IMG/VR virus record: IMGVR_UViG_3300005555_000002
Span: 1-42,635 of that record
Direction: 5' to 3' (one strand)
Length of the DNA stretch: 42,635 nt
From: a virus
The notes below the pieces were generated by a model. The model did no database searches. It was not told the origin of the DNA and was given only the letters and a program-made list of their open reading frames with translations. Position numbers and translations under genes: made by a program. This document shows, piece after piece, positions 1-42,635 of the stretch (its first letter is position 1; the number at the start of each line of letters is the position of its first letter).

Positions 1-113
1 CTCCCTGGGACTTAGGCTCGCCAATGCCAGCAGGGGTGGATTCCGGCGCGTCGGCCTTTTTCCCCGGGTTGACGTGCCCCGGCACGCTCCCACTAACGTG
101 TACGGGGTGACCG
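1..113 (+). other. Leader before terminase; open frame may cross the window ends
   Basis: No complete gene lies here. If the window is closed into a circle, an ATG at 42609 reads through the junction without a stop to a TGA at 110-112, giving about 45 codons that end just before the terminase start. The peptide is rich in Pro, Gly and Ala and is not recognised. This is consistent with, but does not prove, a circular or cohesive-end genome cut at this point. The stretch also holds a candidate promoter. Confidence 0.35.
69..99 (+). promoter_or_regulatory. Candidate sigma70-like promoter before terminase genes
   Basis: TTGACG at 69-74 and TAACGT at 94-99 are separated by 19 bp. The terminase small-subunit ATG follows at 114, preceded by a GGGGTGA ribosome-binding site. 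The 19-bp spacing equals that of the candidate promoter at 40065. The -10 is weak, so this is a tentative call. Confidence 0.3.
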
Positions 114-632
114 ATGCCCGATCCCACTCCCAAACTACCCGAGCAGCGCGCACGTGGGCGACGAGCGCCTACGCAAGGCGTGCCTGCACCCGACCTGACC
201 CCGGCGATCACGCCGCCCAGGTACAAGGAGAACTGGTCCGTCGCGACCAGGAAGGCGTGGGTCGAGTACTGGTCCTCGCCTATCGCGCTGCACATCACTG
301 GGTCCGACGTGTCGGCGCTGGTGTCCTTGTTCGACCTCATGGACCTGCGCGATCGTTTACGCCGCCAAGGCCTCAAGGAGATCTCGACTCGCGGGTCGAT
401 GGGCCAGGTCGTGGTCAACCCGTTGCTCGCGGCATCGACGGGACTCAACCCGGCGATCCTCGCGCTGCAGGATCGGTACGGGCTGAACCCGACCGCCCGT
501 CTCCTGTTGACCGCCCGCCTGGGCATCGCGAGGAATGGTCCTAACCCAGGAGCAGGTACCTCGCCCAACGAGGTCCCAGAAGACACCTTCGAACCGATCG
601 ACCTCGCCGCGATGGCAAGGCGAACCGGATGA
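114..632 (+). CDS. Terminase small subunit (P27 family)
   Basis: A 172-residue protein that would recognise phage DNA and load it onto the large subunit for packaging. The N-terminus is a flexible Pro/Arg-rich stretch. The middle holds helices (YKENWSVATRKAWVEYW), and the segment VVVNPLL followed by ALQDRYGLNPTARLLL matches the pattern of P27-type small terminases, in which a VNP motif precedes a helix with G-L-x-P-T-A/S-R. The ATG has GGGGTGA just upstream. It sits directly before the large subunit and, by circular closure, after an HNH nuclease, the usual HK97-like order. Confidence 0.8.
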   Translation: MPDPTPKLPEQRARGRRAPTQGVPAPDLTPAITPPRYKENWSVATRKAWVEYWSSPIALHITGSDVSALVSLFDLMDLRDRLRRQGLKEISTRGSMGQVVVNPLLAASTGLNPAILALQDRYGLNPTARLLLTARLGIARNGPNPGAGTSPNEVPEDTFEPIDLAAMARRTG

Positions 633-633
633 G

Positions 634-2286
634 TTGCGTCCGCCGAAGTGGGAGTCGCCCCTGAGGTTGCTGCCTGACGGCACGCCCTACCCGTCCGCGG
701 GCAGGTTCCAGCGCGCCTGGATCGAGCGCAACCTGGTGCACGGCGAAGGCGATGTCCTCGGTGATCCCGTGCGCCTGTCGCTCGTGTGGGAGTGGATCAT
801 CGAGCGCATCTACCAGTACAACCCGGACACCGGGCGCTTCCTGTATGACCGGATCCTGATCGGGATGGGCAAGGGCAACGTCAAGACGGAGTCGATCGCC
901 GACTTGGGCCTGACCGAACTCGACGGCCCGTTGGCACCTGTGTCGCCCAACGTCCCGATCTCAGCAGCGTCCTGGGAGAACGCCAACCGCCTGTTCGGTG
1001 CTGCCCGTCTGTCGATCCTTGGTGACTCGGGCCTCAAGCAGTCGCCGCTCGCCGCGACGTTCCACGAAGGGCGGGAGATCCTCGAGGATCGGATCGTCCT
1101 GCCAGACGAGGTCGGGCGCCTGTATCGAACGGCAGCAGTCGCGGGCACGAACGATGGCGGGTTGCCGACTTGCTACCTCGGTGACGAGTTGCACGAGTGG
1201 GTGACTGATCGCGCCATCCGGATGTGGACGGTGCAGGGGAAGTCGCTGAGGAAGCGCAGGATCCCGCGCAGGTTGAAGCCCGCTATCGCGAAGGCGCTGG
1301 GCGTGCCCGTGCTGTATGGCGGGTTCCAGATCGGGATCACCACGACGGGTGCTGACCGTGACTCGCTGCTGGGTGACCTGTACGCCCACGGAGTCGCCGT
1401 CGCGAAGGGCGAGACGACGGATCCTGGGTTCCTGTTCCTGTGGTGGGAGGCGGACGAGAAGTGGGATCTAGAGGATCCCGAACAGCGACGGCAGGCGATC
1501 CTCGAGGGCAACCCGACGTGTCCCGAGGTGCTCCCGTTCGAGAACATCGAGGCCTCCTTCTTTGACCCAACGGTCCCGCGTTCCGAGTTCATCCGCTACA
1601 ACCTGAACCGGTGGCCTGACCTCGAGGAACGGTGGATGCCTCAGGTGACGTGGGACGCGACCCACGGTCAGGTGGTGCTTGACCCCAAGTTGGCGGTGTA
1701 TTCCGCGGTTGTGATCGCCCACGATCACCTCACGGGAGCGATCGCGTCCGCCCAGAACCAGGAGTCAGGTGTCGTCGTGCGCGTCACTCACTACCCGGAG
1801 CGCCCGCTGCCGCCCGGTGACTACCTGGATATCACCGACCTTGAGAAGGATCTTGACCTGCTGCGCGAGAGGTATCCGTCGCCTGTCCTCGTGCCTCGTG
1901 TGATCAGGCCAGGGTATCCTGAGAAGATCCTGCCCAATCCCGGGCCCGAGATCGTCTACACGGGTGCTTTCTTCGAAGGATCGGCACAACGCCTCCGGGC
2001 GAAGGGTGCAGCGATGGTCGACCTGCCGAACTCGGCGGAACGCCTGGCACCTGCGGCGGAGACGCTCAAGCGCCTGGCGTCCGAAGGCAGGTTGACCCAC
2101 GAGCGGGATGACCTCCTGTCCCAGGAAGTGGGGTTCACCGTCGCGAGGCAAGCGCCCGCGGGGTGGTTCATTGCTCCTCGGGCAGGGAAGCAGATCACAG
2201 GTGCACTCGCCATGATCGTTGCCGTCCAGCGGGCCGTGGTCGCACCACGGTATGGCGCCCGCAAGGTCCTGTCCATGAGGCGCTGA
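634..2286 (+). CDS. Terminase large subunit (ATPase and nuclease)
   Basis: The DNA-packaging motor, about 550 residues. The Walker A region is ILIGMGKGNVKTES, which ends in VKT where GKT/GKS is usual. Walker B is CYLGDELHEW, with the hydrophobic strand and the D-E pair intact. TTTGADRDSLLGDLYAHG is typical of the ATPase domain, and VVIAHDHLTGA probably supplies an acidic residue of the RNase H-like nuclease. The frame is open upstream to an ATG at 535, but residues from there look like an out-of-frame shadow of the small subunit (rich in Arg, Ser, Thr, Pro). I therefore prefer the TTG at 634, right after the small-subunit stop; its ribosome-binding site is poor. Confidence 0.85.
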   Translation: MRPPKWESPLRLLPDGTPYPSAGRFQRAWIERNLVHGEGDVLGDPVRLSLVWEWIIERIYQYNPDTGRFLYDRILIGMGKGNVKTESIADLGLTELDGPLAPVSPNVPISAASWENANRLFGAARLSILGDSGLKQSPLAATFHEGREILEDRIVLPDEVGRLYRTAAVAGTNDGGLPTCYLGDELHEWVTDRAIRMWTVQGKSLRKRRIPRRLKPAIAKALGVPVLYGGFQIGITTTGADRDSLLGDLYAHGVAVAKGETTDPGFLFLWWEADEKWDLEDPEQRRQAILEGNPTCPEVLPFENIEASFFDPTVPRSEFIRYNLNRWPDLEERWMPQVTWDATHGQVVLDPKLAVYSAVVIAHDHLTGAIASAQNQESGVVVRVTHYPERPLPPGDYLDITDLEKDLDLLRERYPSPVLVPRVIRPGYPEKILPNPGPEIVYTGAFFEGSAQRLRAKGAAMVDLPNSAERLAPAAETLKRLASEGRLTHERDDLLSQEVGFTVARQAPAGWFIAPRAGKQITGALAMIVAVQRAVVAPRYGARKVLSMRR

Positions 2287-2287
2287 C

Positions 2288-3880
2288 ATGCTCGAACGCA
2301 TAGACAACCAGCAGAACGCACTGCCTGGCTCGGCACGCTGGTGGCTCGACCGCCTGTCGTTGCTGCTCAATGCCCGGGACGGTGACCTGCAGCGGTACCG
2401 CGACTACTACGAGGGGCGCCACAACCTCAAGTACGCGGACGCCAAGTTCCGGCAGGCGTTCGGTGAACTGTTCAAGGGGTATGCCGAGAACATCTGTGAA
2501 CTCGTGGTCGACGCGTGCACCGAGCGGATGCACGTGCAGGGGTTCAGGATGGGCCCGAAGGTGTCCGACGCCAAACCCGACGACGATGCCTGGGAGATCT
2601 GGCAGGCGAACCAGATGGACGCCCAGTCGACCATCCTTCACAAGACGTCGCTGATCGAAGCGTACTCGTACGTTGGGGTGTGGTCGAACCCGACGGACGC
2701 GAAGCACCCGCTGATCCGGGTCCTTGACCCGCGGTCAACGATCGTCGTCCAGGACTACGAGGACCCGCTCAAGCGTCGCGCGGCATTGCGACGGTGGCGC
2801 GACGACTGGACGGGTCGTGTGTTCGCGACCGTGTACCTGCCGGAAGCGACCTACAAGTTCCAGCAGGCGGCCGGGTTCGCGCCCACAGTGCCTCCTGTGC
2901 TGCCTGAGGACGCGGATCGTCTGCAGTTCGGGATGCTCACGGGCTGGGAGTGGCGGATCATCCCGGGCGAGCCGTGGCCGTTGCCGAACCCGCTCAAGGT
3001 CGTGCCCATCGTTCCCTTCGTCAACAAGCCCAAGTTGGGCATGCTCGGGTTGTCCGAGATCGCGACCACCATCCCGATCAATGACGCGATCAACAAACTG
3101 GTCAGCGACATGCTGATCACTGCTTCGTTCTCAGCGTTCCCGCAGCGTTGGGGGATCAACCTGCCCCTGGTCGAGAACCCGGAGACGGGGATGGTCGAGT
3201 TCGCCAATGGACCGATCGAACCAGGTGCTGATCGCCTGTGGGCGTTCGGGCAGTCGGATCCCGGCATGCCGGAGATCAAGTTCGGTGACTTCGCGGTCGC
3301 CACGCTGGATGGGTTCGTCAAGGGGATCGAACAGCGCCTCCAGATGGCAGCGACGATCACGCGCACGCCGCACCACTACATCCTTGGTGGTCAGGGGAAC
3401 TTCCCGTCAGGGGAGGCACTGCGGGCTGTTGAGGCGCCCCTGGTCACCAAGGTGATCGACAAGGAACTGGTGCTCGGTGAGTCGCACGAGGAGGTGATCC
3501 GTCTGGCATTCAAGGTCCTTGGTGACTCACGCGCGACGATCATGGACAGCGAGACGATCTGGATTGATCCTGAGAACCGTACCGAGTCCCAGCATGTGGA
3601 CGCGCTCCTCAAGATGGGCGCCCTCGGTGTACCTCGCGAAGTCCTGTGGGAGAAGTGGGGTGCGTCTCCTGGTGAGATCGCTCGCTGGAAGGAACTGATC
3701 GCCGAGAATGAGCCCGGTACAGGTCCGCTGTCGACCGATGTTCCGCCGGCCCCTGGTGCTGCTGGGATGCCGGGTCAACCTGGGTCGATGCCTGGGATGC
3801 CTCCGGGTGGTATGCCGGTCGAGAACCCGGGTTCACCGCCTCCAGGAGCGGTAGTCAAGCCCATGTCAGTGAGGGCGTAG
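2288..3880 (+). CDS. Portal protein (SPP1 gp6-like)
   Basis: A 530-residue protein that would form the dodecameric portal at the capsid vertex. The N-terminal pattern LQRYRDYYEGRHNLKYAD, followed by a conserved helix and ACTERMHVQGFRMG, is typical of SPP1-type portals. The last 50 residues are a Pro/Gly/Met-rich tail that looks disordered. The ATG follows the large-subunit stop by one base. The length fits the family (about 450-530). A 279-bp gap containing repeat elements follows, so transcription or copy-number control may change between portal and scaffold. Confidence 0.85.
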   Translation: MLERIDNQQNALPGSARWWLDRLSLLLNARDGDLQRYRDYYEGRHNLKYADAKFRQAFGELFKGYAENICELVVDACTERMHVQGFRMGPKVSDAKPDDDAWEIWQANQMDAQSTILHKTSLIEAYSYVGVWSNPTDAKHPLIRVLDPRSTIVVQDYEDPLKRRAALRRWRDDWTGRVFATVYLPEATYKFQQAAGFAPTVPPVLPEDADRLQFGMLTGWEWRIIPGEPWPLPNPLKVVPIVPFVNKPKLGMLGLSEIATTIPINDAINKLVSDMLITASFSAFPQRWGINLPLVENPETGMVEFANGPIEPGADRLWAFGQSDPGMPEIKFGDFAVATLDGFVKGIEQRLQMAATITRTPHHYILGGQGNFPSGEALRAVEAPLVTKVIDKELVLGESHEEVIRLAFKVLGDSRATIMDSETIWIDPENRTESQHVDALLKMGALGVPREVLWEKWGASPGEIARWKELIAENEPGTGPLSTDVPPAPGAAGMPGQPGSMPGMPPGGMPVENPGSPPPGAVVKPMSVRA

Positions 3881-3888
3881 ATACGTAG

Positions 3889-3934
3889 GTATTCTGAGCA
3901 GATGTGCGGTATTCACAAGGAGGGCCCAGTATTC
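3889..3934. repeat. Three GTATTC motifs at exact 20-bp spacing
   Basis: GTATTC occurs at 3889, 3909 and 3929, each 20 bp from the next, about two helical turns, so all three lie on one DNA face. The first is extended to GTATTCTGAG. The same 10-mer lies at 39960-39969, directly next to the -35 of the leftward early promoter. An imperfectly related GTATGC-TCT-GCATAC palindrome follows at 3946-3960. A regulator-binding array is inferred; the protein is unknown. Confidence 0.4.
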
Positions 3935-3971
3935 GCATCCTGACTGTATGCTCTGCATACTCGCCTCTTTT

Positions 3972-4086
3972 CTGCTGATCAAAACCAACGCTAAGCCCGG
4001 TTGAAGGATCCGGGCCCCATGATTAGGTTACTTTGAGGACAGCGCCCCTGCTTGACCGGTCACAGCGCCTTGTGCGCGATCGTTGG
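3972..4086 (+). repeat. Intergenic element copy D (central block inverted)
   Basis: One of five related elements. Block 1 (CGCTAAGCCCGGTTG) is at 3989-4003, the central block (TGATTAGGTTACTTT) at 4020-4034, and block 3 (CAGCGCCTTGTGCGCGAT) at about 4062-4080. Blocks 1 and 3 are in the same order and nearly the same spacing as in copy B, and upstream both copies share CTG-n-TGATC-n-AAAC. The central block, however, is in the opposite orientation relative to blocks 1 and 3. It lies between portal and scaffold. Function unknown. Confidence 0.6.
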
Positions 4087-4159
4087 GGCAGTTGCCAGTT
4101 TTCGGTTTATGCACGGTGTTCTGCTTTGACACCACCTGTTAGTGTGAGGTTCTGAACCC

Positions 4160-4843
4160 ATGGACGACCCCAAAGTCGACCCCAAAGATACCGGCGTGAT
4201 GCCGGGAACAGGCACCGGATCGGGAGGCGAGACGCCACCCACTCCGCCCGCCCCTTCGGGAGGATCGACAGGACCCGCAGCCGGTGCGACGCCGGCGACA
4301 GGCGTGATGCCTGCGGCGGGCAAGGATCCTGTCGCGCCGGCCTCAGCCGACGGCGACACGACCAACCTCCAGAAGGCCTTGGCGGCGGAACGCAAGCGCG
4401 CGGACACCGCCGAGAAGGAACTCAAGAAGATCGGCGACGCCCAGTTGTCCGAGACGGAGCGCCTCCAGAAGGAGAACGCAGAACTCAAGGCGGCGGGCGT
4501 CAAGCAGGCGGAAGCGGAGAAGGCAAGTCGGGTGCGAGTCGCGGCAGTGTCGGTCGCAGCGAGGTTGGGCTTCGCTGATCCCGAGGATGCAACCAGGTAC
4601 ATCGATCAGGCGGAGATCGTCTTCGATGATGCCGGCGTCCCGACCAACATCGCCACTCTTGCCCAGGCAGTCCTCAAGGCAAAGCCGTACCTCGCGTCCG
4701 CGTCGGCGCGTCCTTCGGGATCGCAGGACTTCGGGAGTGGGGCACCTCAGATCACGCAGGCGGACCTCGCTAAGATGTCGCCCGAGCAGATCGCCAACAA
4801 CTGGGACGCGATCGTCAAAGGCACTGGCGGCAAACTCACCTAA
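4160..4843 (+). CDS. Capsid scaffolding protein (probable)
   Basis: A 227-residue protein. The first 70 residues are low-complexity (Gly, Pro, Thr, Ala). Residues about 75-135 form a strongly charged helix with coiled-coil character (ALAAERKRADTAEKELKK, then ERLQKENAELKAAG). The C-terminal part is helical and ends in a short basic segment. Coiled-coil composition, size and position immediately before the major capsid gene are the usual marks of a scaffold. There is no recognisable protease domain. The function rests mainly on context. Confidence 0.7.
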   Translation: MDDPKVDPKDTGVMPGTGTGSGGETPPTPPAPSGGSTGPAAGATPATGVMPAAGKDPVAPASADGDTTNLQKALAAERKRADTAEKELKKIGDAQLSETERLQKENAELKAAGVKQAEAEKASRVRVAAVSVAARLGFADPEDATRYIDQAEIVFDDAGVPTNIATLAQAVLKAKPYLASASARPSGSQDFGSGAPQITQADLAKMSPEQIANNWDAIVKGTGGKLT

Positions 4844-4857
4844 GCACAGGAGAAGAC

Positions 4858-5814
4858 GTGGATCCTCGCATCTCGTTCCAGGGTCGGGTGCCATCACCCG
4901 CGTCCCTGAACCCTGCAGCCTTTGGGTTGCCGATCGGGTACCACCGCGATGGTCGTCCGATCTTCGGCATCTCGGGCGGTAGCGTCACCAACTTCATCCC
5001 GACCATCTGGTCGGGTGCCCTCCTCATGTGGTTGCGCAAGTACCTTGTCTTCGCGCAGCCCGGCGTAGTCAACCGCGACTACGAGGGGGACATCGCGCAG
5101 CGCGGCGACAAGGTCAAGATCGGCATGATCGGCCCGGTGACGATCAAGTCCTACACGCGATCGACCGACATCGATGATCCGGACGACGTGGACATGGACG
5201 ATCAGATGCTCGAGATCACCGAGCAGGATTACTTCAACTTCCAGGTGGACGACGTGGACCAGCGTCAGGTTGGCCTCGCGCTCGTCGGTGGCGCCATGCA
5301 GCGTGCCGCGTACGGGTTGGTGGACGTCACCGACCAGTTCCTCGCGGGCCTGTTCGTGGCGGACGGCACGCACCTGGGTCCGATCCCGGCAGCGTCCAAT
5401 CCTGCCAAGGCGTACGAGGCCTTGGTGGATGGGTCCGTCGCGCTGGACGACAACCTCATCCCGAGCGAGGGTCGGTGGGCGATCGTGCCCCCGTCCTTCC
5501 ATGGCACGCTCCGGAAGGACGACCGGTTTGTCAAGTACGAGTCGGAGCAGGATGTCAAGACCCAGGCGCTCCTCAATGGGGCGATTGGCATGGCCGCTGG
5601 GTTCTCGATCCTCAAGTCGCACAACACCGGCGGTCACGTGTTCATGGGATCCTCAATCTCGGCCTCGTACGCCGAGCAGATCAGCAAGGTCGAGGCGTAT
5701 CGCCCGCAGAAGCGATTCTCGGACGCCGTCAAGGGCCTGCACGTCTACGGCGCCAAGATCACGCGGCCCGAGGGCATCGTGTACCTGGGTCCGACCGGCT
5801 CCGGCGTCTCCTGA
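4858..5814 (+). CDS. Major capsid protein
   Basis: A 318-residue protein starting at GTG with AGGAGA six bases upstream. It begins with a short disordered arm. NFIPTIWSGALLMWLRKYLVFAQ and the block containing GDIAQRGDKVKIGMIG match the P22-coat/HK97-fold capsid proteins of many actinophages, in which a conserved tryptophan-containing start is followed by a G-D-T/K-V-x-I strand. The acidic stretch DIDDPDDVDMDDQ is unusual but sits where the extended loop is expected. It directly follows the scaffold and precedes the tail tube gene. Confidence 0.85.
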   Translation: MDPRISFQGRVPSPASLNPAAFGLPIGYHRDGRPIFGISGGSVTNFIPTIWSGALLMWLRKYLVFAQPGVVNRDYEGDIAQRGDKVKIGMIGPVTIKSYTRSTDIDDPDDVDMDDQMLEITEQDYFNFQVDDVDQRQVGLALVGGAMQRAAYGLVDVTDQFLAGLFVADGTHLGPIPAASNPAKAYEALVDGSVALDDNLIPSEGRWAIVPPSFHGTLRKDDRFVKYESEQDVKTQALLNGAIGMAAGFSILKSHNTGGHVFMGSSISASYAEQISKVEAYRPQKRFSDAVKGLHVYGAKITRPEGIVYLGPTGSGVS

Positions 5815-5825
5815 GGCGGTGACAC

Positions 5826-6293
5826 ATGGTTGCCACGTTCCTCAAGATCCCGGCGCGCGACTTCGTCCTCGAGATCGACTCGGCGTACGGCTCGTCGGGA
5901 TCGCCCAACTTCATCCCCATCGAAGGGCTCACCAACCTCACGCTCAAGGCGAACACCAACCGAGCGGATACGACCGACTTCGACTCGGAAGGGATCGCAG
6001 AGCACCTGCTCATGGAGCGCGGGCAGGAGTTCACCGTCGCTGGGCACTACCTGGAGGATCCTCTCACGGGAGAGCGACCTGACGGGCAGGTGGCGTTCGA
6101 AACGTTCGCCACCAAGGTCGGGACGGAAGCGTACGTGGCGTTCCAGTTGACCTCCCCCGGAGGCAACAAGCGCGCGTTCATCGGGACGATCGAGTCGCCT
6201 GGCGCCCTTGGCGGTGGGCACAACGATCCGTCCGGGTGGGGTGGTACGATCACGGTGTCCGGTCCTGTGACGTACACGCCGGCAGGGTCCTGA
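5826..6293 (+). CDS. Major tail tube protein
   Basis: A 155-residue protein with alternating beta strands: an N-terminal strand (FVLEIDSAYG), GLTNLTLKANTNRADTTDF, a central loop with ERGQEFTVAGHYLED, and a C-terminal strand (GGTITVSGPVTYTP). Size and pattern fit phage tail tube proteins of the TP901-1/lambda-V fold. Directly downstream are the frameshifted chaperone genes, which normally sit next to the tube gene. It is unusual that the tube and chaperones come before the head-tail connector genes. Confidence 0.7.
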   Translation: MVATFLKIPARDFVLEIDSAYGSSGSPNFIPIEGLTNLTLKANTNRADTTDFDSEGIAEHLLMERGQEFTVAGHYLEDPLTGERPDGQVAFETFATKVGTEAYVAFQLTSPGGNKRAFIGTIESPGALGGGHNDPSGWGGTITVSGPVTYTPAGS

Positions 6294-6295
6294 CC

Positions 6296-6727
6296 ATGGT
6301 GCCCGTCCAGGACTTCGATGCGTTCTGGGTCGAAGCGGATGAGGCAACGATGTCTGTCCGCTTCGAAGGGCACGACTACGAGGCACCCGCTAGCCCGCCG
6401 GCTAGCGCGGTGCTTCGGGTCATCCGCCTGGGCAAGGACACCGACAACCTTGCTCCCGAAGAAGCATTCCCCCTCGCTGAGTCGGTGATCGGTGCCGACA
6501 ACCTCAAGTCGATCATGGACAACAACCCCAGCCTGTCGCTCAAGAAACTCATGGCGTTCGTTGGTTGGGTTGCCGAGAAGCAGTCGGGGGCGACCATGCC
6601 ACCCCCAAACCGGGCGAGTCGGCGGAAGCAACGGACCCGTTCGACATCATCGAACGGTGGGCACTCGTTGAAGCCGACTTCCAACGGGAGTATCACCTCG
6701 ATCTCGGCCTCGCGCTCGGATCAATGA
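6296..6727 (+). CDS. Tail assembly chaperone, short form (G-like)
   Basis: A 143-residue protein read in the zero frame. The body (DFDAFWVEADEATMSVRF, then a helical region ending SLSLKKLMAFVGWVAEKQSG) is typical of tail assembly chaperones that coat the tape measure before tube polymerisation. The start ATG at 6296 is two bases after the tail tube stop. Codons after about 105 follow the slippery site and give a basic Ser/Arg-rich tail that may be the non-shifted ending. The product works with the longer frameshifted form. Confidence 0.7.
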   Translation: MVPVQDFDAFWVEADEATMSVRFEGHDYEAPASPPASAVLRVIRLGKDTDNLAPEEAFPLAESVIGADNLKSIMDNNPSLSLKKLMAFVGWVAEKQSGATMPPPNRASRRKQRTRSTSSNGGHSLKPTSNGSITSISASRSDQ

Positions 6728-6900
6728 CGATCAGGCGCTTCTGGGTCCTGATCAACGGATTGGGCCCGAACAGCGCGGTTGTCACGTTCCAGGTGGGCCA
6801 GAAGTACATCGGTGGTGGATCATCTGCCATCCGTGAAACCAAGACGCCGAAGGAGTCGGAGAACGCGCTCGACGCCTTCTTTGGAGGCAAGGTGCACTAG
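6296..6900 (+). CDS. Tail assembly chaperone, -1 frameshift form (GT-like)
   Basis: The same start as the short form, but ribosomes slipping -1 at 6604-6610 would continue in the frame that ends at 6900, giving about 201 residues. The shifted part begins PGESAEATDPFDIIERWALV and contains YHLDLGLALGSMTIRRFWVLI, which resembles the T half of G-T chaperones (a W/F-rich helix preceding a basic region). The downstream frame has only an unconvincing start of its own, which supports frameshift expression. The stop at 6898-6900 lies inside repeat copy A. Confidence 0.7.
6604..6610 (+). promoter_or_regulatory. -1 ribosomal frameshift slippery site
   Basis: The heptamer C CCA AAC fits the X XXY YYZ rule in the zero frame of the chaperone gene: codons CCA and AAC can re-pair as CCC and AAA after a -1 slip. 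The two open frames overlap exactly here and the downstream frame is -1 relative to the upstream one. This arrangement is conserved in siphovirus chaperone pairs. Confidence 0.75.
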
Positions 6901-6990
6901 AACGGACGCTGAGAGGCGGTTTCGTTCGAGCCGGGTGATTGCACTACTTTCCCGCGCAACCGGCCTTAGCGTTGATCTTAGAAGGGGACA
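6888..6990 (-). repeat. Intergenic element copy A
   Basis: Read on the minus strand it contains block 1 (CGCTAAGGCCGGTTG, 6971-6957), the central block (AAAGTAGTGCAATCA, 6950-6936) and a block 3 variant (AGCGTCCGTTCTAG, near 6910-6897). It shares a CCCCTTCT extension with copy C (minus strand, about 6980). Its orientation is opposite to the flanking rightward genes, and its block 3 overlaps the chaperone stop codon, so it is not simply a promoter for the next gene. A short GCCGG/CCGGC inverted repeat brackets the centre. Confidence 0.55.
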
Positions 6991-6996
6991 TCTAGC

Positions 6997-7545
6997 ATGT
7001 CTGTGGTATCGGTTGAGGACGTTGAAGGCGTCATGTCCACAGGTCTTGACCCTGCTGTCCTCCAGAAGGTCATCGATCGCGAGGAGGACTGGCTCGCCAA
7101 TGACCAGCAGAATGGGATCGGTCAGTTGGTGGGAGCGCGCACCCAGACGGTGTATCGCTCCCAGGGGTCGCTGGATCCGATCTACCTGGCACGCCCGACC
7201 TTGGCGATCGCTGTGGTTGAGGGGACGCAGATCCTCGATCCCACGGAGGTCGTGCTGGTCGGGCGTATGCGGGTCGAACCCAAGCGGGGGTTCTGGAACG
7301 CAGCCAGCATCGCCGTGACGTACGACCCGTCTGACGCTCTGCAGGTCGAGGCAGCGATCCTCGAACTCGTCCAGTTGAGGATCTCCTCAAGCCCGTTCTC
7401 CCAGGAGTCGTCAGAAGGCGGGCACTCGTACTCGCGTCCCGTCAACGTGCAGCAGCAACGGGTCAGCATCGCGCGCAGTGTGCACCCCGCGATCGACCAC
7501 GCGTCCGTCAAGATCCGTGCTGACCGCATCCTGTCTGCCCAATGA
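6997..7545 (+). CDS. Head-tail connector (adaptor-like)
   Basis: A 182-residue protein with a helical N-terminus (DVEGVMSTGLDPAVLQKVIDREEDWLANDQQ), a central beta region (RPTLAIAVVEGTQILDPTEVVLVGRMRVEP) and a helical segment, DPSDALQVEAAILELVQLRI. This resembles gp6/gp15-type adaptor proteins that bind below the portal. It is separated from the chaperones by 96 bp with repeat copy A. It overlaps the next gene by four bases. Assignment rests on pattern and place in the order, so the precise role is uncertain. Confidence 0.5.
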   Translation: MSVVSVEDVEGVMSTGLDPAVLQKVIDREEDWLANDQQNGIGQLVGARTQTVYRSQGSLDPIYLARPTLAIAVVEGTQILDPTEVVLVGRMRVEPKRGFWNAASIAVTYDPSDALQVEAAILELVQLRISSSPFSQESSEGGHSYSRPVNVQQQRVSIARSVHPAIDHASVKIRADRILSAQ

Positions 7546-7997
7546 ACATCATTCTCACTGCTGTTGATGCCGTCGCCTCGATCCTCGAGGTCCCTGCTGG
7601 GATGCAGTTGGACGACTCGGCGACCGAACCGTACAAGGTGCTGCCCGCCTGGGTGTACGTGTGGCCTCGACGCCTGATCCCCCAGCGCATCGATGAGGCA
7701 GGAGGCTTGCCCGGGCGCTGGGATGAGGCAGACCTGCGGGTGAGGATCCTGTATGCCGTCGCGGCGAAGGGTGAACCGCGCGGCAACCACGCTGACCGCG
7801 CGATCACCGAGACACTGTCTGACGCGACGGCGAAGATCGCTGAGGAGATCGCGGCGAACAGGCGCTTCTCACCGATCTGGTGGGATGCCTACGTTGAGAA
7901 CATCGTGCCGGATGCCGTGCGCTCGTTCGAAGTGCGCGGGTACGGCGTGGATGTCGTCCTGCGCTTGATCCCGCCCGCTGGGCAGGGGGGATCCTGA
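7542..7997 (+). CDS. Tail terminator or connector protein
   Basis: A 151-residue alpha/beta protein: a helical start (MNIILTAVDAVASILEV), strands with PAWVYVWPRRLIPQR and DLRVRILYAVAAKG, a long helix, and a C-terminal strand FEVRGYGVDVVLRLI. Alternating strand-helix order and size fit tail terminator (gpU-like) or head-closure proteins. ATGA overlap with the upstream adaptor gene implies coupled translation. I cannot separate terminator from stopper on sequence alone. Confidence 0.45.
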   Translation: MNIILTAVDAVASILEVPAGMQLDDSATEPYKVLPAWVYVWPRRLIPQRIDEAGGLPGRWDEADLRVRILYAVAAKGEPRGNHADRAITETLSDATAKIAEEIAANRRFSPIWWDAYVENIVPDAVRSFEVRGYGVDVVLRLIPPAGQGGS

Positions 7998-9032
7998 ATG
8001 CTCGACATGTTCGCGTCTGAAGGGCACTTCATCGACCACCTCGCTGCCGTCTGGAACGCGCTGCCTGAGGATGCTCGAGGATCCTTCATGGTGCGGGCCC
8101 ACACAGGTGCTGACTCGACACCCCTGGTCAACCGTGCCTTCTCACACGGGATCAAGGCGACCACCTCGTTTCCGCCTGATGGGCCTGCCGTCCTGACTGC
8201 GTCCGTGGGTGACCTGTCGGGTTCCTACCGGCAAGGACGACGGCGCCTGGCGATCATGGAGCATGGCGCGGGTCAGACGTACGCGGGTGCGCCAGGATCT
8301 GCTGCCCGAGGCCCATCGTACGCCGGTGGGTATGGTCGTCGCGCCTCGCTGTTCCTGCACCCGAACGAGCGCGCTGCTGCCCGGGACCGCATGTTCTACC
8401 GCCACTCACGTGTCGAGGTCGTCGGTGCGCCGTTCCTTGACACGATGCCTGCCCGGGATCCTGGGCCTGGGCCTGTGATCGCGTGTACCTTCCACTTTGA
8501 AGCGACAGTGGCACCTGAGGCACGTCCTGCCTTCTCCTACTACCGTGAGGCGATCGCTGCGCTGGCGAAGGACTACCGGGTGATCGGGACCGGGCATCCC
8601 AGGATCGTTGAGCGCCTGATCCCCTGGTACCTGGCGCACGGGATCGAGGTGGTGCCTGACTTCCGTGAGGTACTGCGCCGCGCTGACCTCCTGCTCTTCG
8701 ACAATACTTCTGCCGGATTCGCGTTCGCTGCGTCCGGTCGACCAGTCGTCGTCCTTGATGCTCCCTTCTACCGCCTGCGCGTTGAGCATGGGTTGAGGTT
8801 CTGGGAGTGTGTCGGTGGTGCCTCAGGCACAGGACCTGCCCGCCTGGGCGTCAGGATCAGTAGGCAGAGGGACCTGCGTGCTGCGGTCGACCTCGCGTTG
8901 CTCGACACGACAGAGGCGAAGGAGGCACGCGAACGTGCCCTGAGCATCGTCTACACCTACAGGACGGGTGCTGCAGCGCGTGCGGCATCCGTCCTCCTTG
9001 ACTGGTTGCCGACCGCTGCGGTGGCAGCATGA
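7998..9032 (+). CDS. GT-B fold transferase, CDP-glycerol transferase-like
   Basis: A 344-residue protein. Around residue 88 EHGAGQTYAG resembles the His-Gly donor-site motif of the CDP-glycerol glycerophosphotransferase (TagB/TagF) group, and near residue 234 LLLFDNTSAGFAFAASGRPVVVLDAP matches the acidic D-x-S/T-S motif that binds the nucleotide-sugar phosphate in that group. It would move a glycerophosphate or sugar onto an acceptor. It is the first of three transferase genes inserted between connector genes of the late operon and overlaps the next by four bases. Likely targets are virion proteins; the acceptor is not evident. Confidence 0.6.
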   Translation: MLDMFASEGHFIDHLAAVWNALPEDARGSFMVRAHTGADSTPLVNRAFSHGIKATTSFPPDGPAVLTASVGDLSGSYRQGRRRLAIMEHGAGQTYAGAPGSAARGPSYAGGYGRRASLFLHPNERAAARDRMFYRHSRVEVVGAPFLDTMPARDPGPGPVIACTFHFEATVAPEARPAFSYYREAIAALAKDYRVIGTGHPRIVERLIPWYLAHGIEVVPDFREVLRRADLLLFDNTSAGFAFAASGRPVVVLDAPFYRLRVEHGLRFWECVGGASGTGPARLGVRISRQRDLRAAVDLALLDTTEAKEARERALSIVYTYRTGAAARAASVLLDWLPTAAVAA

Positions 9033-9691
9033 ACGTCGCGGTTGTGATCCCGTGGCGCGGAGGTGATCCCGCGCGTGAACGCGCGTTGGCGTTCGCGATC
9101 AGGCACTGGGAGAGCATGGATCTGCATCCTGTGGTCAGCGGTGACTCTGGGTCAGGCCCGTTCAACAAGGCAGAAGCAGTCAATCGTGGTGCTGAACGGG
9201 CGGGCGACTGGGATACCCTCATCATCGCTGACGCGGACATGATCGTGCCCCCACGTCAGATCGGTCGCTGCGCCCGACACACGGTCGCTGAGCAACGCGC
9301 TGCGTGGCCGTTCACACTTCTGCACCGCCTGACAGAACCAGGGACACAACGCGTTCTAGACGGTGCTAGGCCTCGCGGTAACGACTACGGGTTGACGAGT
9401 GACGCGATGCCAGGAGGTGTGTTCGTTGTCCCTCGGGCCTTGTGGGGCCTCGTCGGTGGGATGGATGAGCGGTTCGTTGGATGGGGTGGTGAGGACTCTG
9501 CGCTCGTACATGCGTGCCGCGTTGTCGCTGGGCAGCCAGAACGTACTGTGGGTGAGTCATGGCACCTGTGGCACCCGAAGGCGGCGAAGACGCCTGACTA
9601 CCCTGCCAACCGCGAACTGTCACGCAGGTACGGACACGCCCAGACCCCCAAGGACGTCTTCGCGATCGTCAACGAGAGGAACGTGGCATGA
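9029..9691 (+). CDS. GT-A glycosyltransferase, galactosyltransferase (GT7)-like
   Basis: A 220-residue cytosolic glycosyltransferase. The N-terminus NVAVVIPWRGGD is the first nucleotide-binding strand. LIIADADMI near residue 67 carries the DxD metal motif. GGMDERFVGWGGEDSAL near residues 142-158 is the signature of the GT7 C-terminal domain, in which the G-G-E-D acid is catalytic. SWHLWHPKA supplies the W-x-H metal ligand. All core motifs are intact, so an active retaining or inverting transferase is expected. Coupled on both sides by ATGA overlaps. Confidence 0.75.
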   Translation: MNVAVVIPWRGGDPARERALAFAIRHWESMDLHPVVSGDSGSGPFNKAEAVNRGAERAGDWDTLIIADADMIVPPRQIGRCARHTVAEQRAAWPFTLLHRLTEPGTQRVLDGARPRGNDYGLTSDAMPGGVFVVPRALWGLVGGMDERFVGWGGEDSALVHACRVVAGQPERTVGESWHLWHPKAAKTPDYPANRELSRRYGHAQTPKDVFAIVNERNVA

Positions 9692-10374
9692 TCACAGTCC
9701 TATGCCCTACACGCGGACGACCTGGGCAAGCGGGTGAGATGGTTGACTCCTTCCTCGCGACCTCGGTGCTCGAGGATACCCGACTCGTCCTCGTCGTGGA
9801 TGAGGATGATCCCGACGTGTCCGACTACTTGACGCTCAGGCCCGTGGACGAGCGGTTCCTTGGGAGTGTCCTCCTGGCACCGCAGTGGACGGGGGATCTC
9901 GTTCGGGCGACGAACTCAGCAGCAAGCGCGTTCTGGGATGCTGACTGCATACTCGGGCACGTCGGTGACGATCACCGGTTCAGGACCGAGGCCTGGGATG
10001 AGAAGGTTGGGTATGCGCTGCTGGTACCTGGCGTCGCGTATGGTGATGACGGGTACCAGCATGAGAACATGCCGACTGCCGTGTTCATCTCATCGGTTAT
10101 CCCGAGGACGTTGGGGTGGTACGCGCTCCCCTCGTGCCGCCACCTGTTCATTGACAACGCCTGGAAGGTGCTCGGGTCGAAGACGCGCCTGACGTACCTC
10201 CCGGACGTCCTGATCGAGCACATGCACCCAGCGGCGAAGAAGGGGACCTGGGACGCCTCATACCTGGCGTCCAACTCCAAGGAGATGTTCGCGCACGACA
10301 GCGCTGCCTACGATGCCTGGATGCGCGATCGTCTACCAGCGGATGTGTCACTACTGCAGGAGATGCTCCCATGA
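9688..10374 (+). CDS. GT2-like glycosyltransferase
   Basis: A 228-residue protein starting MITVLCPTRGRPGQ, the nucleotide-sugar binding strand of family 2 transferases. LVLVVDEDDPD is the next acidic strand, and DCILGHVGDDHRF near residue 93 carries the DDH version of the DxD motif. A C-terminal segment, TYLPDVLIEHMHP, provides His/Glu candidates. Third of three adjacent transferases, joined by four-base overlaps to both neighbours. Sugar and acceptor are unknown. Confidence 0.65.
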   Translation: MITVLCPTRGRPGQAGEMVDSFLATSVLEDTRLVLVVDEDDPDVSDYLTLRPVDERFLGSVLLAPQWTGDLVRATNSAASAFWDADCILGHVGDDHRFRTEAWDEKVGYALLVPGVAYGDDGYQHENMPTAVFISSVIPRTLGWYALPSCRHLFIDNAWKVLGSKTRLTYLPDVLIEHMHPAAKKGTWDASYLASNSKEMFAHDSAAYDAWMRDRLPADVSLLQEMLP

Positions 10375-10727
10375 GGACCTTCTTGTCACCGCGGCGGCGT
10401 ACCCACAGGATCGACTGGGACCACAAGTTCGTGGGTGGTCGCCTGGTTGTCAGTGACGAGGTAGCACCAGAGATCGAAGCGTATGCCCGGGCTCATCCTG
10501 AGATCGGCATCACCTGGGTGCTCGTTGATCAAGAAAACCCTCCTAGTGACACAACTACGCCCAAACCCAAGAAACGCCCCTCAGCGACCGTTGTAGACGG
10601 GCACACGACCTTGACGGATGCCCAGGTGGCTGCAGGATTCCAGGACGCGCCTCCACTCGTTGACGAACCAGCAGCGCCTGCGGGCCTGCCTGGTGAGGCA
10701 GCGGAGATCCCGGAGGAGCAGGAATGA
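10371..10727 (+). CDS. Hypothetical protein with Pro/Glu-rich tail
   Basis: A 118-residue protein of unknown function. It has a short basic N-terminus, a possible small alpha/beta region to residue 55 (GGRLVVSDEVAPEIEAYARAHPE), and a Pro/Thr/Lys then Pro/Glu-rich C-terminal half that looks disordered. It overlaps both neighbours by four bases. Its coding sequence contains a 14-base match (10582-10595, AGCGACCGTTGTAG) to block 3 of the intergenic elements. Confidence 0.5.
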   Translation: MRTFLSPRRRTHRIDWDHKFVGGRLVVSDEVAPEIEAYARAHPEIGITWVLVDQENPPSDTTTPKPKKRPSATVVDGHTTLTDAQVAAGFQDAPPLVDEPAAPAGLPGEAAEIPEEQE

Positions 10728-11086
10728 ACGATGTCTTCCAGATCGACCGTGTGTCCTGGCACCCAGAGCATGCGATCAGCGAAGTCGACCACCTTGCTGC
10801 GGAAGCAGCATTGAGGGCAGGTGAACTGGTCAGGGCGCGTGCAGACGGGCGCGTTCCGTTCCTGTCAGGTGCACTCGAGTCGAGCGCTTCGGTGAACCTC
10901 GGGCACGATGGTGAGGTTGCTGTTGGGTACTCGACTGACTACGCGACGGTCCTGCACGCTCACCCGGAATGGAACTACAGTGGTGGGCGATCGGGGCGCT
11001 GGTTGGAAGAGGCGGTCGACATGTCCGAGGACGAGGTCGCGATGCTTATGGAAGAAACGATGCGCATTGGTTGGCCGAGGAGTTAG
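10724..11086 (+). CDS. Tail completion / connector protein (HK97 gp10-like)
   Basis: A 120-residue protein. A long N-terminal helix (EVDHLAAEAALRAGELVRARA) is followed by a beta sandwich: FLSGALESSASVNLGHDGEVAVGYSTDYATVLHAHPEW. The order hydrophobic-G-x-L-x-S-S then V-G-Y...Y-A-x-V-x-H typifies the gp10-like neck proteins that join tail to head. It lies just before the tape measure. Its separation from the other connectors by the transferase cassette suggests a later insertion. Confidence 0.6.
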   Translation: MNDVFQIDRVSWHPEHAISEVDHLAAEAALRAGELVRARADGRVPFLSGALESSASVNLGHDGEVAVGYSTDYATVLHAHPEWNYSGGRSGRWLEEAVDMSEDEVAMLMEETMRIGWPRS

Positions 11087-11089
11087 CAG

Positions 11090-13723
11090 ATGGCAACTGG
11101 TGGTGTCGAGGTAGGTGCGCTCTACGCGACGCTCAAACTAGACAAGAGTAAGTTTGAACGATCGGTGCATGAGTCAGGGGTGTCGCTGGGTGGGCTAGCA
11201 AGAATCGCTGCGACAGGTGGAGTGGTTATTGGTGCTGCTCTCCTAGGCATAGGTGTCGCAGCAGTCCATAGTGCATCTGGGTTCCAGGCGGCAATGGAAC
11301 TCATCGCTACCCAGGCGGGCGCGTCCCAGGACGAGGTTGAAGCACTCAAGAAGTCAGTGCTGGGTCTTGCAGGGGAAGTCGCAACTTCTCCTGAGGAACT
11401 AGCGAAAGGCCTGTATCACCTAGAGTCAGCAGGACTCCATGGCGCGAAGGCTATGGAAGTCCTCAAGATCGCGGCCGAAGGTGCGAAGGTTGGGCACGCT
11501 GATCTTGAGTCGGTCACCAACGCACTCGTTGCTTCCCTCAAGTCAGGTGTCGGTGGGATCACCGATGCCAGTCAGGCAATGGGTGTCCTCAATGCGATCG
11601 TTGGTGCCGGCAACATGCGGATGGAGGACCTGACCGCGGCGATCGGGACAGGTGTCTTGTCATCAGCAAAGAACTTCGGCGTGTCTATCCAGTCGGTAGG
11701 CGCAGCGCTCGCGGCGATGACTGACCAAGGGATCCCAGCAGTTGATGCGGCCAACTCGATCAGGTCAGCGATGCGCCTCATGGCAGCGCCTACCAAGGCT
11801 GCTGTTGGTGAACTCAAGAGTATCGGGTTGACCCAGCAGTCACTGGCGAAGGATCTGCGCTCTTCCGGTGGGATCCAGTCGGCGATGGTTGATCTCAAGA
11901 AGCACATGGAGGCTGCAGGTCTATCAGCGACTGAGCAGGCCCAACTGCTGACCAAGGCATTCGGTGGCAAGCAGTCCCAAGGTATCCTGACCCTCATCGG
12001 GAACATGGATGTACTTGATGCTAAGCAGAAGGCAGTCAGTGCTGGAGCGGGAGGGTTTGCTGCTGCCTGGGCGAAGACACAGCAGGACGTAGCGATCAAG
12101 GCGGACAAGGCGAAGGCCAGTTTTGAGGCATTGACGATCACACTTGGTGATAGGCTGCTGCCTGTTGCTGGTTCGGTGTTCGATGCCCTCACAGGGTTCA
12201 TATCGTCACCTGCCTTGCTAGGTGCGGTTGATTCTCTAGGTAGTGCGATGGCTTCCATTGCTACCTTGGCAGGCACCGCGTTCGGGAAGATTGCTGACGT
12301 GGTCAGGTCAGTAGGACCAACCGTTGTTACTGTGTTCGGCAAGATCATTGACACAGTGCAGGGGTTCGTCACAGGCGCGATGCCAGCGGTGACTGCAGCG
12401 TTCGCGTTCCTATCTGGTGCTATCAAAGGTGTGGTTGACGCGTTCACGCCGGTCATGGCGAACAGTGAGGAACTCAAGGGGTTCCTGATCGCGCTCGGAG
12501 CGATCGTCCTGACCATCGTTGTACCTCCTTTCGTCGCGTGGGCTGCAGCGACGTTGGTTGCTGCTGCGCCGTTGCTCCTCATCGCTGCTGCTGTTGCGGG
12601 TCTCATTCTCGTCCTTGAGCACTTCGGTATCCTGGGTCCGGTCGTTGAAGGCGTGACACGTGCGCTCGGTGGGGCATTCGACTGGGTGACCACGAACGTC
12701 CTGCCTGCTCTCATGGATGCCTTCAACCTGTTCACCGGAACGATCCTGCCCGCGATCATCGCCGGCGTCTCGGTCGTTGCTGACACGGTGATCCCCGCGT
12801 TCGGTGCAGCGTTTGAGTGGATCACCACGAACATCCTGCCACCCATCATGGAAGTCATCTCGGTCCTGGCGAACGTCGTCTTGCCTGCGCTCCTAGAGGC
12901 GTTCCGAGGCGTCGTGTCCTGGGTCGTCGCGAACCTGCCCACGATGCGCAAGATCTGGGAGACGGTGTCGGCAGCGATTGGTGCCGTGATCCATGCTGCA
13001 GCGACAGCGGTGAAGACAGCGTTTGAGATCATCGCCAACGTGATCAAGGTGGTGGTCCCGGTCATCGTCAACGTGGGCAAGGTCATCTTCCCGGCGCTGG
13101 GTGCTGCTGCGACTGTCCTCCTGTCGGTCATGTCAACGATCTTCTCATCGATCGGTACGGTATGGAACCTTGCCTGGTCTGTCGCGAAGACGGTCGCTTC
13201 TGGGATCGGGTCAGCATGGAACGGACTCATCGGTGTGATCCGTACCGTGTGGAACTCAATCTCGGGCATCGTCAGGGGTGGTGCCAACTTCCTCATCGGG
13301 ATAGTCAACGGGATCATCTCAGCGGTTGACTCGATCCAGGTCCACATCGGACGGATCGGGATCGATACGCCTGGTGGGTTCATTGGCGTGGGCCCATTCG
13401 ACTGGAACGGGTTGAACATCGGGCACTTGGGATACCTCGAGGCAGGTACGCCGAACTGGCGCGGCGGGTGGGCGCTGCTCGGTGAGAAGGGGCCTGAACT
13501 CGCCAAACTGCCCAGCGGGGCCCAGGTCTTCTCGTCGCATGAGTCAGCGAGGATCCTAGCACAGCAAGGCGGGCAGGGGCAGTCGGTCGAGCATCACTAC
13601 AACCTGACGGTCGCTGGTGACGTGAAGGCGGACAAGCCCGAGTCGATCCTGTCGACCCTGCAGCGCATGTCTGCCGTTGGGCCTACCTCGCTCGTGCCAG
13701 TCACAGTAGGAACCAAACCATGA
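11090..13723 (+). CDS. Tail tape measure protein
   Basis: An 877-residue protein that sets tail length; at about 1.5 angstrom per residue this implies a tail near 130 nm. The N-terminal third matches the TP901-type tape measure domain (ELIATQAGASQDEVEALKK, then LYHLESAG and TDQGIPAVDAANSIRSAM). Residues about 463-510 form strongly hydrophobic segments likely to cross the host membrane at infection. A series of VTTNVLPAL/WITTNILPPI repeats lies near residues 530-590. LGEKGPELAKLPSGAQVFS near residue 800 is the usual C-terminal motif. Third codon positions in its first half look less G/C-rich than in the capsid genes. Confidence 0.9.
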   Translation: MATGGVEVGALYATLKLDKSKFERSVHESGVSLGGLARIAATGGVVIGAALLGIGVAAVHSASGFQAAMELIATQAGASQDEVEALKKSVLGLAGEVATSPEELAKGLYHLESAGLHGAKAMEVLKIAAEGAKVGHADLESVTNALVASLKSGVGGITDASQAMGVLNAIVGAGNMRMEDLTAAIGTGVLSSAKNFGVSIQSVGAALAAMTDQGIPAVDAANSIRSAMRLMAAPTKAAVGELKSIGLTQQSLAKDLRSSGGIQSAMVDLKKHMEAAGLSATEQAQLLTKAFGGKQSQGILTLIGNMDVLDAKQKAVSAGAGGFAAAWAKTQQDVAIKADKAKASFEALTITLGDRLLPVAGSVFDALTGFISSPALLGAVDSLGSAMASIATLAGTAFGKIADVVRSVGPTVVTVFGKIIDTVQGFVTGAMPAVTAAFAFLSGAIKGVVDAFTPVMANSEELKGFLIALGAIVLTIVVPPFVAWAAATLVAAAPLLLIAAAVAGLILVLEHFGILGPVVEGVTRALGGAFDWVTTNVLPALMDAFNLFTGTILPAIIAGVSVVADTVIPAFGAAFEWITTNILPPIMEVISVLANVVLPALLEAFRGVVSWVVANLPTMRKIWETVSAAIGAVIHAAATAVKTAFEIIANVIKVVVPVIVNVGKVIFPALGAAATVLLSVMSTIFSSIGTVWNLAWSVAKTVASGIGSAWNGLIGVIRTVWNSISGIVRGGANFLIGIVNGIISAVDSIQVHIGRIGIDTPGGFIGVGPFDWNGLNIGHLGYLEAGTPNWRGGWALLGEKGPELAKLPSGAQVFSSHESARILAQQGGQGQSVEHHYNLTVAGDVKADKPESILSTLQRMSAVGPTSLVPVTVGTKP

Positions 13724-14154
13724 CTGATCCGCTGATCGAGTTTCGATCCCAGGACCTGCACGCTGACGGCCTGCGTCTGCAACTGACGGTCGGGTACGCT
13801 GAACCACTCAACGTGAGGGGCAAGGACACGATCGTTCCGCACCTGGCAGGTCGCATCGTGCGTGCCCGCATGGGGGACAACAGGATCCTCCGCCTTGAGG
13901 GGTTCGTTGCTGCTGGTACGCCCGAGGTATGGCGTATCGCGACCGACCTACTCGCGCTGATCATCGACACCACGCTTGATCCGGGGGACCTGATCCTGAG
14001 GGGACCGTACCTGGGTCTTCCTGTGCCTACCACTGCGTCAATCACGGCGCGCGTCCTCAACGCTGTTGGGGGCCCGATCATGGCGAAGTTGTACCAGCGT
14101 TGGTCGATCGAACTCGAGTCGGTTGATCCGTTCTGGGTGGTGACGAGTTCCTGA
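13720..14154 (+). CDS. Distal tail protein-like (Dit)
   Basis: A 144-residue beta-rich protein. LRLQLTVGYAEPLNV and LAGRIVRARMGDNRILRLEGFVA are strand-rich, and the C-terminus RWSIELESVDPFWV matches the closing strand of distal tail proteins, which link the tube to the baseplate. Position between tape measure and the large tail protein fits. It overlaps the tape measure by four bases and touches the next gene. Short for a full Dit, so only a core may be present. Confidence 0.5.
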   Translation: MTDPLIEFRSQDLHADGLRLQLTVGYAEPLNVRGKDTIVPHLAGRIVRARMGDNRILRLEGFVAAGTPEVWRIATDLLALIIDTTLDPGDLILRGPYLGLPVPTTASITARVLNAVGGPIMAKLYQRWSIELESVDPFWVVTSS

Positions 14155-17100
14155 TGCCCATTGACTTCCTCGCCTCAGCACATGGCGGTGACCTAGTCGG
14201 TCACTCCTCGTTCGTCCTGCCGTCAGTCGCGGCATCTGGTGACAACGTCCAGATGATCGCGTTCGTCCAGAACGTTGCTGCTGACGTGACCACGCCGCCA
14301 GCAGGTTGGACGGAACGTGCGACTGTCGTTGGCGGTGTCTTCCCAGCGCGCTACTCGATGCTGGACAAGTTCTTCGCTATCGGTGCGAGTCCATACGCTG
14401 ATACCGTCACGTCAACAGGCACGGATGAGTGGGGTGGTGCCCAGTTCGCCTTCCGGGCAGCAGGCGGTGCGTTCGCCAATGCGGCGGTGCATGCTGTCAC
14501 ATACGGGTACTCAGGCGCAGGGGCACAGGTTGATCCGACGATCTCGGTGACCTTGCCATCGTCCACTACGCCTGGGTCAGTGCTTATCGCCTACATGTCA
14601 TTGAACACTGACCTGTCTGACCCGACATCAGAAGGTCCTGTGTGGCCTGATGGGTGGACGGTCCTCGAGGACCTCCCGGGTTCACCGATCGTCGGTAGCG
14701 CGTCCGTTGCCTACCACGTGTGCGATGGCACCGAGACGGTCGTGTCCGGGCAGTGGATGCATGACTCCGTCTACTCGCAAGTGATCATGGTCGGTGAGTA
14801 CCAGATCCTGACGCTGTGTGACTTCAGCGCAACTCCTCGGTTCGGGTCGATCCCGCTCACCGTTGCCTTTACTGACCTGTCGACCGGTGACCCGACTACC
14901 TGGGCATGGGACTTCGGTGACGGTGGTACGAGTACGCTGCAGAACCCGACGCACATCTACTCGACACCGGGTGACTACACCGTCACGCTCGAGGTGTCGG
15001 GTGGTGAGATCGGTGACTGTACGGAAGTCAAGGCGGGGTATATCACCGTAGGTGACACCTCGACCTGGGATGTGTACCCAGCGACTGATCCCGATGGGCC
15101 CAGGATCGCCCAGATCACCCATGCCTCCAAGCGCACGATCAGGGTCGAACTCAACGGTGCCGGTAAAGGCATGTTCACGATCAACCGGCATGCTCCCGAA
15201 GCGACTGCTATCAACTTCGCGAAAGGTAACCTGGTCAAGACGGCATTCGCTGAACTGGCGCCCGACTACATCTTCTCCTTCTTCATCGAGGATGGTGACT
15301 TCGATCTCCTGTCGTCTGACGAGGACGGTGGTGAGGACCTGTCGTTCTCGGGACGTGGGGGCCTGTCCTACCTCGATCGCGCTAGGATGTGGGACGCTGC
15401 GTACTCGACGGGCCTCGACCTGACGGATACGTGGACGGAGATCTGGCACAGCACGGCAGTGCACCACCCATCGGGCACGTGGTATGATCCTGCCGACACG
15501 TCAGCGGTGCGAGTCATCGACATGCTCACCCGCCGCCTCTACAAGATCGATCAGGCAGCGCCTCACGCTGGGCACGTCCTGTCAGGTGCTTTGTTCTCGC
15601 ACTACGCGGGAGGCCTGTCGGGTGATCCTGCTGACTCAACGATCTACTGGGCGCTTGAGGCACCGTGGTTGTCGGGATCTAGCGCCCACTCATTCATCCA
15701 CAAGATCACCAAGGCGACCAACGTCATTGCCGCCTCGTATGACATCGGCACCAACCACTGGACGGCGATCAAGTCGGACGGGACGAGCCTGTGGTTGACC
15801 AACCAGACGGATGACAAGATCCACAAGCGTTCGCGCTCAACCGGTGGATCGATCGCCTCCTACTCGATCACCTACAAAGGCGTAGCGCAGACGAACCCTA
15901 CCGGGATCTCGGTCAACGGTACGCAACTCGCCTACTGGTTCGAAGGACACAAGCGGGCGTTGATCGCTTCGACGTCTGCACCCGGGACGATCACTGACGC
16001 GATCTCGACCAGTTCAATCTCGAGCATGGGTGGTGACTGGACGACCGAGACGGGCCAGGACTTCTTCTACATGGATTCCTTCTCAGCGGGCACCGTGTGG
16101 AAGTACCAGATCACGACGGCGGTGCCTCATGATCCCGTGTCTGGGACATGGCGCCTCGATGAGGGGACGCCAGGCGCCATCCTTGCCCGCCTCGTCGCGG
16201 AGTGGCAGGCGTCTGCCCGTCCGCAGCACCCGATCCCAGATCTGACCCACGTGTTCGACTTCGTCAACGACTCAGATGGGAACCCGTGGGCATCGAACGA
16301 TGGCACCCTCGAGTTCACAGCAGCAGTCGGTGACCTCGGGATGGCGACCGTCCTGCGCCTGCTCCCGTATGGCCTCACGGTGCAGATGGATCCCAACCTC
16401 GTCCTGGGTGGGTACAACTCCTTCGGTACCGATCGATCGCACGGGTCCTTCGCTGCGGGCAAGGTCAGGTTTGAGAAGGCAGTCAACATCGCCGACGAAC
16501 TCAAGCGCTCGTTGTCTGACCGTCGCGTCGATACCCACATGCTCGCCCAGGGGCAGGGGACGTTGTACGCGACGGCGACAGACGCTGATCTCGGGTACGT
16601 GCGCGAGGGGTTCATCTCAACCCAGTTGACCGATCCCGCAGCACTCGCAGGAACTGCTGCCGCCGAACTTGAACATGAGCGCTCGGTGTCGGATTCGATC
16701 GCGCTGACTCCTCCTTGGGGTGACGACGAACTCAACGGGATCTACCTGCCTTGGATTCACTACTGGGTGGGTGACACGGTACGCGTTCACACGGGCGTCT
16801 CTGACTTCGACTACGACGAGACGAACTGGGTGCTGTACGCGATCACGCTGGATGAACAGGACAACGGGACGTGGCGCCCGATCGTTGAACTGGGTGCCGG
16901 GTACCTTACTACTGTTGCATCGTCAACAGGTGGTGGTGGGTCAACGTCGTCTGCTGGTGGCACGGGTGGTTCGGGTTCGGGTGGAGGAACGCCTAGCGCC
17001 GGCGTGACTGTCAAGGACACGGTGACGGGTGACACTGCTGTGGGCCTGACGGTTCAAAGCGAGGACTGGGCAGTGTTCGCGCCGGCATCTGGTGTCGCTG

Positions 17101-18536
17101 AGGTGATCCTTCGCCCGCCTGCGCTCGTTGACCTGTCCGACGTTGACGCCACGGACATCGCTGACACCCAGGTCCTCGTCTGGGATGCGACGAGCGGGAC
17201 GTGGATCCCAGGTACCGGCGGCGGTGGGACGGGCATCTATATCAACGTCCTCGACTACGGCGCGGTCGGTGACGACACGACGGACGACACTGCCGCGATC
17301 CAGGCAGCATGTGACGCTGCGACGCTCGGGCAGACGGTGTTCTTCCCTGCTGGTAGGTACAAGATCACGTCAGCGATCAACGTCAATACGACCATCCACT
17401 TCCTTGGTGAGGGGTCGCCTGACTCGCCCGCGAGCATGATCCACCAGCACACAGCGAACACTAACGGTATCGTGGGTGCTGCACCGCCCTACGATATGTA
17501 CTTCGAAGACATCTGGATCAACGGTCCTACGATCTCAGGCCTGTCCGGGAACACCTCGGGTACCGGGATCACGTCATCCCGGAACATCCACGGTCTCAAC
17601 CTTCGCGTGTCTGGGTTCTTCGACGGGATCTACATTGGGTCTGGTTCGTACTACTCCAAGCAGATCAATGGCATGTTCATCTTCAACGATCGCTACTCCG
17701 TGATCGTTGACGCTGCTGCCAACAACTCGTCCTTCCTCAACTGCCGGGCATCGTTCAACGGGTCCCGGGGGTACGTGTTCAACGGAGGGGGTGCAGGAGG
17801 CGAGGCCCACAGGATCCGCGGCGGCGCTGTCGAGAACAACGGTGTTGGGGGCATCTGGTATGACGGCGGCGGCAACGAGGGAGGGTTCTCGGTTTCTGAT
17901 GTCTACTTCGAGTCGAACCCGACGGACATCCTGCTTGGTCCCGGGAACGCGGTGCACGCGCCCATCATCGAGGGGTGCATCTTCACGAACGTAGGTTCGG
18001 GCTACAACATCGACATCGCCAGTGGTGGCCCGGTCACGATCCTCAGCAACCACTTCCTGGACACCAGTGCCCGCAACGTCAGGCAGCAGGCAGGAGTGAC
18101 GCGGGTCCTCCTGATCAACAACACCCCGGGATCGTTCACCCTGCAGTCGGGTGCCATCGTCATCGATCCTGGGAACACAACAGCAGCATCTGCAGTTGGG
18201 ACTGCTGCTGCGGGTACGTCACCATACCTGGCGCGCATCGATCATGGGCACGCGCTCGGGGGTGCAGTCGGCGGCGATCTGACAGGCACACTGCCCAACC
18301 CGTCTGTAGCAGCGACCCACGCCGGTTCGACCCATGTTGCGCTATCAACAGCGGTGCCCCTGGTCGAGTCGGGATCAGGTTCTGCTGGGTCAGGGGCACA
18401 GGCATCGAAGAACGACCATGTCCACCCGGCAGCATCGGGAAGTGGTGGCGGCACGATCGTCATGCAGTCAGGAACATCGAGCCCACCTGTTCCTGTGTGG
18501 ACGAGCGACGGGACTGACTATGTCTACAGCAGTTAG
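14154..18536 (+). CDS. Large tail protein: Gp37-like, PKD and beta-helix domains
   Basis: A 1460-residue multidomain tail-tip/spike protein. Residues 1-220 form a beta-rich N-terminal domain. Residues about 222-300 are a PKD/Ig-like domain (WAWDFGDGGTST is its hallmark). Residues about 303-915 resemble the ReqiPepy6 Gp37-like tail domain (IRVELNGAGKGMFTINRHAP, FSGRGGLSYLDRA). A Gly/Ser linker is at 922-945. Residues about 1030-1300 are a pectate-lyase-like right-handed beta-helix (VLDYGAVGDDTTDDTAAIQ, then AACDAA and FPAGRY), a common surface-glycan depolymerase fold. The end holds GDLTGTLPNPSVAATH, a fibre motif. It probably both builds the tail tip and degrades host surface glycan. Confidence 0.8.
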   Translation: MPIDFLASAHGGDLVGHSSFVLPSVAASGDNVQMIAFVQNVAADVTTPPAGWTERATVVGGVFPARYSMLDKFFAIGASPYADTVTSTGTDEWGGAQFAFRAAGGAFANAAVHAVTYGYSGAGAQVDPTISVTLPSSTTPGSVLIAYMSLNTDLSDPTSEGPVWPDGWTVLEDLPGSPIVGSASVAYHVCDGTETVVSGQWMHDSVYSQVIMVGEYQILTLCDFSATPRFGSIPLTVAFTDLSTGDPTTWAWDFGDGGTSTLQNPTHIYSTPGDYTVTLEVSGGEIGDCTEVKAGYITVGDTSTWDVYPATDPDGPRIAQITHASKRTIRVELNGAGKGMFTINRHAPEATAINFAKGNLVKTAFAELAPDYIFSFFIEDGDFDLLSSDEDGGEDLSFSGRGGLSYLDRARMWDAAYSTGLDLTDTWTEIWHSTAVHHPSGTWYDPADTSAVRVIDMLTRRLYKIDQAAPHAGHVLSGALFSHYAGGLSGDPADSTIYWALEAPWLSGSSAHSFIHKITKATNVIAASYDIGTNHWTAIKSDGTSLWLTNQTDDKIHKRSRSTGGSIASYSITYKGVAQTNPTGISVNGTQLAYWFEGHKRALIASTSAPGTITDAISTSSISSMGGDWTTETGQDFFYMDSFSAGTVWKYQITTAVPHDPVSGTWRLDEGTPGAILARLVAEWQASARPQHPIPDLTHVFDFVNDSDGNPWASNDGTLEFTAAVGDLGMATVLRLLPYGLTVQMDPNLVLGGYNSFGTDRSHGSFAAGKVRFEKAVNIADELKRSLSDRRVDTHMLAQGQGTLYATATDADLGYVREGFISTQLTDPAALAGTAAAELEHERSVSDSIALTPPWGDDELNGIYLPWIHYWVGDTVRVHTGVSDFDYDETNWVLYAITLDEQDNGTWRPIVELGAGYLTTVASSTGGGGSTSSAGGTGGSGSGGGTPSAGVTVKDTVTGDTAVGLTVQSEDWAVFAPASGVAEVILRPPALVDLSDVDATDIADTQVLVWDATSGTWIPGTGGGGTGIYINVLDYGAVGDDTTDDTAAIQAACDAATLGQTVFFPAGRYKITSAINVNTTIHFLGEGSPDSPASMIHQHTANTNGIVGAAPPYDMYFEDIWINGPTISGLSGNTSGTGITSSRNIHGLNLRVSGFFDGIYIGSGSYYSKQINGMFIFNDRYSVIVDAAANNSSFLNCRASFNGSRGYVFNGGGAGGEAHRIRGGAVENNGVGGIWYDGGGNEGGFSVSDVYFESNPTDILLGPGNAVHAPIIEGCIFTNVGSGYNIDIASGGPVTILSNHFLDTSARNVRQQAGVTRVLLINNTPGSFTLQSGAIVIDPGNTTAASAVGTAAAGTSPYLARIDHGHALGGAVGGDLTGTLPNPSVAATHAGSTHVALSTAVPLVESGSGSAGSGAQASKNDHVHPAASGSGGGTIVMQSGTSSPPVPVWTSDGTDYVYSS

Positions 18537-18545
18537 GAGCAGGTG

Positions 18546-19274
18546 ATGGTCAAGTTTGAGGACAACATCTCACCGTACCTGTCGTTGGTCGAGGGAGCGG
18601 CACCTGGTTCGCCGGCAGCGGGTGACTTCCGCCTGTTCTTCGACGTTGCCGACCACCTCCTCAAGTGGAAGAATAGCGCAGGTACAGTTGTTGCGATCGC
18701 GACAGGAACACCTCTGCTTGACCAAGGCGTGATCACCTACCTGGATGGTACCGTCGCGGCAGCACCTGGGACGCCCGCTGCTGGCAAACTACGCCTGTAC
18801 GCGAAGACGGGCAAGGTTCTCGCTGTCAAGGATGATGCAGGAGTCGAGACGGTTCTTGGTGCGGGTGGCGGGTCCTCACCGACAGGCAGCATCACGTACA
18901 AGTCAGGCAACACCACACTCGTCAACGCCAACCAGTTCTACGATGCTGCCAGCGTCAGCCTCGTCGCTGGGACATACCTGATCTTTGCCTATGGGACACT
19001 CCTGACCGTCGCGACCGTTGCTGCCCAACTTACTGCCAAACTGTGGGACGGGACGACCGTGATCGCGAGCGGTGAGGAGACAAGCACCGACGTTGCTGGT
19101 CTGACTGAGTACAACCTGTTCTCACTGGCGGGGTACGTTGTCATCGGTTCGACGGCAACCTGGAAGTTGAGTCTCGCCAGTACGGTTGCCAACCAGTCAG
19201 TCATCGAGCAGGCGGCACCTGACAACGGCGCAGGCAATAACGCCTGCGGGATTGTTGCCCTCAAGATTGCCTGA
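18546..19274 (+). CDS. Tail fibre-like protein with two repeats
   Basis: A 242-residue protein. Two repeats at residues about 18-55 and 70-105 share APG-S/T-PAAG, then FRLFFD/LRLYAK and a V-V/V-E strand, typical of fibre shafts and attachment repeats in environmental phages. The C-terminal part (TGSITYKSGNTTLVNA onward) is beta-rich and resembles a receptor-binding or structural jelly roll. The ATG at 18546 follows TAGGAGCAGGTG; a GTG lies three bases earlier. It follows the beta-helix protein and is likely part of the same tail tip. Confidence 0.55.
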   Translation: MVKFEDNISPYLSLVEGAAPGSPAAGDFRLFFDVADHLLKWKNSAGTVVAIATGTPLLDQGVITYLDGTVAAAPGTPAAGKLRLYAKTGKVLAVKDDAGVETVLGAGGGSSPTGSITYKSGNTTLVNANQFYDAASVSLVAGTYLIFAYGTLLTVATVAAQLTAKLWDGTTVIASGEETSTDVAGLTEYNLFSLAGYVVIGSTATWKLSLASTVANQSVIEQAAPDNGAGNNACGIVALKIA

Positions 19275-19510
19275 TGTTCGACCCCGCGTTCGTTGACTCC
19301 ATCTCGAAACTGGGTGCCCTCGGGTTTGCCGTCATGGCAGTCCTCGGGTTCACGTCAGGTCTTATCCGGGTGGGGCGCCTCGTGGACAAGCGGGAGACCC
19401 AACTGATCACTGAACGCGACGAGTGGAGGTCAATCGCCGAGACATCGATCGCCCAGTTTGGGCGCCTCACGGATGTCCTTGAAGCAACATCAAAGAAGAT
19501 GCTGCCATGA
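19274..19510 (+). CDS. Small membrane protein (possible holin-like)
   Basis: A 78-residue protein with one N-terminal hydrophobic segment, residues about 13-32 (LGALGFAVMAVLGFTSGLI), followed by a charged helical tail with coiled-coil character (KRETQLITERDEWRSIAETS). This resembles class III-type single-span proteins found in lysis regions, but also virion membrane proteins. It overlaps the previous stop and the next start. Function is unproven. Confidence 0.45.
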   Translation: MFDPAFVDSISKLGALGFAVMAVLGFTSGLIRVGRLVDKRETQLITERDEWRSIAETSIAQFGRLTDVLEATSKKMLP

Positions 19511-19719
19511 AGGAGTGGTTGGCAAATACGTTCGGGTTGCGACCTGAACAGGTCCCAACGACACAGCCCGAACTCATCAAGGCGAAGGTACAACTCAAGC
19601 GTGAACTGTCCCGCGCTGACAGGGCGATCCAACTCGCTATGAACCACGCGGATGAACTGTTCAACAACCAGGGGCACTACAAAGGCCCAGAACGACGACG
19701 ACGGCGGAGGCACACATGA
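19507..19719 (+). CDS. Hypothetical small helical protein, basic tail
   Basis: A 70-residue protein with no recognised family. The middle is a predicted helix (LIKAKVQLKRELSRADRAIQ) and the end is highly basic (PERRRRRRHT). It is coupled to both neighbours by ATGA overlaps within the lysis-region operon, which supports it being real. Confidence 0.5.
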   Translation: MKEWLANTFGLRPEQVPTTQPELIKAKVQLKRELSRADRAIQLAMNHADELFNNQGHYKGPERRRRRRHT

Positions 19720-20210
19720 AGGCCCGGGACTTCTCGGTATGGTTGATCGTCGCGCTCGTCGTGGGTCTGTCCGCGCTGCTGTTCGATCCTGACACGACGT
19801 TGACTATCCTGGGCATCGGGATCCCGGTCGCGATCGCCTCCGCGATCGTGTCAACCATCTACCTGTACCGTGTGTTCCAGAAGCAACCGCTGCCCAGGTC
19901 CCGCTTCTTCGCGATGGTCCTTGAGTTGTTCTACGCGTTGATCCTCCTGGGTGCTTGGGTTGGGTACCTGACAGTGGCGCGCCTGACCAATGCTGCTGTG
20001 CCCCTTCCTCCTTTGACGACCACGACGCCCATCTCGGCGCTGTTGGTCATCATCGTCTTCATGTCCCCTGCGCGCTTCGCGATCGAGGTCTGGCGTGTGC
20101 GCAGACAACCGCCTCGGGAAGGACCTGTGGCGGAGACCCATCTCGATCGACTGGAGGTGCATGAGGTCGAGGACGTAGTAGCAAGTGACGTTCAGGACAG
20201 AAAGGAGTAA
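19716..20210 (+). CDS. Membrane protein with about four spans
   Basis: A 164-residue protein with hydrophobic segments at residues about 7-24, 28-50, 63-88 and 103-122, and a hydrophilic acidic C-terminal tail of about 40 residues. It lies between small lysis-region genes and the cysteine peptidase, so a role in lysis is plausible, but it matches no holin family that I recognise. Confidence 0.5.
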   Translation: MKARDFSVWLIVALVVGLSALLFDPDTTLTILGIGIPVAIASAIVSTIYLYRVFQKQPLPRSRFFAMVLELFYALILLGAWVGYLTVARLTNAAVPLPPLTTTTPISALLVIIVFMSPARFAIEVWRVRRQPPREGPVAETHLDRLEVHEVEDVVASDVQDRKE

Positions 20211-20213
20211 CGT

Positions 20214-20786
20214 ATGGCATACCGACCGACATTCCGCAGGCAAGGAGACGGATCACGCTGTCAGTGGGCGAACTGCGGGCCTGCATCACACGCGATGGCG
20301 TCCCAGCGCGATCACAAGGGCGTGGATCCCAAGACGGCGGGTCCCTGGCCTCCCCTACCTTGGGAGATCAGGAACAAGATCAACGTGTACTGCCCAGGCA
20401 CGTCGTTGGAACAGAACCACGCTGCCTGCCTGGCACTGTTCGCGACGAACACGGCGATCCGCTACGCCCTCCCGTGGGCCTCATTCGCCTCGATGGTCAT
20501 CTCGGGCCGTGGTGCAGTCGTCGCGATCTCCTACGCGGTCATCGCACCGACCGCGTTCAACGCCTCGCCTGGGTTCATTGGGCGACACTCGGTGTACGTC
20601 AACGAGTACCGTGCCTCGGATGGCGCGTTCCTCGTCTACGACCCGCTCGCCGATCACCGCCGGGCAGGCATCCCTCAAGGACCTCAGTGGTGGCCCGGAC
20701 ATCTGCTCAAGGTCGCCGCAGGCGCGTATCCCGGGTGTGGATACGGCAAGGTGACGGGGTCCTACACGCGCGACACGGAGGCCTGA
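20214..20786 (+). CDS. C39-like cysteine peptidase, probable endolysin
   Basis: A 190-residue protein with the layout of C39/papain-like peptidases. CQWANCGPAS near residues 16-25 holds a Gln a few residues before the catalytic Cys-Gly. GRHSVYVNEY near residue 125 gives the His, and FLVYDPLAD near residue 143 gives the Asp of the triad. There is no signal peptide and no obvious cell-wall binding domain. A clear AGGAGT site precedes the ATG. Position among membrane proteins and a holin suggests it cuts peptidoglycan cross-links as the endolysin; a virion-associated peptidase is the alternative. Confidence 0.6.
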   Translation: MAYRPTFRRQGDGSRCQWANCGPASHAMASQRDHKGVDPKTAGPWPPLPWEIRNKINVYCPGTSLEQNHAACLALFATNTAIRYALPWASFASMVISGRGAVVAISYAVIAPTAFNASPGFIGRHSVYVNEYRASDGAFLVYDPLADHRRAGIPQGPQWWPGHLLKVAAGAYPGCGYGKVTGSYTRDTEA

Positions 20787-20787
20787 G

Positions 20788-20967
20788 ATGCCTGACCATC
20801 CCACCCATCCCGTCCACCCCGATCACCCGGTGGCGCCTGATGTGGACGCGCCGATCGAGGAACACCGGAAGCACGCCACCGCGATCCTCGAGGTGGACGA
20901 GTTCAAGCACAAGCCACCTGGGCACCCCGCCAAGGATGAGGACGAGTTCGAGATCCCGAACAACTAG
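20788..20967 (+). CDS. Hypothetical His/Pro/Asp-rich small protein
   Basis: A 59-residue protein whose first half repeats H-P-x-H-P (PDHPTHPVHPDHPVAPD) and whose second half is charged (EEHRKHATAILEVDEF, ending DEFEIPNN). It begins one base after the peptidase stop, and its stop overlaps the AGGAGG site of the holin gene. A metal-binding or linker role is possible but not shown. Confidence 0.55.
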   Translation: MPDHPTHPVHPDHPVAPDVDAPIEEHRKHATAILEVDEFKHKPPGHPAKDEDEFEIPNN

Positions 20968-20976
20968 GAGGACACG

Positions 20977-21294
20977 TTGGACCCACTTACCAATCCCGCC
21001 TACCTGCTGTTCGCAGCAGTCGCGCCCATCCTCATCGCGTTCCTCAAGCAGGATGGGTTCAGCAACACAGTCAACGCGCTGATCGCGTTCGTTGCCTACG
21101 TAGTCATCGGGATCCTGGGTGCGATCATGTCAGGCACGTCCCTGACACTCGAGAACCTGGTCCCGCTCATCACCATTGCCACGGTCGTCGGGACGGCGGC
21201 GTACTCGTTGATCTGGAACAACCTGGGTACGGGGGATGGAACCTCGCCCTCGTTGGACAGTCGTGTGACCACCGCGACGTCCGTGGTCAAGTAG
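20977..21294 (+). CDS. Holin (three-span candidate)
   Basis: A 105-residue protein starting at TTG with AGGAGG seven bases upstream. It has three hydrophobic segments, at residues about 8-24, 33-52 and 60-80, and a short hydrophilic tail. This is the topology and size of class I holins. It lies three genes after other membrane proteins and directly after the peptidase region. It would form the membrane lesion that releases the endolysin. Confidence 0.65.
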   Translation: MDPLTNPAYLLFAAVAPILIAFLKQDGFSNTVNALIAFVAYVVIGILGAIMSGTSLTLENLVPLITIATVVGTAAYSLIWNNLGTGDGTSPSLDSRVTTATSVVK

Positions 21295-21376
21295 GAAGGA
21301 GGGCGACACGGCGAAGGTCAGGTTCCGTTGGGGGCCCACAATGGGCACAAAGCACAACAGGACGGAGGTTCAGTTC

Positions 21377-21691
21377 ATGGCAGTCATCCAGGACGATCAG
21401 AAGGCCCAGATCGCGTTCGCCGAGACGGACGCTGCTGGTGAGGCAGTCGATGCGCCCGTCTCGTTCTCGACGGACGGCGCTGTCGGCGCGCTCGGCAACC
21501 CGGTGATCAACCTCACCACGGACGCCGATGGCAACTCGTGGGTCGAGGGCAACGACGTGGGCACGTCGGCGCTCACCGGCACCGCGACGAACGAGGACGG
21601 GACGATCGCCTCTGCCTCGATCACGGTTGAGGTCGTCGCGTCGGATGCGACCACCCTGACCCTGACGCTGGGGGCACCCGAGCCGAAGTGA
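21377..21691 (+). CDS. Ig-like beta-sandwich protein, possible virion decoration
   Basis: A 104-residue beta-rich protein (QKAQIAFAETDAAGEAVDAP, GTSALTGTATNEDGTIASAS, ITVEVVASDATTLTLTLG) resembling bacterial Ig-like domains common in phage decoration proteins. The ATG at 21377 has GGAGG at good spacing. The frame is open upstream through an ATG at 21341 to an ACG at 21308 that itself has AGGAGGG five bases before it, so the true start is uncertain. It is the last rightward gene before the terminator. Confidence 0.6.
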   Translation: MAVIQDDQKAQIAFAETDAAGEAVDAPVSFSTDGAVGALGNPVINLTTDADGNSWVEGNDVGTSALTGTATNEDGTIASASITVEVVASDATTLTLTLGAPEPK

Positions 21692-21701
21692 CCGTCTCAG
21701 T

Positions 21702-21799
21702 CGGTCGCTAAGCGACGAGAAACCCCCGGTCCGCACATTCCGTCGGATCGGGGGTTTCCGTGTCACAGCGACCGTTGTAGCCGGCTTGTGCGGGACGCT
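21702..21799 (+). repeat. Intergenic element copy E, built around the terminator
   Basis: CGGTCGCTAAG (21702-21712) matches the left arm of copy C, and AGCGACCGTTGTAGCC followed by CTTGTGCG (21767-21789) matches block 3. The two ends form an 8-bp inverted repeat (CGGTCGCT/AGCGACCG). Where other copies have the central TGATTRGGCAACTTT block, this one has the terminator hairpin. It lies at the convergence of the rightward and leftward transcription units. Confidence 0.55.
21720..21757. terminator. Bidirectional rho-independent terminator
   Basis: A perfect 9-bp stem, AAACCCCCG at 21720-21728 and CGGGGGTTT at 21749-21757, with T-rich sequence on one side and A-rich on the other, so it can act in both directions. 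It separates the rightward late genes (stop at 21691) from the leftward genes (last stop at 21798). Confidence 0.8.
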
Positions 21800-22076
21800 A
21801 CGGGGACGCGCCAGGACGCGATGTACGGGTCAAGACGTCGTCCCACGCACGATCGAGGTCCTCACTCGTGAAGACGATGCTGGTCAGGATCACGTTGCCC
21901 CTCAGTTGACGCCTCAGGATGGCGTACACCTGTTCCCTGATCGCGTCAGGCATCCGCTCCTTCCCCCACTCCCACATCGACACCTCGGGTTGGGCACGAT
22001 CGAGTAGGCGCGCCAGTTCTGTCTGGGTCAGGCCTGCCCGTTCGCGTAGCACCCGCATCGTCGTCTGGGTTCTCAC
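21798..22076 (-). CDS. Cro/CI-type helix-turn-helix DNA-binding protein
   Basis: A 92-residue protein starting at GTG with GGAGGGG upstream. MRVLRERAGLTQTELARLLD, RAQPEVSMWEWGKERMPD is a classic XRE helix-turn-helix (residues about 7-45). The C-terminal part is short and has no peptidase domain, so it is Cro-like rather than a self-cleaving repressor. It is the last gene of the leftward polymerase operon and overlaps the preceding gene by GTGA. A role as late regulator or Cro analogue is inferred. No integrase accompanies it. Confidence 0.75.
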   Translation of the reverse strand: MRTQTTMRVLRERAGLTQTELARLLDRAQPEVSMWEWGKERMPDAIREQVYAILRRQLRGNVILTSIVFTSEDLDRAWDDVLTRTSRPGASP

Positions 22077-22282
22077 CTGCCCCTCCACTTCGTGGGCCCC
22101 TGAGGCCTCCAGGTCGTTCCGCACTCGACGTGAACATGCTCCCTGGTATGTGCGTCATGCCCATGCTCGATGGTGCACGGGCAACCCCTCACGAGTTCGT
22201 CGCCTCGCGGGTACTTGACGCACCCGCGGTAGTGGATCCTGATGTTGTCACATTGACCAATGGCAGCGTTTGTGTTCCTCAC
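22073..22282 (-). CDS. Small Cys/His-rich protein, possible zinc binder
   Basis: A 69-residue protein joined at its start to the polymerase gene and at its end to the helix-turn-helix gene by four-base GTGA overlaps, which is good evidence that it is translated. Four cysteines (C11, C21, C34 and C36) and clustered histidines (IEHGHDAHTREHVHVEC) suggest a metal-binding knuckle. I recognise no family. Confidence 0.5.
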   Translation of the reverse strand: MRNTNAAIGQCDNIRIHYRGCVKYPRGDELVRGCPCTIEHGHDAHTREHVHVECGTTWRPQGPTKWRGR

Positions 22283-24741
22283 TTCACCTTCTCCATGACG
22301 CCCCAGTTGGACCCGACTTCGATGTCACACGAGAAGGGGATCCCGGTCGGGTCGATCGAGATATTCTGCTCGAACTCGTAGCGCAGGATCTTCGACGCCT
22401 CCTTGAGACGGGCCTTCGGGATCTCGAGCGCGACCGAGTCGTGGACGGCGAACAGGACATGCCCATCGAACTCGTGTGCCCTCGCTGAGATGCGCGTCAG
22501 TGCCTCCAGGCACAGGTCAGACGCGACGGCCTGGATCGGGGTGTTGACTGCCTGCCGTCGCGTGTGCCCGACGCCTGCGCGAGTGATGTACGGGAACCGC
22601 CGGCGACGACCGAGCGGTGTGTCAACGAACGAGTCCCGGATGGCGTTCTTCGCCGTGTCCTCCATCCACTGGCGCAACACCGGGAACCCCTCGAGGAAGC
22701 GACGCACGTACAACTCTGCCTGCTCGACTGACCAACGCTCACCACCCAACTCGTCGGTCAGGTAGTCCATCTCAGGTCCTTCAGCGAGCGCCTTCGCTGA
22801 TCGCCCGTACAGGATCCCGAAGTCAACGCGCTTGGCCATGTACCGCTCGCCCGACGAGATCTGATCCGCGGGCTTGTGGAACATCGCGACGGCAACCTCG
22901 CCGTGGATGTCACGCCCCTCCCGGAAGACCTCGATCATCGCTGGGTCCTGGGACAACCAAGCGGCGACCCGCAGTTCCAACTGAGCGTAGTCGACCTCCA
23001 CGAACCAATGCTTCTTGTCGGGTGCCGCGAACCCAGCGCGGACATTGTGTTCACCGTACGCCGGGATGTTCTGGAAGTTGGGTTCGCGACACGACAGGCG
23101 CCCGGTCGCCGTGCCTGCCAGTTGGAACGATGGGCGGATCCTGTGATCGTCGTCCATCTTCCCGAGCAGGCCTGCGACGTTCGTCTGCAGGACCTTTGTG
23201 TCGTTCCGGAAGTCGATGATGCGCTGCAGGATCAAGGAGCGGTCGTCGTCCTTTCCCCAGAGGCGGATCATCGCCTGCAGCGTCTCGCGGTCAGTCGACT
23301 GCTCCGCGCTCGCTGATCGCATGTACCCCTTCCGGACGGCGAGGCGCACGAGGTCGCCCATCGACTCGGTGATGTACTTCTTGACCTGGGCAGGGGATCC
23401 CGGGTTGAATCCCTCGCCCGCGACGACCTCGAGTGCCGTCCTGTTCGCATCGATGCGCTCCTCAAGCATCGCGCCCATGCTGCCGAAGAACGAGGCATCG
23501 ATGTACGTACCATGGTACTCGGCGGCGGCGAACGCCTTGGCACCTGGCATGAGGATGCGATCGTGGACGCCCATGGGATCGAACCCGTCCCCTGGTTCGT
23601 CGCGCTGCTCGTCAAGGAGGCGCTGTCCCACGTCGAACCACAGGCGCGTGGTGTTCGCGCAGTCTTTGCCTTGGTAGTCGTACAGCGCGGCGTAGTCGCG
23701 GTCCTCCTTCGGGGTGGCGTAGAACTCGTTGAAGTCCCAGTGGTAGTCGGGCACGTCGTACCACGTCCGGGCGATGTCCTTGAGCCCGTGCCCGAGGTAG
23801 CGTCCGATCGGGCGCTCATCGTGCAGGTAGTGCAGGAGCATCGTGTCGCCCATGAGGATGTCGCCCCACGCGCGTTCGAACCGAGGCCCGAAGTAGTGCA
23901 GCAGGAACTGGAGGTCGAACTTCGAGTTGTGGAAGACGAACCTCGTGTCTGCCGTGGTCATGAACGACCACAGCAGTTTCTGGATGTCGGCGTACCCGAC
24001 GAGTTCCTCGGGCACGATCACTGACCACGCCGAACCCTTCGCGTCCTGCACACCGAACCCGATTGACAGCAGGTCATCCTTGATCGGGTGGAACCCGTAC
24101 GTCTCGAGGTCACACGACACGACGGACGCCTTGCTCATGTCGTTGAGTGCTGACCACAGTTCGTCGCCTGTCGTGACGACCTGGGTCTCGATGTCCTGTG
24201 CGGGTAGCGGTGCGTCTACCGTCAACCACTTCTGGATGTCGAACAGCAGGTCCACGAACATCTCGGGATCACGGAGGACGAGTGCGGGATGGATCGTGGG
24301 AACGTGCAGGACCTTACGCTTCCCGACCTTGACCCACTGTGCGATCCCCCGCATCTTGGTGATCGGCATGACCCGTGGTGCCTGAGTCAACGAGGTCAGT
24401 GACACGCCACCGGTCGTCAGGACCTTGGTCGGGCGTACCTCCTCCAACTCCTCCATGAGGCGATGCTGGCAGGCCTTGATCGGGAGCATGCCAGGCGTCT
24501 TGTTGCCGAGCGGATGACGGACGACTGCGTTCGTGTAGTACACGTCGTCTGGATCCTGCCCGCAGGCCCGTAGCACCTCGCGCAGCAATGCGCCCGCGTC
24601 ACCGACGAACGGGCGCCCGCGGCGCACCTCGTTCTGCCCAGGTGCTTCGCCGACGATCGCGAGGCCCCCATGTGGCCCGTACCCGTCAACGACCGGGCGA
24701 TCGTTGAGCGGGCACTTCTCGCAGTCACCGAGACGAGTCAT
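22279..24741 (-). CDS. polA: Uracil-DNA glycosylase / family A DNA polymerase fusion
   Basis: An 820-residue replicative polymerase. Residues 1-185 match the family 4 uracil-DNA glycosylase fold: CEKCPL, AIVGEAPGQNEVRRGRPF, YTNAVVRHP and ACQHRLMEEL. The third iron-sulphur cysteine of the family (in K-C-R-P) is Arg here. Residues about 205-400 are the 3'-5' exonuclease with SCDLETYG, FHNSKFDLQFL and YQGKDCANT intact. The polymerase domain has motif A (EVDYAQLELR), motif B (RYMAKRVDFGILYG) and motif C (AVHDSVALE). The ATG at 24741 has GGGAGG upstream; the frame extends further but only as a shadow of dpdA, which overlaps by 17 bases. Confidence 0.92.
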   Translation of the reverse strand: MTRLGDCEKCPLNDRPVVDGYGPHGGLAIVGEAPGQNEVRRGRPFVGDAGALLREVLRACGQDPDDVYYTNAVVRHPLGNKTPGMLPIKACQHRLMEELEEVRPTKVLTTGGVSLTSLTQAPRVMPITKMRGIAQWVKVGKRKVLHVPTIHPALVLRDPEMFVDLLFDIQKWLTVDAPLPAQDIETQVVTTGDELWSALNDMSKASVVSCDLETYGFHPIKDDLLSIGFGVQDAKGSAWSVIVPEELVGYADIQKLLWSFMTTADTRFVFHNSKFDLQFLLHYFGPRFERAWGDILMGDTMLLHYLHDERPIGRYLGHGLKDIARTWYDVPDYHWDFNEFYATPKEDRDYAALYDYQGKDCANTTRLWFDVGQRLLDEQRDEPGDGFDPMGVHDRILMPGAKAFAAAEYHGTYIDASFFGSMGAMLEERIDANRTALEVVAGEGFNPGSPAQVKKYITESMGDLVRLAVRKGYMRSASAEQSTDRETLQAMIRLWGKDDDRSLILQRIIDFRNDTKVLQTNVAGLLGKMDDDHRIRPSFQLAGTATGRLSCREPNFQNIPAYGEHNVRAGFAAPDKKHWFVEVDYAQLELRVAAWLSQDPAMIEVFREGRDIHGEVAVAMFHKPADQISSGERYMAKRVDFGILYGRSAKALAEGPEMDYLTDELGGERWSVEQAELYVRRFLEGFPVLRQWMEDTAKNAIRDSFVDTPLGRRRRFPYITRAGVGHTRRQAVNTPIQAVASDLCLEALTRISARAHEFDGHVLFAVHDSVALEIPKARLKEASKILRYEFEQNISIDPTGIPFSCDIEVGSNWGVMEKVK

Positions 24742-25543
24742 GTGCTGCCTCCCGGAATGCCTTGACGTTGTACTTGGCGATCTCCCGCTGCCGCGTGTCC
24801 ATGACCTGATCGAAGTAGTTGGGATCACGCGTCGGGTAGGTGGGTGAGGCGCCTGGGCGCAGGCGGATGTCTCGCAGGGCGTACACGAACGGTTTGGCGC
24901 TGTCGGTCGATCGGATCCACGGGAACACCCGCGCGAGGTCACGCAGCACGGTCAGGTCTCGTGCCCACCCGAGCAGATGGGCATCGAACGGCAACCAATC
25001 CTTGAACGGTTCAAGGAACGCGAGCAGCGCATGGTGCCCGCCTTCCCACCAGTCGTAGTCCTTCGACACGCCGATGGTCAAGCGCCGCGGGAACAGGTCG
25101 GGCCTCGCTGCCTGTGCCTTGACGTACTCGGTCACCAGGTCCATGAAGCACCCCTGCCAGTCCTCGAACTCGCGTGCCTGAGGGACGAGCATGAACGTCG
25201 GGAACGTCGCCTCCTGCAGGAGGTCCTGCCCCTCGACCAGCAGGTAGGAGAACGCGTCCTTGGCACCTTGCACCGTCGCGTCCCGATCGAACAAGGTGTC
25301 CGGGATCACGACCTCGTCCACGCGCAGCGTGTGGGCCTTGAGGAGCAGGTCCTTCATGGCCTCGCCTGCGTTGTTCTCGTGTGCGCCGTTGTCAAGGACG
25401 AGGTAGGACCCGCGCAGGCGTTGCTCCCGGTAGAACGACGCGTACGCGGGGTTGTCGAGGAGGTGCGACAGGATCAGGTGGAACCGGTCACGTCCTGCGT
25501 ACTCCTCGAGGTGACGGATGGGTGGGATCAATGCTGCCTTCAC
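24725..25543 (-). CDS. dpdA: DpdA-like 7-deazaguanine DNA transglycosylase
   Basis: A 272-residue protein like phage DpdA, a relative of tRNA-guanine transglycosylase that exchanges guanine in DNA for a 7-deazaguanine. YLVLDNGAHENN near residues 47-58 carries the conserved Asp and His/Glu. VIPDTLFDRD, FMLVPQAREFEDW, LTIGVSKDYDWW and AHLLGWARDL are the successive barrel strands, with acidic and Gly residues where the family has its active site. There is no zinc site and no tRNA-binding domain. It starts at GTG, overlapping the upstream gene by GTGA, and runs into the polymerase gene. All enzymes for the base lie just upstream. Confidence 0.8.
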   Translation of the reverse strand: MKAALIPPIRHLEEYAGRDRFHLILSHLLDNPAYASFYREQRLRGSYLVLDNGAHENNAGEAMKDLLLKAHTLRVDEVVIPDTLFDRDATVQGAKDAFSYLLVEGQDLLQEATFPTFMLVPQAREFEDWQGCFMDLVTEYVKAQAARPDLFPRRLTIGVSKDYDWWEGGHHALLAFLEPFKDWLPFDAHLLGWARDLTVLRDLARVFPWIRSTDSAKPFVYALRDIRLRPGASPTYPTRDPNYFDQVMDTRQREIAKYNVKAFREAAHDSSR

Positions 25544-25821
25544 TTGGTCCTTCTCAGTTCCTCAGCGGTCACCATCTCGGCAGTGCGAGCGTACCCGGCG
25601 ATGTCCACGAGGTTGTCCCGCCCGGGCCTGTTCATCTCCCTGGACAGTTTCACCGCGACCATCATCAGCGCGACGGTGCGGGGAGGAATATCAGCGACAC
25701 CCAGCATGGCACCCCAGATACGCCCCGTCCGGGAGAAGTCATCGATCGGGTGACCGTAGGCGTCCTGCCTGGGCCCGTCTACCAGGCGGTTCGCCTCCTC
25801 GAGGATCGTCTCACTGAACAC
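25540..25821 (-). CDS. DUF6378-like protein (MazG-like helical)
   Basis: A 93-residue all-helical protein with the pattern RQDAYGHPIDDFSRTGRIW, VALMMVAVKLSREMNRPGRD and DNLVDIAGYARTAE. This matches the DUF6378 phage family. Its K-x-x-R-E...D-N-x-x-D-x-A-G-Y core recalls all-alpha nucleotide pyrophosphohydrolases, so a nucleotide-handling role is possible. The GTG at 25821 has GAGG six bases upstream; a TTG at 25833 is an alternative. It overlaps queC and dpdA, placing it inside the modification operon. Confidence 0.65.
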   Translation of the reverse strand: MFSETILEEANRLVDGPRQDAYGHPIDDFSRTGRIWGAMLGVADIPPRTVALMMVAVKLSREMNRPGRDNLVDIAGYARTAEMVTAEELRRTK

Positions 25822-26566
25822 CGCTTGCCTCAAGGAACTCAGTGGTCAGGTTGGCGTACTCGGTCGGGTCAGCGCGTCCGGTGATCAGCGCGGCATCGAT
25901 CAGCGCCTCACGACGCTCGGTGCACGTCCCGCACGTCCCGCAGTGCACGTCGCCTCCCTTGTAGCATGACCACGTGTCCTCGATCGGCACGGACAGGCGC
26001 TGGGCCTTGACCGCGATGTCCGACTTGGTGCTCATCAAGTACGGTGTCGCGATCCTCGGCGTCTTGGTCGTCTCGTCCCACCTGTTGCCCGAAGTGAGTG
26101 CTGCAGCAAGCGCAGCGACGAACTCGGGACGGCAGTCGGGATAGATCGCGTGATCACCCGCATGGGCAGCGAACGCGACGACCTCGGCGCCTTCTGCGAC
26201 TGCGACACCGTAGGCGATCGACAGCATGATGGCATTCCGGTTCGGGACGACCGTCACCTTCATGCTCTCGTCTGCGTAGTGCCCGTCAGGTACTGGCGTG
26301 TTACTGGTCAGTGACGACGGACCCAGGATCGCGGCGAGTGGTTCGATACTAGCGCTCAGGCCCGCCTGGGTGCCGAGGAGGACGATGCTGTGCCTCGCAC
26401 CTGCGCGATGGGCCAACAACGCTGCTGACTCGAGTTCCTTCCTGTGCCGCTGCCCGTAGTCGAAGGACAGGGCGTGGATGAGGTACCCGAGGTCGGCGTA
26501 GTCGTACAGGAGCGTAGACGAGTCAAGGCCTCCACTGAGGAGGACGACGGCGTGCTTGAGTTCCAT
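25811..26566 (-). CDS. queC: 7-cyano-7-deazaguanine (preQ0) synthase QueC
   Basis: A 251-residue enzyme that converts 7-carboxy-7-deazaguanine to preQ0 with ATP and ammonia. AVVLLSGGLDSSTLLY is the PP-loop ATP motif at the N-terminus. VVPNRNAIMLSIAYGVA and HAGDHAIYPDCRPEF are family blocks. The C-terminal zinc site is complete (SCYKGGDVHCGTCGTC, four Cys). Length fits standalone QueC and there is no fused amidotransferase (Gat) domain, so archaeosine-type products are not indicated. The ATG at 26566 has GGGAGA upstream; the open frame extends further without support. Confidence 0.93.
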   Translation of the reverse strand: MELKHAVVLLSGGLDSSTLLYDYADLGYLIHALSFDYGQRHRKELESAALLAHRAGARHSIVLLGTQAGLSASIEPLAAILGPSSLTSNTPVPDGHYADESMKVTVVPNRNAIMLSIAYGVAVAEGAEVVAFAAHAGDHAIYPDCRPEFVAALAAALTSGNRWDETTKTPRIATPYLMSTKSDIAVKAQRLSVPIEDTWSCYKGGDVHCGTCGTCTERREALIDAALITGRADPTEYANLTTEFLEASGVQ

Positions 26567-26619
26567 GTTGATCGGGTCTCCCTTCTGGTAGTAGTCGCTG
26601 CGCTCAATGCGTCGAGGCA

Positions 26620-26757
26620 CTACTTCTTCTCGTTGGCGTACAGCGCCGCTACCTGTGCCTGTGCCTTCTCCTGGGTCGGGTGGGTGCCCATGACTTGCCC
26701 AGTCGTCGCCTTGACGACAACGAACTTGGGACCCCTCTTCATCACCTTGTACGGCAT
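26620..26757 (-). CDS. Small basic protein of 45 residues inside the que operon
   Basis: The sequence starts MPYKVMKRGPKFVVVKATTG, then HPTQEKAQAQVAALYANEKK. It looks like a two-strand hairpin followed by a helix, a pattern I have seen in short phage and environmental proteins with a conserved H-x-T-x-x-K-A-x-x-Q-x-x-A-L-Y ending. GGGAGG lies in the end of folE, eight bases before the ATG. Function unknown. Confidence 0.65.
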   Translation of the reverse strand: MPYKVMKRGPKFVVVKATTGQVMGTHPTQEKAQAQVAALYANEKK

Positions 26758-26760
26758 GAT

Positions 26761-27393
26761 CTACCTCCCGATCAGTCGTAGGAACTCGTCCTTGGTGGAC
26801 GCGTCCTGTTCGAATACGCCAGTCACCATCGAGGTGACCATCGTGCTCGAGGGTTTCTTGGTCCCGCGCATCGTCATGCACAGGTGCTCTGCCTCGATCA
26901 CGACCATGACCCCTTTGGGTTGCAACCCCTCCTGGATCACGTCAGCGATCTCCTTGGTCATGCGCTCCTGGATCTGCAGGCGGGCAGCGACCGCGTCCAC
27001 GATCCTCGCGAACTTCGACAGGCCCAGGACGCGCCCGTCCGGCAGGTACCCGATGTGGACCATGCCTTTGAATGGGAGCATGTGGTGTTCGCACAGCGAG
27101 TAGAACGGGATGTCCTTGACCGCGACTACCTGCTCGTATCCGTCGTTGGCGAACGTCTTGACGATCGCCCGGACATCGACGCGGTAGCCTGAGAGCAGTT
27201 CGTTGACGTACATCCGAGCGACGCGTCCAGGTGTCTCCTTGATCCCAGGTCGATCCACGTCTTCACCTGCTGCCGTGAGGATCCTGAGCACCGCGTCCTC
27301 GATGTCCAGCAGGTTGTCCACTGGATCCGCCTTGACCCGTCGCGCCAGGTTGTCCACGTCCTCGTCTGTCCACATCGGCACCATGTCGGTCAT
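26761..27393 (-). CDS. folE: GTP cyclohydrolase I FolE
   Basis: A 210-residue enzyme making dihydroneopterin triphosphate from GTP, the first step to preQ0. The zinc ligands are present in PFYSLCEHHMLPFKG and EHLCMTMRG (Cys, His, Cys). GIKETPGRVARMY and LGLSKFARIVDAVAARLQIQ are family signatures. The ATG at 27393 overlaps the queE stop by ATGA. Length and motifs are those of normal bacterial FolE, so it should supply the pathway independently of the host. Confidence 0.95.
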   Translation of the reverse strand: MTDMVPMWTDEDVDNLARRVKADPVDNLLDIEDAVLRILTAAGEDVDRPGIKETPGRVARMYVNELLSGYRVDVRAIVKTFANDGYEQVVAVKDIPFYSLCEHHMLPFKGMVHIGYLPDGRVLGLSKFARIVDAVAARLQIQERMTKEIADVIQEGLQPKGVMVVIEAEHLCMTMRGTKKPSSTMVTSMVTGVFEQDASTKDEFLRLIGR

Positions 27394-28109
27394 CAGTGTC
27401 CTCGCTCGTGTCCCCACGCCAGTGCGTGGACCTGTGGCAGGATGCGTGCCTCTGCGAGCGTGGGTTCTGCCTGGGCCCACGTGATCACGTCGAGGTAGCG
27501 GTCAAGGATGTCCTGGACGGTATCCACGCGTCCTCCCGCGTACGTCCCGTCTAGGCCGCCCATGAGGGTCACGACTGACAGGAAGAACGGGTGCCCAGGG
27601 AACAACCCAGGAAGGTCGGCCGCCCACTGTACGTCCTTCTGATCGCGGCACGGGACCTTGATCGCGACGGGTGCCCGCGTCTTGCTCAGGAACTCGGTGA
27701 GGTCGGTGATCGATGGGACCATGCCGGACGATGGCGGTTTGGGCGACACGACGACCTGGTCAACCCGGTTGATCCACTCCTTCCACTTGCTGCCTTGCGT
27801 CTCGACGCTGACGCGGTAGCCCGAGATGTGCAGCATGTCAACGAGTGCGCCTAGGTTGAACAGGAGCGGGTTGCCACCTGACAGGATGACGACAGGGGCC
27901 CAAGGTAGTTGGGTGAGGTTGGCAACGATCTCTGCCTCGTTCAAGCGGTGGGCGCTGCGCACCTCCTCGGGCAGGACGGCGTGTGACGAGTCACACCAGG
28001 CACAGGCGTAGTCACATCCGCCGAAGCGGACGAACAGGCACTGAGTGCCGACCTCAGGCCCCTCGCCTTGGATCGTGGGCCCGAAGATCTCAACGACCGG
28101 GAACGTCAT
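27393..28109 (-). CDS. queE: 7-carboxy-7-deazaguanine synthase QueE (radical SAM)
   Basis: A 238-residue radical SAM enzyme that contracts carboxytetrahydropterin to 7-carboxy-7-deazaguanine. IFGPTIQGEGPEVGTQCLFVR is the typical start (interrupted here for length), GGCDYACAWCDSSHA holds the CX3CX2C cluster motif, and VVILSGGNPLLF is the GGxP-type SAM-binding strand with N replacing the more common E. VVSPKPPSSGM binds substrate. ATGA overlaps on both sides couple it to queD and folE. Confidence 0.93.
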   Translation of the reverse strand: MTFPVVEIFGPTIQGEGPEVGTQCLFVRFGGCDYACAWCDSSHAVLPEEVRSAHRLNEAEIVANLTQLPWAPVVILSGGNPLLFNLGALVDMLHISGYRVSVETQGSKWKEWINRVDQVVVSPKPPSSGMVPSITDLTEFLSKTRAPVAIKVPCRDQKDVQWAADLPGLFPGHPFFLSVVTLMGGLDGTYAGGRVDTVQDILDRYLDVITWAQAEPTLAEARILPQVHALAWGHERGH

Positions 28110-28471
28110 GACTCCTCCTGGTCGTACTGGACCGAGTTGCCCTTCCCCTCGTGGACGATCACGATGAGGTGGTGCATGTGCCACCCCGCCCTGATCTCAT
28201 CGAACAACCACCGGGCGATGTTCTCAGCAGATGGTGCGAACGAGAACAGGGCATTGAGACCGCGATCACCTCCTGAGTGGTCGAGACGGCGGATGATCGA
28301 CTTGACCGCGCCGAAGTCAGGCCCCCACCCGTAGTCATCGAGATCCGTTTCTGTGTACTTCCAGGTTGCCTCGATGCGCCAGGAGTGCCCGTGCATGTTG
28401 TGGCACTTGTGCAGTGGAGGCCCGTTGCTGTGGGCCGCTTCGACTGTCTCCTCGACGTGTGCAGTGAACAT
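28106..28471 (-). CDS. queD: 6-carboxytetrahydropterin synthase QueD
   Basis: A 121-residue member of the pyruvoyltetrahydropterin synthase family. Zinc ligands are His in VEAAHSN and the two His of MHGHSW; the catalytic Cys is in HKCHNMHGH (C-x3-H-x-H). LDHSGGDRGLNAL gives the Asp-His pair, and IVHEGKGN the terminal Glu. All key residues are present. It would turn dihydroneopterin triphosphate into carboxytetrahydropterin. It starts three bases after the queF stop. Confidence 0.92.
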   Translation of the reverse strand: MFTAHVEETVEAAHSNGPPLHKCHNMHGHSWRIEATWKYTETDLDDYGWGPDFGAVKSIIRRLDHSGGDRGLNALFSFAPSAENIARWLFDEIRAGWHMHHLIVIVHEGKGNSVQYDQEES

Positions 28472-28474
28472 CAG

Positions 28475-28924
28475 TCAGTGCCCCAGGTAGTAGTTGCGGG
28501 GTGGGATGCCAAGGAGGATGTCGCCCCTACCGTCGCCCCTCATGGCGACCGCGACGATCGAAACGCCGCCGCGGGCCTTCTGCGTCACGTCAACGCGGAC
28601 CCACATGGGCTTGACTTCCTCCATGATCTTCTTGGCGATCTCGTCGGCGAGTGACTCCACGAACGCCGCGGTGTCTCGGAGTGACGTGAGGTACATCTTC
28701 CAGGACTTCGACTCGATGCAGAGGTCCCGAGGAGCATAGGTCACGTCGATGACTTCGAAGTCGGGCTGTCCGGTGATCGGGCACATTGAGGTGACCTCGT
28801 CGGACGTCATCCGGACAATGTCGACCGCCGGTGCCGGGAAGGTATCGAGGCCTCCGAACACCTGTTCCTTGGTCCCGAGGTAGGCGGGTTGAGCACCCTG
28901 GAACGGGTCGATTCTCAAGTGCAT
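28475..28924 (-). CDS. queF: NADPH-dependent preQ0 reductase QueF
   Basis: A 149-residue single-module QueF, predicted to reduce preQ0 to preQ1. SMCPITGQPDFE holds the catalytic Cys and, seven residues on, the Asp. ESKSWKMYL is the NADPH-binding motif that separates QueF from the amidinotransferase-like QueF-L. The catalytic Glu is kept in AAFVES, but the His usually before it (F-H-E) is Val. AAGGAG ends only one base before the ATG at 28924, so the in-frame TTG at 28918, seven bases away, may be the real start; a longer frame from 28954 would bury the ribosome site. It is first in the que-dpdA-polA operon. Confidence 0.88.
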   Translation of the reverse strand: MHLRIDPFQGAQPAYLGTKEQVFGGLDTFPAPAVDIVRMTSDEVTSMCPITGQPDFEVIDVTYAPRDLCIESKSWKMYLTSLRDTAAFVESLADEIAKKIMEEVKPMWVRVDVTQKARGGVSIVAVAMRGDGRGDILLGIPPRNYYLGH

Positions 28925-28956
28925 ACTCCTTCTGTGAGGTGGGTCTGTGATCAACC

Positions 28957-29070
28957 GTCAGAATCGCGCACAAGGCGCTACAACCGGTCGTGTAGCGGTG
29001 ACGTTCTCGTGACTGGGTGATTAGGCAACTTTCTGCTTCAACCGGGCTTAGCGTCAGTTTCGATCACCAG
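28957..29070 (-). repeat. Intergenic element copy B, upstream of queF
   Basis: On the minus strand: block 1 CGCTAAGCCCGGTTG (29053-29039), central block AAAGTTGCCTAATCA (29032-29018) and block 3 GGTTGTAGCGCCTTGTGCGC (about 28985-28966). CGCTACA/TGTAGCG inside block 3 forms a 7-bp stem with an 8-base loop. It lies about 30 bp upstream of the queF ribosome site and downstream of the DUF669 gene, at the entry to the modification operon. Confidence 0.6.
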
Positions 29071-29086
29071 AATCCGACCAGTTTCG

Positions 29087-29128
29087 GCGGGGCAGATTAT
29101 GCAGGGGGAAGTGCATAATCTGCCCGCC
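29087..29128. terminator. Strong hairpin after the DUF669 gene, no U-tract
   Basis: GGCAGATTATGC (29091-29102) pairs with GCATAATCTGCC (29113-29124), and the outer GGCGG/CGCC extends the stem to about 16 bp with one bulged G. The loop is AGGGGGAAGT. No T-run follows on either strand, so this could be a factor-assisted terminator, an RNA processing site or a 3'-end stabiliser separating the early operon from the que operon. Confidence 0.5.
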
Positions 29129-29143
29129 TAGATGGGTGCTGGG

Positions 29144-29833
29144 TTAGCGGAACGACCGCTTCGCCGGCGCGGCGCGCTTGGTCGTCGTGGGCTTCTTGAC
29201 CCCGGACGTCGTCGGACGGAACGTCTTCGTTGCCGCCGCCTTGACCGGTGTCTTCGTCGCGGCCTTCGGTGCGACCTTCGCCGGCGCTGCCTTCGGTGCG
29301 ACCTTCTTCTTGATGGGAGCGGGTTCTTCCTCTTCTTCTTCGTCTTCCTCTTCTTCCTCGTCTTCTTCCTCGGCCTCCTCGTCTTCCTCTTCCTCTTCCT
29401 CCTCGTCGTCCTCGACCTCACCGCCACCCGGGGGGTTGGCGAACTCGGTGTGGACGACCCGGTTGACTTCCTTCTTGTTGTAGATCTCGTTCTCGATCGT
29501 CAGGATGACGCCCTCGCCGTTGAGGTCGGGCTCAAGGAGGAGGTTCGACTCCTCATCGATGTCGAGATCGTACTCGTCGTCATCGAACCCGGCGGCCTTG
29601 AAGAAGTCGCGCATCCGGAACAGCGCCTTGGGCGACCACGACAGGACCTCCCAGACCTTGCGTCCCAGGTACTCGGATTCCTCGGTGACCGTGTACTCGA
29701 CGTTGAGGTAGGGCGCCTTGCCCTTCTCCTTCGCCTCGCGGTACTCGATCTTGGTGATCTCAGCGTCATAGACGCCCTCGGGGATCGCTTCGAACTCCTC
29801 GACGTCCCCAAAGTTGACCTTGACTCGTGCCAT
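29144..29833 (-). CDS. DUF669-type ssDNA-binding-like protein, acidic then basic tail
   Basis: A 229-residue protein. Residues 1-135 match DUF669 (ARVKVNFGDVEEFEAIPEG, YLNVEYTVTEESEYLGRKVW, FRMRDFFKAAGFDD), a phage family next to recombination genes and thought to act like single-strand binding proteins. It then has about 40 residues of almost pure Glu/Asp, followed by about 60 residues of Lys/Ala/Pro/Thr repeats like histone H1 tails. The acidic tail may mimic the SSB tip that recruits partners; the basic tail could bind DNA. It lies downstream of the Sak4-like gene. Confidence 0.65.
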   Translation of the reverse strand: MARVKVNFGDVEEFEAIPEGVYDAEITKIEYREAKEKGKAPYLNVEYTVTEESEYLGRKVWEVLSWSPKALFRMRDFFKAAGFDDDEYDLDIDEESNLLLEPDLNGEGVILTIENEIYNKKEVNRVVHTEFANPPGGGEVEDDEEEEEEEDEEAEEEDEEEEEDEEEEEEPAPIKKKVAPKAAPAKVAPKAATKTPVKAAATKTFRPTTSGVKKPTTTKRAAPAKRSFR

Positions 29834-29837
29834 GTGC

Positions 29838-30059
29838 TTACTCCTCGATCGTGAAGATTGCCACCCGCTTCCCGACGACCGTGAGGGCATCGAGCATCGG
29901 GAGGGTGATGGTGATGGTGCCCGATCGTTCGGTGAGCGGTCGGACCTCGTGTGCGCCCATGCTGTCGTCGATGGCTGCCGGGCCTACCTGTCCCACGGCG
30001 CACACGTCACCAATGGTGCCCAATGACTGACCGTTCCTGTCCTGCACTGCCCTCCTCAT
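29838..30059 (-). CDS. Hypothetical 73-residue protein
   Basis: Starts by ATGA overlap with the Sak4-like gene and stops four bases before the DUF669 gene. The sequence is beta-rich, with a C-terminal block GTITITLPMLDALTVVGKRV that looks like two strands. No family recognised. Its place between two recombination genes suggests an accessory part in that module. Confidence 0.5.
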   Translation of the reverse strand: MRRAVQDRNGQSLGTIGDVCAVGQVGPAAIDDSMGAHEVRPLTERSGTITITLPMLDALTVVGKRVAIFTIEE

Positions 30060-30808
30060 GACTTGAACCCCAACACATCGAGCAGGTCGGTGATCGAGGG
30101 GTCTTCGATCTCCGTCGGAATGCGCACACCCCACGGGGTGCGGGCCTTCACTTGGAACTTCGGGTACGAGTGCAGAAGGAGAAGGCGATGCACCGTGTCG
30201 TCGTCCGCGTCCTCGTTCGCGAGGTACGCGACGACATCCACGATGCCTGGCAACTCCTTCTGGAACGCGCCCTGCAGCAACGGGACCTTGATCGTCCCGA
30301 GGCGTGGTACGACCGACTCACCCGCCAGCGCCGTGAAGAACACATGCATCGGCAGGTCCCGGAAGTGACGAACGAGGCGCCGCATCTGGACGAGGATGAC
30401 ACCCCAGTCCTGCTGCGCCATGAGGTCGGGATCAACGCGCTTGGCATCCTTGTCGAGGATGTTCAGCATCCCGAAGATCTGCGTCTCCGAGATCGAGTCG
30501 AGGCCGGTCGACCGGTACTTGCAGTTCGGGTCAGACAGGATCTCGTACGCCTCGTCGTACTCGGCCCACGTGCGCACGTCGAACACATCGACGTCCGAGC
30601 CCGCGAGCGTGTGGGTCCCGCCTTCGAAGTTGAGGACCAGGATGGGCGATGTCCGCTCGTCTTCGTTCGCCGTCGCGAGGAGGTGCGTCTTGCCGTGCCC
30701 GTGCGGTGCGAAGATCAGCGCATTGCAGTACGTTGACTCCTCCGCCTTGTGGATCTTTGCCAGGCCCGAGGGGACGTGCGCCTTCCTGACTGGACGTTTG
30801 AGTGCCAT
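30056..30808 (-). CDS. Sak4-like RecA-fold ATPase (AAA_24)
   Basis: A 250-residue RecA-fold ATPase. Walker A is IFAPHGHGKTHLL near residue 35 and Walker B is STGLDSISETQ near residue 105. LPMHVFFTALAGES resembles the sensor strand. This is the layout of phage Sak4/AAA_24 proteins, which anneal single strands and work with an SSB-like partner, here the nearby DUF669 protein. The ATG at 30808 has GGTGGAGG upstream. It overlaps the 73-residue gene by four bases. Confidence 0.75.
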   Translation of the reverse strand: MALKRPVRKAHVPSGLAKIHKAEESTYCNALIFAPHGHGKTHLLATANEDERTSPILVLNFEGGTHTLAGSDVDVFDVRTWAEYDEAYEILSDPNCKYRSTGLDSISETQIFGMLNILDKDAKRVDPDLMAQQDWGVILVQMRRLVRHFRDLPMHVFFTALAGESVVPRLGTIKVPLLQGAFQKELPGIVDVVAYLANEDADDDTVHRLLLLHSYPKFQVKARTPWGVRIPTEIEDPSITDLLDVLGFKS

Positions 30809-30809
30809 G

Positions 30810-31361
30810 CTACCTCCACCTCTGCCCAATCCACTGGGCGACCCTGATCCGGGCATCATTGTCTAGCGAGTTGAACAGGTTGACGACTACCTGCATAACG
30901 CCCAGTTCATCGTCTACTCTAGGCAACCTCTCGCGCGTTGTTTCTGCTGCCTTGCGGCGTTGACGTTTGATCGCTGGTCGACTCCCCTTCTCCGTTGGGT
31001 ACTCGACCTGCAACCTGGTCACTGTGCGAGTGCCAGAAGCATCCCGCCCGTCCCTGATCGCTCGGTATTGAACCCAGTGGATGAGCGAGTTCCGTATCGT
31101 AGATTCTGCTCCGCCTGTTGCCTTCGCCCAGCCTTCGATGTCCCGTGGGACCTCCTCATTCAGAGGTAGCAGATCCCACAACTTGCGCCTGGGGATAGCG
31201 GTAGGACCATGAGGCAGACCTTGCACGTCAACCCAAAGTGCCTTCTGATCACCGTCTACCGGTAGCAGTGCCTGATCCTGATCCATTGGTGTTATGCCTC
31301 CTTGCCATGGTGGGATCCTGTGAAGGTAGTCCCATGTTCTCTCAACCTGTCCTTTTGGCAC
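30810..31361 (-). CDS. Putative winged-helix DNA-binding protein
   Basis: A 183-residue protein if started at GTG 31361, which has GGAGG six bases upstream inside the preceding gene; ATG at 31286 (158 residues), also with GGAGG, is the alternative. EEVPRDIEGWAKATGGAEST followed by IRNSLIHWVQYRAIRDGRD resembles a winged helix, and the next strands (TVTRLQVEYP) and basic stretch IKRQRRKAAETTRER support DNA binding. Its codons are noticeably richer in A/T-ending triplets than those of neighbours, a sign of possible recent acquisition. Function is not known. Confidence 0.55.
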   Translation of the reverse strand: MPKGQVERTWDYLHRIPPWQGGITPMDQDQALLPVDGDQKALWVDVQGLPHGPTAIPRRKLWDLLPLNEEVPRDIEGWAKATGGAESTIRNSLIHWVQYRAIRDGRDASGTRTVTRLQVEYPTEKGSRPAIKRQRRKAAETTRERLPRVDDELGVMQVVVNLFNSLDNDARIRVAQWIGQRWR

Positions 31362-31364
31362 GGT

Positions 31365-32429
31365 TTACCTCCGTGGTGGTGCGATGCTGTACTGCTGTTC
31401 GATGATCGCCTCAACGTCACCCCCATCCTGCATCGTTGCACACAGCATCTTGACTGGGCATCCTGGGCAGTTGATCGAGGACGGTGACGGGTACGCGCGT
31501 TCGGGATGCGCTGCCACGTCGCGCATATCCCGCCACTCCTCGGCAAGGTTCAACTCGAACTGCTCGAGTTGCGCCATGTTCCTGAACACCCCCTCCTGGA
31601 TGTAGAAGTCCGTCCACCCGCGATCCTTCAACCAGTCGAGGTGCTCCTGGTACTCGCGACGATCAAGGCCCAGGCGCTTGATCGCCTTGAGGTACAGCGA
31701 GTAGGTCGTCGGTTCATCCCGCGCCCTCGACAACTTGCCTGACTTGAGTAGCGTGGGTTCGCGCGGCGCCTTCTTGAGGAGAACGTTGTAGACCTGACCA
31801 CGCGGGAGGACGCCCGTTGCACGCCAGTACACGTAGGCGTATCCCGTGAGTTGGTCATCGAGGTCGAGGTACGCGCTGCTGTGCTTCTGACCTGCCGTCT
31901 TGTGGTCGACCACCCAGATGGTCCCGTCAGGTCGTTCCACCACGAGATCGAAGCGCCCGGTGAGTTCGGGTGACCCAGGGAACGCGCGTCCTGCCCGCGT
32001 CCTGATCGTCACGCGGTAGCGTTCCTCGACGGCGATCGGATCACCCATGCCTCCCGTCTCGCGCTCCATCTGGAAGTACCCGGTCAGCATCGCGCGTCCC
32101 ATCGCGATCATGTCGGCGTACTCGTCCTCCGCTGACTCCCACAGGAACCCGAGGTCCTCGCGGATGCCTGGGAGCGACTCCTCGAGGAAGTGGTCGTAGG
32201 CCTCACGGGCCCACGTCTCACGCTCCTGCAGTGACATACCATCGCGCTGACCCACGTAGTAGTGTTCCAGGGCGTAGTGCAGCAGGTTGCCGAACCAGAA
32301 GTAGGGCGCACCACCGTGAGGTTGCAGGCGCTTGACGACGACCAGGAACCACTTCCGCCGACACTGCCGGAAGTCAGCGCGTTCCGTGACCGACGTCTCA
32401 TGCAGGTCGACCGGGCCCAGGTCAAACAT
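31365..32429 (-). CDS. RecB/Cas4-like PD-(D/E)XK nuclease with Fe-S cysteines
   Basis: A 354-residue nuclease. The core is ELTGRFDLVVE with a catalytic Asp, then WVVDHKTAG with the D-x-K pair. RADFRQCRRKWFL near residue 20 gives the first Cys, and the C-terminal NCPGCPVKMLC gives three more, the 1+3 arrangement of an iron-sulphur cluster that staples the fold in AddB/Cas4 nucleases. It would act in replication or recombination, resecting or processing ends. The start overlaps the RuvC-like gene by eight bases. Confidence 0.8.
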   Translation of the reverse strand: MFDLGPVDLHETSVTERADFRQCRRKWFLVVVKRLQPHGGAPYFWFGNLLHYALEHYYVGQRDGMSLQERETWAREAYDHFLEESLPGIREDLGFLWESAEDEYADMIAMGRAMLTGYFQMERETGGMGDPIAVEERYRVTIRTRAGRAFPGSPELTGRFDLVVERPDGTIWVVDHKTAGQKHSSAYLDLDDQLTGYAYVYWRATGVLPRGQVYNVLLKKAPREPTLLKSGKLSRARDEPTTYSLYLKAIKRLGLDRREYQEHLDWLKDRGWTDFYIQEGVFRNMAQLEQFELNLAEEWRDMRDVAAHPERAYPSPSSINCPGCPVKMLCATMQDGGDVEAIIEQQYSIAPPRR

Positions 32430-32811
32430 GCCTGCTGCCCAACCAGTACCTGCCCATCCTGATCGCGTCCCGCTCGTGGGGCGTCAACTTCACTCCATAG
32501 CGTGTCTTGGGTGACTCGGGTGCCGATGACGTCTTCCACACGCCAGGTGTTACTGGGTGCCACAGGCGGGCGTAGTCAGTGAGGACCAGGTTGATCGTCG
32601 CGACGACTTCACGCAGTTGGGTTGCCAAGGCGCCCGATGGTGCGAGCGGGAACACCTCGACCACTGCCTCCTGAGGAGCCCAGTGTTCCATGACGTAGAT
32701 GAGGCCTTCCCGCAGGTCCTCGGCAAGGAAGTTGCCGGTGTCATAGACGCCCGACTCACCGAGCACCGCCCAACCCGTCGTGACTCCCGGATCGAGTGCA
32801 AGTAGGATCAC
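32422..32811 (-). CDS. RuvC-like Holliday junction resolvase
   Basis: A 129-residue RNase H-fold nuclease. The GTG start overlaps the helicase stop by GTGA. LLALDPGVTTGWAVL is the first strand with the catalytic Asp, AVVEVFPL the Glu, and PHERDAIRMGRYW the C-terminal His/Asp pair. The motif set is complete, although the protein is shorter than cellular RuvC. It probably resolves branched intermediates before packaging. Confidence 0.8.
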   Translation of the reverse strand: MILLALDPGVTTGWAVLGESGVYDTGNFLAEDLREGLIYVMEHWAPQEAVVEVFPLAPSGALATQLREVVATINLVLTDYARLWHPVTPGVWKTSSAPESPKTRYGVKLTPHERDAIRMGRYWLGSRHV

Positions 32812-34409
32812 AGGCCCAGTCCTTTCAGCAGTTCCTTCAACTGCGCGTTGCTGATCTTGGCGAGCGATGGCATCTTGCCAGACAGGTTGTCCTCGAGGAG
32901 GTCGTCCACGGTGCCTGGTGCGCGTAGTGTGAGGAGGAGCGGGCGCCAAGTCAACCCGATCCTTCGCACACGTCGCAGAGATTGGATGTAGTCGTCTGCT
33001 GCCCACGTCTTGTCCAGGTAGACGACCGTGCGGGTGTTCGTCAGCGTGTGCCCGAACTTGCCCACACCGAGTGACAGGACGAGGACGTCCGTAGCACCGC
33101 TCCTGTAGGCCTCAAACTGTCGATCCCGGGTACGTGTCAGGGACGACCCAGAAACCCAGTCAGCGTTGATCTGACGCGCTCTCAGACGGTGTGTGAGGTC
33201 CTCAGCGCCCCCGCGCCAATGTGTCCACACGATCGCCGGGAACTTGAACGCCTGTGACTCGATCAACTCGATGAGTGCATCCGCCTTCGCCGAGTCAGTC
33301 AGCAGGCCTGAGAAGTTTGCCAGGCCCGACGTGATCTGCTGCAGGCGGATGAGTTGTGCCAACTTGTTGTCGGCGGTCACCTCCTTCCCACCTAGTTCGG
33401 TGAGGAAGTCCTTGAGCATCTCGCGGTACGCCTGCTTCTGTCGCGGCGTGAGTTCGACATCGACCGTCTGGTACAGGTACTCGGGCAGGTCAGGCAGGAC
33501 GTCCGGGTCCTCCTGGTTGACCGTCAGCATGACGTCCCCGAGTTCCCAGGTCAGGTCGCGTGACTCGCGGGTGCCGACGATCTCCTTCCCCGTCTTCGAC
33601 CAGATGTTCGCTTCGAACACGCAGAAGCGCTCGGCGAACCGCCAGTAGGAACTGAACGCGACGGGCCAGGCGAGGTGCATCTGGGTCCACAGGTCGTCCG
33701 CGTAGCGTGTGGTCGGTGATCCCGACAGCATCCACACCTTCGGCACCTTCTGCCGCAACGCGTCGAGCGCCTTGTACCGCTTGGTCGTCCGGTTCTTGAT
33801 TAGGACCGACTCATCGATCACGAGGAGGCGCCACTTGACCACGTCGAACCAGTCAGGGTGCCTGACCACCGTGTCGTAGGAGGTGATCGTGAACCCGCCA
33901 CCGATCTGGGGGTTCGTGCCGTGCGCGATCAGCGCATCCTCGCCCGACCACGCCTTGATCTCACGCTGCCAGGTGTAGAGGAGTGAGGCAGGCGCGACGA
34001 TCAGGCATGGGAACAGCAAGGAGGCCTGGGCGGCGACGATCGATACCGCCGTCTTGCCCAGGCCCGGGGACATGTTCAGCAGCGTGCCATGTGGGTTGCC
34101 GACAAGGTACTCGGCGGCCCGCTGCTGGTACGGGTACAGGTCGGTGAAACGGCGATGGGCGACGCTTGCGGGTTTGAACCCGTAGCCATCGCCCATCTCC
34201 TTGACCTGTTCGCTGAGATCCAGATCGTCGCCGAAGGCCTCGATGGCCTGGACGACGTTCGATCGCAGCGCCGGGAACTTCCAGGCGTCTGCCTGGTCGT
34301 CCCACGATGCCCCGATCTGTTGCTTGACCTCCCGGTACGTGTGGCCAAGCGGCGGCGCGAGTCGTAGCGCGCCGTCGTTGCCCACGTACAGGAGTGCCCG
34401 GTCGATCAT
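32808..34409 (-). CDS. SWI2/SNF2-family DNA helicase
   Basis: A 533-residue superfamily 2 helicase. Motif I is NMSPGLGKTAVS, motif II is LLVIDESVLIKN (DESV for DEAH), motif III LSGSPTTR, motif V region LSLGVGKFGHTLT, and motif VI QSLRRVRRIG. An N-terminal region of about 100 residues (LAPPLGHTYREVKQQIGASW) is like the HARP-type start seen in SMARCAL1-type annealing helicases and phage relatives. A role in replication fork remodelling is inferred. The ATG at 34409 overlaps the previous gene by ATGA. Confidence 0.85.
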   Translation of the reverse strand: MIDRALLYVGNDGALRLAPPLGHTYREVKQQIGASWDDQADAWKFPALRSNVVQAIEAFGDDLDLSEQVKEMGDGYGFKPASVAHRRFTDLYPYQQRAAEYLVGNPHGTLLNMSPGLGKTAVSIVAAQASLLFPCLIVAPASLLYTWQREIKAWSGEDALIAHGTNPQIGGGFTITSYDTVVRHPDWFDVVKWRLLVIDESVLIKNRTTKRYKALDALRQKVPKVWMLSGSPTTRYADDLWTQMHLAWPVAFSSYWRFAERFCVFEANIWSKTGKEIVGTRESRDLTWELGDVMLTVNQEDPDVLPDLPEYLYQTVDVELTPRQKQAYREMLKDFLTELGGKEVTADNKLAQLIRLQQITSGLANFSGLLTDSAKADALIELIESQAFKFPAIVWTHWRGGAEDLTHRLRARQINADWVSGSSLTRTRDRQFEAYRSGATDVLVLSLGVGKFGHTLTNTRTVVYLDKTWAADDYIQSLRRVRRIGLTWRPLLLTLRAPGTVDDLLEDNLSGKMPSLAKISNAQLKELLKGLGL

Positions 34410-34612
34410 GCGAAGTGCAAGACCGAGGTGTCGCGGTATGGGCACAGTTCACACCACCGCCCCGCCCAGGCGTCAGGACGCCCGTCCGGGTACAGTGCGA
34501 CGAACCGCAACCGATGCTGCCCAGTTCGGCACGGGACCTTGGGATCCTTCGGGATGACCTTGACCGGTTTGGGGGTGGGCGCGATGCCCAGGCTCGGGTT
34601 TCTGCCCATCAT
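34406..34612 (-). CDS. Small zinc-ribbon-like protein
   Basis: A 68-residue protein. VPCRTGQHRLRF and GRWCELCPYRD give a Cys, a His and a C-x2-C pair, suggesting one zinc site. It starts by ATGA overlap with the membrane-protein gene upstream and ends by ATGA overlap with the helicase gene. The upstream sequence has GGACAGGA, the ribosome-site cassette shared by many leftward genes. Confidence 0.6.
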   Translation of the reverse strand: MMGRNPSLGIAPTPKPVKVIPKDPKVPCRTGQHRLRFVALYPDGRPDAWAGRWCELCPYRDTSVLHFA

Positions 34613-34737
34613 ATCCTGTCCTTCTTGTTGTCCTCGAGGTCGGGGTCGGGTCCCAGGATGATCCCGAGGACTGCTGTCCCGATCGAGAGGATGGCGAGGA
34701 ATACAGCGACGATCACGATGAGATCGCCTGTAGTCAT
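34609..34737 (-). CDS. Single-span membrane peptide, 42 residues
   Basis: Sequence begins MTTGDLIVIVAVFLAILSIG and continues as one hydrophobic segment to residue 29, then a charged tail PDPDLEDNKKDRI. GACAGGAG lies nine bases before the ATG. It is the first gene after an internal promoter and a 5' hairpin. The function is unknown; small early membrane proteins often modify the host envelope or exclude other phages. Confidence 0.65.
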   Translation of the reverse strand: MTTGDLIVIVAVFLAILSIGTAVLGIILGPDPDLEDNKKDRI

Positions 34738-34756
34738 GGGTGGGTGCTCCTGTCCT

Positions 34757-34794
34757 GTCGCACCCGCGAACCGGGGGAGGAACGCGGGTGCGAC
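34757..34794 (-). other. Perfect 12-bp hairpin at the predicted 5' end of an mRNA
   Basis: GTCGCACCCGCG (34757-34768) and CGCGGGTGCGAC (34783-34794) are perfect complements with a 14-base loop. The predicted transcription start of the promoter at 34800-34829 is about 34793, so the stem would be the first thing in the transcript, an arrangement known to protect RNA from 5'-end attack. Confidence 0.55.
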
Positions 34795-34799
34795 CTATG

Positions 34800-34829
34800 A
34801 CGATAGTGACGGCGTGCGTAGGTTGTCAA
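34800..34829 (-). promoter_or_regulatory. Internal leftward sigma70-like promoter
   Basis: On the minus strand TTGACA (34829-34824) and TATCGT (34805-34800) are 18 bp apart. It lies between element copy C and the membrane-peptide gene, so it could drive the replication and recombination genes separately from the upstream early genes. Confidence 0.55.
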
Positions 34830-34840
34830 CGGCGCAACGC

Positions 34841-34960
34841 CTACACGATCGCGTACAAGGTGGCTACAACGGTCGCTAAGGCCCGGTCACCCAGGTCGCC
34901 CTGTGATTGGGCAACTTTGAGCAGCAACCGGGCTTAGCGACCGTTTGAGAAGGGGTTCTG
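34841..34960 (-). repeat. Intergenic element copy C, with long inverted repeat
   Basis: On the minus strand: block 1 CGCTAAGCCCGGTTG (34939-34925), central block AAAGTTGCCCAATCA (34918-34904) and block 3 AGCGACCGTTGTAGCC then CTTGTACGCGATCGTG (about 34878-34844). The ends form a nearly perfect 19-20 bp inverted repeat (34868-34887 and 34927-34946, one inserted base). It is directly upstream of the internal promoter and 2 bp from the stop of the next upstream gene. This copy shows the symmetry most clearly. Confidence 0.65.
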
Positions 34961-34961
34961 C

Positions 34962-35132
34962 TCAGGACTCGTACGTCCTGCACGCGCACCCGGGAACGTG
35001 ACAAGCGGACGTTGTCCACTTGACCCGGGCGTACTTCGGGTCTTCCAGGATCGCGGGATCCACGCGTCCCGTGTGCGATGCCTTGAGGTGGGTGCACCAC
35101 AAGCAGTGCCCGTCACCACGCTTCCTTGCCAT
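34962..35132 (-). CDS. Small four-or-more-cysteine protein, 56 residues
   Basis: Starts MARKRGDGHCLWCTHLKASH and ends SACHVPGCACRTYES. Two Cys-x2-Cys-like groups (HCLWC, CHVPGCAC) flank a central acidic and basic region, a pattern of small zinc-binding phage proteins. Its start shares a base with the upstream stop (TGATG). It ends just before element copy C. Too short to appear in default gene calls but the coupling and pattern support it. Confidence 0.7.
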   Translation of the reverse strand: MARKRGDGHCLWCTHLKASHTGRVDPAILEDPKYARVKWTTSACHVPGCACRTYES

Positions 35133-35851
35133 CAGAATATCAACGCTTCCTGCAGGTTCGATGCCTGCTCGTCGCGCCAGTTGGTCATGGCCTCGTCCAC
35201 GATCGTGTCGCAGTCGTCACACCCCTCGGTGTTCGTCTCGTGCTCCTCGTTGTCGCAGGCGTCGAGTTCGTCCCGCTCGGGAGGATCATCGAAGGACACC
35301 GACTCGACCTCGTCCTTCTGGGACTCGAGTTCCTCGGCGCGCTGCCCCGCCTCGGATGACCCCTGCCCGCCGAAGTTCTCGTCTGCCTCCTGGTACTGCT
35401 CGATGACCTCGTCCAAGGCATCGACCATCTCCTGCTGCAGGTCTTCGAAGAACGACGTCTCGTCCACGTCTGACAGGTCAGCGAGCGAGTCCTCGACTGA
35501 CTCCTGGGCAGCGAGGACGCCTTGCATCAGCGACGACTCGCGCTCACTCGGGCGAGGGAAGCACGTCGCCTTCATGCACCGGACGACCGTGGTGCTCGAT
35601 CGGAAGTACGGTTCCCAGTACAGGTACGGGTCACCGACCCCGATCGTGTCGCCGCACTTGCTGCACTTCTTGAGGGGCAACGGTGTGCCCTTGTCCTTCG
35701 CGATCACGCGACGGGTCATCGGGCGTCCGCCGCGTCCCATCTTCGGCGTGCCGTCCTTCTTCTTGACTTCGATGATCGTGGGCGTTGCTGACGCGTCACG
35801 GGCGTACGTCTGCCGTGCGTGCTTGACGTAGTAGATCCTCTTGACCGACAT
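35132..35851 (-). CDS. Hypothetical protein with zinc knuckle and acidic C-terminus
   Basis: A 239-residue protein. The first 105 residues are basic and contain KKCSKCGDTIGVGDPYLYWE with CMKATCF, a probable zinc-binding fold reminiscent of MYM/HNH-like knuckles. Residues 105-239 are strongly acidic and helical (SLADLSDVDETSFFEDLQQE and onward), and a second Cys pair lies at EGCDDCD. GGACAGGAG lies before the ATG. A DNA-mimic or transcription-related role is possible but speculative. Confidence 0.6.
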   Translation of the reverse strand: MSVKRIYYVKHARQTYARDASATPTIIEVKKKDGTPKMGRGGRPMTRRVIAKDKGTPLPLKKCSKCGDTIGVGDPYLYWEPYFRSSTTVVRCMKATCFPRPSERESSLMQGVLAAQESVEDSLADLSDVDETSFFEDLQQEMVDALDEVIEQYQEADENFGGQGSSEAGQRAEELESQKDEVESVSFDDPPERDELDACDNEEHETNTEGCDDCDTIVDEAMTNWRDEQASNLQEALIF

Positions 35852-35882
35852 CGGTGAACTCCTGTCCGTTGAACATGGTGAT

Positions 35883-35910
35883 GGGTGCCGGGTGGTCTAA
35901 CCCGGCACCC
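35883..35910. terminator. Perfect 10-bp intergenic hairpin, no U-tract
   Basis: GGGTGCCGGG (35883-35892) pairs with CCCGGCACCC (35901-35910) around an 8-base loop. It lies in the 73-bp gap between two leftward genes. No T-run follows, so it may be an attenuator, processing site or RNA stabiliser rather than a standard terminator. Confidence 0.45.
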
Positions 35911-35924
35911 AATGATCGTCCCGA

Positions 35925-36338
35925 CTACTTGCTCGCGATCGCCTGCTCCTTCGCTGCGCGGCGCTGGACGGCGGCGCGGATATCCCAGACGTACGCCGGG
36001 TTGACTCCCGTCGCCTTCGCGATGTCCGCGGGCCGCGCGTCCGGGTGGGACTCGAGTGCGCGCCGGACGTAGTCGGCCTGCGTCTCGCCCTTGCGCGGCG
36101 GGACCTTGAACGCGATGGGCTCGGGCTTCGGCGCGGTCGCCTTCGCGGGGGCCTTCGTCGTCGCCTTCGCTGCCGGCGCCTTCGTGGCACCGTTCGTGCG
36201 ACCGCTGGTCGCCTGCTCCTTCGCCGTCATCGGGCGGGTGGTGCCCGTCGCGACGCTGACCTTCCGGGTCGAGCGCGCTGCCGCCTGACCCTTCTGCGCT
36301 GTGGCGATCTTCGCGTTCGTTGCCTTGATAGTGGCCAT
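35925..36338 (-). CDS. Histone H1-like tail plus helix-turn-helix protein
   Basis: A 137-residue protein. Residues 1-75 are Ala/Thr/Lys/Pro-rich like bacterial H1-type tails (ATIKATNAKIATAQKG, KAPAAKATTKAPAKATAPK). The rest has a helix-turn-helix-like region: RKGETQADYVRRALESHP, then ADIAKATGVNPAYVWDIRAA. A nucleoid-type DNA-binding role is likely. GACAGGAG is before the ATG. It shares its tail type with the DUF669 protein. Confidence 0.65.
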   Translation of the reverse strand: MATIKATNAKIATAQKGQAAARSTRKVSVATGTTRPMTAKEQATSGRTNGATKAPAAKATTKAPAKATAPKPEPIAFKVPPRKGETQADYVRRALESHPDARPADIAKATGVNPAYVWDIRAAVQRRAAKEQAIASK

Positions 36339-36386
36339 GACTGTTCTCCTGTCGCTACTTCGGTGTGACAAGTGCCACACTCGCCG

Positions 36387-36413
36387 TCGGGCGGGAACGA
36401 TGCTCCTGCCCGA
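36387..36413. other. Short intergenic hairpin
   Basis: TCGGGC (36387-36392) pairs with GCCCGA (36408-36413) across a 15-base loop in the 86-bp gap upstream of the histone-like gene and downstream of the zinc-ribbon gene. No U-tract follows. One of several stems at gene boundaries in this operon. Confidence 0.3.
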
Positions 36414-36424
36414 TCGTGGGGGTG

Positions 36425-36685
36425 TTACCTGCTGTCGGCGTATGAGATCCCATGATCGACTGCCTGGTCCTCGCAGGCCTGGCAGTGTGGGAACTTGGGA
36501 TCCTTGTCGCTGCCGCACTGGGGGCAGATCGTGTCGGGATCGACTCCCTGCTGGATCGCTGCCTGGCGGTTGAGGTCGTGCATGTACGCGCGGAACGCGT
36601 CCTGCTGTGCTGGCGTCAACGGCACCCGTTTGAACGCTGCCTGATCCGCCGACTCGCGGAGGTGGTCGTACTCGTCGTGTGCCAT
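36425..36685 (-). CDS. Zinc-ribbon protein, 86 residues
   Basis: The C-terminal half has ICPQCGSDKDPKFPHCQACE, two Cys-x2-Cys pairs that form a classic zinc ribbon. The N-terminal half is helical and charged (MAHDEYDHLRESADQAAFKR). The start is preceded by GGACAGGAC. No specific family recognised. It is part of the early leftward gene set. Confidence 0.7.
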   Translation of the reverse strand: MAHDEYDHLRESADQAAFKRVPLTPAQQDAFRAYMHDLNRQAAIQQGVDPDTICPQCGSDKDPKFPHCQACEDQAVDHGISYADSR

Positions 36686-36703
36686 GTCCTGTCCTTTCGC
36701 TGC

Positions 36704-36823
36704 CTAAGGCAGCAGATTGCGGAAGTGCATCGCGTACGGGATGACCGCTGACGCGACGACGACGACGAACACCAGCAGTGCAATGAACACCACGAGCGTC
36801 GCCAATGTTCCCCCGTTCACCAT
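36704..36823 (-). CDS. Single-span membrane peptide, 39 residues
   Basis: MVNGGTLATLVVFIALLVFV starts a hydrophobic segment reaching residue 30, with a short HFRNLLP tail. AGGAGGACAGG ends directly at the ATG, giving a strong ribosome site. Early operon membrane peptide of unknown role. Confidence 0.65.
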   Translation of the reverse strand: MVNGGTLATLVVFIALLVFVVVVASAVIPYAMHFRNLLP

Positions 36824-36881
36824 CCTGTCCTCCTTGCTGGGCTGCGATCCTACGCGCAGCACCGGGCTGCTGTTCAACCCC

Positions 36882-37628
36882 CTAATCGCCGAACGCTCGC
36901 CCGGCGCAGATGGGTCCGATCCCGTCCGCGATCGAACGCTCGTCCGTGAGCGTCCGTCCGCAGATGCCACACACGCCGTACAGGCGACCGAACTCGACTG
37001 CCTGTTCGCGCGTGAGGCGCTCGTCTTCCGTCAACTTGGTGACCAGGCCCGGCATGTATTCCCACGATGCCGAACCGTGCTCCTGGACGACCAGGCGCTT
37101 GGCGTACAGGTTGCCTGACCCGTGCACTGCAACCTGGACCTTCACGATGTTGCCATCGTGCTTGTAGAACCCATCCTGGGTGATCGTCGTGACCCCGCCT
37201 GTGCCCCCAGACAACGGTCGCTGAGCGGCCTTCGCTGCCTGTTCCGCACGTTCACGGGCCCAACCTTCTTCGCGGGCCTTGCTGGCGAGGACAACCTCGA
37301 CCTGCCTGGGCGACAGCGTGAAGTGTTCACCACCCCACCTGGCACCGTTGACTGTGCGAGGCGTCATCCGTGCGCTAAGGTCCAGGATGAACTCCCACGT
37401 CCCCCGGTAGTCACGGATGTAGGCGACTGCCTCGTCGCGCTGCTTCTTCGCTTCCGGGTTGATCGTCTGCGCGACGTGTCGGGCGGCGTCCACTACCGCC
37501 TCGACTGTCGTCCGCTGCTGACCCATGTGGTCAGCCCAGGCGTCCTCCCACGCCTGCATCTCCCGCGTGTCCTTGACGTTGTAGAAGGTCCCGTCCGGAC
37601 CTGGGTACATCTTCGCCTGCTGCGTCAT
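36882..37628 (-). CDS. DUF6011-like zinc protein
   Basis: A 248-residue protein. The C-terminus VCGICGRTLTDERSIADGIG followed by PICAGR matches the DUF6011 zinc motif (C-x2-C, then G-I-G-P-x-C). The middle has a beta-rich region around DGFYKHDGNIVKVQVAVHGS that could be a small binding domain, and TLSPRQVEVVLASKA is helical. It begins seven bases after the DUF2786 gene stop, with GGACAGG at the start. Function unknown. Confidence 0.7.
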   Translation of the reverse strand: MTQQAKMYPGPDGTFYNVKDTREMQAWEDAWADHMGQQRTTVEAVVDAARHVAQTINPEAKKQRDEAVAYIRDYRGTWEFILDLSARMTPRTVNGARWGGEHFTLSPRQVEVVLASKAREEGWARERAEQAAKAAQRPLSGGTGGVTTITQDGFYKHDGNIVKVQVAVHGSGNLYAKRLVVQEHGSASWEYMPGLVTKLTEDERLTREQAVEFGRLYGVCGICGRTLTDERSIADGIGPICAGRAFGD

Positions 37629-37634
37629 CCTGTC

Positions 37635-38567
37635 CTACCTCAACTTGCTGGGCCCGCCGAGATCGGCGAGGTTGCCTGCCGCTGAACCTGCGGCGTATCC
37701 CGACCCGTCAACGTCCCGACGCCCACCACCTGAGCGTCGCGCTGCCTTGATCGTGTACTCGTGCTTGGGATTGCCCGCCTCGACATGCCCCTTGAGGATG
37801 CCACAGAAGGCGTTCTTCGATCGCGAGTAGTCGAGGCAGTACTTGTCGTACCACTTCGGTTCTTCCTGCGACTTCATCCACGCCGAGATCTCAGCGTCCT
37901 TGTTGACCATCAGCGCGTCGGCATGCGCCATCGCGAGGAAGTCACGTTCCTGCTGCTGCAGGCGGGCACCGACTCGGTGGGCGAACCCCTCGAGGTGTCC
38001 TGTGCGGAATCCGTACTCGCCTTCCTTGATGAACTTGTCATGGGTGAACCGCGTCTGCTCTGGGTAGGCGGCGATCATGTCGCTCCACTCGCCTTCCTGC
38101 TCGGCGCGACGGTTGCGGGTGTCGGTGCGAATGTACCGCGCCCACTGGATGAGCAGCGACGCGTACATCGTCTTGACGTTCTCGATGTCTTGCCCGTAAC
38201 CCGTGAGCGATCCCCACTGCGAGAAGCGCCCCTCATTGCCTTCCCAGCGCCTGTTGCTGCCGGGCTTGTTGCTGTACGGTGTGAACCGGACATGCTGCGA
38301 TCGAGCGACCGCGTGGATGAGCGTCTCCTTCGCCTTCGCGTGGGCATCGTGCGTGGCGTACATCCACGAGTTCTGCCTGGGCGACTCGACCTTGGCACCT
38401 TCGCGTGCCCGCGTCTCCTCACGTACGCGCTGCTCGTCAATCGCGTACTTGAGCATGAGTTCGTTCGCTGCGGCGAAGAACGATGCCGCCTCGTTCTCGT
38501 TGTCGGTCCCCTCTGCCTTCTTGAGGATCGCCGAGATCTTCCTGATCATGTCTTCCTGGGTTGCCAT
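37635..38567 (-). CDS. DUF2786-domain protein
   Basis: A 310-residue protein. The N-terminus MIRKISAILKKAEGTDNENE and EAASFFAAANELMLKYAID is a clear DUF2786 domain, found in phages and mobile elements and often joined to a metal-binding C-terminal half, as here (DUF7168-like region to about residue 240). It ends with a basic Gly/Arg-rich segment. The exact activity of the family is unknown. GGACAGGAG precedes the ATG. Confidence 0.8.
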   Translation of the reverse strand: MATQEDMIRKISAILKKAEGTDNENEAASFFAAANELMLKYAIDEQRVREETRAREGAKVESPRQNSWMYATHDAHAKAKETLIHAVARSQHVRFTPYSNKPGSNRRWEGNEGRFSQWGSLTGYGQDIENVKTMYASLLIQWARYIRTDTRNRRAEQEGEWSDMIAAYPEQTRFTHDKFIKEGEYGFRTGHLEGFAHRVGARLQQQERDFLAMAHADALMVNKDAEISAWMKSQEEPKWYDKYCLDYSRSKNAFCGILKGHVEAGNPKHEYTIKAARRSGGGRRDVDGSGYAAGSAAGNLADLGGPSKLR

Positions 38568-38592
38568 CGAGTGTCTCCTGTCCTGTTGTGTG

Positions 38593-38883
38593 CTACTCGT
38601 TGCCGAACTGTGTGGGCGATGTCGGGACCTGCATCTCAACGATGCCCCAACCTGCATCGTTGAGGTCGTCCCAATCGTTTGACCGTGCGCCCTTGCCTGC
38701 GTCGGCGCGATCCCATTCGCCTGTCGCGTACATCACTTCGACCGCCCAGGCGACTGCCTGGTCCCGCGTCTCGAACGGGCCGAACACCTGCTGGTTGTTG
38801 TCATCGATCGCGACCCAGGTGCTGTGCCCCGCGACCAGCGCGTCCGCATACCGGACGACTTCCGTGATCTCCTGTCCGTTCAT
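38593..38883 (-). CDS. Hypothetical protein, 96 residues
   Basis: Alpha/beta protein with HSTWVAIDDNNQQVFGPFET and RDQAVAWAVEVMY, a pattern of two strands and a helix like small phage accessory domains. The start overlaps the preceding gene by ATGA. Inside its first codons sits GGACAGGAG, the operon ribosome-site cassette, but no start codon follows at good spacing. Confidence 0.6.
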   Translation of the reverse strand: MNGQEITEVVRYADALVAGHSTWVAIDDNNQQVFGPFETRDQAVAWAVEVMYATGEWDRADAGKGARSNDWDDLNDAGWGIVEMQVPTSPTQFGNE

Positions 38884-39170
38884 TCCCAATCCGCCTTCTC
38901 GCTGTCGTCCGCGTTCTGGACGTCTTCGAACTGCCGCGATGCTGAGTCGAACCAGGCGTCCGGCGCATTGCCCATGCCCTGATCGCGCACGAACGGCTGG
39001 TAGGCGCCTGCCTGCAGTTCGATGTGCAGGCCCAGGCGCGCCGCCTCGTGCATCGCGTTCTGCCAATGCTCCAGGAACTCGGCGTACAACTCGCGCGCCT
39101 GCTCCAACTCGTTCAGGCCTTCGCCTGCTGCTGCCTTCGCCTCGTCCAGGTTCTCGATCTGTCGCGCCAT
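38880..39170 (-). CDS. Hypothetical helical protein, 96 residues
   Basis: A mainly helical acidic protein (NLDEAKAAAGEGLNELEQAR, ELYAEFLEHWQNAMHEAARL) with a short aromatic loop (AGAYQPFVRD). It may be a coiled-coil dimer. GGACAGGAG precedes the ATG. ATGA overlap with the next gene. No family recognised. Confidence 0.6.
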   Translation of the reverse strand: MARQIENLDEAKAAAGEGLNELEQARELYAEFLEHWQNAMHEAARLGLHIELQAGAYQPFVRDQGMGNAPDAWFDSASRQFEDVQNADDSEKADWE

Positions 39171-39198
39171 GATGTTGTTCTCCTGTCCGTGTGTCGTG

Positions 39199-39528
39199 CT
39201 ATGCCAGGTCGTAGCAGTCGGTGTCCGCGAGGTACTCCTCAACGTGCATCACCGAGCGGGCGCCTGTCGTCTTGTTGACGACTTCGGCCCGCTCATCGTT
39301 CTCGTGGAATGCTGCGCCACAGGCGCTGCAGGCATGTCCGAAACCCGCGTCTCCTGCATCGAGTTGACTGTGGTGCAATGAGACGCGCTCGCCGTCGAGC
39401 CCGATCTGCACCACGTAGTTGCCGTTGAGGCCGACCACGATGATCGTGCCTGCCAGGCCTTCGTTCTCGCCCGTCAGGACGAGGACCTGCGTGCCCTTGA
39501 CGTATGAGGTGCCGTTGAACGCTGCCAT
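39199..39528 (-). CDS. KOW/SH3-like and zinc-knuckle protein
   Basis: A 109-residue protein and the first gene of the leftward operon. YVKGTQVLVLTGENEGLAGT and IIVVGLNGNYVVQIGLDGE form an SH3/KOW-like barrel as in NusG-type and ribosomal proteins. CSACGAAFHENDERAEVV adds a Cys pair. AAGGAG is seven bases before the ATG. Its place at the head of the operon after a long leader makes an RNA- or transcription-linked role plausible. Confidence 0.65.
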   Translation of the reverse strand: MAAFNGTSYVKGTQVLVLTGENEGLAGTIIVVGLNGNYVVQIGLDGERVSLHHSQLDAGDAGFGHACSACGAAFHENDERAEVVNKTTGARSVMHVEEYLADTDCYDLA

Positions 39529-39922
39529 TGTGTGTCTCCTTCAGGTGCCGGTCACTAACCCGGTCACGACGCTGCCTGATTGTGTCGCAGCAGCGTTTCG
39601 ACTTGTTCCGATCAGACGCCTCGTTTCTCGGTCCGCGGTTGTCTGCCCCACCGATCGTCCTTGCCAGGTCGTCATGCCTGGTAGGCGTTATCGCGACGGG
39701 CGACCCATCTCGTTAGGAGCGGGCGATTGCCTGATCGTGTGTAGAAGATCGTTCCTGATCATCCTTCCCGGGTTCCCGCACTCTGGCCCATCTTGCGATG
39801 TTCGGGCGTTCCACCTCTTGCGAGGTGAGGTACCTGGTGCCGTTAGGTCATCGGGGGTGTTGATCGAGGTTCGATATTCGGGATGTAAAGGTGCGTGAGA
39901 TCGGCAGGAGCGGATCTCGTTG
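39529..39922 (-). ncRNA. Long structured 5' leader of the leftward early operon
   Basis: About 390 bases between the predicted start site and the first gene hold no convincing coding frame on the minus strand. Hairpins seen: GAGATC/GATCTC at 39918-39897 at the 5' end; CACCTC-GCAA-GAGGTG at 39827-39812, a 6-bp stem with a GNRA tetraloop; and CCAGG/CCTGG near 39681-39664. A leader RNA involved in antitermination or translation control is inferred; plus-strand open frames here look like chance. Confidence 0.4.
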
Positions 39923-39927
39923 TGTCA

Positions 39928-39957
39928 ACACTAATGGCGTACGCTCAAACCTGTCAA
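39928..39957 (-). promoter_or_regulatory. Leftward early promoter with two TTGACA boxes
   Basis: TTGACA at 39957-39952 is followed after 17-18 bp by TTAGTG/TAGTGT. A second TTGACA starts at 39928, inside or just past the -10, as part of GTGTTGACAC. GTATTCTGAG (39960-39969) lies just upstream. The -10 is imperfect, but position at the head of the operon and the 5' hairpin fit. Confidence 0.5.
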
Positions 39958-40064
39958 GCGTATTCTGAGAGAACTAGTTCGGCAGTTTTGTGCCACATGA
40001 CGTACACGTATGCGGCATTGTCGGGCAAACCCCGTTCGGTCCGCACGTTCAGGTGTGCGGCGAC

Positions 40065-40095
40065 TTGACACCGCCGTGTGTTCTTCGCCTACGAT
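40065..40095 (+). promoter_or_regulatory. Rightward promoter before primase-helicase
   Basis: TTGACA at 40065-40070 and TACGAT at 40090-40095, spacing 19 bp. It diverges from the leftward promoter, so 39928-40095 is the early control region. If used, transcription begins near 40102, which excludes the GTG at 40078 as the start of the primase gene. CCGCAC/GTGCGG (about 40040-40060) forms a small stem just upstream. Confidence 0.5.
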
Positions 40096-40230
40096 CGTGC
40101 AGGCCTCGACTCTTCCTGTCCGGTCGGCGCGGCCCAGACGCCCGGTGTGGGATCGCGGTGGTGCGTTGATCACGTGCTACCGCCCACACCGGGCCTCGAG
40201 TTTGGACACCTCAAGGGCAGGAGGACAGGA

Positions 40231-42057
40231 CTGAGAGGTTTGCCTTCTTCCCGACACTCGTATACCTGGTGGGCCCAACACCTCGACCTTGAGGGGAGAC
40301 AGAAGACAGCAGACGGGTTCAAGGCCCAGTGCCCGTCCCACGGTGATGCGCAGGCGTCGTTACACGTCACGCGCAAGGGGTCAGACACAGCACCCGCGGT
40401 CGTCCACTGCTTCGCCGGGTGCGACTACGACTCGATCGTGCAGGCAGCATCGGGCATCACCACAGCGCCTCGTGTGACGCGCAGCAAGGCGCCTACAAGG
40501 GGTGAGAAGGTCGTACCCGTGCCTCAACAGTGGAAGGGGCGCGGCCTCGCTTGGTGGGCGTTCTACACGGGCCTGCCCATCGCGTTCGTGAAGACGCTGC
40601 CGATCGGCGAGACGGGTGACCTCGTCACGTTCACCTTCCCACACAACGGGATCTGCAAGCAGCGTGTGGTTGGATCGAAGCAGTACACGTGGAACAAGAC
40701 GGGTATCATGCCACCCCCGTTGTGGCCCATGCCTGAGGATGTGCTCGAGGACACGATCTACCTGACCGAAGGCGAGTCAGACGCCTCGATCGCCCGCTAC
40801 ATGGGCCTCGACGCGTACGGGATCACGAAAGGCGCGAACTCGTCGCTGTCAGGTGCCGTGTGGCGGTTGCTGCGCGATCGTGGTGCCTCACACGTCGTCC
40901 TCATGTTCGATCAGGATGAGGCAGGCGAGAAGGCGACCGACGAGTACACGGACGCGGCGATCGCTGCTGGGTTGTCCGTGTCCACGATCAGGCCCGTCCT
41001 GCACATCCTCGAGGGTGAGAAGGACCTGCGCGACTGGTTCAAACGAACGCACGGCGAGGAACCATTGCTGCTGACAGAGACGCAGGAGATCGCGTTCGAC
41101 CTCACGGCGTTGGCAGCATCCGTCCCACCGACCGTGCCATGGGTTGCCGAAGGATACTTCGCCAAGGATGCGCTCACGCTCGTATCAGGCCCACCCAAGT
41201 CAGGCAAGTCGACCCTCATCTTCCACTTCCTCGCCTGCCATGAGAACGAGGAACGGTTCCTGGGCGAGGACACGACACGCGGCACGGCGTTGCTGATGAC
41301 CGAGGAGGCACCCTCGACGGTCCTTGAGAAGGCAGACGCCTACAAGATCAAGCACCTCGCTGTGTTCCCACGATCAGTCGCCGCGCGTGCGGGCCTCACC
41401 TTCCCAGATGCACTCGATCGTGCAGTCCGTCAGGCGCGACGGGAAGGACGAGACGTGCTGATCATCGACACGCTGTCCGCCTGGGCCCAGTTCAAGGACG
41501 AGAACGACGCGTCCGAGGTGACCAAGGCAGTCACCGCCGTGCAGAACGCCGTAGCAGGCACAGGGATCTCGGTGATCGTCATCCATCACACGAGAAAGGG
41601 GGGCGGAGAATACGGTGAGGCCGTTCGTGGTAGTTCAGCGTTGTACGCACTCGTGGACGTTTCGATCGAGTATGGGTACAAGGACCCAGGAACGCGCACC
41701 GTCACCACGTCGTCACGCTTCGCCCAGGTGCCTGAACCGCTGTTCGTGAAGATGCCTCGAGTCGGTCACCTCGAGATCATGGATCGTGGTGAGCAAGCGG
41801 TGCAGGATGCCGGTCCCATCATTGCCCTCCTTGAGGAAGGCCCGAAGACGCGACAGGAACTTGAGGAGGCACTCAACCTGAGTGATCGATCGGGCGCGCT
41901 ACGGGACACGCTACGCGAGTTGGAACGCCTGCAGAAGGTGTCCGTCGAGGTCGGTGATCACGGGCGCAAGACGTACACGTTGCAAGGCAACGCTGCGCAA
42001 GGCGGAACGGTGTTCAAAGTCAGGAAGATCAGGCACCTGAAAGTGGTGTCTGAATGA
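40231..42057 (+). CDS. Bifunctional primase-helicase
   Basis: About 608 residues. A CHC2-like zinc finger (QCPSHGDAQASL and HCFAGCDYDS) begins the primase. The Toprim core follows: YLTEGESDASIARYMG and LMFDQDEAGEKATD. The helicase half is a RepA-like RecA fold with LVSGPPKSGKSTLIF, LLIIDTLSAWAQ and IVIHHTRKGGG, then a C-terminal winged helix (GPKTRQELEEALNLSD). The start is uncertain: AGGAGG at 40219 points to CTG at 40231 (or TTG at 40240), while GTG at 40174 or 40078 would lack a site. The sequence AGGAGGACAGGA-CTG mirrors AGGAGGACAGG-ATG at 36823. Confidence 0.85.
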   Translation: MRGLPSSRHSYTWWAQHLDLEGRQKTADGFKAQCPSHGDAQASLHVTRKGSDTAPAVVHCFAGCDYDSIVQAASGITTAPRVTRSKAPTRGEKVVPVPQQWKGRGLAWWAFYTGLPIAFVKTLPIGETGDLVTFTFPHNGICKQRVVGSKQYTWNKTGIMPPPLWPMPEDVLEDTIYLTEGESDASIARYMGLDAYGITKGANSSLSGAVWRLLRDRGASHVVLMFDQDEAGEKATDEYTDAAIAAGLSVSTIRPVLHILEGEKDLRDWFKRTHGEEPLLLTETQEIAFDLTALAASVPPTVPWVAEGYFAKDALTLVSGPPKSGKSTLIFHFLACHENEERFLGEDTTRGTALLMTEEAPSTVLEKADAYKIKHLAVFPRSVAARAGLTFPDALDRAVRQARREGRDVLIIDTLSAWAQFKDENDASEVTKAVTAVQNAVAGTGISVIVIHHTRKGGGEYGEAVRGSSALYALVDVSIEYGYKDPGTRTVTTSSRFAQVPEPLFVKMPRVGHLEIMDRGEQAVQDAGPIIALLEEGPKTRQELEEALNLSDRSGALRDTLRELERLQKVSVEVGDHGRKTYTLQGNAAQGGTVFKVRKIRHLKVVSE

Positions 42058-42060
42058 GAA

Positions 42061-42199
42061 GCGTGGCGAGCGTGGCGTTAGCGTGGCGTCACCATGGCGC
42101 GCCACGCTTGTCCATACCGGGGATTGAGCGTGGCGGTGCGTTGCCACACGTACTACGTACGTGGCAACCGCGCCACGCTCAATACCATGGACGCCACGG
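42061..42199. repeat. GCGTGGCG repeat cluster with cruciform
   Basis: GCGTGGCG occurs at 42061, 42070, 42081 and 42128 on the plus strand and inverted at 42100 and 42171, with a 7/8 match at 42192. ATTGAGCGTGGCG (42123-42135) pairs with CGCCACGCTCAAT (42171-42183); inside, GTTGCCAC (42140-42147) pairs with GTGGCAAC (42161-42168) and GTAC with GTAC around a TAC loop. The outer and inner stems give about 25 bp. It fills the gap between primase-helicase and HNH genes. A replication origin, packaging site or terminator are all possible. Confidence 0.65.
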
Positions 42200-42214
42200 T
42201 CAAGGTTGCTGATT

Positions 42215-42577
42215 ATGCCCAGGAGTCGAATCTGTGCGTCTTGTGGTACCGGGTTCGTTGGGACCGGGTCCTATTGCGCGAGGTGTGGTGATCACATGGG
42301 CAAGCGCAGCACCAAACCCGACCACCCGGTGTACGCGTCGCGTGCATGGCGTGACATACGCAGCACCATGATCAAGCAGCACGTGGCACAACATGGATGG
42401 ATGTGTCCTGGGTATGAACGTACACCACATGCAGCACAACGCTTGAGCATTGACCACGTGGTTGGGTTAGCACAGGATGGTCACGTGCTGTCTCGTGCTA
42501 ACTTGTCTGTGCTGTGTGTCTCATGCAACTCGAGGAAGTCGCACCGTGAGAACCGAGGAAGGAGAAGGAGTGCATAA
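42215..42577 (+). CDS. HNH endonuclease
   Basis: A 120-residue nuclease. An N-terminal zinc ribbon (ICASCGTGFVGTGSYCARCG) is followed by RLSIDHVVGLAQDGHVLSRA, NLSVLCVSCNSRKS, which has the HNH-like D-H, N and the C-x2-C zinc pair. By circular closure it lies upstream of the terminase genes, where HNH proteins help terminase cut cohesive ends. Codons ending in A/T are more common than elsewhere, a possible sign of exchange. AAGG precedes the ATG by eight bases. Confidence 0.8.
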   Translation: MPRSRICASCGTGFVGTGSYCARCGDHMGKRSTKPDHPVYASRAWRDIRSTMIKQHVAQHGWMCPGYERTPHAAQRLSIDHVVGLAQDGHVLSRANLSVLCVSCNSRKSHRENRGRRRSA

Positions 42578-42635
42578 GCACACAGAATATGCAAGGGGGT
42601 GGGGGGCATGGGTTCTCGCGTACATCCTCGCGAAG
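42578..42635 (+). other. Right end: partial open frame and G-rich stretch
   Basis: A run AAGGGGGTGGGGGG (about 42590-42607) precedes an ATG at 42609 that stays open to the end and, if joined to base 1, continues to 112. A real gene, a chance frame or the cohesive-end region cannot be told apart here. Confidence 0.3.

Follow-up and report, generated by a model that had tools for sequence, protein, structure and literature searches.

Genome and gene map

The window analysed here spans an entire IMG/VR virus record (42,635 bp) and belongs to a tailed phage whose structural genes (terminase, portal, scaffold, capsid and tail) lie on the + strand and whose - strand, from 21.8 to about 39.5 kb, carries replication genes together with queuosine-type genes (QueC, QueE, QueD-like and FolE-like). 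Open reading frames were the basis of manual gene calling. Among the gene products are a Sak4-like annealing protein and an exonuclease; no integrase was recognised in PHROGs and Pfam scans of the main ORFs, and the named-phage collection contained neither a near DNA relative nor a significant match. The queuosine/deazaguanine set at 25811-28954, comprising QueC, QueE, QueD-like and two GTP cyclohydrolase-like genes, suggests that the phage DNA may be 7-deazaguanine-modified. IMG/VR contains very few relatives of the helicase (gene at 32808-34445), so the replication module comes from a group of phages that has been sparsely sampled. Positions 29,912-37,049 are duplicated in a near-identical fragment, L012.

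Five related intergenic elements of about 115 bp each, here called c1 to c5, are dispersed over this genome. The first copy, c1 (3967-4084, + strand), lies between the portal gene, which ends at 3880, and the scaffold gene, which starts at 4160. The degenerate copy c2 (6885-6993, - strand) sits between the genes at 6565-6900 and 6997-7545, opposite to their transcription and overlapping a gene over its final 13-16 bases. The third, c3 (21697-21796, + strand), occupies the convergent junction of the late (+) and replication (-) genes and adjoins a gene for an XRE-type helix-turn-helix protein of 108 aa (21798-22124, - strand; PF01381, 23.5 bits against a cut-off of 23). The fourth, c4 (28957-29076, - strand), is placed between an SSB-like gene (29144-29890) and a FolE-like gene (28475-28954), where it heads the QueE/QueC group; a separate hairpin, GGGCAGATTATGCA..TGCATAATCTGCCC, is found at 29090-29125 between the end of the SSB-like gene and c4. 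The most symmetrical copy, c5 (34840-34962, - strand), begins where a 56-aa ORF (34962-35132) stops and ends ahead of the helicase gene and a 42-aa ORF (34609-34737); because L012 covers it, an independent contig supports this copy.

Reality of the repeat family

All five copies had been listed in a first-pass annotation made from the sequence alone, and our analysis confirmed that they form a real repeat family, with two copies on the + strand (c1, c3) and three on the - strand (c2, c4, c5), counts that are too small for statistics on orientation. In self-BLAST, c1 matched c4 at E=5e-7 and c4 matched c5 at E=6e-6; the weak pairs, taken alone, reached 0.036 (c3-c5) and 1.5 (c2-c5). A profile built from c1, c4 and c5 alone recovered both c2 (26.5 bits, E=1e-7) and c3 (14.4 bits, E=8e-4), whereas none of 40 dinucleotide-shuffled genomes scored above 8.6 bits. 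Although intergenic sequence makes up 8.1% of the genome, 5/5 copies fall there, and long gaps without an element occur at 6294-6564, 22125-22278, 29891-30055, 36519-36881, 38658-39198 and 39529-40077. The copies are only about 70% alike, and no recent near-identical copies are present.

Anatomy of the elements

The conserved core consists of two inverted half-sites, the left reading (AAC)NGNCGCTAAGSCCGG and the right CTTAGCGACCGTT; in the orientation of the first-pass annotation, the left half-site opens with ..AACNG(N)CGCTAAGSCCGGTTG and the right is CTTAGCGACCGTT(GTAG). Left and right half-sites, 13-20 bp long in all copies, mirror each other as inverted repeats, most cleanly in c5, and the left is better conserved than the right, which is poor in c1. 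Left half-sites lie at 3983-4003 (c1), 6977-6957 (c2), 21700-21720 (c3), 29059-29039 (c4) and 34945-34925 (c5), and right half-sites, in the same order, at 4048-4063, 6913-6898, 21764-21779, 28995-28980 and 34880-34865. Beyond these come CTTGTGCGCGAT in c1 (4069-4080) and c4 (28974-28963), CTTGTGCGGGAC in c3 (21785-21796) and CTTGTACGCGAT in c5 (34859-34848). Spacing, which was absent from the earlier annotation, is constant: the half-sites start 58-59 bp apart in 5/5 copies, with about 45-50 bp between the halves and a centre-to-centre distance of about 64 bp, or close to six helical turns, and a third block, CTTGTRCGCGAT, follows 79-80 bp from the left half-site in all five (CGCTAAG to CTTGTRCG, 80, 80, 79, 79 and 80 bp from c1 to c5).

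The interior is variable. A middle block, AAAGTTGCCYAATCA, is common to c2 (6950-6936), c4 (29032-29018) and c5 (34918-34904); it is inverted in c1 and placed 10 bp further in (4020-4034), and c3 has in its place a near-perfect, terminator-like hairpin, GAAACCCCC..GGGGGTTTC (21719-21758), with half-sites and spacing kept. The description of three blocks shared by all copies in the same order accordingly stands for the family as such and needs amending in detail, in that c3 retains only CGCTAAG of the first block and lacks the second, the second is not the same in every copy, and the third is degenerate in c2. The 19-20 bp inverted repeat that had been reported for c5 is real, with 13 perfect base pairs (34868-34880/34933-34945) plus a CCGG/CCGG stretch, but it is equally strong only in c5 and c3. 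Conserved right-hand sequence reaches about 20 bp past the inverted repeat. That the spacing stays constant while the interior changes is the single most telling clue, and it suggests that two contact points, rather than the shape of a transcript, would be under selection.

Inverted repeats of constant size at dispersed intergenic sites, which differ from phage to phage, could also be the decayed remains of a MITE-like element that a host transposase mobilised in trans, and a short direct repeat, GATTCTG, on both sides of c4 would agree with such an origin. We nevertheless regard a mobile element as unlikely, because the conserved right-hand block lies outside the inverted repeats, because interiors of equal length are unrelated (in c3, and between this phage and its relative G018, described below), and because neither a transposase nor a consistent target-site duplication (judged by eye) was seen. 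The absence of recent near-identical copies argues in the same direction, as does a search for the inverted-repeat pattern in 84,980 genomes, which returned three unrelated bacteria, a chance level.

Folding, transcription signals and database scans

When RNA folding was compared with shuffled sequences, only c3 (z -6.0) and c5 (z -5.65) of the five copies folded above chance, and c1, c2 and c4 (z 0.17, 0.31 and 0.67) did no better than their shuffles; the family therefore shares DNA sequence, not RNA shape. The folding of c3, c5 and both copies in a second relative, G009 (z -4.2 and -3.0), together with the position of most copies just 3' of a gene, would fit long operon-end hairpins acting as transcription terminators or as RNase III substrates, a reading that we consider about as unlikely as the mobile element, given the three copies that fold no better than shuffles, the lack of a T run, the placement of c2 antisense to its own flanking genes, and the imperfect pairing of the inverted repeats in registers that shift between copies. 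A scan for intrinsic terminators (a GC-rich hairpin followed by a T run) passed no element; c3 has the hairpin only, and was not listed because it lacks the T run.

Promoter scans gave results at or below chance and no consistent promoter. Between 21.0 and 36.5 kb, one sigma-70-like site was found against 2.2 expected by chance, namely TTGACA-18-TATCGT (34800-34829, - strand), just downstream of c5, with its first hexamer starting at 34829, 11 bp below the element. A tRNA check, and an Rfam search of the whole 42,635-nt sequence that gave no match at gathering score, bear out the earlier statements that the elements are neither tRNAs nor a known RNA; at c5, Rfam returned sub-threshold microRNA noise only.

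Searches of Rfam, named phages and plasmids returned no match to the element. A joint-pattern scan of the whole of IMG/VR returned 7 stretches, consisting of the L012 duplicate, two elements of G018 (E1 and E3), a 99.8% identical strain of G018, and three apparently unrelated contigs. Several further candidates were rejected. The 15-base pattern CAACCGGGCTTAGCG gave 14 stretches in IMG/VR, about the chance level, among which L012 is the duplicate and a match examined in detail is an unrelated coding stretch. The pattern TCGCTAAGNSCGG..TTAGCGA had nine other matches, and the two examined represent the same coding stretch in related contigs. A hairpin followed by CTTGTGCGCGATC in G006 is a coincidence (E=2.8), a two-block match at 30708 of G019 is coding, and a 40-bp match to a Streptomyces plasmid lies in long open frames, without the left half-site. 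Integron attC sites were considered for the AAC..GTT ends and rejected by eye, as their box consensus does not fit.

Elements in related phages

Relatives sharing the replication module were gathered by a search with the exonuclease. In G018 (L109), whose replication genes are 27-40% identical to those of this phage and whose structural matches are weak (28-38%), three dispersed copies are present at 36425-36540, 25128-25276 and 2360-2459. Two of them, E1 and E2, were detected by BLAST at E=9e-4, and the third, E3, scored 16.0 bits against a best of 11.4 in 60 shuffles; further BLAST matches at 13356 and 40675 had no profile support and were rejected. The left half-site CGCTAAGGCGGCG occurs in 2/3 of these copies, and the right, (G/C)TTAGCG, follows at 57-58 bp. 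The full profile of five copies found nothing in the relatives, and the link to G018 is visible only to a two-block model: built from this phage's copies only, it ranks E3 and E1 of G018 third and fourth of about 86,000 positions, and 0/600 permuted models placed two elements in the top four, a p-value that rests on three elements in one genome. As two-block scores are low and other positions score equally, the claim for G018 leans on these ranks coinciding with repeats that had been defined independently.

The second relative, G009 (L085), has two copies (2577-2692 and 9729-9844) with the arms AACCGCACTAGAA/TTCTAGTGCGGTTGTA and a spacing of 86 bp in both. Their likeness to the elements of this phage is not above chance, and different half-sites at a different spacing are what would be expected if a binder and its site co-evolve. 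In G010, G016, G017, G019, G022 and G023, which have the replication genes in common with this phage, no such element family was found, and a search for a gene exclusive to the three element-bearing phages found none.

Element positions mostly do not match from phage to phage. The convergent late/replication junction holds both c3 and G018 E2; c4, c5, G018 E1 and both G009 elements each immediately follow one gene and precede the next on the same strand, and a RuvC-like gene is preceded by an element in both G009 (E1) and G018 (E1). The exception in orientation is c2, which faces away from the direction of its flanking genes. We infer from these placements that the common denominator may be the 3' border of a transcription unit. 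On L109, a 23-bp near-perfect hairpin (6267-6364, z -4.2) overlaps the stop codon of the gene that precedes G018 E1.

The nearest structural relative of this phage is G001, with a capsid 72% identical. Its portal-scaffold junction holds no element and has an extra gene instead, and its three dispersed repeats (1088-1213, 4845-4973 and 27799-27927) were rejected as elements, since they resemble HNH endonuclease-type coding sequence. G001 lacks counterparts of two tail-region genes, a glycosyltransferase-like gene (9029-9691, phrog_1721) and the next one (9688-10374). The major tail gene and the one after it (5826-6900) lie directly behind the capsid gene here and beside the tape measure gene in G001, and c2 is at the right border of this moved block.

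Such rearrangements recall the PeSL of T4-type phages, which, in the work of Arbiol 2010 and Comeau 2014 as cited in PMC4503421, combine a promoter and a stem-loop at gene-block borders and are implicated in modular shuffling. The present elements are likewise repeated composite units at gene-block borders, and they could be cassettes of a stem-loop and a control sequence whose repeats let the phage recombinase swap or move gene blocks; the Sak4-like annealing protein and exonuclease, the short hairpins ahead of c4 and G018 E1, and the positions of c2 and of c1, where G001 has its extra gene, are all in keeping with this. Copies only about 70% alike would, however, recombine poorly by homologous exchange, these rearrangements have further borders that carry no element, both structural copies would fall on breakpoints by chance about 1 time in 8 by our estimate, and the early promoter and stem-loop of PeSL as described there are not consistent features here (no consistent promoter, a hairpin only in c3 and c5). 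Boundary cassettes of this kind are in our judgement unlikely.

Paired operator sites as the preferred reading

Our preferred reading, to which we assign a probability of roughly 0.47, is that the elements are paired operator sites at transcription-unit boundaries, bridged by a DNA-binding protein. Among the roles put forward in the first-pass annotation (protein binding, genome organisation or a small mobile element), protein binding is the best supported, because half-sites and spacing are conserved, the interior is free and a distant phage has the same layout. The repeat family, its half-sites, their fixed spacing, the placement of the copies and the matching layout in that phage are observations; protein binding, bridging and a part in transcription are inferred. 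Each element would be a bipartite site with AACNGNCGCTAAG on the left, CTTAGCGACCGTT on the right and CTTGTRCGCGAT as an accessory sequence on one side, and, with centres near six helical turns apart, the half-sites would lie on the same DNA face. A protein encoded by the phage or the host would occupy both, probably bridging them. Bound sites at the 3' ends in question (portal/scaffold, tail gene/next gene, the end of the late operon, SSB/queuosine genes and small gene/helicase) might then define the borders of phage transcription units, whether as a roadblock to elongating polymerase or through control over start-up of the next unit, the latter role making little sense at c3 and G018 E2, which lie at convergent junctions.

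The XRE-type protein encoded beside c3 is a natural candidate binder. It has a homolog beside the polymerase gene of G009 (33%) and in that relative only; as no relative was found in G018, the binder may be another phage or host protein. Several points weigh against paired operators, including the missing G018 relative of the XRE-type protein, the absence of a gene exclusive to the three phages, the two convergent junctions, the orientation of c2, the poor right half-site of c1, the unlike elements of G009 and the rarity of matching positions. A broader proposal, which we hold to be doubtful, is that long-spaced bipartite boundary sites are widespread in phages with this replication module, with a phage protein bridging six or eight helical turns and insulating transcription units, and with half-site and spacing shifting together from one phage lineage to another.

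Relation to known systems and significance

Stoperator-bearing Cluster A phages are temperate, and in the main ORFs of the present phage no integrase was recognised. A stoperator is also a single asymmetric 13-bp site, bound by an immunity repressor, whereas the element is bipartite and about 115 bp long. In Cluster A mycobacteriophages, stoperators are present in multiple copies, oriented along transcription, and are proposed to halt it (PMC3203893, PMC4351075). The ESAS of Cluster K mycobacteriophages have 17-bp halves with a spacer of mostly 4-13 bp and lie above a 13-bp SAS, GGGATAGGAGCCC, at start codons; base-pairing was unsupported and protein binding was proposed (PMC3203893). Like our elements, they are dispersed intergenic imperfect inverted half-sites with a stronger left half and a consensus that differs between related phages (PMC3203893). 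In contrast to ESAS, the half-sites here are spaced by 58-59 bp and no SAS was found in the elements or in the flanks examined, and for these reasons the element is not filed as ESAS, although its working would be most ESAS-like. Cluster O mycobacteriophages carry 34 nearly invariant 7-3-7 palindromes (17-bp dyads), about one third of them inside genes; these too are dispersed, symmetric sites without an assigned function in phages that are not obviously temperate (PMC4351075), but they are compact and nearly invariant, whereas the present elements are long-spaced with a variable interior. On the best reading, the element would resemble ESAS and stoperators in its working and be a member of neither family.

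Several phages rely on dispersed intergenic sites to coordinate the genome as a whole. The element described here has a sharp, testable anatomy, with two half-sites, a fixed phase and a free interior, and it is present in two phages that otherwise have little in common.

Follow-up and report, generated by a model that had tools for sequence, protein, structure and literature searches.

Gene Order and Location of the Array

The window is the whole of IMG/VR virus record IMGVR_UViG_3300005555_000002, which is 42,635 bp long and classed as linear. Up to about 21.7 kb, the plus strand encodes TerS, TerL, and the portal protein, followed by more ORFs. A long minus-strand block comes after, with DNA polymerase A, a queuosine-type pathway, and recombination genes. 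Past this block, the plus strand carries a primase-helicase (ORF 40078–42057) and then an HNH gene. The repeat array lies between these two genes, at the opposite contig end from TerS and TerL. The features of the locus are as follows.

40231–42057, plus strand: primase-helicase gene, with Toprim, a RepA-like AAA_25 helicase, and a C-terminal extension with weak winged-helix matches
42060–42200, no strand assigned: proposed replication origin (the whole array), positioned with respect to the stop codon as in relatives; activity presumed
42060–42068, plus strand: iteron 1, AGCGTGGCG
42069–42077, plus strand: iteron 2, AGCGTGGCG
42080–42088, plus strand: iteron 3, AGCGTGGCG, forming a near-palindrome with iteron 4 around CCATGG
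42100–42108, minus strand: iteron 4, AGCGTGGCG inverted, facing iteron 3
42127–42135, plus strand: iteron 5, AGCGTGGCG, within the left arm of the large hairpin
42171–42179, minus strand: iteron 6, AGCGTGGCG inverted, within the right arm of the large hairpin
42192–42200, minus strand: iteron 7, the near copy ACCGTGGCG, inverted, one mismatch
42123–42183, no strand assigned: two-tier hairpin of 13 + 5 + 7 bp, 61 bases, about 25 bp paired
42296–42577, plus strand: HNH endonuclease gene (Pfam HNH 2.7e-6); the ORF runs from a GTG at 42161, and the ATG at 42296 is the likely start

The contig ends (1–113 and 42578–42635) lie between HNH and TerS, and this junction is contiguous in contigs L064 and L065. 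The 42,635-bp record is therefore probably complete, and the contig termini may correspond to the ends of the virion DNA. A viral contig of 12,001 bp (L067/L171) matches window positions 17282–28610 over 11,329 bp with 7 mismatches; a match to the array was looked for in that contig and not found. In the minus-strand block, the DNA polymerase A gene (22279–24942) has a UDG superfamily domain fused N-terminally (Pfam UDG 3.8e-19, residues 91–228; DNA_pol_A 2.2e-81). Consecutive QueC-like, GTP cyclohydrolase, QueE-like, and PTPS/QueD-like genes (25811–28471, minus strand) suggest 7-deazaguanine modification of the phage DNA.

The Repeat Array and Its Hairpin

The 8-mer GCGTGGCG is present in six exact copies in the segment 42061–42178, four on the plus strand and two on the minus strand, with two more copies elsewhere in the window, at 3298 and 38351. 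The unit extends to 9 bases, i.e., AGCGTGGCG; six of its copies, direct and inverted, are exact, and a seventh has a single mismatch. The array begins 3 bp after the primase-helicase stop. Iterons 5 and 6 form the core of the hairpin, the outer arms of which are exact over 13 bp (42123–42135 and 42171–42183), a length that ties for second place among the exact stems of the genome; the upper tier consists of 5 + 7 bp. These counts bear out the initial annotation, which described six exact copies and one near copy of an 8-mer in both orientations (recounted at 42060–42200), a two-tier stem of about 25 bp in a cruciform of about 60 bp (61 bases at 42123–42183), and an adjoining primase-helicase (stop at 42057; AAA_25 and Toprim_2 by Pfam).

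The array is far above chance. Among 200 genomes simulated with a third-order Markov model, the densest 8-mer cluster reached four copies in 150 bp, versus six in the array. Only one other 8-mer in the window clusters to six copies, in a GAGGAAGA run at 29325 that lies within a low-complexity stretch. Folded as DNA, the segment 42040–42230 gives −56.6 kcal/mol (z −6.2), and folded as RNA, the segment 42058–42205 gives −88.9 kcal/mol (z −7.4). An Rfam scan returned four matches, none reaching the gathering score, and a tRNA scan at the array was empty or below threshold. No AT-rich unwinding element was found, the GC content of the 300 bp past the stop being that of the genome mean; the AT-richest noncoding stretch is at 39920–39979, ahead of the primase-helicase gene. 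GC skew gave no origin signal. A strong two-tier hairpin with GCCCGGTGTGGG arms also lies at 40137–40197, flanked by a TTGACA/TACGAT promoter-like pair on one side and the likely primase-helicase start on the other, and GGTGCGTTG is common to this hairpin and the one at 42123.

The Primase-Helicase and Its C-Terminus

The primase-helicase ORF opens with a GTG at 40078, though a start at 40231–40240, behind GGAGG, is more likely. Pfam places AAA_25 (3.2e-22, 79.6 bits versus a cutoff of 27) and Toprim_2 (1.3e-7, 32.4 bits versus a cutoff of 22.1) in the protein; it finds no SF3 or D5 helicase family at E ≤ 0.001. The top PDB match is 1g8y, RepA of RSF1010 (2.9e-6).

The C-terminus of the window protein (the domain spans about residues 530–659) has weak matches (E 0.04–0.1), mostly to HTH families. 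Its structural model is poor (pLDDT 32.9) and was left out of the fold search; the order of its elements resembles the helix-helix-helix-hairpin of the relatives. The C-terminal 125 residues of the relatives (40 relatives) gave a model of mostly high confidence, with pLDDT 83.9 and that order. Structural neighbors of the latter model are mainly winged-helix DNA-binding domains, with Z up to 7.0, and the best Foldseek E value is 0.028, these mid-range matches speaking for the fold level only. The origin-binding domain of P4 α is absent among the 50 structural matches listed. Because Pfam gave no consistent family for the 40 C-termini, the winged-helix assignment rests on the model and the fold matches. 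We read the window protein as a Toprim domain, a RepA-type ATPase, and, probably, a winged helix in one chain. The protein stands well apart from the sampled clade, with 20% identity to L172, and the search for a phage intermediate between the two found none.

Arrays behind Related Genes

Searches for the repeat itself were negative. A 23-base stretch taken from the hairpin is in no viral contig searched, and blastn of 42058–42300 against phages and plasmids returned short chance matches only (best E 3 and 0.2). Three direct copies of GCGTGGCG with short gaps were found in 101 stretches, in 75 of which both spacings are multiples of three, as expected of coding repeats. L113, alone of the 101, has a nearby inverted copy, but that copy is in a coding frame, and L113 was rejected as an array relative. 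A single-sequence search of the genome contigs found no relatives of the window primase-helicase, and an HNH scan for relatives also found none. L068 and L069, from a scan with the C-terminus, were discarded, as their matches lie inside a long unrelated ORF. The exact array was not found elsewhere, and therefore layout, not sequence, was compared among relatives.

For the survey, an alignment of six named-phage proteins was the query, and the best 80 of at least 578 viral loci were taken together with 67 genome loci. From these 147, eight were dropped (stop not placeable or less than 200 bp behind it), leaving 139 assessable loci. A locus counted as array-bearing when a single 7-mer was present at least five times, without mismatch, within 200 bp. 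Such arrays are found at 80 of the 139 loci, with both orientations in 78 of those 80. At least four copies are present at 108 loci; that is, 59 loci fall under five copies and 31 under four. Equal-length control windows from the same loci reach five copies in 10 of 2183 cases. After clustering at 90, 70, and 50% identity, arrays remain at 62/100, 40/69, and 28/42 loci, the last figure comparing with 1/645 control windows. Because other gene ends at the same loci reach five copies in only 3 of 560 cases (2 of 349 where the gap is at least 100 bp), the array does not reflect a general property of intergenic DNA. T7-gp4-like genes, a set of 62 loci so classed by a size of about 530–570 aa without domain typing, gave 0/56 among the assessable loci even at four or more copies.

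The position of the array is also similar. The median start and end in relatives are +7 and +127 from the stop, and the window array runs from +5 to +141. Inverted iterons are common in array loci: inverted arms of at least 10 bp within 350 bp around the stop are found in 43/80 array loci, 12/58 others (one of the 139 loci being too short for this count), and 50/1092 control windows. The arms reach 12 bp in seven of the 80 array loci, and the 13-bp exact arms of the window are at the long end. The initial annotation had suggested comparing this gap with relatives, and the comparison places arrays at primase-helicase 3′ ends far above chance. It had also named absence of the motif from relatives, together with replication starting elsewhere and distant virion ends, as refuting its reading; the exact 8-mer array was indeed not found elsewhere, whereas the layout recurs. 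Judged by these sequence comparisons, a repeat array beside the primase-helicase stop is a family trait, with repeats that differ by clade.

Named phages were also scored. Twenty-five with a similar primase-helicase were hand-picked from tblastn or blastn lists, and the 7-mer array in the region from −250 to +350 around the gene stop was compared with 100 simulations. The window array, at +5 to +141, is equaled in 0/100 simulations. An array beyond all 100 simulations is found in 10 of the 25 phages, and the 7-mers differ between clades, as follows.

1N2-2: CGGTACA, eight copies
CRP-406: GCTGGAA, seven copies
MW202867: TGGGACA, eight copies
XX1924 and PB15 (the latter an Alteromonas phage): TGAACCA, eight copies
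CGphi29: GGGGACA, five copies
Zagie (a Microbacterium phage): TGTCACA, six copies
Fizzles: GTGACAC, seven copies
BirdInFrench: GTCACAC, six copies
16-3 (L193, a Rhizobium phage): GCGTGAC, nine copies, 118–304 bp after p101

The strict 0/100 test was not passed by the other 15, namely Fransoyer, which has a weaker array of four copies (2/100 simulations), and 14 more. Among the 14, L176 and L178–L183 are of the prim-pol type (L176, L179, and L181 by Pfam, the rest by annotation or hit description). The others are L184 (T7-gp4-like), L194 (a DnaB_N fusion), L174, L195, L188, L192, and L196. Failures thus include AAA_25 proteins fused at the N-terminal side to prim-pol or DnaB parts (L176, L179, L181, and L194), and L188, L192, and L196 fail though close to array-bearing phages. 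In three Microbacterium phages related to Fransoyer (L189:3779–3842, L190:3742–3828, and L175:3883–3978), the array is within the 3′ end of the gene, with a hairpin of up to 20 exact pairs. The 16-3 array, behind a prim-pol/AAA_25 gene, thereby offers a candidate origin for this classical phage; a literature search on Rhizobium phage 16-3 found no origin report.

Covariation of Repeat and Protein

The covariation set consists of 58 relatives with at least five copies, with proteins shorter than 480 aa and near-duplicates dropped. The correlation of repeat similarity with identity over the last 110 residues (r 0.50) is stronger than that with identity of the helicase core (0.317). Given the helicase core, the partial r between repeat and C-terminus is 0.455, a value reached in 0/2000 permutations. 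Thus, in the relatives, the repeat sequence covaries with the primase-helicase C-terminal domain.

A Proposed Origin and Its Alternatives

Because the array recurs at related gene ends and its repeats change with the C-terminal domain, we propose that 42060–42200 is the replication origin of the phage, or one of them. The C-terminus of the adjoining primase-helicase would bind it, and the array would lead to ring assembly and then priming. We put the probability of this reading at roughly 0.8. The initial annotation had favored an origin here, and the recurrent arrays and their covariation with the C-terminal domain lend that suggestion comparative support.

It is unlikely that the hairpin is, instead, a transcription terminator or an mRNA-stabilizing structure ending the primase-helicase transcript, with the repeats as by-products of hairpin evolution. 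The strongest hairpins of the genome do sit at operon borders, at 21701 (the end of the structural operon), 40121–40200 (before the primase-helicase), and 42121 (the array), and the RNA fold of the array region is strong, at z −7.4. However, no T-run follows the stem, and a terminator scan lists no site at 42060–42200. A terminator needs neither direct copies 1–3 nor identical 9-mers in separate stems, and it leaves the recurrence of the arrays and the C-terminal covariation unexplained. The hairpin could also serve termination alongside an origin function, by analogy with pRN1 (PMC4234260).

Three related nested-hairpin elements with arms like ACGGTCGCTAAG are found at 21700–21790 (plus strand), 28975–29062 (minus strand), and 34850–34950 (minus strand). 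In the direction of transcription, the elements are followed by GTTGTAGC..CTTGT.CG, and the element at 21700–21790 closes the structural operon. These elements are possibly a phage-specific terminator family. More perfect intergenic stems, of 12–14 bp and without T-runs, are present at 29090–29125, 34757–34794, and 35882–35911.

Plasmid iterons serve initiation as well as copy control, and this double role would fit a regulatory or incompatibility array, in which binding of the primase-helicase or of a repressor to the iterons limits replication or transcription instead of starting it. The covariation with the C-terminus would be no obstacle, as it shows just a binding link. Yet we consider this explanation improbable, more so than a terminator: in most loci the array is behind the gene, not at its promoter, and the nearest precedents for that layout (PMC7581432) are origins.

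A packaging signal (cos or pac) recognized by HNH and terminase, the secondary option of the initial annotation, is very improbable. The HNH gene does adjoin the array, TerS is at the other contig end, and the likely genome junction lies between HNH and TerS. However, L064 and L065 carry a homologous HNH-TerS-TerL set in the same order (TerL 49%), and the region around their HNH gene (2700–3700) contains no direct repeat present three times or more. In the named phages with arrays, the gene annotated next after the array is neither HNH nor terminase. In the window, about 430 bp, including the HNH gene, separate the array from the contig end. An HNH homologue precedes TerS in L064 and L065 too, and the HNH gene is taken as a neighbor that probably does not belong to the origin.

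Comparison with Known Systems

P4 α carries an SF3 helicase, whereas the window protein has AAA_25; the P4 origin iterons are 8 bases long. RSF1010 uses three separate proteins, in contrast to the one fused protein of the window, and its RepB′ is not known to be a Toprim primase. There are also likenesses to both systems. P4 α, as presented in PMC4234260, unites a Toprim primase, a helicase, and an origin-binding winged helix in one protein, and its origin has repeats; the window shares the fused Toprim primase and helicase and the repeats, its winged helix being only probable. At the RSF1010 oriV, RepC is on the iterons, RepA unwinds, and RepB′ acts at stem-loops (PMC4234260), which resembles the RepA-type ring helicase, iteron binding, and primase stem-loops of our reading.

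PMC4234260 also gives a precedent for the stem-loop. The pRN1 origin was deletion-mapped to a stem-loop of about 100 bp, 54 bp downstream of orf904, a primase/helicase/winged-helix gene, and a similar stem-loop has been proposed for phage BIP-1. The window likewise has a stem-loop behind a primase/helicase gene; pRN1, by that account, differs in being without iterons and in having an archaeo-eukaryotic primase and an SF3 helicase.

The closest layout is that of SaPI Rep and of Cch2 from SCCmec. According to PMC7581432, the C-terminal domain of SaPI Rep acts on the iterons that immediately follow its gene, and the isolated C-terminal domain of Cch2 binds the origin region downstream of its own gene, binding that needs the direct repeats. 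As there, the window has a cluster of short repeats, inverted beside direct, directly downstream of a predicted initiator helicase gene; the iteron-binding role of the C-terminal domain is described for SaPI Rep and Cch2 and, for the window counterpart, is proposed from the covariation and the model in relatives. The enzymes differ. SaPI Rep and Cch2 have DUF927 or Primase_Cterm/D5_N helicases and archaeo-eukaryotic primases, whereas the window has Toprim and a RepA-like AAA_25 in one protein. In a further phage, Sfi21 of S. thermophilus, the origin is a 302-bp noncoding element in the replication module (PMC6356513).

A Model for Initiation

Because the protein joins Toprim, a RepA-type ATPase, and a probable winged helix, we infer a course of binding, ring assembly, opening, and priming, every step of which goes beyond a repeat array tied to the gene and its C-terminus. 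Several primase-helicase molecules would bind the AGCGTGGCG iterons through the C-terminal winged-helix-like domain and would assemble the RepA-like ring at the array. The DNA would then be opened at the palindromic half, perhaps as a cruciform, with the inverted iterons helping. The Toprim domain would prime on the exposed strand, and the family A polymerase of the phage would take over after priming.

A broader proposal, to which we give somewhat less than even odds, is that phage proteins with Toprim or prim-pol, RepA-like, and winged-helix parts are self-loading initiators that travel with a private iteron array as one cassette. Repeat and C-terminal domain would diversify together, so that a phage would not fire the origins of its relatives. 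The inverted-iteron hairpin would double as the primase start. A literature search that reached few subscription papers found no description of an iteron array following a phage primase-helicase gene of the Toprim/AAA_25 kind, and a claim of newness built on that negative stands on weak ground.

For the phage of the window, the analysis names a 141-bp candidate origin and a likely initiator. Origins are unknown for most tailed phages known only from metagenomes. The layout rule, a repeat of 7 to 9 bases, direct and inverted, behind a RepA-like primase-helicase, would supply many of these phages with a candidate origin that can be tested, and the pairs of repeat and C-terminus are a natural set for deciphering DNA recognition by this domain. 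If the cassette proposal is true, the origins of many uncultured phages would be readable from the 200 bp behind the gene.
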